A stretch of DNA of 49,200 nt from Fidelibacterota bacterium (GTDB lineage: Bacteria > Fidelibacterota > UBA2242 > JAOZSR01). The DNA lies in the NCBI GenBank assembly GCA_029939575.1, contig JAOZSR010000019.1:1-49200 (forward strand), in the 5' to 3' direction. Position numbers and translations under genes: made by a program. Shown here piece by piece: positions 1-49,200 of this stretch (the first letter of the stretch is position 1; each line of letters begins with the position of its first letter). Below the pieces are notes generated by a model. That model was not told the origin of the DNA. It worked only from the letters and a program-made list of their open reading frames with translations, and searched no databases.

Positions 1-332
1 CGTAAAAAGGTTCGAAACTGTCTTTCCGTCAAAAGCCGGACATAGTCTGAGGCAGTGTAGCAACGAGGAATCTCGTCAATAATTGTAGGAGATTCTTTCA
101 TCCCAAAACCTGATTATAAACATTAGTACCTCATTCAGAAGGACAGCAAATTTATTTTTTGCGGAATTGTCAGTATTAAGCAAGTCAAAAATTTATTCCA
201 GAGAAAAATATAATTTTTCTTGTTCTGATTAAACAAAAAGCATCGGTCTATGAGATATCCAATGGATTACCCTAATCAAATATTCATTTTTCTCTTGTAA
301 AATTAACCAGACTGGTTTAATATTTCACCATT
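1..332. other. Intergenic region with a relic-like inverted repeat; no gene recognised
   Basis: No convincing reading frame is visible. The first 100 bases look like a relic of a dispersed repeat: GAATCTC at 68-74 is mirrored by GAGATTC at 89-95. The words TTTCG/CGAAA and AAGCCGGA here also occur in the tandem repeat at 1783-1872. The rest is AT-rich and presumably holds the promoter of the gene at 333, but I cannot point to a clear -35/-10 pair. That the repeat is dispersed in the genome is inference; only this window is visible. Confidence 0.4.
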
Positions 333-1766
333 ATGAATACTATTTTAGAACATAAAATTAAACAAATTTTTAAAAAATGGTCAGGTGAAGAAGCAAAAGA
401 CATCAGGCAACTCCCATCTTCTGCCTCCAGCCGAATCTATTTTCGGATTTGTGGTAAAAATTCAAGGGCTTTATGTGCCTACAATCCAGATAAAAGAGAA
501 AACAATGCCTTTGTCAAACTTACTAACAATTTCCTGAATTTTAATCTCAAAGTTCCGGAAATCTACGATTATGCTCCGGAAGATAATATTTATTTGCTAC
601 AAGATCTTGGAGATTCTACCCTCTATTCAATCCTGGAAAAATTAAGACAGGATGAAAATTTTCCAGTAGAATTATTGGAACTATATAAAAAAGTTATCCG
701 ACAACTTCCTCATTTCCAGGTCACAGGTGGAAAAAGTATTGATTACTCTCTATGCTATCCAAGAAAGTCATTTGATAGACAATCTATGAGTTGGGATCTT
801 AACTATTTTAAATATTATTTTTTAAAATTAGCAGAAATTCAATTTGATGAACAGGAAATAGAAAATGATTTTGATACCTTAATAGAATTTCTATTAAAGT
901 GCGACCGTAATTATTTTTTATACCGGGATTTTCAATCCAGAAATATAATGTTTTTCCATGACAAACCTTTCTTCATCGATTATCAGGGTGGCAGACAAGG
1001 TGCGTTGCAATATGATGTAGCCTCATTACTTTATGATGGAAAAGCTAACCTGCCCAATGAAATCAGAGAAATCCTTCTTGATGAATATCTTGATGAATTA
1101 AAAAAACTCATTCCTGTTGATGAAATTCAGTTCAGAAAATATATGGACGGGTATATTTTAATCCGAATTATGCAGGCTATGGGATGTTATGGATTCCGTG
1201 GATTTTACGAACAAAAAGCCCATTTTCTGCAAAGCATTCCCTATGCATTAAAAAACCTGTCCTATCTGCTTGCAAACTCAAAAATACCGGTTAAAATTCC
1301 AGCCCTGACTTCTGCTCTCGAAAAATTATTAGTCTCGGAAAAACTAAAAAAAATTAATATTTCTACCTCGCCTTTAAAAGTAACAATCAACAGTTTTTCC
1401 TTTAAGAAAACTCACCCTGTTGATCGCACAGGAAATGGCGGAGGTTTTATTTTTGATTGCAGGGCTTTACCAAATCCGGGGAGATATGAAGCCCTGAAAA
1501 ATTTCACCGGTATGGATAAACCGATTATTGAATTCCTGGAAACAAAACCCGAAATTTCTTTGTTTTTACAAAACATTTATTCAATTATCGATCAATCTGT
1601 AACTAATTATCAGGAACGAAGATTCACTAATCTCATGGTGAATTTCGGATGTACAGGTGGAAAACATCGCTCTGTATATTGTGCTGAGCAACTTGCAAAT
1701 CATTTAAAGAAAAAATTCAAAGTAGATATAAAGTTAATTCATATTGAACAAGATAAAGAAGTATAA
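333..1766 (+). CDS. Amino-sugar kinase (AmgK-like) fused to RapZ C-terminal domain
   Basis: Two domains are visible. Residues about 20-300 are an aminoglycoside-phosphotransferase-fold kinase: the catalytic loop reads RDFQSRN (D199, N204) and the metal-binding motif is IDYQGG (D216). Residues about 345-472 match the C-terminal domain of RapZ, with the signatures FDCRALPNPG and GCTGGKHRSV near 439-448. The RapZ N-terminal P-loop kinase domain is absent. In proteobacteria AmgK phosphorylates MurNAc or GlcNAc at the anomeric position, and the RapZ C-domain binds glucosamine-6-phosphate. The MurU-like gene just downstream supports a role in cell-wall sugar recycling, with the RapZ domain perhaps sensing amino-sugar phosphate (inference). 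Fusions of this kind are annotated in Bacteroidetes. The true sugar substrate is not shown by the sequence. Confidence 0.8.
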   Translation: MNTILEHKIKQIFKKWSGEEAKDIRQLPSSASSRIYFRICGKNSRALCAYNPDKRENNAFVKLTNNFLNFNLKVPEIYDYAPEDNIYLLQDLGDSTLYSILEKLRQDENFPVELLELYKKVIRQLPHFQVTGGKSIDYSLCYPRKSFDRQSMSWDLNYFKYYFLKLAEIQFDEQEIENDFDTLIEFLLKCDRNYFLYRDFQSRNIMFFHDKPFFIDYQGGRQGALQYDVASLLYDGKANLPNEIREILLDEYLDELKKLIPVDEIQFRKYMDGYILIRIMQAMGCYGFRGFYEQKAHFLQSIPYALKNLSYLLANSKIPVKIPALTSALEKLLVSEKLKKINISTSPLKVTINSFSFKKTHPVDRTGNGGGFIFDCRALPNPGRYEALKNFTGMDKPIIEFLETKPEISLFLQNIYSIIDQSVTNYQERRFTNLMVNFGCTGGKHRSVYCAEQLANHLKKKFKVDIKLIHIEQDKEV

Positions 1767-1782
1767 ATTTCAGAACAATGAG

Positions 1783-1872
1783 TTGCAGTTTCGCAACCAA
1801 TAACCAGAAGCCGAAACACTTAATAAATTGCAGTTTCGCAACTAACAATCAGAAGCCGGAAGCACTTGATGA
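1783..1872. repeat. Two tandem copies of a 45-bp repeat with internal hairpin
   Basis: Copy 1 spans 1783-1827 and copy 2 spans 1828-1872, with a period of 45 bp. Both contain TTGCAGTTTCGCAA and a later AGAAGCCG. The core is a short hairpin, TTGC-AGTTTC-GCAA. The second copy runs over the start codon of the next gene (1869), so the duplication sits between a kinase and a nucleotidyltransferase that probably share a transcript. It could be a small dispersed intergenic element, an mRNA processing or stability element, or a local slippage duplication. Confidence 0.75.
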
Positions 1873-2612
1873 AAGCTATGATTTTTGCTGCCGGACTTGG
1901 CAGCCGACTAAAACCACTTACTAATTCAAAACCCAAAGCCCTGGTTGAGATCAATGGAAAAACTTTACTGGAAATTGTTATTCTTCGTCTAAAATCTCAT
2001 GGCTTCAAAGATATTATAATAAATATCCACCATTTTGCAGAACAAATTATTAATTTCATAGAAAATCATGACTTTGGGGTGAATATCAAGATATCTGATG
2101 AACGGAATTTACTCCTGAATACTGGTGGCGGTTTAAAAAACACTTCGTCATTTTTCCAAAACGGAAAACCTTTTCTCGTTCATAATGTAGATATTATTTC
2201 CGATATCGATTTAACAAAATTTTATAAAACACATCTCAAATCTAAATCTTTTGTCACCCTGGCTGTCAGAAATCGCCATACCAGCCGTTACTTGCTTTTT
2301 GACAAAAATGCAGAATTGTGTGGATGGAAAAATTTAACTACCGGCGAAGAAAAAATAATCAAAATAAAAACAAAACTTACTCCCCTTGCATTTAGTGGAA
2401 TTCAAGTTATTGACCCCAGGATCTTTAGCCTGATGCCAACACAGGAAGTCTTTTCCATTATTGATCTATATCTTGATATTTGCAGTAAATATAAGATATC
2501 CGGTTATGACCACTCAAAAAGCAATTGGCTTGATGTTGGGAAACCTAATAGTCTTATTGTGGCAAAAACATTACAAATATCTGGAAATTATCTATCAGGA
2601 ATAAGATTATAA
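1869..2612 (+). CDS. MurU-like sugar-1-phosphate nucleotidyltransferase
   Basis: This is a 247-residue nucleotidyltransferase with the family signature at the N-terminus: AAGLGSRLKPLTNSKPK, i.e. GxGxRxxPxTxxxPK, which binds NTP and metal. Later motifs include NTGGG, VHNVDI and the C-terminal WLDVGKP. Its length fits MurU-type enzymes, which turn MurNAc-1-phosphate into UDP-MurNAc, and not longer GlmU- or RmlA-like proteins with extra domains. I chose ATG 1869 over TTG 1866 because it places MKAMIFAAG at the start as usual in the family. It follows the kinase-RapZ fusion by about 100 bp. Together they would provide kinase plus uridylyltransferase, bypassing de novo UDP-MurNAc synthesis. Another sugar-1-phosphate substrate remains possible. 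Confidence 0.8.
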   Translation: MKAMIFAAGLGSRLKPLTNSKPKALVEINGKTLLEIVILRLKSHGFKDIIINIHHFAEQIINFIENHDFGVNIKISDERNLLLNTGGGLKNTSSFFQNGKPFLVHNVDIISDIDLTKFYKTHLKSKSFVTLAVRNRHTSRYLLFDKNAELCGWKNLTTGEEKIIKIKTKLTPLAFSGIQVIDPRIFSLMPTQEVFSIIDLYLDICSKYKISGYDHSKSNWLDVGKPNSLIVAKTLQISGNYLSGIRL

Positions 2613-2781
2613 TTTTTTTATTATATGCAAAAGTTGTGCTTTACACCTTAATTATTTATCTTAAATTTAGAATGAAATATTTCTTGAAACATCTGGGAAA
2701 TTTATATTTTAAAAATTAGGTACTTATCATTGTGTATTGTAAATCAGTATTAAAGATCCTAATTCCAAAAATTTCAAAACA

Positions 2782-3771
2782 ATGACAACAGATACCCAAA
2801 TACCAAAAAAAATTTCACAAACATTGATAATGTTTAGGTTTATTCTAATCGGAATTTTTTGGACATTTTTTTTACTTTTATTAAGTTTTAGTACAAGTAA
2901 AAGGTTAAATGACAATACCAACCAGGTAACTCTGGCAAAGGCAAAAACAGTTTTTAATATTGTACAGGACATAAGAGCCTGGAATGCTTTTCACGGTGGT
3001 TTATATGCTCCCATTACTGAAAAGATGCAACCTAATCCTTATCTCAAAATTCCAAATAGAGATATAACTACTCAAAAGGATCAAAAATTAACATTGATCA
3101 ACCCGGCATTTATGACACGTCAACTTAGTGAAATTGTATATAAAAACGGAAACATACAATTTCATATAACAAGTCTTAAACCAATCCGTCCTGCCAACCA
3201 GCCTGCTCTTTGGGAAGAGAAAGCATTGCAAACGTTTACTCAAGAAAAAGATACTTTTTATGAATGGCATATTCCAAAAAATGGGAAAAAAGAATTTAGA
3301 TACATAGCTCCCCTTTTTGTAAAACAATCGTGCTTAAAATGTCATTCAGTCCAGGGATACAAAGTAGGAGATTTACGAGGTGGTATAAGTGTTTCTATTC
3401 CTGCAGAAACAATTCTAAAAATAAAAGACAAAACCAATTTAAAATCTTTTCTTACTTTCTTTGGTATCTGGCTAATAGGAATACTGGGTATAGGTCTGAC
3501 ATATAAGAAAACTATAAAGGATTTTAACAAACAGGACGTGTTATTTAATAAACTTCACGATGCTTTTGATCAAATCAAAACTTTAAAAGGAATCATACCA
3601 ATATGTGCCTCATGTAAAAAAATTCGAACAGATTCCGGGATATGGGAACAAGTTGAAAAATATATTAGTGAACATTCCGATGCTTTATTTTCTCATGGTA
3701 TCTGTCCGGAATGCATGAAAAAACTGTATCCTCAAATTGACGACAAAAAAAAAGGTGATTCATACAAATAA
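2782..3771 (+). CDS. DUF3365 (Tll0287-like) heme c sensor with four-cysteine tail
   Basis: The protein has a transmembrane helix at about residues 15-37, then a DUF3365/Tll0287-like domain (about 45-210) that ends in a c-type heme site CLKCH (C184, C187, H188) and a short GDLRGGISVSIP segment. A second transmembrane helix lies at about 220-240. The domain between the helices should face the periplasm, where heme c is attached. The cytoplasmic tail is short: LKGIIPICASCKKIR, then a later GICPEC. This four-cysteine motif is common at the end of sensor proteins in many environmental bacteria, normally after a PAS, kinase or GGDEF module. Here no catalytic domain separates it from the membrane helix. 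A redox or NO sensor whose output goes through the Cys tail is plausible (inference). Confidence 0.8.
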   Translation: MTTDTQIPKKISQTLIMFRFILIGIFWTFFLLLLSFSTSKRLNDNTNQVTLAKAKTVFNIVQDIRAWNAFHGGLYAPITEKMQPNPYLKIPNRDITTQKDQKLTLINPAFMTRQLSEIVYKNGNIQFHITSLKPIRPANQPALWEEKALQTFTQEKDTFYEWHIPKNGKKEFRYIAPLFVKQSCLKCHSVQGYKVGDLRGGISVSIPAETILKIKDKTNLKSFLTFFGIWLIGILGIGLTYKKTIKDFNKQDVLFNKLHDAFDQIKTLKGIIPICASCKKIRTDSGIWEQVEKYISEHSDALFSHGICPECMKKLYPQIDDKKKGDSYK

Positions 3772-4133
3772 AAAATCTACTATTTTTTTTTCTAATCCGG
3801 ATCTCGTTCATAAATAATCATTATCGAAATCAAAATAAAATTTAAAAAACATCTCAAGAGCACTTTCTCAGAAATTTTAGTCTTGCAATCATTTTTGTGA
3901 AAAAATGAGGTATAATACAAAAAACAGAAATATTAGATTTAAGTAATTTTAAAATGTGACTTACTTTTAGAAAAATCTAACTTGCATATTTGATTGAGTT
4001 CAATTTTGCAATAAATCTAGCACTTGGGATTTTTAGGTTAAATGATTTTTCTATCAATCATTTTATTCCCTGAAGTTTTGGCATACATAATAAGTTATGG
4101 AATCTGGTTCCGGTTTCAAGGTCAACTATTAGT

Positions 4134-4345
4134 ATGAAAAATGATATAATTCCTGAATTAAATGAACATTTTAAAAGCTTCGCTATCTTACAATATTTAG
4201 GATTTAGTACTGCTCTTAATTTAGGATTATCAAAAAAAAACTAATGGAAGATTATTTACAACTTGATGGTATTGATTTAAATATTAATTATCCTAAAAAC
4301 CATTTTATTCAAGCTTTTAAAAGAACAATTATTCCTCTTCAGTAA
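4134..4345 (+). pseudogene. Frameshifted remnant of an unidentified gene
   Basis: Two frames read like one protein broken by a frameshift. ATG 4134 starts 36 residues (MKNDIIPELNEHF..., then FSTALNLGLSKKN). ATG 4244, in a different phase, continues with 33 residues containing LDGIDLNINYPKN and AFKRTIIPL. An A-run at about 4231-4239 lies at the junction and would be a natural slippage site. I do not recognise the family. Amino-acid-like composition across both frames and the break at a homopolymer support decay rather than chance. Confidence 0.4.
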
Positions 4346-4614
4346 CTTGCATTAAATCAAGGTTTTCAGTTATGGAAATAATATTAAATAATTATAAGAA
4401 AAGAATTACATATCTGTTCCAAAAATTAAGTGATAAAGTTTAAAATAGAGTGCGGGTGTAGTGTTACCGGCAATTAAAATTAACACCTGTTTTTAGTTAG
4501 CATCAACATTATCTTTTGGATTTCTAACCTCCCTATTATTATTCCAAAAAATGTTAATATTCCTTTTGTCAAATAGGGAATTTTAATTCTCACCAAAAAA
4601 AATTTAAAAAAACC

Positions 4615-4643
4615 TTGACAAATGGGAAAATATATATTAGGTT
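4615..4643 (+). promoter_or_regulatory. Candidate promoter of the GntR-ABC operon
   Basis: A perfect TTGACA (4615-4620) is followed after 17 bases by the weak -10 box TAGGTT (4638-4643). The start codon of the regulator is 76 bases further on. The -10 region abuts the inverted repeat at 4644-4675, which suits repression by the encoded GntR protein. Confidence 0.5.
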
Positions 4644-4675
4644 AGTTACGTAAGTAGTTAACCAATTAAGTAACT
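4644..4675. promoter_or_regulatory. Candidate YtrA/GntR operator
   Basis: AGTTAC (4644-4649) and GTAACT (4670-4675) form a perfect 6-bp inverted repeat with a 20-base centre. A second palindrome, TTACGTAA (4646-4653), overlaps the left arm. GntR-family regulators of the YtrA type usually bind symmetric sites just downstream of their own promoter, and this is the only such site in front of the operon. Binding is inferred from position and symmetry. Confidence 0.5.
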
Positions 4676-4718
4676 TGGTTCTGGAAATTGAAATTCGAAA
4701 ATGTAAATAAGGAATAAA

Positions 4719-5087
4719 ATGAAACCTGAATTAGATGGAAATAAATCAATATACTTGCAGATTGCTGAAAGCATTGAAGATGATATACTGCAGAATATCA
4801 TCGCCGAAGAATCGCAGGTACCATCAACAAATCAACTCGCAGTAGCCTATGTTATCAATCCTGCAACTGCCGCAAAGGGTATTAACATACTTGTAGATGA
4901 GGGCATTTTATATAAGAAACGGGGAATTGGAATGTTTGTTTCCTCCGGGGCTGTTAAAAAAATCCAGACCAAGCGAAAAACAGCCTTTTATGACAAATTT
5001 ATTGTCCCTCTTGTTGCAGAAGCCTCAACTCTTGACATATCCAAAAATGAATTAATTGACATGATTAAAAAGGAAGAAAAAAAATGA
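4719..5087 (+). CDS. GntR-family regulator, YtrA subfamily
   Basis: At 122 residues this is the length of YtrA-type GntR repressors, which have a winged helix-turn-helix and only a short C-terminal dimerisation helix. The DNA-binding domain is about residues 8-75: IYLQIAESIEDDIL, the recognition region NPATAAKGINILVDEGI, and the wing KKRGIGMFV. The family normally controls the ABC exporter encoded next to it, and here the stop codon overlaps the start of the ATPase gene (ATGA at 5084). It probably represses its own operon through the inverted repeat at 4644-4675. The inducer is unknown; in Firmicutes the homologues respond to cell-wall stress or antibiotics. Confidence 0.88.
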   Translation: MKPELDGNKSIYLQIAESIEDDILQNIIAEESQVPSTNQLAVAYVINPATAAKGINILVDEGILYKKRGIGMFVSSGAVKKIQTKRKTAFYDKFIVPLVAEASTLDISKNELIDMIKKEEKK

Positions 5088-5959
5088 TGTTATTGGAAAT
5101 AAAAAATATTAGTAAGTCCTACGGGACGATTGAAGCATTGAAGGATGTGAATCTTAATTTTTCAGGAAACAAGATCTATGGACTTTTCGGACGAAATGGC
5201 GCCGGAAAAACAACTTTACTGAATATTATCTCCACAAGAATTTTTGCCGATTCCGGTAATGTAAAATGTAAAAATATCGACATTACTCAGCAACCAAAAG
5301 CAATTATGGAAAATCTTTGCTATATGCCGGAGGAAAACTATTTTCCAAAAGACTACAAAGTAAAGAACATTCTGAAATTATCCCAAAACTCTTATCCAAA
5401 TTACAATAAGGCAATGGAAGAAAAATTGGTGAAGTTATTCAAAATCAATGTTAACCAGAAATTCAGTCAATTATCTCGAGGTTATCAATCAATAATGAAA
5501 ATAGTAATTGGTATGGCTTCTTATGCACCAATTACTATTTTTGATGAACCTGTACTTGGACTAGACGCAGTTGCCCGAGACCAATTCTATAGAATATTGA
5601 TCGAAGATTTTGGAATGAATCCACGGATTTTTATAATCTCGACACATTTTATTGAAGAATCAGCAGATCTTTTTGATGAAGCAATTATCATTAAAGAAGG
5701 TCAAATTATTAGACAGAAATCAGTGGAATCATTGCTGGAAAACAATTTTTATGTTTCCGGTAAAGCCGAAAAAGTTGATGAATTTTCACAGAATTACAAA
5801 GTCCTCAGCACACAAAATTTTCATGGGATGAAAACTGTAGTTGTTGAAGGTGATATGTCATCAATAAAGCAAGTGCCAGAGTTGACTTTTTCAAAATTAA
5901 CTATTCAAAAATTATTTATTCATCTTGTTGGTGAACAGAATAATGAGGAGTTACTATAA
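5084..5959 (+). CDS. ABC transporter ATP-binding protein (YtrB-like)
   Basis: This is a 291-residue ABC ATPase. The Walker A loop is GRNGAGKTT (36-44), the signature motif reads LSRGYQS, and Walker B is TIFDEPVLGLD, followed by the switch histidine in ISTHFIEE. The C-terminal 70 residues form the small extra domain typical of single-membrane-component exporters. It overlaps the GntR gene by 4 bases and the permease gene by 1 base (TAATG), so translation is probably coupled. It should power the membrane protein encoded next. The cargo cannot be read from the sequence. Confidence 0.92.
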   Translation: MMLLEIKNISKSYGTIEALKDVNLNFSGNKIYGLFGRNGAGKTTLLNIISTRIFADSGNVKCKNIDITQQPKAIMENLCYMPEENYFPKDYKVKNILKLSQNSYPNYNKAMEEKLVKLFKINVNQKFSQLSRGYQSIMKIVIGMASYAPITIFDEPVLGLDAVARDQFYRILIEDFGMNPRIFIISTHFIEESADLFDEAIIIKEGQIIRQKSVESLLENNFYVSGKAEKVDEFSQNYKVLSTQNFHGMKTVVVEGDMSSIKQVPELTFSKLTIQKLFIHLVGEQNNEELL

Positions 5960-6690
5960 TGAATAAAATATTTGTAAATTTTAAATATAATATGCGTGAA
6001 CAAATCATCAAATCTATTTGGTATCTTTCCATATATACTTTGATAATTGCCATCATCTATGTTGCTTTGATCATGACCAGAATATTCAGTGAAAGTGGTG
6101 GTGGTTTAATATATCGCATTTGGGGTGCTACAATTTTCCTTTTTGCAATATTTATTCAATTCAAAGATGATTTCAATTTTATGCTCACTCTCAGTATGAC
6201 ACGGTGGGAAGTTTTTTTAGGGAAAATGGCTACAGCCTTTAGCTTTGGTTTTATTTTTGGCTTGTTGATATTGTTGGAACGTATCATTGTTGATCGACTG
6301 AATGTGGTTTTTAATTTTCAAAACATTACTGATCCGTTTCATTTTTGGTCACCCTATCAAACAGATAATTTGTTTGTAATGTTTATCTATTTTTTTTTAC
6401 TGAGTCTATGTTTTTCATTGGTGGGAATCTTTTTAGGAACTCTTTTTTACCGCTTCGGAAATAAGTTCGTTTTGGCTTTCTGGCTGATCTTTTCTGCAAT
6501 CCCAACAGTTTTTCTACCTTTTTTCCTATGGGTTCAGTATAAACGTGGTATATTAGGGGAAAATATGTCTGCTCTGGGTTCTTATTTGACCAATTTTAAC
6601 CTGTTGGGAGCCTCAGCTAGTTTATTTGTTATAACTCTGCTGATTGCAGGTTTAACATGGTTGAATATTCGTCGTCTTTCCCAAAATTAA
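5959..6690 (+). CDS. ABC transporter permease (six-helix, ABC-2-like)
   Basis: A 243-residue integral membrane protein with about six hydrophobic helices (roughly 20-42, 52-70, 88-106, 133-158, 166-190, 212-235). No soluble domain is present. It begins at the ATG that overlaps the ATPase stop codon, preceded by GAGGAG. It resembles the membrane components that accompany YtrA-type regulators and YtrB-type ATPases, and would form the export channel as a homodimer. Family assignment rests mostly on context and topology, since the sequence itself has few conserved motifs. Confidence 0.75.
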   Translation: MNKIFVNFKYNMREQIIKSIWYLSIYTLIIAIIYVALIMTRIFSESGGGLIYRIWGATIFLFAIFIQFKDDFNFMLTLSMTRWEVFLGKMATAFSFGFIFGLLILLERIIVDRLNVVFNFQNITDPFHFWSPYQTDNLFVMFIYFFLLSLCFSLVGIFLGTLFYRFGNKFVLAFWLIFSAIPTVFLPFFLWVQYKRGILGENMSALGSYLTNFNLLGASASLFVITLLIAGLTWLNIRRLSQN

Positions 6691-6698
6691 GGTGTAAT

Positions 6699-6920
6699 AT
6701 GTCTCAAATAGAACCGAATAATCGACTATATTTTTTGGACAATCTCAGAACTTTTATGGTTTTCCCGATGGTTGTTCTGCATTCAGGATTGGTTTATGAG
6801 ACATTCGGATTTGCAGGATTTTTCTGGATTGTATACGATTTTTCCGGCAACTCCTTGGTAGATGAATTGAAATGGAGCAACAGCCCTGGCAAGGGTATCA
6901 GCCCCTTTTCTGCAGGTTAA
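6699..6920 (+). pseudogene. N-terminal fragment of an acyltransferase-3 family protein
   Basis: The frame starts at ATG 6699, eight bases after the permease. Its first 50 residues read like the start of a membrane acyltransferase of the OafA/OatA/MdoC type: NRLYFLDNLRTF, then VVLHSGLVYE with the conserved histidine of helix 1. Family members have about 350-400 residues and ten helices. Here the similarity stops near residue 55 and the frame runs on through unrelated sequence to a stop at 73. The intact gene was probably the last member of the ABC operon. The abrupt change points to an internal deletion that joined it to the tail of another gene (next entry). Confidence 0.65.
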
Positions 6921-7035
6921 ACCAATGTTATTGAATTCATTAAAAAAAATGAGCCCTATAGGTCTAAAATTAGATTTTCAGCATATTGAAAATACTCTTC
7001 CGAAAATTGCTGCAATATTGGATAAAAATATGTAA
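6874..7035 (+). pseudogene. C-terminal remnant of an unidentified gene
   Basis: In a frame different from the acyltransferase fragment, 53 codons stay open to TAA 7033-7035. They read like the end of a soluble protein: GATALARVSAPFLQVKP, later KLDFQHIENTLPKIAAILD. There is no start codon at its beginning, and stops lie just upstream in that frame. I cannot name the family. Together with the preceding fragment it suggests a deletion that removed most of two genes. Confidence 0.45.
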
Positions 7036-7076
7036 TTTTTGATTATTAAAAGATATTTTAAAATAAGGATATTAGT

Positions 7077-8759
7077 ATGAAATCAATATCAAGACGTAAA
7101 TTTATTAAAGCTAGTTCTATGGCCAGTATTGGATTATATACAAATTGTTATAAAAATACAGAATTTGATATTATAATTAAAAACGGAAAAGTTTTTGATG
7201 GACTTGGAAACCCTGGTAAAATCGTTGATATTGGAATTATTGGAGAAAAAATCATAGCCATCAGAGATTTATCTACTGGAAAGGCAAAGCAGATTATTGA
7301 CGCAAAAGGTCTGTATATTTCTCCGGGTTTTATTGATATTCATACTCATACAGATATGGAATTAATGGCAAACAGAAAGGGCGAAAGTAAAATCCGACAG
7401 GGCATTACTACCGAAGTTGCCGGTAACTGTGGCTATTCTCCATTCCCAATAAAAAAAGAAGATCAACAGGAATTCTATGATTCCATCTACGAAAAATATG
7501 GTCTGGAATTAAAATGGAATGATATCAAAGGTTTTTTAAATGCACTTCGAAAAGGAGGAATTGCAGTTAATTATGCTACATTTACAGGACATGGAGATCT
7601 TCGGGCTTATGTTTTAGGTAGAAATGATGTTAAACCAACTTCAGAACAATTGGAAGAAATGAAAACTGTTCTCGCCAATTCTATGAAAGAAGGCTCACTC
7701 GGATTATCAACAGGATTGGAATATTCTCCGGGAAGTTATGCTGAAACTGAGGAGTTGATAGAACTTTGTAAAGTAGTGAAAAAATATAATGGTGTTTATT
7801 CTACCCATATGCGTAGTGAAGATGCCAAGGTCGAAGAGGCAATTCAGGAAGCTATAGAAATCGCAAAAAAATCCAAGGTATCTCTGCAAATTTCACATTT
7901 CAAAGCCTGTAACAAACCAAACTGGCACAAACTCGATAATATGCTCAGATTAGTACACAATGCAAAAAATGAAGGTGTCGACATTATGCTTGACCGCTAT
8001 CCCTATAACGCCTGGGGTACCGGTTTATCTTCTTTTCTTCCTCTATGGGCAAGGCAGGGAAATACAGATGAAATTATCAAAAGATTAAAAAATCCCGAGT
8101 TAACCAAAAAAATTACAGAATATATGATAACCCGCGCAACACTGATTGGTGGCTGGGATCATATAATGATCAGTTCATGTTCTCAAAAACAGAATAAAAA
8201 ATTCCAGGGAAAATATATCAATGAAGCTGCCAACATATCAGGGAAAAATGAATTACAATTTGTTTTTGATATCCTTATAGAAGAGAGAAATGATGTGGGA
8301 GTTATTGGCTTTGCCATGGATGAAAATAATCTGAAAAAAGTATTGGCTGATCCACTTTGTGTTATTGGTTCTGATGGAAGTGTAGCTGCACCTTATGGTA
8401 TTTTACACAAAGGAAATCCTCATCCAAGATATTATGGAACCTTTGCCAGGGTTTTAGGAAAATATTGTCGTGAAGAAAAAATATTTGATTGGCCAACCGC
8501 TATTAAAAAAATGACTTCCATGTCAGCACAAAAACTTCACCTGGAAAAACGTGGTATGATTAAAAAAAACTATTTTGCAGATATTACAATATTCAATCCG
8601 GAAACAGTAATTGACAAAGCTACTTTTGTCGCTCCTCATAATTACCCGGATGGAATTGATTATGTAATTGTTAATGGCAAAATTGTTATCAACAGAACAA
8701 AGCATACCGGGAATTTGCCTGGAAAAGTTCTAACAAATGATATTTTTGGAAAAAAATAA
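7077..8759 (+). CDS. N-acyl-D-amino-acid deacylase (D-aminoacylase family), Tat signal
   Basis: This 560-residue amidohydrolase begins with a twin-arginine signal, SRRKFIK (5-11) plus a hydrophobic stretch, so it should be exported folded. A cysteine at 24 could be a lipid anchor, but the lipobox is poor. The catalytic barrel carries DIHTHTD (H89, H91), the bridging GNCG (C118), STHMRSED, QISHFKA and the late GSDGS, all typical of the D-aminoacylase group rather than dihydroorotases. These zinc enzymes hydrolyse N-acyl-D-amino acids or related D-peptides. A periplasmic role in using D-amino-acid derivatives from peptidoglycan is plausible. It stands alone, between remnants on both sides. The physiological substrate is uncertain. 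Confidence 0.88.
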   Translation: MKSISRRKFIKASSMASIGLYTNCYKNTEFDIIIKNGKVFDGLGNPGKIVDIGIIGEKIIAIRDLSTGKAKQIIDAKGLYISPGFIDIHTHTDMELMANRKGESKIRQGITTEVAGNCGYSPFPIKKEDQQEFYDSIYEKYGLELKWNDIKGFLNALRKGGIAVNYATFTGHGDLRAYVLGRNDVKPTSEQLEEMKTVLANSMKEGSLGLSTGLEYSPGSYAETEELIELCKVVKKYNGVYSTHMRSEDAKVEEAIQEAIEIAKKSKVSLQISHFKACNKPNWHKLDNMLRLVHNAKNEGVDIMLDRYPYNAWGTGLSSFLPLWARQGNTDEIIKRLKNPELTKKITEYMITRATLIGGWDHIMISSCSQKQNKKFQGKYINEAANISGKNELQFVFDILIEERNDVGVIGFAMDENNLKKVLADPLCVIGSDGSVAAPYGILHKGNPHPRYYGTFARVLGKYCREEKIFDWPTAIKKMTSMSAQKLHLEKRGMIKKNYFADITIFNPETVIDKATFVAPHNYPDGIDYVIVNGKIVINRTKHTGNLPGKVLTNDIFGKK

Positions 8760-9166
8760 ATTCACCGGGAAACAGATATTACCTTTGATGGAATCTTCTG
8801 ATATTTCGATTTTATAAAAAATTTCCTGACAGACTACAATTTCCCTCAAAGTAAATAAAATTTTATCAAGGGATTTTGAGTTAAAAACATTATATTTTGT
8901 CTAAAAAAAATTAATAATTAGTATAAAAACAATATTCATTTTTCAAAAATGAGCAAAACAGAGATAAATCAAACCGAATTAATTACCACATTAATCAATC
9001 AGAGAAATGATGGCCAAAATGAATTTAACTCTATTAAAATTTCAAAAACTTGATGATATACTCAAAGCAATAGGATTACCTAAAAATAAAATGTGTACTT
9101 ATTGCTGGAATAAATGCTATAAGTCATGTTAATAAATGTTTGTAAATTTATTAAAGGAGACCCGAA
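8760..9166. other. Intergenic stretch with gene remnants
   Basis: 407 bases without an intact gene. TCCCT at about 8843-8847 and AGGGA at about 8871-8875 form a weak hairpin that could act as terminator for the deacylase. From 8949 to 9132 lie two overlapping coding remnants, the second resembling the end of PurF (separate entry). The last bases carry a good ribosome-binding site, AAAGGAGA, for the gene at 9167. Confidence 0.5.
9007..9132 (+). pseudogene. Remnant resembling the C-terminus of PurF
   Basis: The 41-codon frame from ATG 9007 ends in KLDDILKAIGLPKNKMCTYC. This resembles the last residues of some amidophosphoribosyltransferases (PurF), which close with a GLPK.KLCTYC-like cysteine motif. 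The preceding part fits better in the overlapping frame starting at 8949 (ending NSIKISKT), so a frameshift seems to separate the two. No glutaminase or phosphoribosyltransferase domain is present. It could instead be a tiny cysteine-rich peptide gene, but the similarity, the lack of a good ribosome-binding site and the neighbouring debris favour a remnant. Confidence 0.45.
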
Positions 9167-9955
9167 ATGAATAAATATTATCTGTCACTTTTGTGCTTTT
9201 TATTATTATTTACATCAGTTCCGGCGGAGGAAAATCCTGCAAAAAAAATTATAAATAAATCCCAAAAAGTTATAAAAATCAAAAGCTATGAAATGATAAA
9301 TACATTGACAATTTTTGATAAAAAAGGCAATTCCAGAATCCGAAAAATTGCCACGATATCAAAAAATTTTGAAAAAGAACAAATCGATAAAAAAATGATG
9401 CGATTTTTAGAGCCAGCAGATGTAAAAGGTACCGGATTTTTAACCTTTGATTATAATGAAAAAGATGACGATATGTGGATTTATTTACCGGCCTTGAGAA
9501 AAACCCGGAGGATTGTATCTTCCCAAAAAGCAAAAAATTTCATGGGATCAGAATTTACTTATTCCGATATGACCCAGATGACTATTGAAAATTTTACATA
9601 TAATCTTGAGGGAGAAGTGCAAATTGATAACGAAAAATGTTGGAAAATAGAAATCGATCCCATCAATGAAGATATTATAGATGAAACCGGATTTTCTCGT
9701 AAAATAGTGTACATTTCTAAAAATGACTATGTGTTACGAAAAGCAGAGTATTTTGACTATTATAACGAAAAATTTAAAATCATGTATGTTCATAAAGTCA
9801 AAGAAGTTGATCCGGAAAACCATCGTTTCCAGGTCATGTCAATGACTATTGAAAATTTACTTAATGGCAGAAAATCAGAAATGCTTGTTGAAAAAATTCA
9901 AATACGGGAAAGTATTCCTGACGATTTTTTCACAATCCGTTATCTGGAAAGATAA
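9167..9955 (+). CDS. Outer-membrane lipoprotein-sorting (LolA-like) protein
   Basis: A 262-residue secreted protein with a signal peptide (hydrophobic 5-18, cleavage near VPAEE). The mature part matches the LolA-like family often annotated as outer membrane lipoprotein-sorting protein: the segment MMRFLEPADVKGTGFL, then DDMWIYLPALRKTRRI and GSEFTYSDM are its hallmark. Such proteins have an open beta-barrel that carries lipid or lipoprotein in the periplasm and are frequently next to RND or MmpL exporters. Here the next gene is a MATE exporter 210 bases on. The start follows a strong AAAGGAGA. The actual ligand is unknown. Confidence 0.85.
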   Translation: MNKYYLSLLCFLLLFTSVPAEENPAKKIINKSQKVIKIKSYEMINTLTIFDKKGNSRIRKIATISKNFEKEQIDKKMMRFLEPADVKGTGFLTFDYNEKDDDMWIYLPALRKTRRIVSSQKAKNFMGSEFTYSDMTQMTIENFTYNLEGEVQIDNEKCWKIEIDPINEDIIDETGFSRKIVYISKNDYVLRKAEYFDYYNEKFKIMYVHKVKEVDPENHRFQVMSMTIENLLNGRKSEMLVEKIQIRESIPDDFFTIRYLER

Positions 9956-10165
9956 AATATATAATACTATAACAAAAGTATAATAATATATACCCTGTTT
10001 AATAAAATCTTTCTATAAAAAAATCTTAACAACTTCGATATATTTTTAACTTAATATTAAAATCAAAATTGTCATTTTCATTAAAGTTTCTGTATGTAAT
10101 CAGCAAATCTTTATTTATATTTACTATGATAATGATAACCCTGAAAAAAGTAGGATAATTGATAA

Positions 10166-11530
10166 ATGGGAAAAATGGAAACTATCGGTGTTAAAACTTT
10201 ATTAGGACATCCCAAAAAAGCAATTCGAAAATTATCAGCACCAATGATGATTGGCATGTCATTCCAGGCCTTATATAATTTAGCTGATGGGTTTTGGGTT
10301 GCCGGATTAGGTGCAAATGAATTAGCGGCTATTGGATTATTTTTCCCCTTTTTTATGATTTTAATATCCTTAAGTACCGGAATTGGCGTTGGTGGTGGTT
10401 CTGCAATATCCAGAAGAATCGGTGCGAAAAACAAGGAAGGGGCAGATAATACTGCAGTACATACATTGCTCTTTGGGATGGGTTTTGTACTGGTTCTCAG
10501 CATTCCTTTAATTCCATTTTTGAAACCAATATTTACTTCTCTTGGAGGAAATGAAGAAGTTGGAAATTTGGCTGCCCAATATGCTACGATCTTGTTTAGT
10601 GGATCTATACTGCTAGTATTCTCCCATATCGCAAACGCAATTTTAAGAGGTGAAGGTGATGCCAAAAGAGCTATGTATGCCTTGATACTTGGTTCAGGAT
10701 TAAATATTATTTTGGATCCAATTTTTATTTACGGTTTCAAATTAGGTGTGCCCGGAGCTGCCTGGGCAACCTTGGTATCAATTGCAGTTACCTGCCTGTT
10801 ATTCATTTATTGGTTATTTATTAAAAAAGATATATACCTGGAAATTACCTTTAAGGATTTTCATCCTGACTGGAAAATATTAAAAGAAATATTTTCAGTA
10901 GGAATTCCGGCAGCAGCAGCTCAATTATCAATGTCTATTGCTATGATTTTTCTAAATTTAGTAGTAATAAAAGTTGGTGGTACTGATGGAATAGCAGTTT
11001 TTACATGTGGTTGGCGAATAGTTATGTTAGGTTCGATTCCATTAATTGGAATGGCCGCCGGAGTAACAGCTGTAACTGCTGCAGCTTATGGAGCCAGGGA
11101 ACCGAAAAAATTAAAAGTTGCCTATTTTTATGCTCTAAAATTAGGAGTTTTAATAGAACTATCTGTTGCTGTGCTTGTTGCAATTTTTGCTAACCAGATT
11201 GCATTGCTTTTTACATATTCTGAAGGCGCCTCCAGAATTCTGGAAGATTTGGTTGCATTCCTGAGATTATCTGCATTTTTATATCCGACAATACCTTTTG
11301 GAATGATAACATCTTCCATGTTCAGAGGAGTTGGAATGGGAGCAAAGTCTCTGATTATCACAATATTAAGAACAATTATTTTACAGGTACCCTTGGCCTA
11401 TATTTTGGGACATATGCTTAAATTTGGTTTAACCGGGGCGTGGCTGGGAATCATATCAGGAAATATTATTGCAGTTACTATAGCCTTTATATGGGGTAAT
11501 AATATTATTAAAAAAATAAAATTTAATTAA
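10166..11530 (+). CDS. MATE-family efflux transporter
   Basis: A 454-residue membrane protein with about twelve helices in two repeats. Recognisable MATE features are the N-terminal PMMIGMSFQALYNLADGFWV, the GVGGGSAISR segment, ILRGEGDAKRAM at the end of the first half, and SSMFRGVGMGAKS in the second half. These Na+- or H+-driven exporters remove drugs or metabolites. Only 8 bases separate it from the first gene of the complex-I-like operon, so the two are probably cotranscribed. Whether that reflects a functional link (use of the ion gradient) is inference. A minus-strand open frame lying across it is a shadow. Confidence 0.93.
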   Translation: MGKMETIGVKTLLGHPKKAIRKLSAPMMIGMSFQALYNLADGFWVAGLGANELAAIGLFFPFFMILISLSTGIGVGGGSAISRRIGAKNKEGADNTAVHTLLFGMGFVLVLSIPLIPFLKPIFTSLGGNEEVGNLAAQYATILFSGSILLVFSHIANAILRGEGDAKRAMYALILGSGLNIILDPIFIYGFKLGVPGAAWATLVSIAVTCLLFIYWLFIKKDIYLEITFKDFHPDWKILKEIFSVGIPAAAAQLSMSIAMIFLNLVVIKVGGTDGIAVFTCGWRIVMLGSIPLIGMAAGVTAVTAAAYGAREPKKLKVAYFYALKLGVLIELSVAVLVAIFANQIALLFTYSEGASRILEDLVAFLRLSAFLYPTIPFGMITSSMFRGVGMGAKSLIITILRTIILQVPLAYILGHMLKFGLTGAWLGIISGNIIAVTIAFIWGNNIIKKIKFN

Positions 11531-11538
11531 AAGAAACT

Positions 11539-11889
11539 ATGTTTGGATTATATTTTATATTTATAGGTTTTTTACTTTTATTAATATTATTCTTCCATTT
11601 ATATATACATTTTAAAAATAAAGTATTAAGTCAGAAAAGCAATAAATCATTTGATGATCTGCACATAATACCAATATCCCATAAGCCGGGGAAAATAAAT
11701 TTTCTTATTCTCACTGAAATTATCCTGATTATTGCAGTTTTGTGGATCCTATTACCGGTTTTTTTTATATGTACTAAAAATCTCATGCCTGCATATATCT
11801 TAATTCTGATTTTCTTTTTCCTTTGCATACCTGGTTTGGTTTCATTAGTGAAATTTGGAATATTTAACAAAAATCCTGAGAATAATTAA
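11539..11889 (+). CDS. nuoA: Divergent NuoA-like subunit
   Basis: A 116-residue protein with three hydrophobic helices at about 3-25, 50-76 and 80-105 and a polar loop between the first two. Length, topology and position at the head of a nuo-ordered operon fit NuoA. The segments ILTEIILIIAVLWILLPVFF and LVSLVKFGIF align with NuoA helix 2 (usually DLEVAFLFPW) and its C-terminal end (usually YEWKKGALEW). The conserved acidic residues of helix 2 and the cysteine motif of the first loop, which lies near the quinone tunnel, are missing. Without the context I would have called it a small membrane protein of unknown function, so the assignment is moderate. nuoB and nuoC, expected next, are absent. 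Confidence 0.55.
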   Translation: MFGLYFIFIGFLLLLILFFHLYIHFKNKVLSQKSNKSFDDLHIIPISHKPGKINFLILTEIILIIAVLWILLPVFFICTKNLMPAYILILIFFFLCIPGLVSLVKFGIFNKNPENN

Positions 11890-11910
11890 TTATTTTAAAT
11901 ATTTAAAAAG

Positions 11911-13002
11911 ATGAATAGACCGAAAACTAACATTATATATAAAAATCCAATTCTAAAAAAAGAATTATACTTTTCTATCAGTACTTCCGGTGAAGTAATA
12001 AAAGAATTTTATTGTGATGAAACATATTTATTACCAAGAAGCAGGAAAAAAGTTAATTTTTCCGGAACAGCCAGTCTTTTTACAGAAAAAATGTTATTTC
12101 CATTTGATATCAGACTACCTTATGTAAGAGCAATTGAAGAATTATGCGATCAGAAAATTTCAGATTATTCTAAATATATCAGGTTGATTATAAAGGAGTT
12201 TAACAAACTTGATAACCATTTAACCTGCCTGGCAATGCTATTTTATTACTCAAATATGCCCAAAATGTATAACATGGTAAGAGAAGATATTTTTACAGTC
12301 AGAAAAGTCTTTATGATGTTTAACGATCAGGATTCTGCATCGGCATATATTATTCCAGGTGGAATATTAAAAGATATTCCCTGGGGTGGCATGGAAAGTA
12401 TTGAAAGATTTTCAAAAAATTTTATCCCTAATATAAAAAAATATAAGACGTTACTCCAAAATAATATAATTTTGCATAACAGGCTGGAAAACAATTTTGT
12501 CCTAAATCAAAAGGAATTAGAAAAATATAAAATATTTGGTACTATTAGGAGAGCATCAAATATTACCAATAATTTTATAGACATGAAAAATTCGGATTAT
12601 GAAAAAATTGATTTTGGTATTAATGTTGGTGATAAATTTAGAGGAGAATTTATTGACTGCTGGGACAGATTTTGGCTTTTATGTTGTGAAATGGAAACGA
12701 GTTTAAAAGTCATCAAACAGGTTGTATCAAAACTATTTTTCACAAAAGAAAAATATATAGAAGCACCAAAATTAAAATATCGTAAAGGTAAAAGTACATA
12801 TGTATGTGATGGAACTTCCGGAAAAGTATCTGTATCCTGTGAATATTTTGAAAAAAGTAAAGAACTATCAATTATTATAAATCTTCCTCACGCTGCAATT
12901 TTAAAAATGTTAAAACATAAATTACCCGGAAATTTAACTGAAGATCTATTAATAATTTTGATAAGTATGAATTTCAATTTTAACAATATGTTAATGCTAT
13001 GA
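11911..13002 (+). CDS. nuoD: Divergent NuoD-like subunit lacking the quinone-site motif
   Basis: The 363-residue protein aligns by eye along NuoD (49-kDa subunit) from about residue 65: YSKYIRLIIKEFNKLDNHL fits the YIRVIL.ELNRI.SHL block, AYIIPGGILKDIP fits YFRPGGV..DLP, then RRASNITNNF, DFGINVGD and WDRFWLLCCEMETSLKVIKQ. The first 60 residues, where NuoD has HPSTHG and GYLHRGIEK, have no such motif. The histidine and tyrosine that hold the quinone head group seem lost, and the C-terminal SDG..PYR..R region is weak. NuoD normally sits between NuoB, NuoC and NuoH in the Q module, yet no nuoB or nuoC is present here. Its end overlaps the next start (ATGA). Confidence 0.75.
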   Translation: MNRPKTNIIYKNPILKKELYFSISTSGEVIKEFYCDETYLLPRSRKKVNFSGTASLFTEKMLFPFDIRLPYVRAIEELCDQKISDYSKYIRLIIKEFNKLDNHLTCLAMLFYYSNMPKMYNMVREDIFTVRKVFMMFNDQDSASAYIIPGGILKDIPWGGMESIERFSKNFIPNIKKYKTLLQNNIILHNRLENNFVLNQKELEKYKIFGTIRRASNITNNFIDMKNSDYEKIDFGINVGDKFRGEFIDCWDRFWLLCCEMETSLKVIKQVVSKLFFTKEKYIEAPKLKYRKGKSTYVCDGTSGKVSVSCEYFEKSKELSIIINLPHAAILKMLKHKLPGNLTEDLLIILISMNFNFNNMLML

Positions 13003-14036
13003 TTAATTTATTAATAAACCAAATGAAGGATATCCAATTTCTGCAATTGTTGCCAATAGCAGTACAATATGGAATAGCAATACTATTTTTCTATTTTGCT
13101 GCACTATTATTAATTTTATCTGTTTCTTTAATATTTAATATTATAGAAAACAGGTATATTTTTTCCGGAATAACAAAAAATTACATAACTCCAACTCATT
13201 TTACAGATTTCATTCACTCATTAAAGTTTGATCAATATTCCAGACAAAAATCGGGAGCCGAAAGATTTCTTAATCAATTATTCCCTTTCATTATCTTAAT
13301 CATCACAATATCTAATTTATTTATATTACAGTACATACCATTTGCAAAATACTTTTTTGGATTTAATCATCCGCATAGTTTAATTATTGTATTTTCAATG
13401 CTAATATCAAACATTCTATTGCTTACATTATTTAATCTTTTAAAAAATAACAAATATAAAATACAACTCTTTAATAGAGTTATAATAAAATCATTAATCT
13501 GTTTACCGGCATTGTTATTTTCAATTATACATGCAATCATTTTTGCAAAATCCTTTAATTTACAGGATATCATTGTAGCCCAAAATGCAACTATTCTAAG
13601 ATATTTACCTGGATGGTTAGCTTTTTTATCTCCTTTTTCATTTTTAGCTTTCCTCATTTATTTATCAACGTGCCTTTTTATTTTACAAATATTTAAATAT
13701 AATTATTTACAAATTCAAAGCTTTCACAATGCTGAAAAAAACATTTTTTTCTTAAGAATTATAAAATATATCATCTTGTTTTTCTTACTTTCAATAGGTG
13801 TAATTATCTTTCTGGGAGGATATTTATCGCCTCTGGAAAATTTTGATTTTCTTACCCATGATATTTTTCATTTAGCATGGTTTTTAGGAAAAATTACACT
13901 TCTATATTTACTCTTAGAAAAAATAAATTTCATGATTCCTGACTTTAGTAAACTTCAGTTATTGAAAATTAATTTTTATTTATTTTATCCGCTTTCATTC
14001 TTAGCAATATGCGGATTTGTTTTAACATATTCTTAG
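12999..14036 (+). CDS. nuoH: Divergent NuoH-like membrane subunit
   Basis: A 345-residue protein with about eight or nine helices. Position after NuoD and pieces such as the NLQDIIVAQN segment (NuoH: NLSEIVEAQ), the following PGWLAFLSPFSFLAFLIY helix and FFLLSIGVIIFLGGYLSPL (NuoH: ATTLFLGGW) identify it. The cytoplasmic loop that in NuoH reads AETNRAPFDLPEAESEL and shapes the quinone chamber and the E-channel is replaced by non-acidic sequence (STCLFILQIFKYNYLQ). The glutamate of the YEV helix is also missing. The protein could still anchor NuoD-like and NuoJ/K-like partners, but normal quinone coupling looks impossible. No nuoI lies downstream. Confidence 0.75.
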   Translation: MINLLINQMKDIQFLQLLPIAVQYGIAILFFYFAALLLILSVSLIFNIIENRYIFSGITKNYITPTHFTDFIHSLKFDQYSRQKSGAERFLNQLFPFIILIITISNLFILQYIPFAKYFFGFNHPHSLIIVFSMLISNILLLTLFNLLKNNKYKIQLFNRVIIKSLICLPALLFSIIHAIIFAKSFNLQDIIVAQNATILRYLPGWLAFLSPFSFLAFLIYLSTCLFILQIFKYNYLQIQSFHNAEKNIFFLRIIKYIILFFLLSIGVIIFLGGYLSPLENFDFLTHDIFHLAWFLGKITLLYLLLEKINFMIPDFSKLQLLKINFYLFYPLSFLAICGFVLTYS

Positions 14037-14051
14037 CGAAGGAGTATATCG

Positions 14052-14537
14052 ATTAATATTTTATTAATATTTCTGGGATTAATTATTCTATTTTTGGCAG
14101 GTTTTACAGTTTTACTTGACAATGCAAAACTGGTTTTTGGAAGTATCTCTGTTATTTTAATTTTATTAGCAGTAATACCATTTATTTTAGGATCAAATTT
14201 TTTAGCTTTTTCCATTTTAATTATTTTTGCTTTTCCACTAATATTAATTATGTTACTTTTATTAATTCTTACAAACCAAATATCTGACGCTACCAATTTG
14301 AAATTTAGTAAAATTAAAAAAATACCCGCAGGATTAGCCAGTTTAGTTTTTATACTTATAGTAACTTTTATTATAATCAGCCCCTTTAAAAAACAAAACA
14401 TTCAAAAGTTTGAAATTATAAACTATGGAGAAATAATAATTTCCGAATATACACTTCTCTTCGTGGTATTAGCCTTTATTACATTTCTGACAATTACAGG
14501 GATAATATTTATTAATAAAATGAGGCTTAAACAATGA
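14052..14537 (+). CDS. nuoJ: NuoJ-like subunit, probable ATT start
   Basis: The reading frame encodes about five helices, the number in NuoJ, and sits directly before NuoK. Middle helix LGSNFLAFSILIIFAFPLIL fits the NuoJ segment that normally contains YAGAI, but here the tyrosine and glycine are replaced (FAFP), so the helix-breaking element of TM3 is changed. The first ATG-like codon is TTG 14094, which would cut the first helix in half. The frame is open back to 14037, and a strong GGAG (14041-14044) lies 7 bases before ATT 14052. An ATT start therefore gives the expected complete first helix. The end overlaps NuoK (ATGA). Confidence 0.7.
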   Translation: MNILLIFLGLIILFLAGFTVLLDNAKLVFGSISVILILLAVIPFILGSNFLAFSILIIFAFPLILIMLLLLILTNQISDATNLKFSKIKKIPAGLASLVFILIVTFIIISPFKKQNIQKFEIINYGEIIISEYTLLFVVLAFITFLTITGIIFINKMRLKQ

Positions 14538-14830
14538 AACCGGTATTAATATTATCCGCCATGCTTTTTTGCATTGGTCTTTATGGAGTGCTAACTGTTA
14601 AAAATAGTTTCAGGCTATTTGTAAGTGTTGAATTGTCAATTATTGCAACATTCATGACCCTTTGTACCTTTGCTTTCTGTGGAAATGATCAACTTCATGG
14701 ACGACTTTTTTTATTAATTGTTATGTTTATTTATTTATGTCAATTATTAATAGGATTTGGCCTTGTAATCAAATTAAAGGATAATCGGACTATTCAAAAT
14801 GGAATTTCGAACCAGGCCTGGGAGGATTGA
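14534..14830 (+). CDS. nuoK: NuoK-like subunit
   Basis: 98 residues with three helices, the usual NuoK length. The start LSAMLFCIGLYGVLTVKNSF matches the NuoK beginning (LFALGVYGVLTRRN). The helix-2 glutamate is kept in SVELSII (E33). The second conserved glutamate, in helix 3, is glutamine here (Q70 in CQLLIGFGL, where NuoK has AEAAVGLAL). Both carboxylates normally form the E-channel that relays coupling from the quinone site to the antiporter-like subunits. NuoK is the least divergent of the small subunits in this operon. Its stop codon overlaps the NuoL start by one base (TGATG). Confidence 0.88.
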   Translation: MKPVLILSAMLFCIGLYGVLTVKNSFRLFVSVELSIIATFMTLCTFAFCGNDQLHGRLFLLIVMFIYLCQLLIGFGLVIKLKDNRTIQNGISNQAWED

Positions 14831-16728
14831 TGTCATATTATATTACTGCAATATTATTATTACCTTTAATAAGTTTTCTTATTTTAACATTTTCCGGGGA
14901 AAGGTTAAAAAAATACGGATTCGGAATATCATTTTTCGCCCATTTAGGATCATTAATTCTATCAATTACAATATTTTTTTACCAGTTAATAATGCAGGAT
15001 AAAGGACTTTTTTATGAAATGAAATATCCCTGGATAACACCAAATAATTTTCAACTTGGTTTTAGTTTAACAATTAACAACCTGGGGGCATTTTATCTTT
15101 TTGCAACATCCTTCATCGGCAGTATTACTTATTTATTTTATTATCCTTTTAAAAACAACCTGAAAATATTCCCCGGGATTTCTCTCTTTACATTTTCAAT
15201 TTATGGAATAATACTCTCCGGCTCCCTATTCAATTTATATATTTTTTATACTATTATAACTATTAGTTCATTTGTTTTCTATAATACAGTGAGAAATGGT
15301 CTAAAGAAAATCCAAATTTCATTAATTTATGCAGATATATTATTTTTATTAGCATTATTAATAATTTTTTCCACATCCAGAGATGTCAATCTGGTCTATT
15401 TATTTCAAGAGAAAGGATTAGCTGGTATTGGTTATAAAACTCGATTTTGGTCTGGGTTATTTATTTTCTTAAGTATTTTATTAAAAATTGGCTTTTTCCC
15501 TTTTAATATATTATTTGAAAATCGTTATGAGATGAAATCATCATTTCATGGGTATTTTCAATCAACAGGAATTATTTTTGTTGGAATATTTGTTTTACTC
15601 AAACTATTCCCCCTGTTTCCCCCATCATTACAAACACTAATTGCTTTTATAACTGCACTTTTAACATTAATCATGATTATTATTTCATGTAACCAAACCG
15701 AGATCAGGAAAATTATTCAATACATCAATCTGGTTATAGCCGGATTAATCATTATTGGTATTGGATCAGCAAATTTCCTCCATTCCAGTTGTTATCTTTT
15801 AGCATTTATTTTTGTAAATACCCTGCTATATTTTATTATGCTAAGAATGCCGGCAAATTCAAATATTATAGCAGAAGATATGGGGGAAAATCTTAAATTA
15901 GAGGATAATTTTAAGGCCTCACAGCGATATTCATTAGACTATTGGGCGCTTCTTGTTACAATCTTAACAATAGTCGGACTTCCATTATTTTCAATGTACA
16001 GTAGTAGAACAGCAATCACTGTTTCAGCTTTCATCAAAATGCAACACAACCCTGTTTTATCATTAATAATAATTTTCCTATTCCTAACTTATTTTGCAAT
16101 TTCTTTTTCACTTTTCCGGCTCTTCTTTGCAATTTATTATAATAACAGCAAAGCAATGAAAACTTCTAAAAAGCAAGTTGAAGATGTACAAAAAAAGGGA
16201 AATCCTGTTATAATTATTATCTTAATGATGTTATGTTTCTATATAATTTTCCATTTCCCCGGCTGGAATCCAATAAAAGAAAATACCTGGATTTCAAAAT
16301 ATTTATATTCTATTGAATATAGTTCTATTGATAATGAAAATTTATTTATGATCCTGGCTATTATTTCCATAGTTATTACAATATTAGGAATGAGCATGGC
16401 TTTCCTTCTCTTTGTGTACAGGAAAAATTATAATGTTAAATTAAAGAAAAAATTCTCCAAACTTTTGACCTTTTTCCAAAATGAATTATATATTTCAAAA
16501 AGGAGTCAGATACTTTATAAAACTTTAAGAAAATTTAATGACTTTTTTGTTGATTTTGAGATAAATAAAGTAAAAAACATCTGGGATTATTGCTTTAAAT
16601 ATAAAAACAAATTAGATAAAATTGATGAATACAATGAACGTACAAAAATCTTTTTTGATAAATTTTTTACTAAATATCATCAAAAATCAAAAAAGACAGT
16701 GAGAAAAATTCTAACTTATTTAAAATGA
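14830..16728 (+). CDS. nuoL: NuoL-like antiporter subunit, altered proton path
   Basis: 632 residues starting at ATG 14830 after GGAGG. About fifteen helices belong to the Mrp/NuoL fold. QTEIRKIIQYINLVIAG aligns with the conserved QTDIKK..AYSTISQLG, and the TM7 lysine remains (LLKIGFFPF). The TM5 glutamate that pairs with it (normally FWELVGLCSY) is not there (FYTIITISSF). The TM12 SKD motif reads SSRT, so lysine has become arginine. The [22 protein letters not shown] signature is lost. The C-terminal 120 residues are polar and helical, like the lateral helix that clamps M and N in complex I, with NELYISKR resembling NKFYIDELY. No final transmembrane anchor follows it. The lateral helix implies that it still assembles with NuoM and NuoN. 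Confidence 0.88.
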   Translation: MSYYITAILLLPLISFLILTFSGERLKKYGFGISFFAHLGSLILSITIFFYQLIMQDKGLFYEMKYPWITPNNFQLGFSLTINNLGAFYLFATSFIGSITYLFYYPFKNNLKIFPGISLFTFSIYGIILSGSLFNLYIFYTIITISSFVFYNTVRNGLKKIQISLIYADILFLLALLIIFSTSRDVNLVYLFQEKGLAGIGYKTRFWSGLFIFLSILLKIGFFPFNILFENRYEMKSSFHGYFQSTGIIFVGIFVLLKLFPLFPPSLQTLIAFITALLTLIMIIISCNQTEIRKIIQYINLVIAGLIIIGIGSANFLHSSCYLLAFIFVNTLLYFIMLRMPANSNIIAEDMGENLKLEDNFKASQRYSLDYWALLVTILTIVGLPLFSMYSSRTAITVSAFIKMQHNPVLSLIIIFLFLTYFAISFSLFRLFFAIYYNNSKAMKTSKKQVEDVQKKGNPVIIIILMMLCFYIIFHFPGWNPIKENTWISKYLYSIEYSSIDNENLFMILAIISIVITILGMSMAFLLFVYRKNYNVKLKKKFSKLLTFFQNELYISKRSQILYKTLRKFNDFFVDFEINKVKNIWDYCFKYKNKLDKIDEYNERTKIFFDKFFTKYHQKSKKTVRKILTYLK

Positions 16729-16758
16729 ATGAAAACAGATTGAAATAGAGGATATTTT

Positions 16759-18267
16759 ATGCTAAATCATTTATTAAGTCTCAATGTATTTCTGCCACTT
16801 ATCGGAGTGTTCTTTCTACTTTTAATAAAAAATAAAAACACAAAGATAATTAAAACAATTAGTAGCAGTATTACAGGAATCCAACTTTGGATAATTTTTC
16901 AAATACTTGCCGGATTTAACAGGCAAAAAAGCGGACTGCAGTACGTAGAACATTCCAAATGGACTGAATCTCTGTCAATTGATTTCTTTTTAGGAGTTGA
17001 TGGTATAAATATTATTTTCATAGCATTAACCTCAATTGTATTTTTCATTTCTATTTTAACATTTTGGAAAAAAAACAAATCAGTCAAAGAGTATCTAATT
17101 ATTTTTTTATTGTTAGATACCGGCTTAATGGGTCTGTTTTTAAGTTTTGATCTTTTCATGTTTTTGCTGTTCCTTGGATTAACTTTATTTTCCTTATATT
17201 TTCTCATTATTGTTCATAATGATAAAACTAAAGACAAGTTTCATCGCCTTGGATTCGTAATAATTATAGCTTATAGTTTTATTCTTTTGGGAGTTTTACT
17301 TTTAATTTTTGGTAACGAATCTTTCTCATATAATATGTTAGAAATCAGCCATGCCTCCAGTTATTCTCATGGTTTTGAAATTATCACTTTTTTGCTACTT
17401 TTTATTGGGTTTGCCCTTCTCTTCCCGATTTTTCCATTTCATAGTTGGCTAATTTCATCTATAACCAAATTACCTGTTTATATAAATATTATAATTTTAG
17501 GAATAATTATTAAAATTGGTGCCTATGGTTTAATGCGGTTAGGTTTTTATCTGCTACCTTATGCAACAATCAAACTTAGTCCACTTCTTGGAATAATCGG
17601 TACAGTTAATATTATTTATGGTGCTTTATGCGCAATTACCCAAAAAGATTTAAAAAATATGATTGGGTATTATTCCATCATGCAAATAGGATTTGTACTA
17701 CTTGGTATGGCTACAATAAAAGGCGGTGCAGTAAACAATTTTCAGGCTGCGATCACAGGAATCAGTGGCGCATGGTTTCATATTTTTAATCATGGAACCA
17801 TTGTCATAATATTACTTTTACTTTCTGATATTTTCCCCTTAAATAAAATAAAGGATATCAAAATTTCAGAAAACAAAAAATGGGCATCATCGATTTTCCC
17901 CGGAATAGTTATTTTGACTCTATTCGCTGGATTTGGTTTACCGGGATTCTCAACTTTTATATCGAGTTTATTTTGTCTGGTAGGCGCAATTCAACTTTCC
18001 GGAATAAATATATTTGCCATGATTTCTGTAATAGGAATTGCTCTGAATATTTTTTGTTTCTTTAAATGGTTCAACATCCTTTTTTCAAACTTTTCAGGAA
18101 ATTTTGACTCAATTTTTTCTGAAACCAAAAAACATTATATTTTTATTTTGCTGCCAGTAATATTTATCATTTTAATACTTGGAATTTTTCCTGATATTTT
18201 TCTTTCTCTAATTAACATTAGTGTAGAAAATCTTGTAAAGTTAATTACTATGTTTTCAGTTAAATAA
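16759..18267 (+). CDS. nuoM: NuoM-like antiporter subunit, key Glu/Lys replaced
   Basis: 502 residues, fourteen helices, clearly NuoM: LFPIFPFHSWL, GIIIKIGAYGLMR, YGALCAITQKDLKNMIGYYS and GFGLPGFSTF. Compared with the family, the TM5 glutamate (normally FFELMLIPMYFLI) is glycine (LFLGLTLFSLYFLI). The TM7 lysine before PLFPFH is leucine. The TM12 glutamate of GFVGEF is serine (FISSLF). The TM8 lysine (IIIKIG) and the HIFNHG histidines are kept. In canonical NuoM the first two residues form the pair thought to drive proton movement. The gene follows NuoL by 30 bases. The sequence is intact and well conserved apart from these sites, so it is unlikely to be a decaying gene. Confidence 0.92.
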   Translation: MLNHLLSLNVFLPLIGVFFLLLIKNKNTKIIKTISSSITGIQLWIIFQILAGFNRQKSGLQYVEHSKWTESLSIDFFLGVDGINIIFIALTSIVFFISILTFWKKNKSVKEYLIIFLLLDTGLMGLFLSFDLFMFLLFLGLTLFSLYFLIIVHNDKTKDKFHRLGFVIIIAYSFILLGVLLLIFGNESFSYNMLEISHASSYSHGFEIITFLLLFIGFALLFPIFPFHSWLISSITKLPVYINIIILGIIIKIGAYGLMRLGFYLLPYATIKLSPLLGIIGTVNIIYGALCAITQKDLKNMIGYYSIMQIGFVLLGMATIKGGAVNNFQAAITGISGAWFHIFNHGTIVIILLLLSDIFPLNKIKDIKISENKKWASSIFPGIVILTLFAGFGLPGFSTFISSLFCLVGAIQLSGINIFAMISVIGIALNIFCFFKWFNILFSNFSGNFDSIFSETKKHYIFILLPVIFIILILGIFPDIFLSLINISVENLVKLITMFSVK

Positions 18268-18280
18268 AGTAGTCTGATTT

Positions 18281-19705
18281 ATGAATAATTTCCTTAGTCT
18301 AAATTATTTTATACCAGAAATTGAATTATGTCTCATTGCAATAATAATTTATTATTCAGGGCAAAATAACATAAAAAAAACAAGGCTGGAAAAAATCACT
18401 CTTATCGGGTATGTTGGCATTTTAGCTAGTCTGTTTTTTTTTCAATCTTCTTATTCTCATCAGGGTTTTCATCACTTAATAGTTATTAATTCCCTGACTT
18501 TTCTATTCAAATTTTTCCTGATCGTAGCAGGAATTTTATCTTTCCTGTTATATAATTTTTATAATAAACATGTCCCAAGCAGTGATGCAGAAAACCATTT
18601 TTATTCAATTGTATTAATCTTGGGTGGATTTTTGCTAATTTCAGCAAATAATCTAATTCTAATATTTTTAGCAATTGAAATTATTTTTATCTCAGTATTT
18701 TTTTTGTTAATCAATGAAGAACAAAATGAATTAAAAACAAAATATTTAAACATTAGCATTTCCGGAATTATCTCTTCGTTAATAATATTACTTACATTTA
18801 TTTTCATTTATGGTTTAGCAAATACCCTGAATCTGCAAAAAATTTGTGAAACTTTAATACAAAATTCTATTCCGGAGACTTCTGTTATATTAATATTACT
18901 AATGGTTTTCATTGGGATTGGAATTAATATAGTATCAATAATAAAATATTATAGTTTGAAAAATTTTAATAATAGTTATATAAATATTCTTGTTCCCATT
19001 GTGCCAATCATTGCTGGGTTTGGGGTTGGATTTAGAATCATTTTAACTATTTGGAATATGACTGATTATTTTGAGAACAATCTGTTAGCACTTAAGTTTG
19101 CTTTAGGAGTTATCGCTCTATTAGTTCTAACAATAGCTACTTTATTAAGTATTATTTATAAAAAAGGCTCAAGAATTGTTAAAATGAATGTTATTGCACA
19201 TCTTGGATTTGTTATTTTGGGACTTTCTGTCTTTTCCATGCAAAGCTTTAGTGTAGCGCTTTTTTACCTAATTACTTTTTTGATATCTTATATAGGAGTA
19301 ATAATTTGCACTGGCTATGATCAGGGTTTTAAAATAAAAATATCGAAAAAGGGAAATATTACACTCGCAAGTTTTGGGAAAATTCTATTTCTACTAAGTC
19401 TGGTAAGTGTTCCATTTACAATCGGATTTAGTAGCAAGTTTGCTCTTTTTGCTTTATTAATATCCGAAGGTTCATTTCATTATTGGTTTGTCGTTGTTGG
19501 GTTGATAAATTCTATTCTTATGCTTTATGTTGTAATGAGGATGTTGCATAAAAAAATTACAAATCGTAGAAAAATCGAAAATTTCTCTAAAAAGTTGCCC
19601 CTTCTGATATTAATAATGGGCTTAATTATTTTTCAGTTTTATTTAGCAATATTCTGGGAAAGCGTTGTCCGTCTTTTGGAAAGTTATCTCAATATATCAG
19701 GTTAA
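18281..19705 (+). CDS. nuoN: NuoN-like antiporter subunit
   Basis: 474 residues, about fourteen helices, last gene of the operon. The beginning LNYFIPEIELCLIA and FLAIEIIFISVFFLL match NuoN, and the TM5 glutamate is kept in the latter. The TM7 lysine region (normally AFKVAAVPFHQWTPDVYEG) is replaced by INIVSIIKYYSLKNF, with no PFH..TPD motif, and the TM8 lysine seems lost. The TM12 lysine remains (FSSKFALF). Thus L, M and N keep different residues of the same charge chain. The operon ends here; only 24 bases separate it from the converging response-regulator gene, and no terminator hairpin is obvious. Confidence 0.88.
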   Translation: MNNFLSLNYFIPEIELCLIAIIIYYSGQNNIKKTRLEKITLIGYVGILASLFFFQSSYSHQGFHHLIVINSLTFLFKFFLIVAGILSFLLYNFYNKHVPSSDAENHFYSIVLILGGFLLISANNLILIFLAIEIIFISVFFLLINEEQNELKTKYLNISISGIISSLIILLTFIFIYGLANTLNLQKICETLIQNSIPETSVILILLMVFIGIGINIVSIIKYYSLKNFNNSYINILVPIVPIIAGFGVGFRIILTIWNMTDYFENNLLALKFALGVIALLVLTIATLLSIIYKKGSRIVKMNVIAHLGFVILGLSVFSMQSFSVALFYLITFLISYIGVIICTGYDQGFKIKISKKGNITLASFGKILFLLSLVSVPFTIGFSSKFALFALLISEGSFHYWFVVVGLINSILMLYVVMRMLHKKITNRRKIENFSKKLPLLILIMGLIIFQFYLAIFWESVVRLLESYLNISG

Positions 19706-19729
19706 TTCTAAAGCTATGAATATTTCAGG

Positions 19730-20125
19730 CTAAATTAGTTTAAATTCTTTCAGGCGGGCTATAAGTTGTATTTTATTAATTGGTTTCAAAATGTATGAAC
19801 TACACCCAAGTTTGACAACTGTTTCCAAAATAACCTGCGAATCATCCAGGGCTGACACCATAAAAATTTTAGCACGCTTATTTTCCGATATTTTAGCTTT
19901 TTTTTCAATTGCCTTAATATGTTTGAGAACTTCCTTACCATCCATTACAGGCATTTTGATATCAAGACAAATCAAATCATATAATTGGTTGGTCTGTACA
20001 CTGTTTAAGAATGCCTGCAAAGCTTCATGTCCATTAGCAGCTGCATCACAATTACCATATTGCGAAAGTAATTTTTGCATTAACATCCTGACGGTCATTT
20101 CATCATCAACAACTAAAGAATTCAT
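19730..20125 (-). CDS. Single-domain response regulator (CheY-like)
   Basis: A 131-residue receiver domain without an output domain. The acidic pocket is D7/D8, the phosphorylation site is D55 in LICLDIKMP, the switch serine is in VSALDD, and the conserved lysine is K114 in LKPIN. The gene overlaps the end of the upstream hybrid kinase gene by 4 bases, so the two are one operon. It probably receives phosphate from the HPt domain of that kinase. Its downstream target is unknown. Confidence 0.9.
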   Translation of the reverse strand: MNSLVVDDEMTVRMLMQKLLSQYGNCDAAANGHEALQAFLNSVQTNQLYDLICLDIKMPVMDGKEVLKHIKAIEKKAKISENKRAKIFMVSALDDSQVILETVVKLGCSSYILKPINKIQLIARLKEFKLI

Positions 20126-22983
20126 TTTTTAAAAAGTCCTTTTTTATCAATTAACAGTTTAAATTTTCTAAATTCATCATCCAACAAGTTAATATAAGAA
20201 ATAACTTCTTCAAAATTATTATTCATCCCGGCATATTCCATTTTTTTTGCTATATTAGCAAGTTTTTGAGCCTCTACATTTCCGGCGGCTCCCTTTATGG
20301 AATGGGAATTAATTGTAATTAATTCAAGATTTTGTTGTTCAATGGACTCTAAAAGTTTGTTTTCTAATATTGGATAATAATCAATAAAATCCCCAATTAA
20401 ATCAATACACAATTCTTCATCATTGCCCATTCTTAAAAGTAATTTATTATAATCAAAAATTTGTAATTCATCACTTTCATTGGAAAATTGTTTTGATTTG
20501 TTTTGGGGTATCAGATCCTGATTCTTAATAGGTTCTTCTCCTGTAAATTTTACGAGGGCATTGTATAAATCCTCAGGCTGAATGGGCTTGGAAATGAAAC
20601 CATCCATTCCTTTTTCCAGACAAAGTTCTTTATAACTATCTGTGGCATGAGCAGTTACAGCGATAATCGGGATTTTATGATTGATGACTTTTGATTTTGA
20701 ATTCCGAATAATTTCTGTAACTATAAATCCATCCATTTCCGGCATTTGTATATCCAAAAACAATATATTATAATCTTTTTCTTTAAGCCGTTGAATAGCC
20801 CCTTTACCAGATTCTTCCAAATCAATTTTATAACCCATTTTAGAAAACATTTTTTCCGCAACAGTTAGGTTGATTTTGTTATCATCGACAACAAGTATAT
20901 TAATATTTCTTACAGAGTTAGCGGACATTGTAAAAACATTTCGTTTCTTTTGAGTATATGCCTCATTGGAAATATACTTTAATGAATTATATTTTATTGG
21001 ACGTGGAAGTATTTTGTCATAGCCTAATTCATGAATAAATGGAACTGGATAACTCGTATTTCCTTCAGGAATAAGTAATAAAATAATATCGTTTCTATTT
21101 TTAAATTTTCCAACCTTTTGACTAATAGTTTGTAATTGTAAAAAAATATTAGTTTCATCAATAATTATTTTATTATAAATAATATTTTTTTCCAAAGCAA
21201 TATCAATTTTATTAATTAAATCATCAATATTTGATACTCCGATAAAATTGGCATTTAACCTTGATAAATACTTGTTTAATATTTCTTCTGTATGCATTTG
21301 TTCAGTAAAAAATATTATATTTTCACCTGTTAAATCTTGTGATTTTTGTTCTTGTTTTGTTGCATTTTTTAATGTAATCGTAAAGGAAAAAGTTGAACCT
21401 TTATCTAAAATTGATTTTACATTAATTTCGCCATTCATCATTTCTACAATTTCTTTGGAAATTGCTAACCCTAAGCCTGTTCCACCAAATTTTCTTGTCA
21501 TACTTGAATCAACTTGTGCAAAGGAGTTAAACAGTAATTCTATGCGTTCTTTTTGTATACCTATCCCGGTATCAGTAACTGAAAATTTTAATTTTACTGA
21601 ATCATTTATTTCATTGATTTTTTGTATTGTTAATAAAATTTCACCTTTTTCGGTAAATTTTTCGGCATTGCCAACCAGATTCAATAATACTTGCCTTACC
21701 CTTGTTGGATCACCATTTAAAAACTCAGGAACATCTTCATCAATAATACAATTATAATCAAGGTTTTTCTCTTTTGTCTTGATTGAAATAATATCACTTA
21801 GTTCATCACATAATTTTAGAATGTCAAAGTCAATATTCTCCAATTCCAGTTTCCCAGCCTCAATTTTGGAAAAATCCAGAATATCATTAATAATATTTAA
21901 CAAGGCATTAGCACTTACCTGGATAGATTCTATATATTGATGCTGTTCTTTGGTCAGATCAGTGCTTCTCATAAGGGTTGCCATACCAATAATTCCATTC
22001 ATTGGAGTTCTAATTTCATGACTCATATTTGCCAGGAATTCTGATTTTACAGTTGAAGATATTTCTGCCTCTAAAGCCATTTCGTTAGCAGTTTTAATAG
22101 CCTCTTCTAACTGAATATTAATTTCTTCTAATTCTTTTTTTGCTTTTGTGATTTCAGAAATACTTTCAATTGTACAAATTATTTTTTGAATTTCTCCCGA
22201 TTTATTTCTTAAAAATGAGCCTGATATTAAAACAGGAATTACTTCATTATTTTTTGTAAAAACTTGCGATTCAATACTTCTGAAATAACCTTTTTTAAGA
22301 ATTCCCAAAACTTGTTCATTTTTATCAGGGGATGAAGTAAAAAGAGTTGAAAAAGTTTCCTTAAAATGTTCATCTACAATATCTAGAAATGATCGGGATA
22401 GTAACTCTTTTTTTGAATATTTTAACATTTTATAGGCAATATCATTAACCATCTCAATACTGGTGTCCGGAGAAATAACAAATAATGGATTATGAATACT
22501 TGATATGATACTATTTAAATAATTCCTGGAAACTGTAGTGCTTTCCAATTCAGAATCCCTTGCCCAACTATTGCATAAATTTCTGGCCATTTGATATATT
22601 TCTTCACTACTGAACGGCTTATGCATAAAGAAAATATCATGAGAAAGGGTTTCATTAATTTCATCAATTGATTTATCCATATATCCGGTCACAATTACGA
22701 GATATATTCTGTCATCAATTTTTCTTAAGTGCTTAGCTGTTTTTAATCCATCCCAACCCGGTCGCATCCTCATATCAATAAAAGCTGCTGCATAGGGTAA
22801 ATTATTATCAAATGCTTTTTTGGAGAATTCTATTCCTTCTTCACCGTGAGTAGCTGTTGTTACATCAAAATTATTGTTTTCTATTTCATTAGTTTCTGAC
22901 TCAACACCATCCGGAGCAAGCAACAATTCATAAATTCTTAAAATACTTTTATCATCATCTATAACCAGTACTCGTTTGTTCAT
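20122..22983 (-). CDS. Hybrid sensor histidine kinase, REC-PAS-HisKA-HATPase-REC-HPt
   Basis: 953 residues with a full phosphorelay in one chain. An N-terminal receiver (1-130, D70 in AAFIDMRMRP) is followed by a PAS domain (about 150-275) and a short coiled coil. HisKA follows with H322 in MSHEIRTPMNG, then a HATPase domain with NLVGNAEKF, DTGIGI and GGTGLGLAIS. A receiver-like segment without a clear phospho-site (about 555-675), a true receiver (about 685-805, D744 in FLDIQMP) and a C-terminal HPt domain (H894 in NSHSIKGAAGN) complete it. There is no transmembrane helix, so it is cytoplasmic and takes its input from the N-terminal receiver and the PAS pocket. It is followed by the single-domain regulator that likely ends the relay. 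Confidence 0.93.
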   Translation of the reverse strand: MNKRVLVIDDDKSILRIYELLLAPDGVESETNEIENNNFDVTTATHGEEGIEFSKKAFDNNLPYAAAFIDMRMRPGWDGLKTAKHLRKIDDRIYLVIVTGYMDKSIDEINETLSHDIFFMHKPFSSEEIYQMARNLCNSWARDSELESTTVSRNYLNSIISSIHNPLFVISPDTSIEMVNDIAYKMLKYSKKELLSRSFLDIVDEHFKETFSTLFTSSPDKNEQVLGILKKGYFRSIESQVFTKNNEVIPVLISGSFLRNKSGEIQKIICTIESISEITKAKKELEEINIQLEEAIKTANEMALEAEISSTVKSEFLANMSHEIRTPMNGIIGMATLMRSTDLTKEQHQYIESIQVSANALLNIINDILDFSKIEAGKLELENIDFDILKLCDELSDIISIKTKEKNLDYNCIIDEDVPEFLNGDPTRVRQVLLNLVGNAEKFTEKGEILLTIQKINEINDSVKLKFSVTDTGIGIQKERIELLFNSFAQVDSSMTRKFGGTGLGLAISKEIVEMMNGEINVKSILDKGSTFSFTITLKNATKQEQKSQDLTGENIIFFTEQMHTEEILNKYLSRLNANFIGVSNIDDLINKIDIALEKNIIYNKIIIDETNIFLQLQTISQKVGKFKNRNDIILLLIPEGNTSYPVPFIHELGYDKILPRPIKYNSLKYISNEAYTQKKRNVFTMSANSVRNINILVVDDNKINLTVAEKMFSKMGYKIDLEESGKGAIQRLKEKDYNILFLDIQMPEMDGFIVTEIIRNSKSKVINHKIPIIAVTAHATDSYKELCLEKGMDGFISKPIQPEDLYNALVKFTGEEPIKNQDLIPQNKSKQFSNESDELQIFDYNKLLLRMGNDEELCIDLIGDFIDYYPILENKLLESIEQQNLELITINSHSIKGAAGNVEAQKLANIAKKMEYAGMNNNFEEVISYINLLDDEFRKFKLLIDKKGLFKK

Positions 22984-23162
22984 AAATTACCTATTATTCC
23001 AAAATTATAAGAAAAAATTTCCGCCTTAAATTTTTTCTTTATGCCGGAAACATTTCTAACATTCCAAAAATTAGTAATATAGGCAAAACTTAAGCCAAGG
23101 AAATAGAAGGGTTAATCAATCAATTAAGTTTTTCCAAATCAAAACAGAATTACCAATAAAAT

Positions 23163-23202
23163 CAATTTTTAAGTGAATTAAAAAAAATTAACTTAAAAAT
23201 TG
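23163..23202. promoter_or_regulatory. 12-bp perfect inverted repeat between divergent genes
   Basis: CAATTTTTAAGT (23163-23174) and ACTTAAAAATTG (23191-23202) are perfect reverse complements separated by 16 bases. They lie between the start of the hybrid kinase gene (minus strand, 22983) and the repeat-protein gene (plus strand, 23256). Because both genes point away from it, the element cannot be a terminator for either. A shared operator or a cruciform-forming promoter element is more likely. AT-rich composition raises the chance of accidental symmetry, but 12 matched pairs is notable. Confidence 0.5.
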
Positions 23203-23255
23203 TTAAATTGAAAATTAGATATTATATTGAATTTAACTAAAATAAGAAGCGATGT

Positions 23256-24215
23256 ATGAAAACCTATAAATTAGATATTAAAAAAAGTATTAGTTTACTC
23301 TCAACTGCCCAAAAAATTATTATTTATATTTCTTTATTTTTAACTTTTTTAAATCTTTTGGGATTACTTTTCCTTGGTTTCCCCAGTTTTTGGCTAACCT
23401 CTGAATCTATCGCGATGTTTATCTTAATTATTTTATTTTTTGTTATTGGAAAAAATGAACCCTTTTATATTGAACATAATAAGGAGATGACAACCGTTAT
23501 TTTAGGGAAAAAAAATAGAGTTATTTTAGAGCGTTGTTTTATTTCACGCTTCCCTTTTACAAGACAATACAAATTTAAACAGGTCGTAATGATGAGAGAA
23601 TATCGTGAGGATGGTACTTTATATTCTGAAACTCCCTATAAAAACGGACATATTAATGGTGAACGCAAAATTTATTCCCCAACAGGATTTGTGAGAAGGT
23701 CAACAATGTATATTGAAGACCAGGTAGATGGTTGGGACAAGAAACTTGACAGTGGACAATTATCGGTAGAACAACATTTTAAAGATGCCAAATTACATGG
23801 TGTCTGTAAAGAATTTGACCCAATAACCGGAGCCATGATTAAATTAACCAGTTATAAAAATAACAAACTTTGGGGTCCTACAAAAATATTTGATAAAGAT
23901 ACAAAAAAAATACTCCGGGAAATAGAATATGTTGATGGAATTAAATCTGGTATTAGTAAAGAATTTTTTCCTGATGGAAAAATTAAATCAGAAACAGAAT
24001 ATTCCGATAACCGTAAAAATGGAACTCAAAAAGAATACTATCAAACTGGCAATATAAAAAGAATAACAACCTTTTTAAATAATATGAAAAACGGTACTGA
24101 AACAACTTATTATGAATCTGGTATAAAATTAACAGAAACAAACTTCAAACTTGATAAGCAAGATGGCGCACCTAAATATTTTGATCCTGAAGGAAATCCT
24201 TTAATAGAAGAATAA
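23256..24215 (+). CDS. Membrane-anchored MORN/YwqK-like repeat protein
   Basis: 319 residues. Two hydrophobic helices (about 18-40 and 46-66) anchor the N-terminus. From about residue 110 there are roughly seven imperfect repeats of 22-24 residues of the MORN_2/YwqK type, e.g. KEFFPDGKIKSETEY, KEYYQTGNIKRITTF and TYYESGIKLTETNF, each followed by NG or a similar turn. In other bacteria such repeats occur in proteins annotated as toxin-antitoxin YwqK-like or as polymorphic-toxin immunity partners, but no toxin gene is next to this one. Function is unknown; a surface or membrane-associated binding scaffold is all that can be inferred. Confidence 0.75.
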   Translation: MKTYKLDIKKSISLLSTAQKIIIYISLFLTFLNLLGLLFLGFPSFWLTSESIAMFILIILFFVIGKNEPFYIEHNKEMTTVILGKKNRVILERCFISRFPFTRQYKFKQVVMMREYREDGTLYSETPYKNGHINGERKIYSPTGFVRRSTMYIEDQVDGWDKKLDSGQLSVEQHFKDAKLHGVCKEFDPITGAMIKLTSYKNNKLWGPTKIFDKDTKKILREIEYVDGIKSGISKEFFPDGKIKSETEYSDNRKNGTQKEYYQTGNIKRITTFLNNMKNGTETTYYESGIKLTETNFKLDKQDGAPKYFDPEGNPLIEE

Positions 24216-24595
24216 AATACCAATCTCCACTACAAACTAAAATTTTACTCAATGATTTAATTTATTTCTACTAATTCAAATTGTACATTTTGAATAATCT
24301 TATTATTACAGCACTTTTTTAATGCCAGTTTAATATATTATTTATATTGGGTTTGATATTGATATTTACATATTATGTGCAAAGAAAATATTTAATTTCT
24401 AAAAAATAATCCGGAGTTATTTTTCTGCTTTTACTAATGGAAAAACAGTGGATCACTCATAATTCTTCACAAAAAAAATGTTTTTTTTGACATTATTTAA
24501 ATTTATTACTATTATAAAATATGTTATGAATCTTTATTCATACCATTAGGTTATAATAAAAAAAACAGTAACAATTTTTAAAACAAGGAGTTACC
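24216..24595. other. Intergenic region upstream of glycosyltransferase pair
   Basis: 380 bases without a convincing gene. A 28-codon open piece ending at 24409 would encode a single hydrophobic helix (LFILGLILIFTYYV) but has no ATG; it may be a relic or a small membrane peptide using TTG. The promoter of the glycosyltransferase operon lies near the end (24487-24515). No hairpin terminator for the preceding gene was seen. Confidence 0.5.
24487..24515 (+). promoter_or_regulatory. Promoter of the glycosyltransferase operon
   Basis: TTGACA (24487-24492), a spacer of 17 bases, and TATTAT (24510-24515) form a near-consensus sigma-70 promoter. The start codon is 80 bases downstream, preceded by the strong ribosome-binding site AAGGAG. 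This is the clearest promoter in the window. Confidence 0.7.
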
Positions 24596-25870
24596 ATGAG
24601 GATCGGAATAATAATAGGTAGAATCGGTGATATTGATGGTGTTTCTCTTGAAACTATCAAATGGATACATATTTTGCGTAAAATGGGACATGAGGTTTAT
24701 GTCCTGACCGGAGTTTCATCCAGACGTATATCTGATGGATATAAATGTACTTTTTTACCACAGTTATCATTTGCTTCCCCTGAATGTGAATGGGAACAGA
24801 AACGCGCTTTTTACTACCCAGATGAAGAGCCCGATGAATTATTAGAACATTTGCACCATACTTCTGATGTAATTGCAATTCAAATTTTTAAATGGATAAT
24901 GAAAAATAAAATTGATACCATATTGCCAGAAAATTCTTCGGCCCTACCTTGCCATCTGTCTATGGGAATGGGAATAAAAAAACTGGTTGAGCATACGGGA
25001 ATACAAGTTGTTTGTCATGACCATGATTTTCACTGGGAAAGAGGAGATCGCTACAAAACACCTCATAAAGTTATTGAAAAAATTATACAAGAGACATTTC
25101 CATTGCAGATTCCCCATGCCAAACACGCTGTTATTAATTCCTATTCACAGGAATATTTACAGAAAAATTTTAATATAGATTCAATCGTTGTCCCAAATGT
25201 GATGAATTTTAATGAAGAATACGGTAAAATTGATGATTACAATAAAGATTTCAGAAAATCTTTTGGCTTTGATGAGGATGATATTTTATTGGTACAGGTG
25301 ACCAGAATTGTAAAAAGAAAAGGTATCGAAACAGCAATTGAATTAATCGAGAAAATTGATGATAAAAAAGTCAAACTGTTAGTAACCGGAACTTATGCAG
25401 ATGATGATAGGTTTGGATATTATAAAAAATTAGTCCGCCTGGTAAAGAAAAAAAATCTTGAAGGTCGAATAATTTTTGGTCATAAGCTATTACATTCTCA
25501 CAGAATTACCAGGAACGGAGAAAAAGTATATTCTTTATCCGATGTATATGCTAATGCGACAGCTAGTACTTATTTTAGCAGTTATGAGGGTTTTGGAAAT
25601 GCTTTTGTGGAATGTGTACTTGCCAGGAAACCAATTTTTGTTAATAATTATCGACCTGTATATTGGCCGGAAATTGGTAGCAAGGGCTTTAAAACCGTAA
25701 TGATTGAAGATAATAAACTAACAGATAAAGCTGTGCAAGAAATTGATAAAATTATTCATGATCCAAAATTATGTAAAAAATATGCTGAATATAATTTTGA
25801 ACTAGGGAAATTACATTTTTCCTATGAAGTATTAGCAGAAAAATTATCCTACTTTTTTCATTTAAGATAA
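24596..25870 (+). CDS. GT4-family glycosyltransferase
   Basis: 424 residues with a GT-B fold. The start IGIIIGRIGDIDGVSLETIK resembles the glycine-rich first loop of GT4 enzymes. The second half holds VTRIVKRKGIETAIELIEKI and the nucleotide-sugar motif EGFGNAFVE (the EX7E glutamates). A distinctive HDFHWERG in the middle recurs as HDFYWEDG in the next protein, so the two are related. GT4 enzymes are retaining transferases using UDP-, GDP- or ADP-sugars. The acceptor is unknown; candidates include compatible solutes of the glucosylglycerate kind or a surface glycan. It is followed by the fusion gene after only 10 bases. Confidence 0.85.
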   Translation: MRIGIIIGRIGDIDGVSLETIKWIHILRKMGHEVYVLTGVSSRRISDGYKCTFLPQLSFASPECEWEQKRAFYYPDEEPDELLEHLHHTSDVIAIQIFKWIMKNKIDTILPENSSALPCHLSMGMGIKKLVEHTGIQVVCHDHDFHWERGDRYKTPHKVIEKIIQETFPLQIPHAKHAVINSYSQEYLQKNFNIDSIVVPNVMNFNEEYGKIDDYNKDFRKSFGFDEDDILLVQVTRIVKRKGIETAIELIEKIDDKKVKLLVTGTYADDDRFGYYKKLVRLVKKKNLEGRIIFGHKLLHSHRITRNGEKVYSLSDVYANATASTYFSSYEGFGNAFVECVLARKPIFVNNYRPVYWPEIGSKGFKTVMIEDNKLTDKAVQEIDKIIHDPKLCKKYAEYNFELGKLHFSYEVLAEKLSYFFHLR

Positions 25871-25880
25871 AGTAATCATC

Positions 25881-28800
25881 ATGGAAAAAAATAGTTTTGA
25901 AAATTTAAAATCTGCTCTTAATTCAAAAAAAATTAACAGCTGGTTTGAAATGAACCTGTTTCTTGATAAAATCAGAGACACCAGAAAACCATTTTCTAAT
26001 ATCCCGAATAATTTTGATGATTTTTTAAAATCCCTATCAAAAGGTATTGCATTTATTACTTTTGATTTTGGAGTTGATGGTGTAACAATAGAAATTGAAA
26101 AATACACTAAAATATTTCAAAATTTAATCAGGAAATATTCAAATAAATCGACCAATATTTTCTACATTGGAGATTCCTGTAATATTAATTTAGACAAAAA
26201 AGAAAATATTCATTTCTATGAATTAGAGGGTTCAATAGGATTTGATTACTGGGATGGCTATAAAGAATTTTTCTTTACAAAACTGACTCGGGGTGGCGAA
26301 AATTATAACAATTTATATAAAAAAATATGGAAACAGACTCTTTCAATGAGCTTAGACCTTGGGGAGTTTATCACAAAAAATGATATTCAATTATTAATTC
26401 CGGTTAACACCAACTCCAATCCCGGGAATGTAGCCCTGGCCTTTTCCATTGTCCTGGTTTCTGAATTCATGAAAATACCCGTGCTAAATAGCAATCATGA
26501 TTTTTATTGGGAAGATGGTAATCCCCCAAGAAAGCGTAAGGAAAATCAACCGGCAGGATTAAGAGATCATTTTTTTACTAATTCTCATATCGGTGAAGTT
26601 TTTTCTTTGATAGAAATTCTTTATCCCTGGGATAGCCCGACCTGGTTTCAGTGTACTTTAAATCAAACTCAATTAAATACACTAATTAACAATTTTGGAT
26701 TTAATCCCAAAAACACATATCAAATCCCAACATTTATTGATACTCAAAAATATAAGCCTATATCCCACAAATCAAAAAAATCAATCTTAAAAAAAATTCA
26801 AACCCTTTTTGCCGGATCAGAAAAAAAACTATATTCCAAATCTGTTGCTGATATAATTTCTGAATTTGGTAATCCTATTGAATTCAACTCCCCATTCATC
26901 CTAGGAAACAAAGGCAAAATTAACATACATTTAACTCATTCCAATTTGTTAATATTACAACCCACCAGGATAATCGAGAGGAAAAGGATTGAGAGAAATT
27001 TTCAATTTTTCCAGGCATTATTTAAAAATCCCCAATTTTATAATTTTTTTAAAACTCACCATCTATTAACAATAACAATTCTAATCTCCGGTCCGGTTGC
27101 AACTGGTCAGGGTGATTACTATAAAAAATTAATTTTTTCCTTTCGGGATTTTCTGGAAAATATTCCCAAAAATTTTAAAAACAGAATATTTTTAGCATTC
27201 AAATTTGGTTTTAATTCCAATCAGTTTATGGTTGAAAATAATATTAATTCCTTAGATATTAATGAATTATTTGGCGCAGCAACTATTGTAACCTTACCAA
27301 GTGAAACCGAAGGCAGAGGACTTCCGATTATCGAAAGTTCCGCATCTGGTACACCATTAATCGTAAATCGATATAAACCGGAAAATGTTTATTCCAGCCT
27401 AATCGGTGAAAATCTGGACGATTCTCTAAGGTTAAAAGTTTTTGAATATCCAGATGATGCAAGCCAGTTACCGGAAGGATTTTTGGATTTATTTACCGAT
27501 CATGAAACCTTTGAAAACAGGAAAGAACACAATAGAAATGTAGTAGAAAAAAGATTTAGTATCAATGTACTTCAACAAAAGATGGAAAAATTCCTATATA
27601 CTTTATGGATTCGCTGTCAACATCCAAACAAACAAGACTTTCAGAATGTAAAAAATATTTTTCAAATCCATGAAAAGTGTACCACCTATAATAAAGATTT
27701 TCATGAACTTGTTTTATGTGATAATAGAAAATATATTCCGGGATTTACTAATCTGGAATATATGATAATATTAAAATCCCTGATTGATCCGAGTTATTTC
27801 AGAATGGAAGAAAAAGAGGTTAAGGGAAGAATTATGAGGTTCGCTAATAAACTATTATTACGTCATGAAAAATATGGTAAAATAGAAGAGGAAAAAAAAT
27901 ATTCCTTTTTTAATCAAATAGATGCCCTCTTTGAATTTAATGAAGGTTCAGATGATATTGTGATTGATCATTCATTGAGTTACAGACATCGTCATAATTT
28001 GCATTATAATTTTCGTAAAATAACAGAATTCGAATTAATGGGTTTAGTGGCTGAGGTTTTTAGAAAAACTATTGGTCCGATTAAAACAAAAGAACTACCT
28101 GCAATGTCATTTGACCTTTTTATGAAATCTCATTTTAGCCTGAGTGAATTGGTTGGAAATAGACCATTAATGATTAATAATTCAAAAAGACTAATCAAAG
28201 ATCTGGAATCTAATAGAGATATTGCTATTTTTCATGGAACACAATTATCATTGGAAATCAGAATTCTTGTTATACAAAATATAAAACATCGACTGGGCAT
28301 TAAAAATGGCGATGAACTCACTGAAGAAATTCTTGATAATACAGATATAGATAGCATTGGGAAAATATATTTATTCATCCGTGAAAAATCAATTGGATCA
28401 CCTGTTTATTTTCAAAATGTTGTTGAATGGATTCAAAATACTGATGACCACGAATTGGAATTATTATTCAACTGCGGTTTGTTAAAACTAGTACCCACAA
28501 AAATAATTGCTTCTGGAACTCATTTAGGACAATTAGGAGAAAAGGCATTAAAGACTTTACTGGAAATTAGAAAGAAAAATGGATTCCTCATTTCTTTGGG
28601 TGATACTAATTATATGATGACTGACAAGATTGATATGGAATCTTATCACATCGGGACTGTGAGACATATTTTATTCAGAAATTATTCTCAAATCCGTAGA
28701 TCAGAAGGTTACATTCAATGGGTTCCGGCAGGCTTAAGTCCTTGCCTGGCTTACCCGACTCCTATTCAAACCCCAATCAAATTTTCACAAATTTTAAGCA

Positions 28801-30095
28801 GTAAATTATATAAAAAATGCTGTTCGGAATTTGGAGAAAGTGTTGTTTTAGCAAAGTTACGGGAAGATGCCAACCTAAATAATAGCCCTATTAAAAATGT
28901 TTTGGAAACAATGCTTATTAATCAGGATAAACAGTCTCGGGATAATATTGAATTATTTATTACAGCCCAAATGCTAACTGGAATACATGAAGATGGTCAA
29001 CCGTGGTCAGGAGCCAGGTTGAATGTTAATTCGCCCAAGGCTACAAAAAATAATTTTAATATCCAATTTCATACCATGTTTTCATCAAGAATTAATGATA
29101 CTGTTCTTGATCTTGCAAATAAATATGAAAAACAAAATAAACAGAAAGTAGTTTTTGCCTGGAATGGTGGATATATGCTCAACCCGGAATTAGTCGGGAA
29201 ACTTGGTCTGCCTGAAGAATATATTGGTAGTCCGTTAGGCCTTGTTATTATTGATGGAATTATAAAATCGCTCCCTCTGTATAATAAACCGGCGTTATAT
29301 ATTGATGAAAATAATCAGCCGGCCATCAGAAATGCTAACTTAAAACAGGGAGTTGTGATTTCAGTTAAAAATGGCGATTCACTCCATTTCACAGAAAAGC
29401 AACGAAACCTGAATCTTCCAAAAGGGCCGGGATTTTATGATCTGTTATATCCTCAATCACAAATTAACAGCAAGGGTAGAATAATATACAGATTTGCCGG
29501 CAACAAAATCATTGATATTATCAAACTTACCAAGACTGTAAAGATACTGCCAGTTGGAATAACAGTTTCCATAGCTGATAATATATCTCTAAAAGGTTGG
29601 GAAATTGGAACTGAAGTTAATTTTGAATTGGCAGAATGGGCTAATGTAAGACATGCTATCGAAGCCGGACCAATGCTTGTTAAAAATGGGAAAAAAGCAA
29701 TAAATATGGTAGAAGAAGGCTGGAAAACGGAATTTTCAATCGCTACACAAGCAGCCAGAGTCGATTATACACATTTAAGAGGCCCCAAAATCGGGGTTGG
29801 TTTATTAGAATCCGGCGAATTGATTACAGTTGCCATTAACGGAAGAATCCGCGAAAGTGTTGGCGCTACCCATATTGAACTTGCCAGAATATTAATTGAA
29901 CAAGGAGCAAAAACCGGGATGGGATTTGATCCGGGCGGTAGTGTGACATTAATTCATAAAGGAAAACAATTAAATATTTCACCCTATAATATTGATTATG
30001 AAAAAAGCCCGTATTCCCTCCCACCGCAGGCTCGTCGAATTGGAAATGCCATATTGGGTACGATTAATAATATTGATGAATTAGATAATCAATGA
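25881..30095 (+). CDS. Giant fusion: GT4 glycosyltransferase, unknown middle, NAGPA-type phosphodiester glycosidase
   Basis: 1404 residues, no signal peptide or transmembrane helix. Residues about 1-570 are a second GT4-like domain: HDFYWEDG, LQPTRIIERKRIERN and the EX7E motif ETEGRGLPIIE near 473-484. Residues about 590-1040 match nothing I know; they are well ordered in composition, with SLSYRHRHN, FHGTQLSLEIR, ASGTHLGQLGE and SLGDTNYMM as recognisable landmarks. Residues about 1040-1404 are a DUF2233/NAGPA domain: FAWNGGYML near 1093, AIEAGPMLV near 1257 and GFDPGGSVTL near 1349. NAGPA domains cleave sugar-1-phosphodiester bonds (uncovering enzyme family) and are usually exported; here it appears cytoplasmic. 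A transferase and a hydrolase in one chain suggests making and trimming of the same glycosyl-phosphate product (inference). Confidence 0.8.
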   Translation: MEKNSFENLKSALNSKKINSWFEMNLFLDKIRDTRKPFSNIPNNFDDFLKSLSKGIAFITFDFGVDGVTIEIEKYTKIFQNLIRKYSNKSTNIFYIGDSCNINLDKKENIHFYELEGSIGFDYWDGYKEFFFTKLTRGGENYNNLYKKIWKQTLSMSLDLGEFITKNDIQLLIPVNTNSNPGNVALAFSIVLVSEFMKIPVLNSNHDFYWEDGNPPRKRKENQPAGLRDHFFTNSHIGEVFSLIEILYPWDSPTWFQCTLNQTQLNTLINNFGFNPKNTYQIPTFIDTQKYKPISHKSKKSILKKIQTLFAGSEKKLYSKSVADIISEFGNPIEFNSPFILGNKGKINIHLTHSNLLILQPTRIIERKRIERNFQFFQALFKNPQFYNFFKTHHLLTITILISGPVATGQGDYYKKLIFSFRDFLENIPKNFKNRIFLAFKFGFNSNQFMVENNINSLDINELFGAATIVTLPSETEGRGLPIIESSASGTPLIVNRYKPENVYSSLIGENLDDSLRLKVFEYPDDASQLPEGFLDLFTDHETFENRKEHNRNVVEKRFSINVLQQKMEKFLYTLWIRCQHPNKQDFQNVKNIFQIHEKCTTYNKDFHELVLCDNRKYIPGFTNLEYMIILKSLIDPSYFRMEEKEVKGRIMRFANKLLLRHEKYGKIEEEKKYSFFNQIDALFEFNEGSDDIVIDHSLSYRHRHNLHYNFRKITEFELMGLVAEVFRKTIGPIKTKELPAMSFDLFMKSHFSLSELVGNRPLMINNSKRLIKDLESNRDIAIFHGTQLSLEIRILVIQNIKHRLGIKNGDELTEEILDNTDIDSIGKIYLFIREKSIGSPVYFQNVVEWIQNTDDHELELLFNCGLLKLVPTKIIASGTHLGQLGEKALKTLLEIRKKNGFLISLGDTNYMMTDKIDMESYHIGTVRHILFRNYSQIRRSEGYIQWVPAGLSPCLAYPTPIQTPIKFSQILSSKLYKKCCSEFGESVVLAKLREDANLNNSPIKNVLETMLINQDKQSRDNIELFITAQMLTGIHEDGQPWSGARLNVNSPKATKNNFNIQFHTMFSSRINDTVLDLANKYEKQNKQKVVFAWNGGYMLNPELVGKLGLPEEYIGSPLGLVIIDGIIKSLPLYNKPALYIDENNQPAIRNANLKQGVVISVKNGDSLHFTEKQRNLNLPKGPGFYDLLYPQSQINSKGRIIYRFAGNKIIDIIKLTKTVKILPVGITVSIADNISLKGWEIGTEVNFELAEWANVRHAIEAGPMLVKNGKKAINMVEEGWKTEFSIATQAARVDYTHLRGPKIGVGLLESGELITVAINGRIRESVGATHIELARILIEQGAKTGMGFDPGGSVTLIHKGKQLNISPYNIDYEKSPYSLPPQARRIGNAILGTINNIDELDNQ

Positions 30096-30332
30096 TTTTT
30101 CAATCTCCATTAAGGTATCTGTACTTCAGTTCCCAAAGTGAGAATTTTGAAAATAAAGAGACAAAATCATCATAGTTGTGAAAAATATTATTAGTATTGA
30201 AGTTTTACAAAAAACCGAAAATTATATCATCCTGATAGTAGTATGAACAAAGAATCCTTTTGTCGACGAAATTTTCTACCTTTTTATTCATTATTAGAGG
30301 AGTAATTTCTAATTATTGGATAAAAATTCAAA

Positions 30333-31175
30333 TCATATAGTAAAATATTCGGCTTCCGGATGATGACAGATTACAGACGAAGTAGTCTGCTCGGGAATCA
30401 TTAAAAAACTATCGGTAATCGATACTCCATATTTCCCAGCCTCTAAAATGTCTAATATTATTTTATTCTGTTCTAAATCAGGACATGGAGGATAACCAAA
30501 GGAATATCTTCTTCCCTGATATTTTTGTTTTAGAATATCTTTTTTTGTTTTTCCATCGGAACTACTTATACCAAGTTCTTTTCTAATAATTTTATGATAA
30601 TATTCAGCCATTCTTTCGGTCAGTTCCACACCGAATCCATGTAAAAGAAAATAATCTTTATATTCATTGTTATTGTATAACTCTTTTTCAAAATCAACAA
30701 ATTTATGCCCGATAGAAACCAGTAATAATGCAATAACATCGTCATTATCAGGATGAAAATAATCAGCTATACATCTAAAAGGTGATAGGGTTTGACGAGG
30801 ATAAGTAAGTCGAGTTTTTTCATTTCCCTTTTGATCAAATAATATGACCTGGTTGTTTTGAGAACGACATTTCCAATAGCCGTAAATTATAGTTGGTTGA
30901 AAAAGGTTTTCATTAATTACTTTTTGTTTCCAGAAATTAAATTCAGGAATGACAACATCTTTTAATAATTTTTGGTAATCAGCATCCGATTTATTCTTTT
31001 GTTTATATTCCCACCGAGCACGAAATAGCGATCGTTCATTTATCCATGAATAAACTTCAGTAATATCCACATCAGTAATTATCTTTTTCCCATAAAAAGG
31101 CGGAACCGGAATAATATTATCTCGCGAAGGAAATTGTATATCTTTTTTATTTTTTGTTTCTATATTTTTAAGCAT
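30333..31175 (-). CDS. Methionine synthase reactivation domain as separate protein
   Basis: 280 residues that correspond to the C-terminal activation domain of MetH: VPPFYGKKI at the start, INERSLFRARWEY, and the AdoMet-binding signature RYSFGYPPCPDLEQ. In most MetH proteins this domain reductively methylates cob(II)alamin with AdoMet. Here it is encoded on its own, 28 bases downstream of the gene for the other three modules and in the same direction. Both proteins have natural ends, so this is a split gene and not a frameshift. Separate activation proteins exist in other bacteria, e.g. Thermotoga. Confidence 0.9.
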   Translation of the reverse strand: MLKNIETKNKKDIQFPSRDNIIPVPPFYGKKIITDVDITEVYSWINERSLFRARWEYKQKNKSDADYQKLLKDVVIPEFNFWKQKVINENLFQPTIIYGYWKCRSQNNQVILFDQKGNEKTRLTYPRQTLSPFRCIADYFHPDNDDVIALLLVSIGHKFVDFEKELYNNNEYKDYFLLHGFGVELTERMAEYYHKIIRKELGISSSDGKTKKDILKQKYQGRRYSFGYPPCPDLEQNKIILDILEAGKYGVSITDSFLMIPEQTTSSVICHHPEAEYFTI

Positions 31176-31203
31176 TGGCTTGTTAAGTGATGATTTAATA
31201 GTA

Positions 31204-33723
31204 TTACGCTCCCTTTATTTCATTCATTATTCTAAGTCCATCAAAAGCATCTCTACAGTAATGTACTTCACCATCATACACCGACCGGCAATATTCTGTG
31301 ACAAAATTTTCTGTCAAAGCAGCGCCACCCAACAAAATAGGTACATTGATATTCATTTGGTTTAGAACTTCCAGATTTTCTTTCATAATAGCAGTTGATT
31401 TAACAAGAAGTCCGCTCATTCCAATTGCATCAGATTTATGTTGTTTTACGGCTTCGGCAATTTTTTCTATATCGGTTTTAATACCAAGGTCAATGATTTC
31501 AAATCCATTGTTAGTTAAAATAATATTCACAAGATTTTTCCCAATATCATGTACATCACCTTTCACCGTTGCTAATACAATTTTTGTTTTACCCTGACTA
31601 TCAATTTTCTTCAAAAAGGGTTCAAGATAGTGGACCGATTCTTTCATCACTTCAGCAGACTGAAGAACAAAAGGCAGTTGTAAATCACCTCGCCCAAAAA
31701 GTTCACCAACCTCTTTCATTCCTTCGATAAGAATATTATTAATAATTTCTTCCGCATCCATTTCATCTTTTAATTTTTTCAGTATTGGAATTATCCTGGA
31801 TTTATCTCCATCTACAATTAATTGTTTTACTTTTTCACGGTCATCTAATTTATCAAGTTCTTCCTGGTGATGATCTGCATCCTCAGTTCTTTCATTAAAA
31901 TGATCAACAAAATTCATAAGCGGGTCACCATTATCAATAACATTGAATAAAAGATTTTCACAAATGACTCTGTCCTTTTCATCAATTTTATGATAGGGTA
32001 AAATCTTTTTCACATCTACAATACACATTGATAATCCAACCTCTACCCCATGATGTAAAAATACGGAATTGAGATATTTGCGGGATTTTGGTGATAATCC
32101 AAATGAAACATTGGAAACACCGAGAACAGTATGGCACTGAGGATATATTTTTATCAATTCTGCAATACAATCAATTGTCTCCTTTGCCGAATTACGATAT
32201 TCATCTTTCCCTGAACCGACAGAAAATGTCAGTAAGTCAAAAATTAAATCAGAAGGATCTATATTATGGATTGTTGTGGCTCTTTTATACATTCTATTCG
32301 CAATATCAATTTTACGATCTTTTGTCAGAGCCATTCCTTTTTCATCAATTGTAAGACAAATCAGACTTGCACCATATTTTTTTGCAATCTTACATATTTC
32401 ATCAAATCGTTGCTCACCATTTTCCAGATTGGTGGAGTTGATAATAGCCTTCCCCCCGATAAGTTTCAGAGCCTCCTCCATCACTTTTGGTTGGGTGGAA
32501 TCTATAATCAACGGTAAAGGAGTTTTTTGTGAAAATATTGACACAACCTCCTTCATATCTTTTATTTCATCTCTTCCTGAATACGCTACACTGATATCCA
32601 ATCCATGAGCACCACTACGAACCTGTTGCTGAGCGATACCAAGTGTTTCCTTATAATTTTCTGCTAGAATAAGTTGACGAAAAGCCTTAGATCCGGTGGC
32701 ATTTGCTCTCTCGCCAATAAAAAATGGCGGAGGTGACTGATTTAATTTCGAAATAGAAAATAAACTTGCAGCCGAAGAAATAGATTTTCCAACAGGTTTT
32801 GTATATTCGACATTATTCAATTTTTTACTTAACTCATGTATATGGTTTGGATTAGTCCCACAACATCCACCAATTATCTTAACTCCGGGATATTTACACA
32901 AAGAATGAGATAAATCTGCAAATTCAATCGGAGACATATTATATACGGTTTCACCACCGACATTTTCAGGCAAACCTGCATTTGTATGAACAGAAATTGG
33001 CCTATCCCAATATTCAGAAAGTTTAGAAACATGGTGTTCAATTTCTCTTGGTCCAACACCACAATTCAAACCCAAAGAAGCAATTGGAAAGGGTTTCAAT
33101 ATTGAGACAATAGTTTCCACATCCGTACCAATCAACATAGTTCCACTTGCTTCCATAGTAACAGAAACCATTACTGGAATTTCAACCCCCATTTTTTCAA
33201 AAGATTCAAAACAGGCGATTAACCCGGCTTTTATATTGAGTGGATCCTGACTCGTTTCGAGCATAATCATATCTGTTCTGGTTTTTATAAATACCTCAAC
33301 CACTCGTTTATAACCTGACAACATTTCATTAAAAGAGATTTGACCAAGAGAAGCCAACTTAGTTCCTGGACCGATAATAGCGGCAACATATCGTTGCTTT
33401 TTAAAAGTTGACTCCTTGTTGGCAGCTTTTTTTGCAATTAAGACAGCCTGGGTCGCGATTTCTTCTAACTTATCATCAAGATCATAATCAGCCAATACCC
33501 AGGGTAAAATCCCAAAAGTATTGGTTTCGATAATATCTGCACCGACAGCCAGGTATTTATGATGAATTTCTTCTATCACTTCCGGAGCAGTAATATTTAA
33601 TAATTCATTACATCCATGCTTGTCTAACCAGACAGATTCAGAAACAGGCATTTTTTGGATTTCAGTTCCCATAGCACCATCTAATGCATATATTTTGTTA
33701 TCATCGAAATTAAATTTTATCAT
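31204..33723 (-). CDS. metH: B12-dependent methionine synthase without activation domain
   Basis: 839 residues from ATG 33723, which follows GGGGA; an upstream in-frame start at 33783 would add an unlikely 20 residues. Domains in order are homocysteine-binding barrel with zinc-site GGCCGT (about 284), pterin-binding barrel (IINSTNLENGEQRF), cobalamin cap and cobalamin-binding domain with DVHDIG (H725, lower axial ligand) and SGLLVKST. The enzyme transfers methyl from methyltetrahydrofolate to homocysteine through methylcobalamin. The activation domain is missing and is supplied by the next gene. I saw no cobalamin or SAM riboswitch in the about 150 bases upstream. Confidence 0.95.
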   Translation of the reverse strand: MIKFNFDDNKIYALDGAMGTEIQKMPVSESVWLDKHGCNELLNITAPEVIEEIHHKYLAVGADIIETNTFGILPWVLADYDLDDKLEEIATQAVLIAKKAANKESTFKKQRYVAAIIGPGTKLASLGQISFNEMLSGYKRVVEVFIKTRTDMIMLETSQDPLNIKAGLIACFESFEKMGVEIPVMVSVTMEASGTMLIGTDVETIVSILKPFPIASLGLNCGVGPREIEHHVSKLSEYWDRPISVHTNAGLPENVGGETVYNMSPIEFADLSHSLCKYPGVKIIGGCCGTNPNHIHELSKKLNNVEYTKPVGKSISSAASLFSISKLNQSPPPFFIGERANATGSKAFRQLILAENYKETLGIAQQQVRSGAHGLDISVAYSGRDEIKDMKEVVSIFSQKTPLPLIIDSTQPKVMEEALKLIGGKAIINSTNLENGEQRFDEICKIAKKYGASLICLTIDEKGMALTKDRKIDIANRMYKRATTIHNIDPSDLIFDLLTFSVGSGKDEYRNSAKETIDCIAELIKIYPQCHTVLGVSNVSFGLSPKSRKYLNSVFLHHGVEVGLSMCIVDVKKILPYHKIDEKDRVICENLLFNVIDNGDPLMNFVDHFNERTEDADHHQEELDKLDDREKVKQLIVDGDKSRIIPILKKLKDEMDAEEIINNILIEGMKEVGELFGRGDLQLPFVLQSAEVMKESVHYLEPFLKKIDSQGKTKIVLATVKGDVHDIGKNLVNIILTNNGFEIIDLGIKTDIEKIAEAVKQHKSDAIGMSGLLVKSTAIMKENLEVLNQMNINVPILLGGAALTENFVTEYCRSVYDGEVHYCRDAFDGLRIMNEIKGA

Positions 33724-33874
33724 ATTTTCCCCATTTTTTTGCAAAGAACAAATTATTATACTAATATAAGAATTATTCATCAAAAAATGCTATGGTTTTA
33801 TAGAGTATAAGTAATAGCTAAAACTTAATAAAACTTTAAATTTAAGGTGATTTAGATTACTTTTTTTTTATTTG

Positions 33875-33947
33875 TACCCCCAACAGGATTCGAACCCGTG
33901 CTTTCGGCTCCGGAGGCCAACGCTCTATCCAGCTGAGCTATGGGGGC
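33875..33947 (-). tRNA. tRNA-Arg(CCG)
   Basis: On the minus strand the sequence folds into a standard cloverleaf: acceptor GCCCCCA/TGGGGGT (G1-U72 wobble), D-arm with AGCTGGATA, and anticodon stem TTGGC/GCCGA around loop CTCCGGA. The anticodon is CCG, reading CGG. The T-arm contains GGTTCGAATCC. No CCA is encoded; it would be added by the CCA enzyme. Confidence 0.93.
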
Positions 33948-33963
33948 ATTCAAATTTCCTCTA

Positions 33964-33992
33964 AAATTACATTTTCCAATTGAAACCGCCAA
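33964..33992 (-). promoter_or_regulatory. Candidate promoter of tRNA-Arg
   Basis: Read on the minus strand: TTGGCG (33987-33992), 17 bases, TAATTT (33964-33969), then 16 bases to the 5' end of the tRNA. Spacing and distance suit a sigma-70 promoter with a very short leader, though both boxes deviate from consensus. Confidence 0.4.
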
Positions 33993-34088
33993 AAGATTTA
34001 TTCAATTACACTATTTTTAAGATTATAATAATTACTCTTCGCAAAAAACCATAAATATATTATATTAATAATTGGAGAAGATAACCAA

Positions 34089-35261
34089 ATGAATACAATA
34101 AAAACTAAAATAATTCTGACAATAATATGTAATATTTTACTTCTTAACTTTGTATTTTCAAAATCTCCGGTATATTTTACAAATTTGTCTGATAATAAAC
34201 CCAGCTATTGCTTAGTATTAAAAATCCCGGAACAAATGATTTTTTTAATCTCAAGCAATAATTCTCAAAGCTATAAAATCATAAAAAAAATACCGGTTGT
34301 TACCAATAAAAACGAGATCATTCCAGGGATTTATTACATCCATATTGATACAACTACCATAGAAAAGCCCTTAATCAATTATCATAAAATACAATCTAAA
34401 TCAATAAATGTTCAAAATATTAATGGTGCTAAATATTCTATCTGCAAATATTCTAAAGCAAATAATTCAAAAAACACTATTCAATATATAAAAGATTTTC
34501 CAATATCACCAGCATCAATCAATCTTCAATCTACCCCTTTAATAATTATAAATAATGAAACTATACTGACCAATATTAAAGAAAACTTTACTGGCAGCGG
34601 TGTATTTCCTAAGAATTTTATTAATAATATAGAATCATGTAATATTGAAAAAATTCAAAATCTCTATTGTAAAGACACCTCACCAAATATTAATTATTCT
34701 CATGAATATTTTAATTACTCCTGGAAAAAATTATTTCTGGAAAATATTTCATCCTATTATTCTGAAAATGAAATTTTCATCCATTTTGATGAGACAGTTT
34801 TAAGTTCTGATTTTATTCAATATGGACGCAGATCTCTTTTATATATAATGCAGGATTCTCTATGGAAAATAGCAAATGACAAATATGTTTTATACGAAGA
34901 AGAAAAAGATATAAAAACTGAAATAGAGAATTTTTTACACTCATGGATAATAGCCTGGGAAAACCAGGAAATTGACAATTATATGAGTTTTTACGATTCA
35001 ACTTTTACCGGAAACAATTTGAATTATAATGAATGGTACCAGCAGAAATTTTTAACATTTTTACAAATAGATTCTATAAAGATAGAATATAGTGAATTAC
35101 AGATAACGAGTCCTGATACAATGAAATGGAACCTGCGTTTTCTACAAAAATACAAAAGCGGAAATTATGAAGATTACGGATACAAAACATTAAACCTGAC
35201 AAGAACACAAAACAATTTCAAAATTAATAGCGAAGAATGGAAAAAAGTATTACCTAATTAA
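34089..35261 (+). CDS. Secreted Csd6-like L,D-transpeptidase homologue, probably inactive
   Basis: 390 residues with a signal peptide (hydrophobic 8-24, cleavage near VFSKS). The first part looks like a YkuD domain: CLVLKIPEQMIFLISS fits the usual start (L.V.K..Q.LYL.), then IPVVTNKN and PGIYYIHI, and later TPLIIIN like the domain end. The catalytic SHGC.R motif cannot be found. The last 120 residues (FLHSWIIAWENQEIDNYMSF) are NTF2/SnoaL-like, as in the C-terminus of H. pylori Csd6. The architecture suggests a peptidoglycan-trimming enzyme relative that lost activity and may only bind cell wall. It ends overlapping, tail to tail, the gene on the other strand by 4 bases. Identification is tentative. 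Confidence 0.5.
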   Translation: MNTIKTKIILTIICNILLLNFVFSKSPVYFTNLSDNKPSYCLVLKIPEQMIFLISSNNSQSYKIIKKIPVVTNKNEIIPGIYYIHIDTTTIEKPLINYHKIQSKSINVQNINGAKYSICKYSKANNSKNTIQYIKDFPISPASINLQSTPLIIINNETILTNIKENFTGSGVFPKNFINNIESCNIEKIQNLYCKDTSPNINYSHEYFNYSWKKLFLENISSYYSENEIFIHFDETVLSSDFIQYGRRSLLYIMQDSLWKIANDKYVLYEEEKDIKTEIENFLHSWIIAWENQEIDNYMSFYDSTFTGNNLNYNEWYQQKFLTFLQIDSIKIEYSELQITSPDTMKWNLRFLQKYKSGNYEDYGYKTLNLTRTQNNFKINSEEWKKVLPN

Positions 35262-36370
35262 AAATCACTTCTAAAGTTAAGAACCAGTTGGATAAATTCT
35301 TTTTTTCTGACAGGATTTTCTTTGAAAAAAATTAAATGAGAGGAAGCGTTTGTATCGCTCGATCCAAATCCATCAACCACTCCATCTCCAATAATTTCAA
35401 GTTTTTTTGCAAGTTTTGACTCAATTCTTAATTTAGTGCGGAAATAATAAACTTTTCCCGGTTGCATTTTCACCGGAGAGATATAATCAATATGATAATA
35501 AGTTTTTTTCCGTTTTAAAAAATGCCGCTTAACTCTTTTTTCAAGATTTCCCATACCAGAGCCAACATATATATAAAATCCTTTTTTAAAACTTCTATTC
35601 CCAAGGCTTCCTATATTCATGTTAAAATTTTCTCGGTTCTCTAAAATAATTAAATAACTACCTTTATTCTGACAATTATTTTTAAGTTTGGAATAATCTA
35701 TATCAACAGGTAAAAGACTATTCAAATCAAAGGTAACCGGATCCAGAAAGGAAATTTTATAGGCTCTAAATTTAACATTGTCTGAATTAAGAAAAATTTC
35801 CCCATATTTAAAATCAGTATGATAATTGGGGATAAACTTTTCTGCATTTTTATTTAATACAAGAAAAACTACATAGTTATCGGAAGTAATTTTTTCCAAA
35901 TGCTTAATATGTTTAATTCCTCTTAAGGTAGGAGCATCAGGAAACATGGCAAGATTATTATGAACTAAAGTACAGGATTTGACCTCTATAATTTTTTGTT
36001 GGTCAGAATTCTTATCTAAGATAAAATCAAACCTTGATTTCCCAAAAGAAATTTCTCTTTGTAAAGTATGAAAGTTTGCAAATTCATTAATTTTTCTGCT
36101 TTTTAAAATGTAATCAAAAATATCATTAACACGAACAGTATCTAAAAAAACTAAAGATTCCTGGTATTCAGTAGCGACAACTTTATAATCCATTGTTTTC
36201 ATTTTTATTTTAGTAAAATAAAAAATCTGCCCCTCGTTAAGAAATTCCTCCATACGGCCGGTATTTGGGATATATGCCTTTATTATTTTGCCTTTAAAAT
36301 CCAGTAACATCACAAATCGATTAATTCGTTGAATGAGTCTGGCTTTATAATAATTTGGATAGATTTGCAT
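35258..36370 (-). CDS. sfsA: SfsA nuclease-like protein fused to a GIY-YIG (DUF123) domain
   Basis: 370 residues. Residues 1-225 are SfsA: the OB-like start NRFVMLLDFKGK, AYIPNTGRMEE, the nuclease-type core SRFDFILD..., IEVKSCTLV and MFPDAPTLRGIKHIKHL. SfsA family members are described as DNA/RNA-binding nucleases with a PD-(D/E)XK-like core. Residues about 235-370 are a DUF123/GIY-YIG domain: GSYLIILE, GFYIYVGSGMGNLEKRVKRH, HIDYISPV and GFGSSDTNASSHL. DUF123 is often linked to endonuclease III. The fusion suggests a two-activity DNA repair or processing protein (inference). It is the last gene of a minus-strand run, 17 bases after the peptidase gene. Confidence 0.9.
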   Translation of the reverse strand: MQIYPNYYKARLIQRINRFVMLLDFKGKIIKAYIPNTGRMEEFLNEGQIFYFTKIKMKTMDYKVVATEYQESLVFLDTVRVNDIFDYILKSRKINEFANFHTLQREISFGKSRFDFILDKNSDQQKIIEVKSCTLVHNNLAMFPDAPTLRGIKHIKHLEKITSDNYVVFLVLNKNAEKFIPNYHTDFKYGEIFLNSDNVKFRAYKISFLDPVTFDLNSLLPVDIDYSKLKNNCQNKGSYLIILENRENFNMNIGSLGNRSFKKGFYIYVGSGMGNLEKRVKRHFLKRKKTYYHIDYISPVKMQPGKVYYFRTKLRIESKLAKKLEIIGDGVVDGFGSSDTNASSHLIFFKENPVRKKEFIQLVLNFRSDF

Positions 36371-36386
36371 TGAAAATATTAAAAAA

Positions 36387-39113
36387 TTATCGTATTAATA
36401 AAATTTTCGCCTGTTTGGAGTTTCCATTTTGTACTATTTGTACAAAATAAATACCACTGCTAACTTGTTGTCCCCGATTATTTTTACCATCCCATAATTC
36501 TACGTTATATCCTTGCTGATTATCACTAATATCAAAATCCATAATTAACTTGCCCAGAATATCAAAAATTTGCAATACCGGATTTGAGATTTCATCAAGA
36601 TGGTATCCAATTTTCACAAACTCGTATTGTGAAGTAACAAAAGGATTTGGAAAGGGTGGATAAAGTTCATTCCCATTTTGTTCATCAACCAATTCACCAT
36701 CATAAACAAAAGAAAATACCTGGTTTTCAATTCCATTATAATAATTATAATCCATTGATTCAGATGATACATTATATTTGTTAAAAAACACATCAACGCT
36801 CATAGTATCATCTTCAATTACCAATCCGGTTGCCGGATAAAAATCAAGATTGGGAGATATTTTTGAAAATGCAAACTCCTGTTCTCCTACTCCGATATTA
36901 AATACTTTCAGTTTAATAGTTGAAATGGAATCACTAAAGGAAAAATTGTTAGCAGTAAATCCGGTTTGACCAAATTCCTGATTTCTTTCAAGGATAGATA
37001 TTGATAGTTCCTGATTACCACCATTAGAAATGATTAATAAATCAACATTATAAACACCAGGCTCTAAAAAATTCCTATCAACTGTAATATTTACTATGTC
37101 ATAAGCCCCGGAAATTTCACCGGATTCCTTGCTAAAGTTAAGCCAGTTTGGAATATTACCTGATACTTCCCAAAATAATGACTGAGTACCTTTATTCATT
37201 ATTTTCAAAGAATGTGAATATTCACCATCCCAAAATTTTAGTTGACCTGGGGAAATCACTAATTCCGGTGGTTTCTCAACAGTTTTCTGAATAATACCAC
37301 GTATGGCCCAATCACCATCCAGGGCATCACCATTTTCCAGACTAAAGTTACTTAAATCACTAAAATTCTGGCCATTTTTAAGGTAAGCCCTTCCCTGTCC
37401 CTGGGTTTGTCCACAATAGCCCAGTGAATTATCTGAAGAAGAAAGAGCCACAATCGGGGAATTGGCTTCATTATAATGAACTGATTCTTCAAAATCATAG
37501 CGGGTCCAGGCTTCTGCATTTGCCGGAATATTATAATACACAGCAATTGGATTCCTGCTTATTGTTGATCTGTAAATTTTTACAGTTACAGCCGTTTCTT
37601 CGAAAACGTTAAAAAAGATTCCGGATAATTTTGACTCCTCATCGGGGATATCAAACTTTGCTCCTGCCTCATTTCCATCAAGATTTATATAAAAACTTAA
37701 ACTGCTGTCATCATAAACAATTACTTGCTCTTCTAAACCACCTGATCCGGTTGCAGAGTAAGAAAAATCCAATTTAGTATCACCAAATTTAAGGGCTTTC
37801 CAATAAGGGACAATGGTTAATGTTTCATAGGTTTGCCCAAAATTCATATCTTCCAAAGAAAAACTTCCATCAGTATTTTCATAAAAAACAATTTCGGGAG
37901 GATCATAATGTTTAACTACTCCAATTCCAAACCATTCCTCTGAGTCATGAGTCATTGTAAAATCAATATCTGCACCTGAATAAAACTGGATATATTGGGC
38001 TGCTGTATAACTCAGTTCACCTGTAATAATCTTTCCATCTGTAAAATTCGGACAAAAATGATCCGATATTAAATCCGGAATTGATTCATCTCCATATCCA
38101 TATATCCCATTTTCAATAGTCTGATCATTTAACAGATTAGCAAAAAACCAATCTCTTAGTAACCTTTCTTTTGTTAAATCTGAAAAACCACTTTTTTTAA
38201 TCACTGTTTCTACACTACTTAATGAATTTGTTGGCTCTTCCACAATATTTTTAATTATTTCAAGTCCAAATCTTTTGTAAAGATAAAAACTCCAAAGCCC
38301 AACTTTAGCATAATCCCTGATAGACTGATCAAATGTCACCAAAGGAATATTGGGTGCAGTCAGAAACGAAGAAAAAGATCTTACAGGCAGACCAACCAGC
38401 CTGGGAGCTAATTCTGATAATCCTTCATTGAGCCATTCGTTTTCATTATCATCATAATTATGATGGATTAAATGCTGCAACTCGTGAGCCACCACGCTCA
38501 AAGTATAATCATCTTTTGCGCTGGCCGGATTGGTATCTATGTATATAATATCTGCATAATTTCCATTTGATTTATTTTGATCCAGAGGGTCAAAATAACC
38601 TGCTACATAAGTGTCATCTACCCCCTGCTCATAATTATCCCGAACATCCAATAAAAGGATATATAATTTGCCGTTATTATCAACATCCGGTAATTCACCA
38701 AAAATTTCTAATTCATTTGTCAGGATACCTTTTTCGGGATCCAAAGAACCTGTCGGTGTAGAGTATAACATTTCCTGTCCAACACTTTCAATATCAGAAT
38801 CAGAAACCCGCCCTTCATCATATTCTGCAGATTCTACAAAAATAATAATATCTTCATCAGGATTTGCTCTTTTTTTATAAAATCCTAACTCAATTAAATT
38901 CACTTCCACAGCCAGCAAATCATCTCTGATAAAGAAGGTAGTATCTGCAGAAACTGGTTTTGCTAATGATATTTGAGTGATTTTTTCAGGAATTTGATAT
39001 ATTAAATTTGTAGGTGCACTAACTGGTATAGCCTTATTTTTTTTTAAATCTTTTGCCCATAGACCAGATAATAGAATCCCAAATCCAATTAATAAAATAT
39101 ATATTTTTTTCAT
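36387..39113 (-). CDS. Secreted zinc metallopeptidase with type IX-like sorting domain
   Basis: 908 residues with an N-terminal signal peptide (ILLIGFGILLSGLWA). The catalytic site is HELQH (H210, E211, H214), followed by NEWLNEGLSE (E230 probable third zinc ligand), as in extracellular peptidases related to the MA clan. A long beta-rich middle follows. It includes an Ig-like block around residue 650 (FWDGEYSHSLKIMNKG, typical of choice-of-anchor modules). The last 90 residues form a sorting domain: PPFPNPF, LQIFDILGKLI, GYNVELWDGKNNRGQQVSSG and a basic end KQAKILLIR. Such domains direct cargo through the type IX secretion system in FCB bacteria. It overlaps gpsA by one base (TAATG), an unusual partner for a secreted enzyme. 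Confidence 0.88.
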   Translation of the reverse strand: MKKIYILLIGFGILLSGLWAKDLKKNKAIPVSAPTNLIYQIPEKITQISLAKPVSADTTFFIRDDLLAVEVNLIELGFYKKRANPDEDIIIFVESAEYDEGRVSDSDIESVGQEMLYSTPTGSLDPEKGILTNELEIFGELPDVDNNGKLYILLLDVRDNYEQGVDDTYVAGYFDPLDQNKSNGNYADIIYIDTNPASAKDDYTLSVVAHELQHLIHHNYDDNENEWLNEGLSELAPRLVGLPVRSFSSFLTAPNIPLVTFDQSIRDYAKVGLWSFYLYKRFGLEIIKNIVEEPTNSLSSVETVIKKSGFSDLTKERLLRDWFFANLLNDQTIENGIYGYGDESIPDLISDHFCPNFTDGKIITGELSYTAAQYIQFYSGADIDFTMTHDSEEWFGIGVVKHYDPPEIVFYENTDGSFSLEDMNFGQTYETLTIVPYWKALKFGDTKLDFSYSATGSGGLEEQVIVYDDSSLSFYINLDGNEAGAKFDIPDEESKLSGIFFNVFEETAVTVKIYRSTISRNPIAVYYNIPANAEAWTRYDFEESVHYNEANSPIVALSSSDNSLGYCGQTQGQGRAYLKNGQNFSDLSNFSLENGDALDGDWAIRGIIQKTVEKPPELVISPGQLKFWDGEYSHSLKIMNKGTQSLFWEVSGNIPNWLNFSKESGEISGAYDIVNITVDRNFLEPGVYNVDLLIISNGGNQELSISILERNQEFGQTGFTANNFSFSDSISTIKLKVFNIGVGEQEFAFSKISPNLDFYPATGLVIEDDTMSVDVFFNKYNVSSESMDYNYYNGIENQVFSFVYDGELVDEQNGNELYPPFPNPFVTSQYEFVKIGYHLDEISNPVLQIFDILGKLIMDFDISDNQQGYNVELWDGKNNRGQQVSSGIYFVQIVQNGNSKQAKILLIR

Positions 39114-40138
39114 TAATCCTCTGGTATGGAATGCCTTTCTTTGACCGGATCACGATTCATCAATTCGGTCAATGCCTTTTTGGGATTCTTGCCATTGAAT
39201 AGCACCTTGTATATTTGTTCTGTCAAAGGCATGACCACATCATATTTCTGCGACATCTGAAAAACAGTATGAGAAGTATGAACTCCCTCGGCAATCATAC
39301 TCATGCCATCTAATATTTCTTCGAGTTTGCGACCTTTACCGATTTCCTCTCCTACATATCTGTTACGACTATGTTTACTACCGCAGGTAACAATGAGATC
39401 TCCAACACCACTAAGCCCGGCAAAAGTATTTTCTTGCGCTCCAAGTTTCACTCCGAGGCGTATCATTTCACTTAATCCTCTGGTTATCAAAGCGGCTTTT
39501 GTGTTGTCTCCTAATCCCATGCCATCCAGAATACCTGATGCAATGGCGATAATATTTTTTATGGAACCACCAAGTTCAACACCAATTATATCAGAGTTTG
39601 AATAAACTCGTAGATTGGTCGAACAAAAATTATCCTGTATCAGTTTAGCTGTATGTATATTTTTTGAGGCTGCAACAATTGCTGTTGGTACACCCCTGGA
39701 TACTTCTTCAGCATGGCTTGGGCCATATAAAGATACAATTTTGTCTTCGGAACATTCAAGAACCTCGGCAATCAATTCACTCATCCTTTTAAGAGAATTC
39801 TCTTCTATACCTTTGGTTAAATTAACAAATATTGCATCTTTTAAATATTTTCCCTTCAGATTACTCAATAATTTTCTAACTGTATGGGAAGGCACTACAA
39901 TAGCAATGATTGATGCGTCGTGAACAGTTTCATCAAGGTCATTAGAAATAGTAATTTGCTTTGGGATAGGGATTCCGGCTAACAAAGGATTTCTTCCGGT
40001 TCTATTCATAAGAGCAACATTCTCAGAATAATACTCCCACATTTTTACTTCATGCCCTAATTTATGCAAATGAATTGCAATTGCTGTTCCCCAACTTCCA
40101 GCACCAAGTATTGCAATTTTTTGTTTTTTTAATTTCAT
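39113..40138 (-). CDS. gpsA: Glycerol-3-phosphate dehydrogenase [NAD(P)+]
   Basis: 341 residues, the usual length. The NAD(P)-binding loop is ILGAGSWGTAIA at the start. VNLTKGIE, LYGPSHAEEVSRGVPT, GGSIKNIIAIASGILDGMG with the catalytic lysine, and FAGLSGVGDLIVTC complete the family pattern. It reduces dihydroxyacetone phosphate to glycerol-3-phosphate for phospholipid synthesis. It is 15 bases downstream of purM and overlaps the peptidase gene. Sitting with an acyl-CoA synthetase, it suggests a partly lipid-related transcript. Confidence 0.97.
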   Translation of the reverse strand: MKLKKQKIAILGAGSWGTAIAIHLHKLGHEVKMWEYYSENVALMNRTGRNPLLAGIPIPKQITISNDLDETVHDASIIAIVVPSHTVRKLLSNLKGKYLKDAIFVNLTKGIEENSLKRMSELIAEVLECSEDKIVSLYGPSHAEEVSRGVPTAIVAASKNIHTAKLIQDNFCSTNLRVYSNSDIIGVELGGSIKNIIAIASGILDGMGLGDNTKAALITRGLSEMIRLGVKLGAQENTFAGLSGVGDLIVTCGSKHSRNRYVGEEIGKGRKLEEILDGMSMIAEGVHTSHTVFQMSQKYDVVMPLTEQIYKVLFNGKNPKKALTELMNRDPVKERHSIPED

Positions 40139-40153
40139 AATTTTTTTCTATTT

Positions 40154-41143
40154 TTAAACTATTGATCCAACAATAACAGGTTTTTCTCCATTCTGTTGTA
40201 AAGTATTCAGGAATTCTGAGCTGTTATTTTTTTCAACAACCAGGATCAATCCAATTCCTAAATTAAATACTTTCCTCATTTCTTCGATAGGAATTTCTCC
40301 GGAATCCATTATCAGTTTAAAGATAGGAAGCCATTCCCATGAATCCCAATCAATACTTAATTTTAAATCTTCGGTTAGAATTCGCTTTGTATTACCACAA
40401 ATCCCGCCTCCGGTAATATGACTGATTCCATGCAAGGAATGACTTTTCAAAAATGGTCTGACGACATCTAAATATGAGCGGTGAACTTTTAGAAGTTCAT
40501 CACCTAAAATCCCGTCTAATGCCTCTATTTTATCATTAACAGAATATTTTTTCAACAAAACATTTCTGGCAAGAGAATAGCCATTTGTATGCAATCCATT
40601 AGATGGCAAACCTATAAGTACGTCACCTTTTTTAACTCTTCCTGAAAGCATGTTTTCTTTTTCTACCACACCAGTTATTGCACCAGCCAGGTCATAATCT
40701 TTTTCCTGATAAATACCCGGCATCTCGGCAGTTTCTCCACCAATCAAAGAACAATTATTTTCTTTACAAGCTTTGGTAAAACCTGAAATAACCTCGTTAA
40801 ATACCTGGGGATCGAGTTTTCCAGTACCAATATAATCCAAAAAATACAAGGGTTCTGCACCAATTGCGAGAATATCATTTACACAATGATTTACCAGGCA
40901 TTGCCCAACAGTATTATGTTTGTTCATCATATTAGCAATCATTAATTTTGTACCAACACCGTCAGTACTGGAAACCAATACCGGATTTTTGTATTTGCCA
41001 ACTGGAAAAGTGAAACATCCACCAAATCCACCAATATCTGTTATTACATTTTCAGAGAAAGTAGAACGTACCATTTTTTTTATACCGGAAACCGCATTTT
41101 CTCCTGCTTTAATATCTACGCCGGCTTTTTTATAAAAATCCAT
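40154..41143 (-). CDS. purM: Phosphoribosylformylglycinamidine cyclo-ligase (AIR synthetase)
   Basis: 329 residues. Family motifs: YKKAGVDIKAGE at the start, VSSTDGVGTKL, NDILAIGAEPLYFLDYI, GGETAEMPG with ATP and FGAM binding residues, LPSNGLHTNGYSL and HITGGG. It performs the fifth step of purine synthesis, FGAM to AIR. No other pur gene is adjacent, though a PurF-like remnant lies far upstream at 9.0 kb. Its start overlaps the stop codon of the acyl-CoA synthetase gene by one base (TAATG), so the two are translationally coupled. Confidence 0.97.
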   Translation of the reverse strand: MDFYKKAGVDIKAGENAVSGIKKMVRSTFSENVITDIGGFGGCFTFPVGKYKNPVLVSSTDGVGTKLMIANMMNKHNTVGQCLVNHCVNDILAIGAEPLYFLDYIGTGKLDPQVFNEVISGFTKACKENNCSLIGGETAEMPGIYQEKDYDLAGAITGVVEKENMLSGRVKKGDVLIGLPSNGLHTNGYSLARNVLLKKYSVNDKIEALDGILGDELLKVHRSYLDVVRPFLKSHSLHGISHITGGGICGNTKRILTEDLKLSIDWDSWEWLPIFKLIMDSGEIPIEEMRKVFNLGIGLILVVEKNNSSEFLNTLQQNGEKPVIVGSIV

Positions 41144-42966
41144 TAATATTCAATATCCAAATTATTATAAAGGTCATCGATTAACTTTTTATACCTTGTT
41201 ACAACAACACTCCTTTTTACTTTTAAAGATGGAGTAAGTTCACCACTCTCTATGCTAAATTCCTGTGGTAGCAAGATATATTTTTTTACTTTTTCAAACT
41301 GGGCGAAACCTTCCATAGATTCAAATATAATTTTATCATAAAGTTTTTTTACCTCAGCATTTTTTAATAATTCTTTCTTCTCTTTCCATACAATCCCCTT
41401 TTCCTCTGCCCATTCTTCCAGATTTGGAAAAGCCGGAACAACAAGAGCTGCCAGATATTTCTGTCTATCTCCAATAATTAAAATCTGATCAACCCATTTT
41501 GAAGAAACCAAAACATTTTCCATTGGAGCCGGGGCTACATTTTTTCCACCAGCAGTAACGATAATGTTCTTTTTTCGGTCTGTGATAGTAATATATCCAT
41601 CTTCATCCATTACACCAATATCACCTGTATGAAACCAACCATTTTCTTCGATGCATTCCTTTGTAGCTACTTCATCTTTATAATATCCGACCATTCGATT
41701 TGGACCGGACATAATAATTTCGCCATCTTTTTCAATTTTGACTTCTACATTTGGTAATGCTTTGCCAATAGTTCCGAGTTTATTTTTTTCTAATAAGTTA
41801 ACCGTTACAACAGGCGAAGTTTCAGTAAGTCCATAGCCCTCTAAAATAACCAATCCGGCAGCATTAAAAAACTCGTTGATCTCTTTTGATAAGGGAGCGC
41901 CTCCAGAAACAAAAAACCGTATTTTCCCACCAAACTTTTCCTGTAATGCAGAAAATACAAGTTTTTGAGCCAGTTTTAAATTGTTTTTTAAAACAGGACC
42001 GGGTTTTTTGCCTTTTAGTTTTCGTAGATTAGATTTTTTCCCCTGCTTGATTGCCCAATTGAAAATTGCTCTTTTTGCAAAAGATGATTTACTTACTTTA
42101 TCCATGATTTTAGAATAGATTTTTTCATATAAACGGGGAACTGATACCATTAAGGTAGGTTTTATATCCAGCATATTTTCAGATACTTTCAAGATACTTT
42201 CAGCATAGGCGATTTTGGCACCAACAGAAAAAGGTAATAAATGTCCGGCCATTCTCTCAAAAGTATGGCTCAACGGCAAAAAGGACAACAAAGTATCATC
42301 TTTGGATATGGAAATAAAATCCAGAGTACCTTCGATATTCGCACACAAATTAAAATGAGTCAGCATCACGCCTTTTGGTTCTCCGGTTGTGCCTGAAGTA
42401 TAAATTAATGTCAGTAAATCATCTTTTTTAATAGAGTTCGCAATGTCTTTAAATTCATCGGGATAGTTCTTAATCCGAGTTTTTCCATTGTTGATAAAAT
42501 CATCTAACGTTAAAAATTTCGGATGATCAAAAGTGGAATTATCAAATGTAACTACTTTCTCTACCTTATGCAGATCTTCAATAATTGATAATACTTTTTG
42601 TCCTTGTTTTTTATCTCCACAAAAAACTACTTTACTTTCAGAATGTTGAATAATCCAATTTGCCTGTTTAGCAGTCAGGGTTGGATAAATAGTTGTTAAT
42701 ACGGTTCCCGAACAGGCTGAAGCATAGTCTGTCATAGCCCACCAGCGGCTATTAGGAGCCATAATCGCTATATGGTCATGTTTTTTTAATCCCATTTGGC
42801 GTAATCCACCACTCATTAATTGAACGGTTTGATTTACTTCACCAAATGAAGAATTTTTCCACATTCCTTTTTCTTTGTAAAGATAAGCCGTTTCCTGTGC
42901 ATACTGTTCGGTAATTACCAAAAACATTTCCGCAATTGTATTGTATCTGTAGTTAATCATTTCCAC
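41143..42966 (-). CDS. Long-chain acyl-CoA synthetase (AMP-forming)
   Basis: 607 residues of the ANL superfamily. P-loop YTSGTTGEPKGVMLTH, LPLSHTFERMAGHL, the GYGLTETSP core, GWFHTGDIG and ITDRKKNIIVTAGGKNVAP are all present. The C-terminal catalytic lysine region (SLKVKRSVV) is intact. The set of motifs and the length match the FAA1/FadD15-like long-chain group found in Bacteroidetes and actinobacteria. It activates fatty acids to acyl-CoA for degradation or phospholipid synthesis. First gene of the minus-strand run that continues with purM, gpsA and the peptidase. Confidence 0.93.
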   Translation of the reverse strand: MEMINYRYNTIAEMFLVITEQYAQETAYLYKEKGMWKNSSFGEVNQTVQLMSGGLRQMGLKKHDHIAIMAPNSRWWAMTDYASACSGTVLTTIYPTLTAKQANWIIQHSESKVVFCGDKKQGQKVLSIIEDLHKVEKVVTFDNSTFDHPKFLTLDDFINNGKTRIKNYPDEFKDIANSIKKDDLLTLIYTSGTTGEPKGVMLTHFNLCANIEGTLDFISISKDDTLLSFLPLSHTFERMAGHLLPFSVGAKIAYAESILKVSENMLDIKPTLMVSVPRLYEKIYSKIMDKVSKSSFAKRAIFNWAIKQGKKSNLRKLKGKKPGPVLKNNLKLAQKLVFSALQEKFGGKIRFFVSGGAPLSKEINEFFNAAGLVILEGYGLTETSPVVTVNLLEKNKLGTIGKALPNVEVKIEKDGEIIMSGPNRMVGYYKDEVATKECIEENGWFHTGDIGVMDEDGYITITDRKKNIIVTAGGKNVAPAPMENVLVSSKWVDQILIIGDRQKYLAALVVPAFPNLEEWAEEKGIVWKEKKELLKNAEVKKLYDKIIFESMEGFAQFEKVKKYILLPQEFSIESGELTPSLKVKRSVVVTRYKKLIDDLYNNLDIEY

Positions 42967-42989
42967 CTCAAAAATTAAATAATATTATT

Positions 42990-43018
42990 TTGATTTTTAC
43001 TGTTGAAGATATTAACTT
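42990..43018 (+). promoter_or_regulatory. Candidate promoter of tRNA-Leu
   Basis: TTGATT (42990-42995), 17-base spacer, TAACTT (43013-43018), with the tRNA starting 13 bases later. The region between the divergent acyl-CoA synthetase gene and the tRNA is only 65 bases, so it also holds the opposite promoter. Confidence 0.45.
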
Positions 43019-43031
43019 ACGTTGCTTTTTG

Positions 43032-43115
43032 GCCGAGATGGTGAAATTGGTAGACGCAGTGGACTCAAAATCCACCGAGCTTAGGCTCATGAGGGTTCGA
43101 TTCCCTCTCTCGGCA
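43032..43115 (+). tRNA. tRNA-Leu(CAA)
   Basis: Cloverleaf with acceptor GCCGAGA/TCTCGGC and discriminator A. The D-arm contains AATTGGTAGACGC. The anticodon stem GTGGA/TCCAC surrounds loop CTCAAAA, so the anticodon is CAA and reads UUG. A long variable arm (CGAGCTTAGGCTCATG) marks a class II tRNA. The T-arm is GGTTCGATTCC. No CCA is encoded. Confidence 0.96.
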
Positions 43116-43165
43116 CTAAAAACTACAACTGAAATTAAAATCTTTCTCTCTCATAAAACTAACAT

Positions 43166-44698
43166 TTATTTAATACGTTTTATAATACTTTGTGCTTTTC
43201 TGACTTCTTCTTTATTTTTTGGATAATTGGTAATAACTTTTTGAAATTCTTTCAAAGCCTGATCATTATTTTTCATCTGATAATAACAATACCCAATTCT
43301 TAACTGGGCATAAGCCTCTTTATTTTTATTACCAAGGCCAAAGACTTTTATAAAAGCCTCAAGAGCTTCGTGATATTTCCCCTGGTTATAAAGACTTTCT
43401 CCAATCCACCACTGAGCATTATCAGCAAATTCATTTTTTGGATCCAGGGTAATGATTTCATTATAAAATTGGATAGCTTCATCAAAACTATTCTGTTTAA
43501 ATAAATCCGTACCTTTATTGTATAATTTTTCTTCTGAAGATATTTCAGATGGTGCTCTCTTGGCTTTTTTTGTAATTAATTTAGGTTTAGGGGATTTTTT
43601 AACTTTTTTTGTTTTGTTTATTTTTAATGCTGAATCAGAATAAACAAAGCCCTTCCCAGAATCATAAGTAAATTGTAAAGAAACACGTCGCATGAGTGCT
43701 CTTTGTGAAGGTTTCCCGGATTTAACAATTGCATTTTCTTCTCCCAAACTTCTTATCTCAATTCTGGAAGAGATATCTTTTCTATCTTCTACACTAAACA
43801 TGTCTGTAATCAACCTGGCTATAGTATTTGCTCTTTTCATAGCAAGTATTCGATTTGTCTCTTTTTTCCCTGCTGAATCACTATATCCGGTTAACAATAT
43901 CCTAACTTCGGGTTCAGCTTGCAAAACTTTAACTATTTTCCCCAGTGTAACATGATAATCACTACTTAATTTTGAACTAGGTTCAGAACTAACTCCATTA
44001 TCAAAATATATATCATTAAAAGCCAGATTTTCTATTAATTTAATTTTATCAGTTTCTTCGTCTATAGTTGAATCATTAACAACCGCAGCAGATACAGTAT
44101 CTGCAACTATTGAACTATCTGTTTCAACCACATCTTCAACAGGAGAAGAATCTGTAATGTCCAATTTAAATTTTTTCACAACTGTATCATTTTTAGTAAT
44201 AAAATATGCCATAAATTGTTTGTTTCCTGTTCCAATTCTATCTGCAACTTCCTGTTTGGCAAGTGTATACATAACGACCGAATCCATTGCTGTTTCAGAA
44301 AAAAGAGTATCTAAATTTCCTGCTTCAATCTCATAGACAATATGAGCATCCGGTGCAACATTGCTATTTAATATTAATCTGAGTGAAGGTGAGGTATATA
44401 AATCATATTTGTACCCGGGAACTGAAATAAAACTAAATTTTGGTTTATTTACAATTATTTTTTTACTCGTGCCGGTAGAGTCATTTTCAATAAAACCTGA
44501 ATTTTCTGTTTGTACAGTATCAACTAAAATGTTTTCCGTCTTAGGTGGTTCCTGGATATCCGCCTGAACGGTTTCCTGTACTGGTATTTTTTCAACAGGT
44601 TGATTAATAATATCATCTTCCCTTGTAGTTTTTTTAAGTCCGCCACATGAAATAATAGCTAACAATAATAAAATGACTAAAAGTTTAAAATTCTTCAT
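43166..44698 (-). CDS. Lipoprotein fusing Pal/OmpA domain with CpoB-like TPRs
   Basis: 510 residues from ATG 44698, spaced well from AGGTG. A lipobox, LLAIISC, follows the signal helix, so the mature protein is a lipoprotein. After a low-complexity acidic linker and a beta-rich stretch lies an OmpA-type peptidoglycan-binding domain (about 225-345: IYFDNGVSSEP, LTGYSDSAGKKETNRILAMKRAN). A lysine-rich linker leads to TPR repeats (about 385-510) of the CpoB/YbgF type: YNKGTDLFKQNSFDEAIQFY, WIGESLYNQGKYHEALEAF and CYYQMKNNDQALKEF. In Proteobacteria Pal and CpoB are separate neighbours of the Tol system; here they are joined. It should link outer membrane and peptidoglycan. Confidence 0.88.
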   Translation of the reverse strand: MKNFKLLVILLLLAIISCGGLKKTTREDDIINQPVEKIPVQETVQADIQEPPKTENILVDTVQTENSGFIENDSTGTSKKIIVNKPKFSFISVPGYKYDLYTSPSLRLILNSNVAPDAHIVYEIEAGNLDTLFSETAMDSVVMYTLAKQEVADRIGTGNKQFMAYFITKNDTVVKKFKLDITDSSPVEDVVETDSSIVADTVSAAVVNDSTIDEETDKIKLIENLAFNDIYFDNGVSSEPSSKLSSDYHVTLGKIVKVLQAEPEVRILLTGYSDSAGKKETNRILAMKRANTIARLITDMFSVEDRKDISSRIEIRSLGEENAIVKSGKPSQRALMRRVSLQFTYDSGKGFVYSDSALKINKTKKVKKSPKPKLITKKAKRAPSEISSEEKLYNKGTDLFKQNSFDEAIQFYNEIITLDPKNEFADNAQWWIGESLYNQGKYHEALEAFIKVFGLGNKNKEAYAQLRIGYCYYQMKNNDQALKEFQKVITNYPKNKEEVRKAQSIIKRIK

Positions 44699-44709
44699 AA
44701 TATACACCT

Positions 44710-44750
44710 AAAAAAACATGAGCATCCCTATAAAATTCAAGGGATGCTCA
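44710..44750 (-). terminator. Intrinsic terminator or attenuator in the leader of the Pal-CpoB gene
   Basis: TGAGCATCCCT (44719-44729) and AGGGATGCTCA (44740-44750) form a perfect 11-bp stem with a 10-base loop. On the minus strand it is followed by seven T (44716-44710). It ends transcription from the coiled-coil gene, yet its T-run is only 1-2 bases before the ribosome-binding site of the next gene, whose start codon is at 44698. That gene therefore needs either readthrough or a promoter inside the hairpin, so attenuation is possible. Confidence 0.8.
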
Positions 44751-44787
44751 AAAATTTAAAATATTATTATATTTTATGGTAAAATGA

Positions 44788-45324
44788 CTACCATCTTCTT
44801 GTTTTCTTTTCTTCCTCATCCTCAGCGGGTTTATCCATCTTATTCTTTTCAATATCCTTAACTTTTTCATCAAGCTTTGAGATATTGCGATTGACCCGGC
44901 TCAGTGTACTGTTAATATCAGTAATTTTCCGGTTTGTTTTTCTTTGTAATTCAGTAATTCTGTCACTTGAGGTTTCCAGTTTCCTGTGTATTTCAGCAAT
45001 TTCATTTTCAGTATTCATACGAAATTCAGAAATAATATATCCAAGAGAATCAATCTTTGAATTAAAATCTCTTTTGGTCTGTACTAATCTATTATCCATA
45101 TCTTGTAATGCCCTCTGAAATTCCTGGATATGATGTCCACGTCCGATAAACTTCAAATTAAGATCATTAACTGTGTGATCAAATTCATCAACTCTAATAA
45201 ATTGAGTGGAATCCTGGGTGTTTAAAGTATCCATACGTTTATTAACTTTTTCAAATTGCAGCGCAAAATATACAGATACAACCACAAGTAGTACTATAAC
45301 AATTATTTTAATTGTCTCTTTCAT
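44788..45324 (-). CDS. Membrane-anchored coiled-coil protein of unknown function
   Basis: 178 residues from ATG 45324 after GGGAGAGG; an earlier TTG in the same frame would only add seven residues. One transmembrane helix (about 4-22, IKIIVIVLLVVVSVYFALQ) is followed by 130 residues of heptad-like sequence, with IAEIHRKLETSSDRITELQR and INSTLSRVNRNISKLDEKV, i.e. a long coiled coil in the periplasm. The tail is charged (KPAEDEEEKKTRRW). No enzyme motif. Located before the Pal-CpoB lipoprotein, so an envelope scaffold is a reasonable guess. I do not recognise the family. Confidence 0.7.
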   Translation of the reverse strand: MKETIKIIVIVLLVVVSVYFALQFEKVNKRMDTLNTQDSTQFIRVDEFDHTVNDLNLKFIGRGHHIQEFQRALQDMDNRLVQTKRDFNSKIDSLGYIISEFRMNTENEIAEIHRKLETSSDRITELQRKTNRKITDINSTLSRVNRNISKLDEKVKDIEKNKMDKPAEDEEEKKTRRW

Positions 45325-45370
45325 CAACCTCTCCCATAATTTCAATAAAATTAATTAAAACAAACACAAA

Positions 45371-45655
45371 TTATTCCTGGAGAAATTCTTCCCAATTATT
45401 TCCTGTTTTTTGGGAATTGGACTCAACCTGTCCTTGAATACTCTCCGTTTTTTTCTTATTTCTCAAATTTCCAATAAGTGAACTTACATCAGCATGAAAA
45501 GTAGCAACAGTCTTTTCAAGACGGTGCAACAACTCTTCGGTTAACTCTTTACCATAAATATTATTGATTCCCTCAAATAAGTCGTCAAATTTTGTATTTA
45601 AATATTCTTTGCAGCTATCTGCATTTCCAAAATCTGTCGCTTTCTTTTCTGGCAT
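45371..45655 (-). CDS. Small hypothetical cytoplasmic protein
   Basis: 94 residues, using ATG 45655 (a GTG five codons upstream is also possible). The sequence is mostly helical with no signal, helix anchor or known motif. The middle KELTEELLHRLEKTVATFH looks amphipathic, and the end NNWEEFLQE is acidic with an aromatic, like a short interaction peptide. It lies 46 bases upstream of the coiled-coil gene and points the same way. Coding status rests on the frame, composition and tight context. Confidence 0.55.
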   Translation of the reverse strand: MPEKKATDFGNADSCKEYLNTKFDDLFEGINNIYGKELTEELLHRLEKTVATFHADVSSLIGNLRNKKKTESIQGQVESNSQKTGNNWEEFLQE

Positions 45656-45781
45656 AAAATTTATTCTCACTTATTAAACACATAGAATTTACAAATATTA
45701 TCTATAATATCAATATTTTTTTCAAAAAAATCAATTCCGTCAAATTTATATAAAATACACTTATTTATCAATACATTTTCT

Positions 45782-46780
45782 TTATTGGACAATGGGAATT
45801 TGAGTGCCACAAAGACATGTATTTTCTAATAATTCATTTTTAACAACAGAAAACCATTGCCTTTCTATTAATAATTTTCCACAATTATGGCAATAAGTAT
45901 TATCCTCTGTATTTGTCACTACATTGCCTTCATAGATATAATTCAACCCATTCTTGTGTGCTATTTCCCTGGCCTGATCAATAGTTGATTTTGTTGTTCT
46001 TGGGACATCAAGCATTTTATGTGAAGGGTGAAATGCAGATAAATGTAAAGGTACCATTGTTCCCAGATTCTTGGAAATCCAACCACTAATCTCTCCAATC
46101 TCCCGATTACTATCATTTTTCCCGGGAATAATAAGGGTTGTTATCTCGAGGCATTGAACCAGTTTCTGAATTTTTGTTATCGCTGCCAAAACAGAATCCA
46201 GTTTTCCTTTGCATAATTTGTTGTAAAAATCAGATGAAAAAGATTTCAAATCAATATTAGCAGCATCAATATGTTGGTATATATCTTCAATAGCTTCCTC
46301 TGAAATATATCCGTTACTTACCATTATTGTTTTTAAACCGACACTATGAGCTTTTTTGGCAATATCAATAACATATTCTCCAAAAACTGTTGGTTCATTG
46401 TATGTAAAAGCAATTGATTTACAACCTGTATCCAGAGCTTTTTGAACAATCTGGTCAGCAGTTATTTTACCCATCTTTATTACATCTCCTGAGAACTGGG
46501 CTATATCGGCATTTTGACAAAATTCACAAGCCAGATTACACCCTACAGTTCCTACTGAAAGAGCCTGGCTGCCAGGAAAAAAATGATATAAAGGTTTTTT
46601 TTCAATTGGGTCGATATGTAGGGCAATTGGATTATTATAAACCAAAGTAACCAAATTTCCTTTAATATTTTTCCGAACTTTACAAAAGCCGGTTTTTCCT
46701 TCCTCAATTATGCAATATTTCGGGCATAACAAACATTTAATATTCCCGTTTTCCTGAGATTTCCACCAATTTGCTTTTTT
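45782..46780 (-). CDS. amrS: AmmeMemoRadiSam-system radical SAM enzyme
   Basis: 332 residues starting at ATG 46780 after AAGGG; a longer start at 46825 has no family support. The family-specific N-terminus CLLCPKYC...GFCKVR is followed by HIDPIEKKPLYHFFPG and the radical SAM cluster motif CNLACEFC (C81, C85, C88). Further on are FTYNEPTVF and the C-terminal CHNCGKLLIER zinc ribbon, found in AmrS. AmrS-type proteins usually occur near genes for a MEMO1-like and an AMMECR1-like protein; neither is next to it here. The substrate of the system is unknown. Confidence 0.92.
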   Translation of the reverse strand, partial: KKANWWKSQENGNIKCLLCPKYCIIEEGKTGFCKVRKNIKGNLVTLVYNNPIALHIDPIEKKPLYHFFPGSQALSVGTVGCNLACEFCQNADIAQFSGDVIKMGKITADQIVQKALDTGCKSIAFTYNEPTVFGEYVIDIAKKAHSVGLKTIMVSNGYISEEAIEDIYQHIDAANIDLKSFSSDFYNKLCKGKLDSVLAAITKIQKLVQCLEITTLIIPGKNDSNREIGEISGWISKNLGTMVPLHLSAFHPSHKMLDVPRTTKSTIDQAREIAHKNGLNYIYEGNVVTNTEDNTYCHNCGKLLIERQWFSVVKNELLENTCLCGTQIPIVQ

Positions 46781-47012
46781 CATAACCAACCCTTTTGTAT
46801 TTTTTTTAATAATTTCATCTAACAAACTATTGATTATTAAAAATTATATCAATATAATAATTTATTATAAATATTTAATTATACACATTTACAGGTCATA
46901 ATAACTTGAAATATTTGAATTAATCATCAAAAATAATGTTACTTGAAAACCGAAAAGTAAAAATCACTTATCCTATATTTTTCAAGAGAAAAAATTGTTT
47001 GATAATCTTAAC

Positions 47013-47041
47013 TTGATTTATATCAATTTTTCAAGTAATAT
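47013..47041 (+). promoter_or_regulatory. Candidate promoter of the OPT transporter
   Basis: TTGATT (47013-47018), 17-base spacer, TAATAT (47036-47041). The start codon is about 140 bases on, preceded by CAGGAGA. The -10 box lies inside the palindrome at 47033-47055. Confidence 0.55.
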
Positions 47042-47055
47042 TGCGAGTATTACTT
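47033..47055. promoter_or_regulatory. Palindromic operator candidate
   Basis: AAGTAATA (47033-47040) and TATTACTT (47048-47055) are perfect 8-bp arms with a 7-base centre. The element overlaps the -10 box and the expected transcription start, the classic position for a repressor site. The cognate regulator is not encoded nearby. Confidence 0.5.
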
Positions 47056-47183
47056 ATAAAAAAATCTGATAATATGAATATTTTTAAAATAACAAATCTG
47101 TAATAATTACAACAATAAAGATGTGAAAATGGATAAAATCAAATTTTTTATTAGTGTAACAATAGTAAAAACAGGAGAAATTA

Positions 47184-49145
47184 ATGAGTACTAAAAAAGC
47201 TGGACTACCATCAAATGCATATGAAAAAATTCCGGGAGATGAATATATTCCTTACATCCCAAAAGAACAGCCTATGGTAGAACTTACCGTAAAGTCTTTA
47301 ATATATGGTTCTATTTTTGGTATCCTGTTTGGGATGGCAAATGCCTATCTCGGATTAGTTTCCGGATTAACTATTTCTACCGCGATTCCACTGGCTGTAT
47401 TAACAGTTGCAGTAGCCAGAATTTTCCAAAGATGGACAGGCAAAACATCAATTCTTGAAAATAATATAACAAAAACAACAGGTTCAGCAAGTTCATCCCT
47501 GGCTTCTGGTATTATTTTCACAATACCAGCTTTGTTTATGTGGGGACAAAATCCAGGTTTATTGAAAATTACATTAATAGGTCTGGCTGGTGGTTTGATT
47601 GGTGTCTTATTCATGATCCCTCTCAGGCGTTATCTTATTAAAAATGAACATGGTAACCTTCCCTATCCTGAAGGTATTGGCTCAGCAGAAGTTTTAGTAG
47701 CTGCTGATACCGGCGGTGCCAGTGCAAAAAATGTATTTTCCGGCTTAGGTATTGGTTTCTTTTATATGGCTCTAATCAAAATAGTGCATCTTTTTAAAGG
47801 AAAAGTTTGGATTAAAATCCCATTCCTCAAAAAAGGTATGATCGGATTAAGTACTCAACCTGCATTACTTGGGGTTGGATATATCCTTGGTTTCAGGATA
47901 GGTTTGATTATGGTTGCCGGTGGGCTTTTATCATGGCTGGTCTTAATACCATCTTTAGCTTATTATGGAGATGCTGTTGGACACGCTGTTTTCCCCGCAA
48001 CTACAAAATTGATTGCAGATATGGATCCTCATGAAATCTGGACAACTTATATTAGATATATCGGTGCTGGTGCAGTAGCAACTGCTGGCTTTATTACTCT
48101 AATAAAATCAATTCCTACAATGGTATCCTCGTTCAAAATTGGCATTGCCCATTTAAAAGAATCAAAATCAGGTAATGTTATTGACAGAACAGACGATGAC
48201 CTTTCTTTAAAAACTGTATTTATCGGTGTGGGAATCACTGCTCTTGTAATTGCAATCATTCCAACAGTTTTTGATTTTTCAGGATCATTTCTGATTCGCC
48301 TGATAGCAGCTATTTGTACAGTAATCTTTGCCTTTTTCTTTGTAACAGTTTCATCAAGAATCGTTGGATTAGTTGGTGTTACTTCAAATCCTACATCAGG
48401 TATGGTCATTGCCACTTTGATTTTTACAAGTTTGATCTTTATGGGCCTTGGATTGGAAGGTGTAACAGCGAAAATCGCCACAATTACTGTAGGAGGAATT
48501 GTAGGTGTTGCAGCCTCGATCGCAGGTGATACATCCCAGGATCTGAAAGCCGGTTTTTTATTGGGTGCAACTCCAAAAAAACAGCAAATTGGTGAATTGG
48601 TTGGTGTTTTAGCCACAGCTTTCTTTGTCGCTGGCAGTGTATTGATTCTTGGAAAAGCTCATGGTTTTGGATCTGCTGAACTACCTGCACCACAAGCAAG
48701 TATGATGAAAATGATAATTGACGGTTTGATCAGTCATAATATCCCCTGGATTTTAGTTACAATTGGTGTTGGCATAACTCTTTTTGTCAACTTTGTGATT
48801 AAAATTCCTGCCCTGGCTTTTGCTGTTGGTGTATATTTACCTGTTTCTACAATGGTTCCAATTTTTATCGGAGGAACAATCAGAAGAGCAATTGAAAAAC
48901 GCTGTGGAAACGACAAAGAACTAAAGGATAAACGACGTGAAGCCGGTATTTTATTTGGTTCTGGTCTGGTTGGAGGTGATGGCTTGATGGGAGTTGTTGT
49001 TGGTATTCTTGTAATTTTCAAAACAAAGCCAAAACTCTTAATGGAGAACTGGGCTGGTCAATTTTCAATTATAATAGCATTGGCATTTTTTGCAGGTCTT
49101 GCATATATATTAATTCGCTCGACTCGAGTCAAATCTAATTCATAA
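47184..49145 (+). CDS. OPT-family oligopeptide transporter
   Basis: 653 residues with about fifteen helices. Hallmarks of the prokaryotic OPT family are MVELTVKSLIYGSIFGILFG near the start, NLPYPEGIGSAEVL, SSRIVGLVGVTSNPTSGM, GDTSQDLKAGFLLGATP and LPVSTMVPIFIGGTIR. These proteins take up short peptides, or metal chelates in related plant proteins, driven by the proton gradient. It has its own promoter and a terminator, so it is a single-gene unit. A minus-strand open frame across its second half is a shadow. Confidence 0.95.
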   Translation: MSTKKAGLPSNAYEKIPGDEYIPYIPKEQPMVELTVKSLIYGSIFGILFGMANAYLGLVSGLTISTAIPLAVLTVAVARIFQRWTGKTSILENNITKTTGSASSSLASGIIFTIPALFMWGQNPGLLKITLIGLAGGLIGVLFMIPLRRYLIKNEHGNLPYPEGIGSAEVLVAADTGGASAKNVFSGLGIGFFYMALIKIVHLFKGKVWIKIPFLKKGMIGLSTQPALLGVGYILGFRIGLIMVAGGLLSWLVLIPSLAYYGDAVGHAVFPATTKLIADMDPHEIWTTYIRYIGAGAVATAGFITLIKSIPTMVSSFKIGIAHLKESKSGNVIDRTDDDLSLKTVFIGVGITALVIAIIPTVFDFSGSFLIRLIAAICTVIFAFFFVTVSSRIVGLVGVTSNPTSGMVIATLIFTSLIFMGLGLEGVTAKIATITVGGIVGVAASIAGDTSQDLKAGFLLGATPKKQQIGELVGVLATAFFVAGSVLILGKAHGFGSAELPAPQASMMKMIIDGLISHNIPWILVTIGVGITLFVNFVIKIPALAFAVGVYLPVSTMVPIFIGGTIRRAIEKRCGNDKELKDKRREAGILFGSGLVGGDGLMGVVVGILVIFKTKPKLLMENWAGQFSIIIALAFFAGLAYILIRSTRVKSNS

Positions 49146-49166
49146 CATATAAAAAAATAAAACTAT

Positions 49167-49200
49167 AAAAAACCCTGGTTATTATCAATCAGGGTTTTTT
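49167..49200 (+). terminator. Intrinsic terminator of the OPT gene
   Basis: AAAAAACCCTG (49167-49177) and CAGGGTTTTTT (49190-49200) form an 11-bp stem with a 12-base loop, ending in a T-run at the window edge. It lies 21 bases after the transporter stop codon. Confidence 0.9.

Follow-up and report, generated by a model that had tools for sequence, protein, structure and literature searches.

Complex I and its relatives are commonly viewed as redox-driven ion pumps, and a complex I operon from which the electron carriers are missing raises the question of what the remaining subunits are kept for. Such an operon lies in the window, that is, the whole stretch of 49,200 nucleotides analysed here, where the open reading frame list gives eight forward frames at 11539-19705 in the order nuoA-D-H-J-K-L-M-N (Table 1). 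Judging from sequence, we give roughly even odds (a probability of about 0.5) to the reading that the product of these genes is a pseudo-enzyme descended from complex I, which would neither carry out redox chemistry nor pump, and which one order of bacteria would have kept for another purpose.

Organisation of the operon

A preliminary description, made from the letters of the window, had named these eight nuo genes and no others, in this order, and the profile searches bear it out. The D, H, K, M and N proteins score above the cut-offs of the Pfam complex I families, and NuoL matches NCBIfam NuoL models below their whole-protein cut-offs. The NuoA of the window matched no complex I model in the Pfam and NCBIfam profile search; its counterpart in a related genome (G019, L036:7644-8042) matches PF00507 NuoA, and both align. 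Homologues of the membrane-arm subunits A, H, J, K, L, M and N are found in nuo order, with helix counts close to those of complete complex I; in the alignment, the relatives of NuoL have a final transmembrane helix that the window protein does not. The gene borders overlap as originally described, with ATGA at D/H and J/K and TGATG at K/L. The NuoJ frame is open from 14037, but its first ATG, GTG or TTG is at 14094; for NuoL, the ATG at 14830 is a more likely start than the TTG at 14827. The predicted structure of NuoD is of low confidence (mean pLDDT 51, about 70-85 in the helical core), and the PDB entries that match it best are chains of complex I, while the AlphaFold model of NuoH (pLDDT 47) is too poor for use.

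Table 1. The eight genes of the stripped operon in the window
Gene	Position	Strand	Length	Residues and features	Support
nuoA-like	11539..11889	+	116 aa	without D79/E81 pair and Cys loop	alignments
nuoD-like	11911..13002	+	363 aa	quinone-site His/Tyr/Asp gone	PF00346, E 2.8e-22
nuoH-like	12999..14036	+	345 aa	PEAESELV loop unrecognisable	PF00146, E 7.1e-12
nuoJ-like	14094..14537	+	147 aa as called		PF00499, E 6.3e-6 (below cut-off); NCBIfam NuoJ, E 0.0014
nuoK-like	14534..14830	+	98 aa	E36 present, E72 replaced by Gln	PF00420, E 8.1e-11
nuoL-like	14830..16728	+	~632 aa	most channel residues and last helix gone	NCBIfam NuoL, E 1.1e-31
nuoM-like	16759..18267	+	502 aa	E144 replaced by Gly, K234 by Leu; K265 present	TIGR01972, 289 bits (cut-off 263.8)
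nuoN-like	18281..19705	+	474 aa	K217/K247 gone; E133/H305/K395 present	PF00361, E 4.7e-11; NuoN models

Absence of the redox subunits

NuoB, NuoC and NuoI were sought by tblastn with one query each from two complete operons, all six of which matched two control operons; at E values of up to 1, the window operon and 18 stretches of related stripped genomes were blank for the three subunits. As nuoE, nuoF and nuoG are likewise missing from the window operon, all six absences proposed at the outset are real. It had also been proposed that they comprise every subunit that binds FMN or an Fe-S cluster. The loss itself stands, but NuoC binds no Fe-S cluster, so that the Fe-S subunits lost relative to the 11-subunit form found in the phylum are B and I. 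The absence of NuoI refers to the operon and the 18 related stretches, since ferredoxin-like matches are too numerous for a genome-wide search; in G019, where 420 bases separate H from J, this interval shows no remnant of nuoI.

The missing genes could also have moved elsewhere, a possibility raised from the beginning. For nuoB and nuoC, relocation is ruled out in the window genome, where the sole matches to PF01058 (NuoB family) and PF00329 (NuoC family), one each, both belong to a group-4 [NiFe] hydrogenase cluster on contig C45 that carries its own D and H. The large subunit of this cluster has two CxxC motifs, the Ni-binding Cys pairs of group-4 hydrogenases, and the D protein of the window has none. 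As a control, seven genomes with a complete complex (six of family f11 and one of f24) lack nuoB between the A and C genes of the operon, and in 7/7 a NuoB-family gene was recovered from a different contig by the same PF01058 search. Across the order, NuoB-family genes are present in 23/23 genomes (44 PF01058 matches, assessed from frame lengths and from their location next to hydrogenase-type D matches rather than from individual neighbourhoods, with some partial matches in G017 and G021 left outside this judgement). PF00329 matches, judged by score alone, occur in 21/23 genomes, and the NuoF-family proteins present in all 23 have frame lengths that suggest RnfC and hydrogenase or Nfn subunits.

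Loss of quinone-site and proton-path residues

The reference for residue comparisons was ten complete operons of the phylum (of 17, the rest being of the same genus, truncated, without nuoB in place or not added), all of which retain the NuoD His/Tyr/Asp, NuoH E216 and NuoM E144 and K234. The stripped sequences counted were 8/12 for A, 13/14 for D, 12/14 for H, 9/10 for J and for K, 8/12 for L (partial ones excluded), 10/12 for M and 11/11 for N. None of the 13 NuoD sequences keeps the quinone-site His/Tyr/Asp, and the acidic residues of NuoH, including its loop, are almost entirely gone (E157, D213 and E216 kept in 0/12, E220 in 1/12, E218 and E228 in 2/12 each), although the loops of H and the N-terminal part of NuoD align poorly, which makes single-residue calls there less sure.

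These losses bear on the possibility of a hybrid redox enzyme, in which NuoB-, NuoC- and NuoI-like subunits of the hydrogenase, or some other partner, would attach to the NuoD-like subunit and power the arm. The NuoB- and NuoC-like subunits of the hydrogenase cluster in the window genome, together with the NuoB-family genes found throughout the order, could supply such an enzyme. However, the hydrogenase already owns a D and an H, and with the quinone features of D and H and the coupling residues of the arm gone there is no electron acceptor site of a known kind, which makes the hybrid very unlikely. Loss of quinones as the cause was also considered and set aside, as UbiA is present in 106/110 genomes and is uninformative. 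Cytochrome bd oxidase is absent from 23/23 genomes of the order, which says little about respiration because heme-copper oxidases and the rest of the phylum lie outside this comparison.

Most of the Glu, Lys and His residues that form the proton path have disappeared from A, H, J, K, L and M; for N, this applies to the majority of genomes. For instance, NuoA D79/E81 is lost in 8/8 sequences, NuoK E72 in 8/9 and NuoL K342, H334 and H338 in 8/8, while NuoM has Gly in place of E144 in 10/10 and keeps K234 in 0/10. For a mechanism of the complex I type, then, the early suggestion of an ion channel or antiporter is not supported; an ion path, if there is one, may be of a different type. In a repurposed path of this kind, the arm would be a passive or gated channel, or an exchanger driven by ion gradients, that uses the residues remaining in L, M and N. 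Some channel residues do persist (NuoM K265 in 9/10, NuoL K229 and D178 in 6/8 each, NuoN H305 in 10/11 and Lys or Arg at NuoN position 395 in 11/11), and in each of the three pairs that allow a comparison of NuoM, an antiporter-like subunit, with other large subunits, its dN/dS is the lowest (0.085-0.158). We nevertheless consider such a path unlikely in view of the losses in A, K, L and M, and because two relatives, G013 and G014, keep D and H with no L, M or N found by the PF00361 search outside hydrogenase contigs. A pure scaffold would have no need of the channel residues that persist in L, M and N, and their presence speaks against one.

Distribution and descent

Conservation of the operon in related genomes had been named as a check, and the operon is indeed found, whole or partial at contig ends, in 14/23 genomes of an order of Neomarinimicrobiota, the phylum in which its relationships place the window genome; a further two of the 23, G013 and G014, retain D and H only. 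All eight genes lie on a single contig in 7/23 (G000, G003, G008, G011, G012, G017 and G019), are split over two contigs in 3/23 (G015, G016 and G022, where we infer that the two contigs join) and are cut by contig ends in 4/23. Four of the G003 genes (A, D, J and K) lack profile matches and were assigned by position and size, and gene A of G011 was seen only in translation, not among the filtered frames. The operon has different neighbouring genes in the other genomes of the order where it recurs, which rules out an assembly gap or contamination; the preliminary description had already argued against gaps from the gene borders. In a non-systematic look, no neighbouring gene outside the operon was seen to be common to the window and its relatives.

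Elsewhere in the phylum, other families have an 11-subunit complex I. A D profile run on 245 genomes of the phylum gave 356-548 bits for 12 stripped D proteins and at most 281 bits for everything else. The highly divergent D proteins of G003 and G012, neither of which has a Pfam match, did not stand out in this search, so further cases of similar divergence may have gone unnoticed elsewhere. The M profile covered the genomes of the order. A scan of genome contigs with the window D as sole query found no relative and a second scan found seven loci; no relative was found on viral contigs. Neither operon genes nor hydrogenase antiporter subunits were found in G006, and since G006 and G010 have no PF00361 match at all, the absence of the operon there may reflect missing contigs. 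Completeness is only 57-77% in G007, G009, G020, G021 and G022.

In trees of ten complete operons and E. coli as the only member of another phylum, every stripped sequence groups apart from the complete ones, on very long branches. E. coli falls among the complete sequences of the phylum, so the stripped branch could lie inside or beside them; long-branch warnings apply to the window, G003, G012 and E. coli, and for D also to G011, and odd letter composition was flagged as well. The ancestor would be a complex I of the 11-subunit type, with that of the phylum itself as the simplest choice, from which NuoB, NuoC and NuoI would then have been lost.

Purifying selection

The preliminary description took eight open frames as a sign of selection and named a dN/dS near 1 as the contrary outcome. 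Taken jointly, the eight genes of the G008-G022 pair, in which L and M are partial, give a dN/dS of 0.245 (0.215-0.278) by the simple NG86 method, which indicates purifying selection, and D and H of G013/G014 give 0.137 (0.105-0.176). Neutral simulation produced 84 stops on average and at least 63 (50 runs), against none in the actual frames; as these were preselected as open, their stop-free state is partly a matter of choice, and it is their full homologue length that counts. For A by itself, the sign of selection is weak, with values of 0.42 (G016-G010) and 0.83 (G016-G021, with a dS of only 0.08) and a bootstrap that reaches 0.68 for G008-G022. In complete complex I, dN/dS is 0.006-0.129 where computable. 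Selection on the stripped operon is apparently weaker, in a comparison that is rough because the complete pairs are more diverged and many of their dS values are saturated.

This weaker selection, the very long branches and the range from eight genes to D and H and to none found (in G006, perhaps for want of contigs) are what would be expected of a slowly decaying relic, whose redox function is gone and whose remaining genes are eroding without a present function. By contrast, the eight-gene dN/dS, the lack of stops and the maintenance of gene order and topology across two families all count against decay, and we regard a relic as improbable. The operon without electron input, as first described, is both real and selected.

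A possible non-respiratory role

Since evolution has protected the operon despite the loss of the electron carriers and most pumping residues, its function is probably another one, outside respiration. In the pseudo-enzyme reading that we prefer, the eight proteins would still assemble in the membrane as a complex I membrane arm capped by the NuoD-like subunit, and would neither oxidise a donor nor pump through the complex I mechanism. Instead, the complex may be a structural platform, or one on which some other partner, in the membrane or the cytoplasm, docks. NuoD and NuoH would be its core, as two relatives retain just that pair, under selection. If this is true, then even without electron carriers there is a use for the arm itself, or for the NuoD-NuoH core at least. 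Relatives at different stages, with all eight genes or with D and H, would then amount to a natural experiment, and a testable one, on which parts of complex I serve what. The loss of the quinone site, the sharing of the operon across the order and the relatives with D and H only go beyond the preliminary description.

Comparison with known systems

In the literature searched, which left aside bioRxiv preprints and most subscription papers, no such operon was found described. The closest system is the 11-subunit complex I (nuoA-D, H-N) of other Neomarinimicrobiota, with homologous subunits in identical order, from which the stripped operon differs in lacking NuoB, NuoC, NuoI, the quinone site and most coupling residues. 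Group-4 [NiFe] hydrogenases (Mbh, Ech and Hyf types) and Mrp antiporters have related membrane subunits. The former retain a large subunit with Cys residues as well as NuoB-like and NuoI-like subunits, and the latter have MrpB/C/E/F/G-like parts, whereas the stripped operon has none of these. In fact, none of its eight proteins had an Mrp B, C, E, F or G model as best Pfam or NCBIfam match (NuoK has one chance-level match to a subunit G model, E 0.62), and the presence of D and H also sets it apart from Mrp and DabAB, as had been claimed. Ehr complexes (energy-converting hydrogenase related) are complex I relatives without the active-site metal that keep the Fe-S subunits NuoB and NuoI, both of which are lost here.

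A parallel may be found in the deranged bc1 complex of Acetobacteraceae, a respiratory complex that has lost cofactor ligands and for which a structural role in stabilising complex I is proposed (PMC10715153). It is a different complex in a different phylum, and in the operon described here three Q-module subunits of the 11-subunit form are gone as well.

Gene content of the operon

The preliminary description proposed that the window carries a complex I operon reduced to eight genes, and the forward frames are indeed present in complex I order (see the table), with the tight borders claimed for them (overlaps at D/H, J/K and K/L). Pfam models name NuoD, NuoH, NuoK, NuoM and NuoN, as well as NuoJ, the latter below the cut-off, and NuoL was identified through NCBIfam models. 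The first gene product matches none of the complex I families among the profile models, and its counterpart in G019, a genome of the same order, with which it aligns, is NuoA (PF00507, E 6.4e-15). Upstream of the operon lies a MATE transporter gene. The claimed absence of NuoB, NuoC and NuoI was also borne out, as tblastn with queries taken from two of the phylum's complete operons gave no match (E ≤1), either in the window operon or in 18 stretches from related stripped genomes; all six queries match both control operons. In G019, the 420 bases between H and J at the place of nuoI (stretch L036, 10240-10658) hold no recognisable nuoI remnant.

Features located in the window and in related stretches of the order
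Feature	Location	Strand	Content
nuoA-D-H-J-K-L-M-N operon	window 11539-19705	+	eight frames, in that gene order
group-4 [NiFe] hydrogenase cluster	L004 (G000:C45:22000-41900) 3904-16194
nuoD-like and nuoH-like pair only	L037 (G013) 7695-9826
nuoD-like and nuoH-like pair only	L039 (G014) 6753-8884

Search for relocated subunits

The missing subunits could simply have been moved elsewhere in the genome, which comprises 3.79 Mb in 190 contigs (the window lies on C64) and is 95% complete. When a relocated NuoB was looked for, as the preliminary description had suggested, the single NuoB-family match was found inside the hydrogenase cluster of contig C45, and the search for NuoC also returned one match genome-wide, the C45 gene bearing a NuoC domain. 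Besides this gene, the cluster encodes a nickel-hydrogenase-type large subunit with both cysteine pairs kept, a maturation protease, Mrp-like subunits and further Fe-S and flavin-type subunits. NuoC matches occur in 21 of the 23 genomes of the order (best E 3e-18 to 7e-29); outside it, most genomes with a match reach 1e-37 to 1e-50, family f8 being among the exceptions.

Relocation does occur in the phylum. Among 15 further operons from other families, 11 have the layout A-B-C-D-H-I-J-K-L-M-N and two are truncated where their contigs end; the other two (G032, L122; G101, L126) lack nuoB between A and C. The 11-gene layout is also that of L049 and L054, with the B, C and I genes of L049 checked by Pfam. 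Nine more stretches were read, and nuoB is out of place also in G048, G075, G130, G127 and G129 (L136-L140). The operons of these seven genomes are otherwise of the complete type, and all seven have a NuoB-family gene on another contig; thus, nuoB has been relocated in some members of the phylum, and the search picks up such relocated copies. Additionally, in L119 (G049) and L120 (G058), NuoH (415 aa) and the NuoI frames (>300 aa) exceed in length those of most other complete operons in the phylum.

Distribution in the order

A stripped-NuoD profile run against 245 genomes of the phylum retrieved 12 proteins at 356-548 bits, all from the window's order, with the rest at or below 281 bits. Family f4 falls in this order, and close relatives of its stripped NuoD are encoded at seven loci in named records, six of them labelled Candidatus Neomarinimicrobiota and one simply a bacterium; the phylum of the window is assigned from this relationship.

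Reading of the loci and a NuoM profile search together gave the tally for the 23 genomes of the order. The eight genes lie on a single contig in seven of them (G000, G003, G008, G011, G012, G017 and G019), four of those of G003 being assigned from position only. The operon is split over two contigs in three (G015, G016, G022) and cut at contig ends in four (G010, G018, G020, G021), and no stripped operon was found in seven (G001, G002, G004, G005, G006, G007, G009). The remaining two, G013 and G014, have D and H alone, with other genes starting directly after H; their Proton_antipo_M matches are confined to contigs C92 and C171, which also bear hydrogenase-type D and NuoB matches.

In many relatives (e.g., G019 L036, G013 L037, G015 L038 and G008 L043) the operon adjoins a divergent dTDP-sugar 3,5-epimerase-like gene, Pfam-checked in four and judged from size and position in the others, which suggests that the operon was inherited in place. 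This gene is not beside the window's operon. In G008, a sigma-54 response regulator gene lies upstream.

Lost and kept residues

The roles of the residues examined (E. coli numbering) we take to be those established for complex I, such as His, Tyr and Asp of NuoD as the quinone site. In ten complete operons of the phylum all these positions are kept, except for NuoJ E80 and NuoH G134, both variable. In the stripped proteins, the quinone-site His, Tyr and Asp of NuoD are absent in 13/13 (Asp is Asn in 8). NuoH lacks E157, D213 and E216 in 12/12, with its PEAESELV loop unrecognisable and K274 kept in 11/12. Also absent are NuoJ Y59 (9/9), NuoA D79 and E81 (8/8), and NuoK E72 (8/9) and E36 (7/9).

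In the antiporter-like subunit NuoM, E144 is Gly, and K234 and H322 are absent, in 10/10, K265 being kept in 9/10, H348 in 4/10 and E407 in 2/10. NuoL has lost E144, H334, H338 and K342 in 8/8; K229 and D178 are kept in 6/8, H254 in 1/8, and position 399 is Lys/Arg in 8/8. In NuoN, K217 and K247 are kept in 2/11 (G018 and G019 only), E133 in 3/11 and H305 in 10/11, with Lys/Arg at position 395 in 11/11. Across the positions examined, G018 and G019 rank with the least altered genomes, and G003 with the most altered.

Selection, structure and origin

Selection on the stripped genes, argued previously from their open frames, is supported by within-genus NG86 dN/dS values of 0.085-0.42 in 19 of 20 gene comparisons, the outlier being gene A of G016-G021 (0.83, at a dS of only 0.08). 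For G008-G022, the eight genes jointly (L and M partial) gave 0.245 (bootstrap 0.215-0.278); M and N of G018-G019 gave 0.151 (0.110-0.222), and D and H of G013-G014 gave 0.137 (0.105-0.176), indicating purifying selection. A neutral simulation with equal synonymous divergence and no indels produced a mean of 84 in-frame stops (minimum 63 in 50 runs), whereas none is observed. Values for complete complex I of the phylum are 0.006-0.129, mostly <0.06 where computable, from more diverged pairs with many dS saturated; those of the neighbouring epimerase-like gene are 0.05-0.10. Judged from these sequence comparisons, the stripped genes are constrained, yet their rate of evolution seems higher than that of the homologues in complete complex I.

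By hydropathy, H to N have about as many membrane helices as in complete complex I, with J lower in some. The model of the window's NuoD has a mean pLDDT of 51 (helical core ~70-85), and the top 50 matches listed for it in the PDB all come from complex I or related NDH structures, with E values down to 2.2e-8; the NuoH model was too poor for use.

In trees of both M and D, a branch supported at 100/100 sets all stripped sequences apart from the complete ones, albeit with long-branch warnings, and E. coli groups among the complete sequences. Consequently, the trees fit a single origin of the stripped form without placing it inside the phylum; from gene order, an origin inside this phylum is the simplest account.

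Possible function

As NuoB, NuoC and NuoI, the quinone site and most of the proton path are gone, it is unlikely that the product works in the manner of complex I. Purifying selection implies that it works as something, and the genomes with D and H only suggest that the NuoD-NuoH pair, rather than ion translocation via L, M and N, is central to its use. Together, these considerations lead us to favour, on sequence grounds, a structural or docking role that the complex would play for some partner. A parallel may be found in the bc1 complex of Acetobacteraceae, a dead respiratory complex which is proposed in PMC10715153 to be kept for structure.

A complex I operon without NuoB, NuoC and NuoI was not found reported in our literature search. 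Passages of PMC8359207 describe Marinimicrobia of the Black Sea with no mention of such an operon, and passages of PMC13399641, summarising known relatives of complex I subunits, name none of this kind. As far as the searched literature goes, the operon is a previously unreported variant, homologous to complex I but falling short of what defines it, in its redox subunits, in the quinone site and in the proton path.

Elsewhere in the window, 23256-24215 encodes a protein with MORN_2 repeats, and the 1404-aa frame at 25881-30095 gives the impression of portions of a glycosyltransferase with a second enzyme-like portion at the C-terminus.
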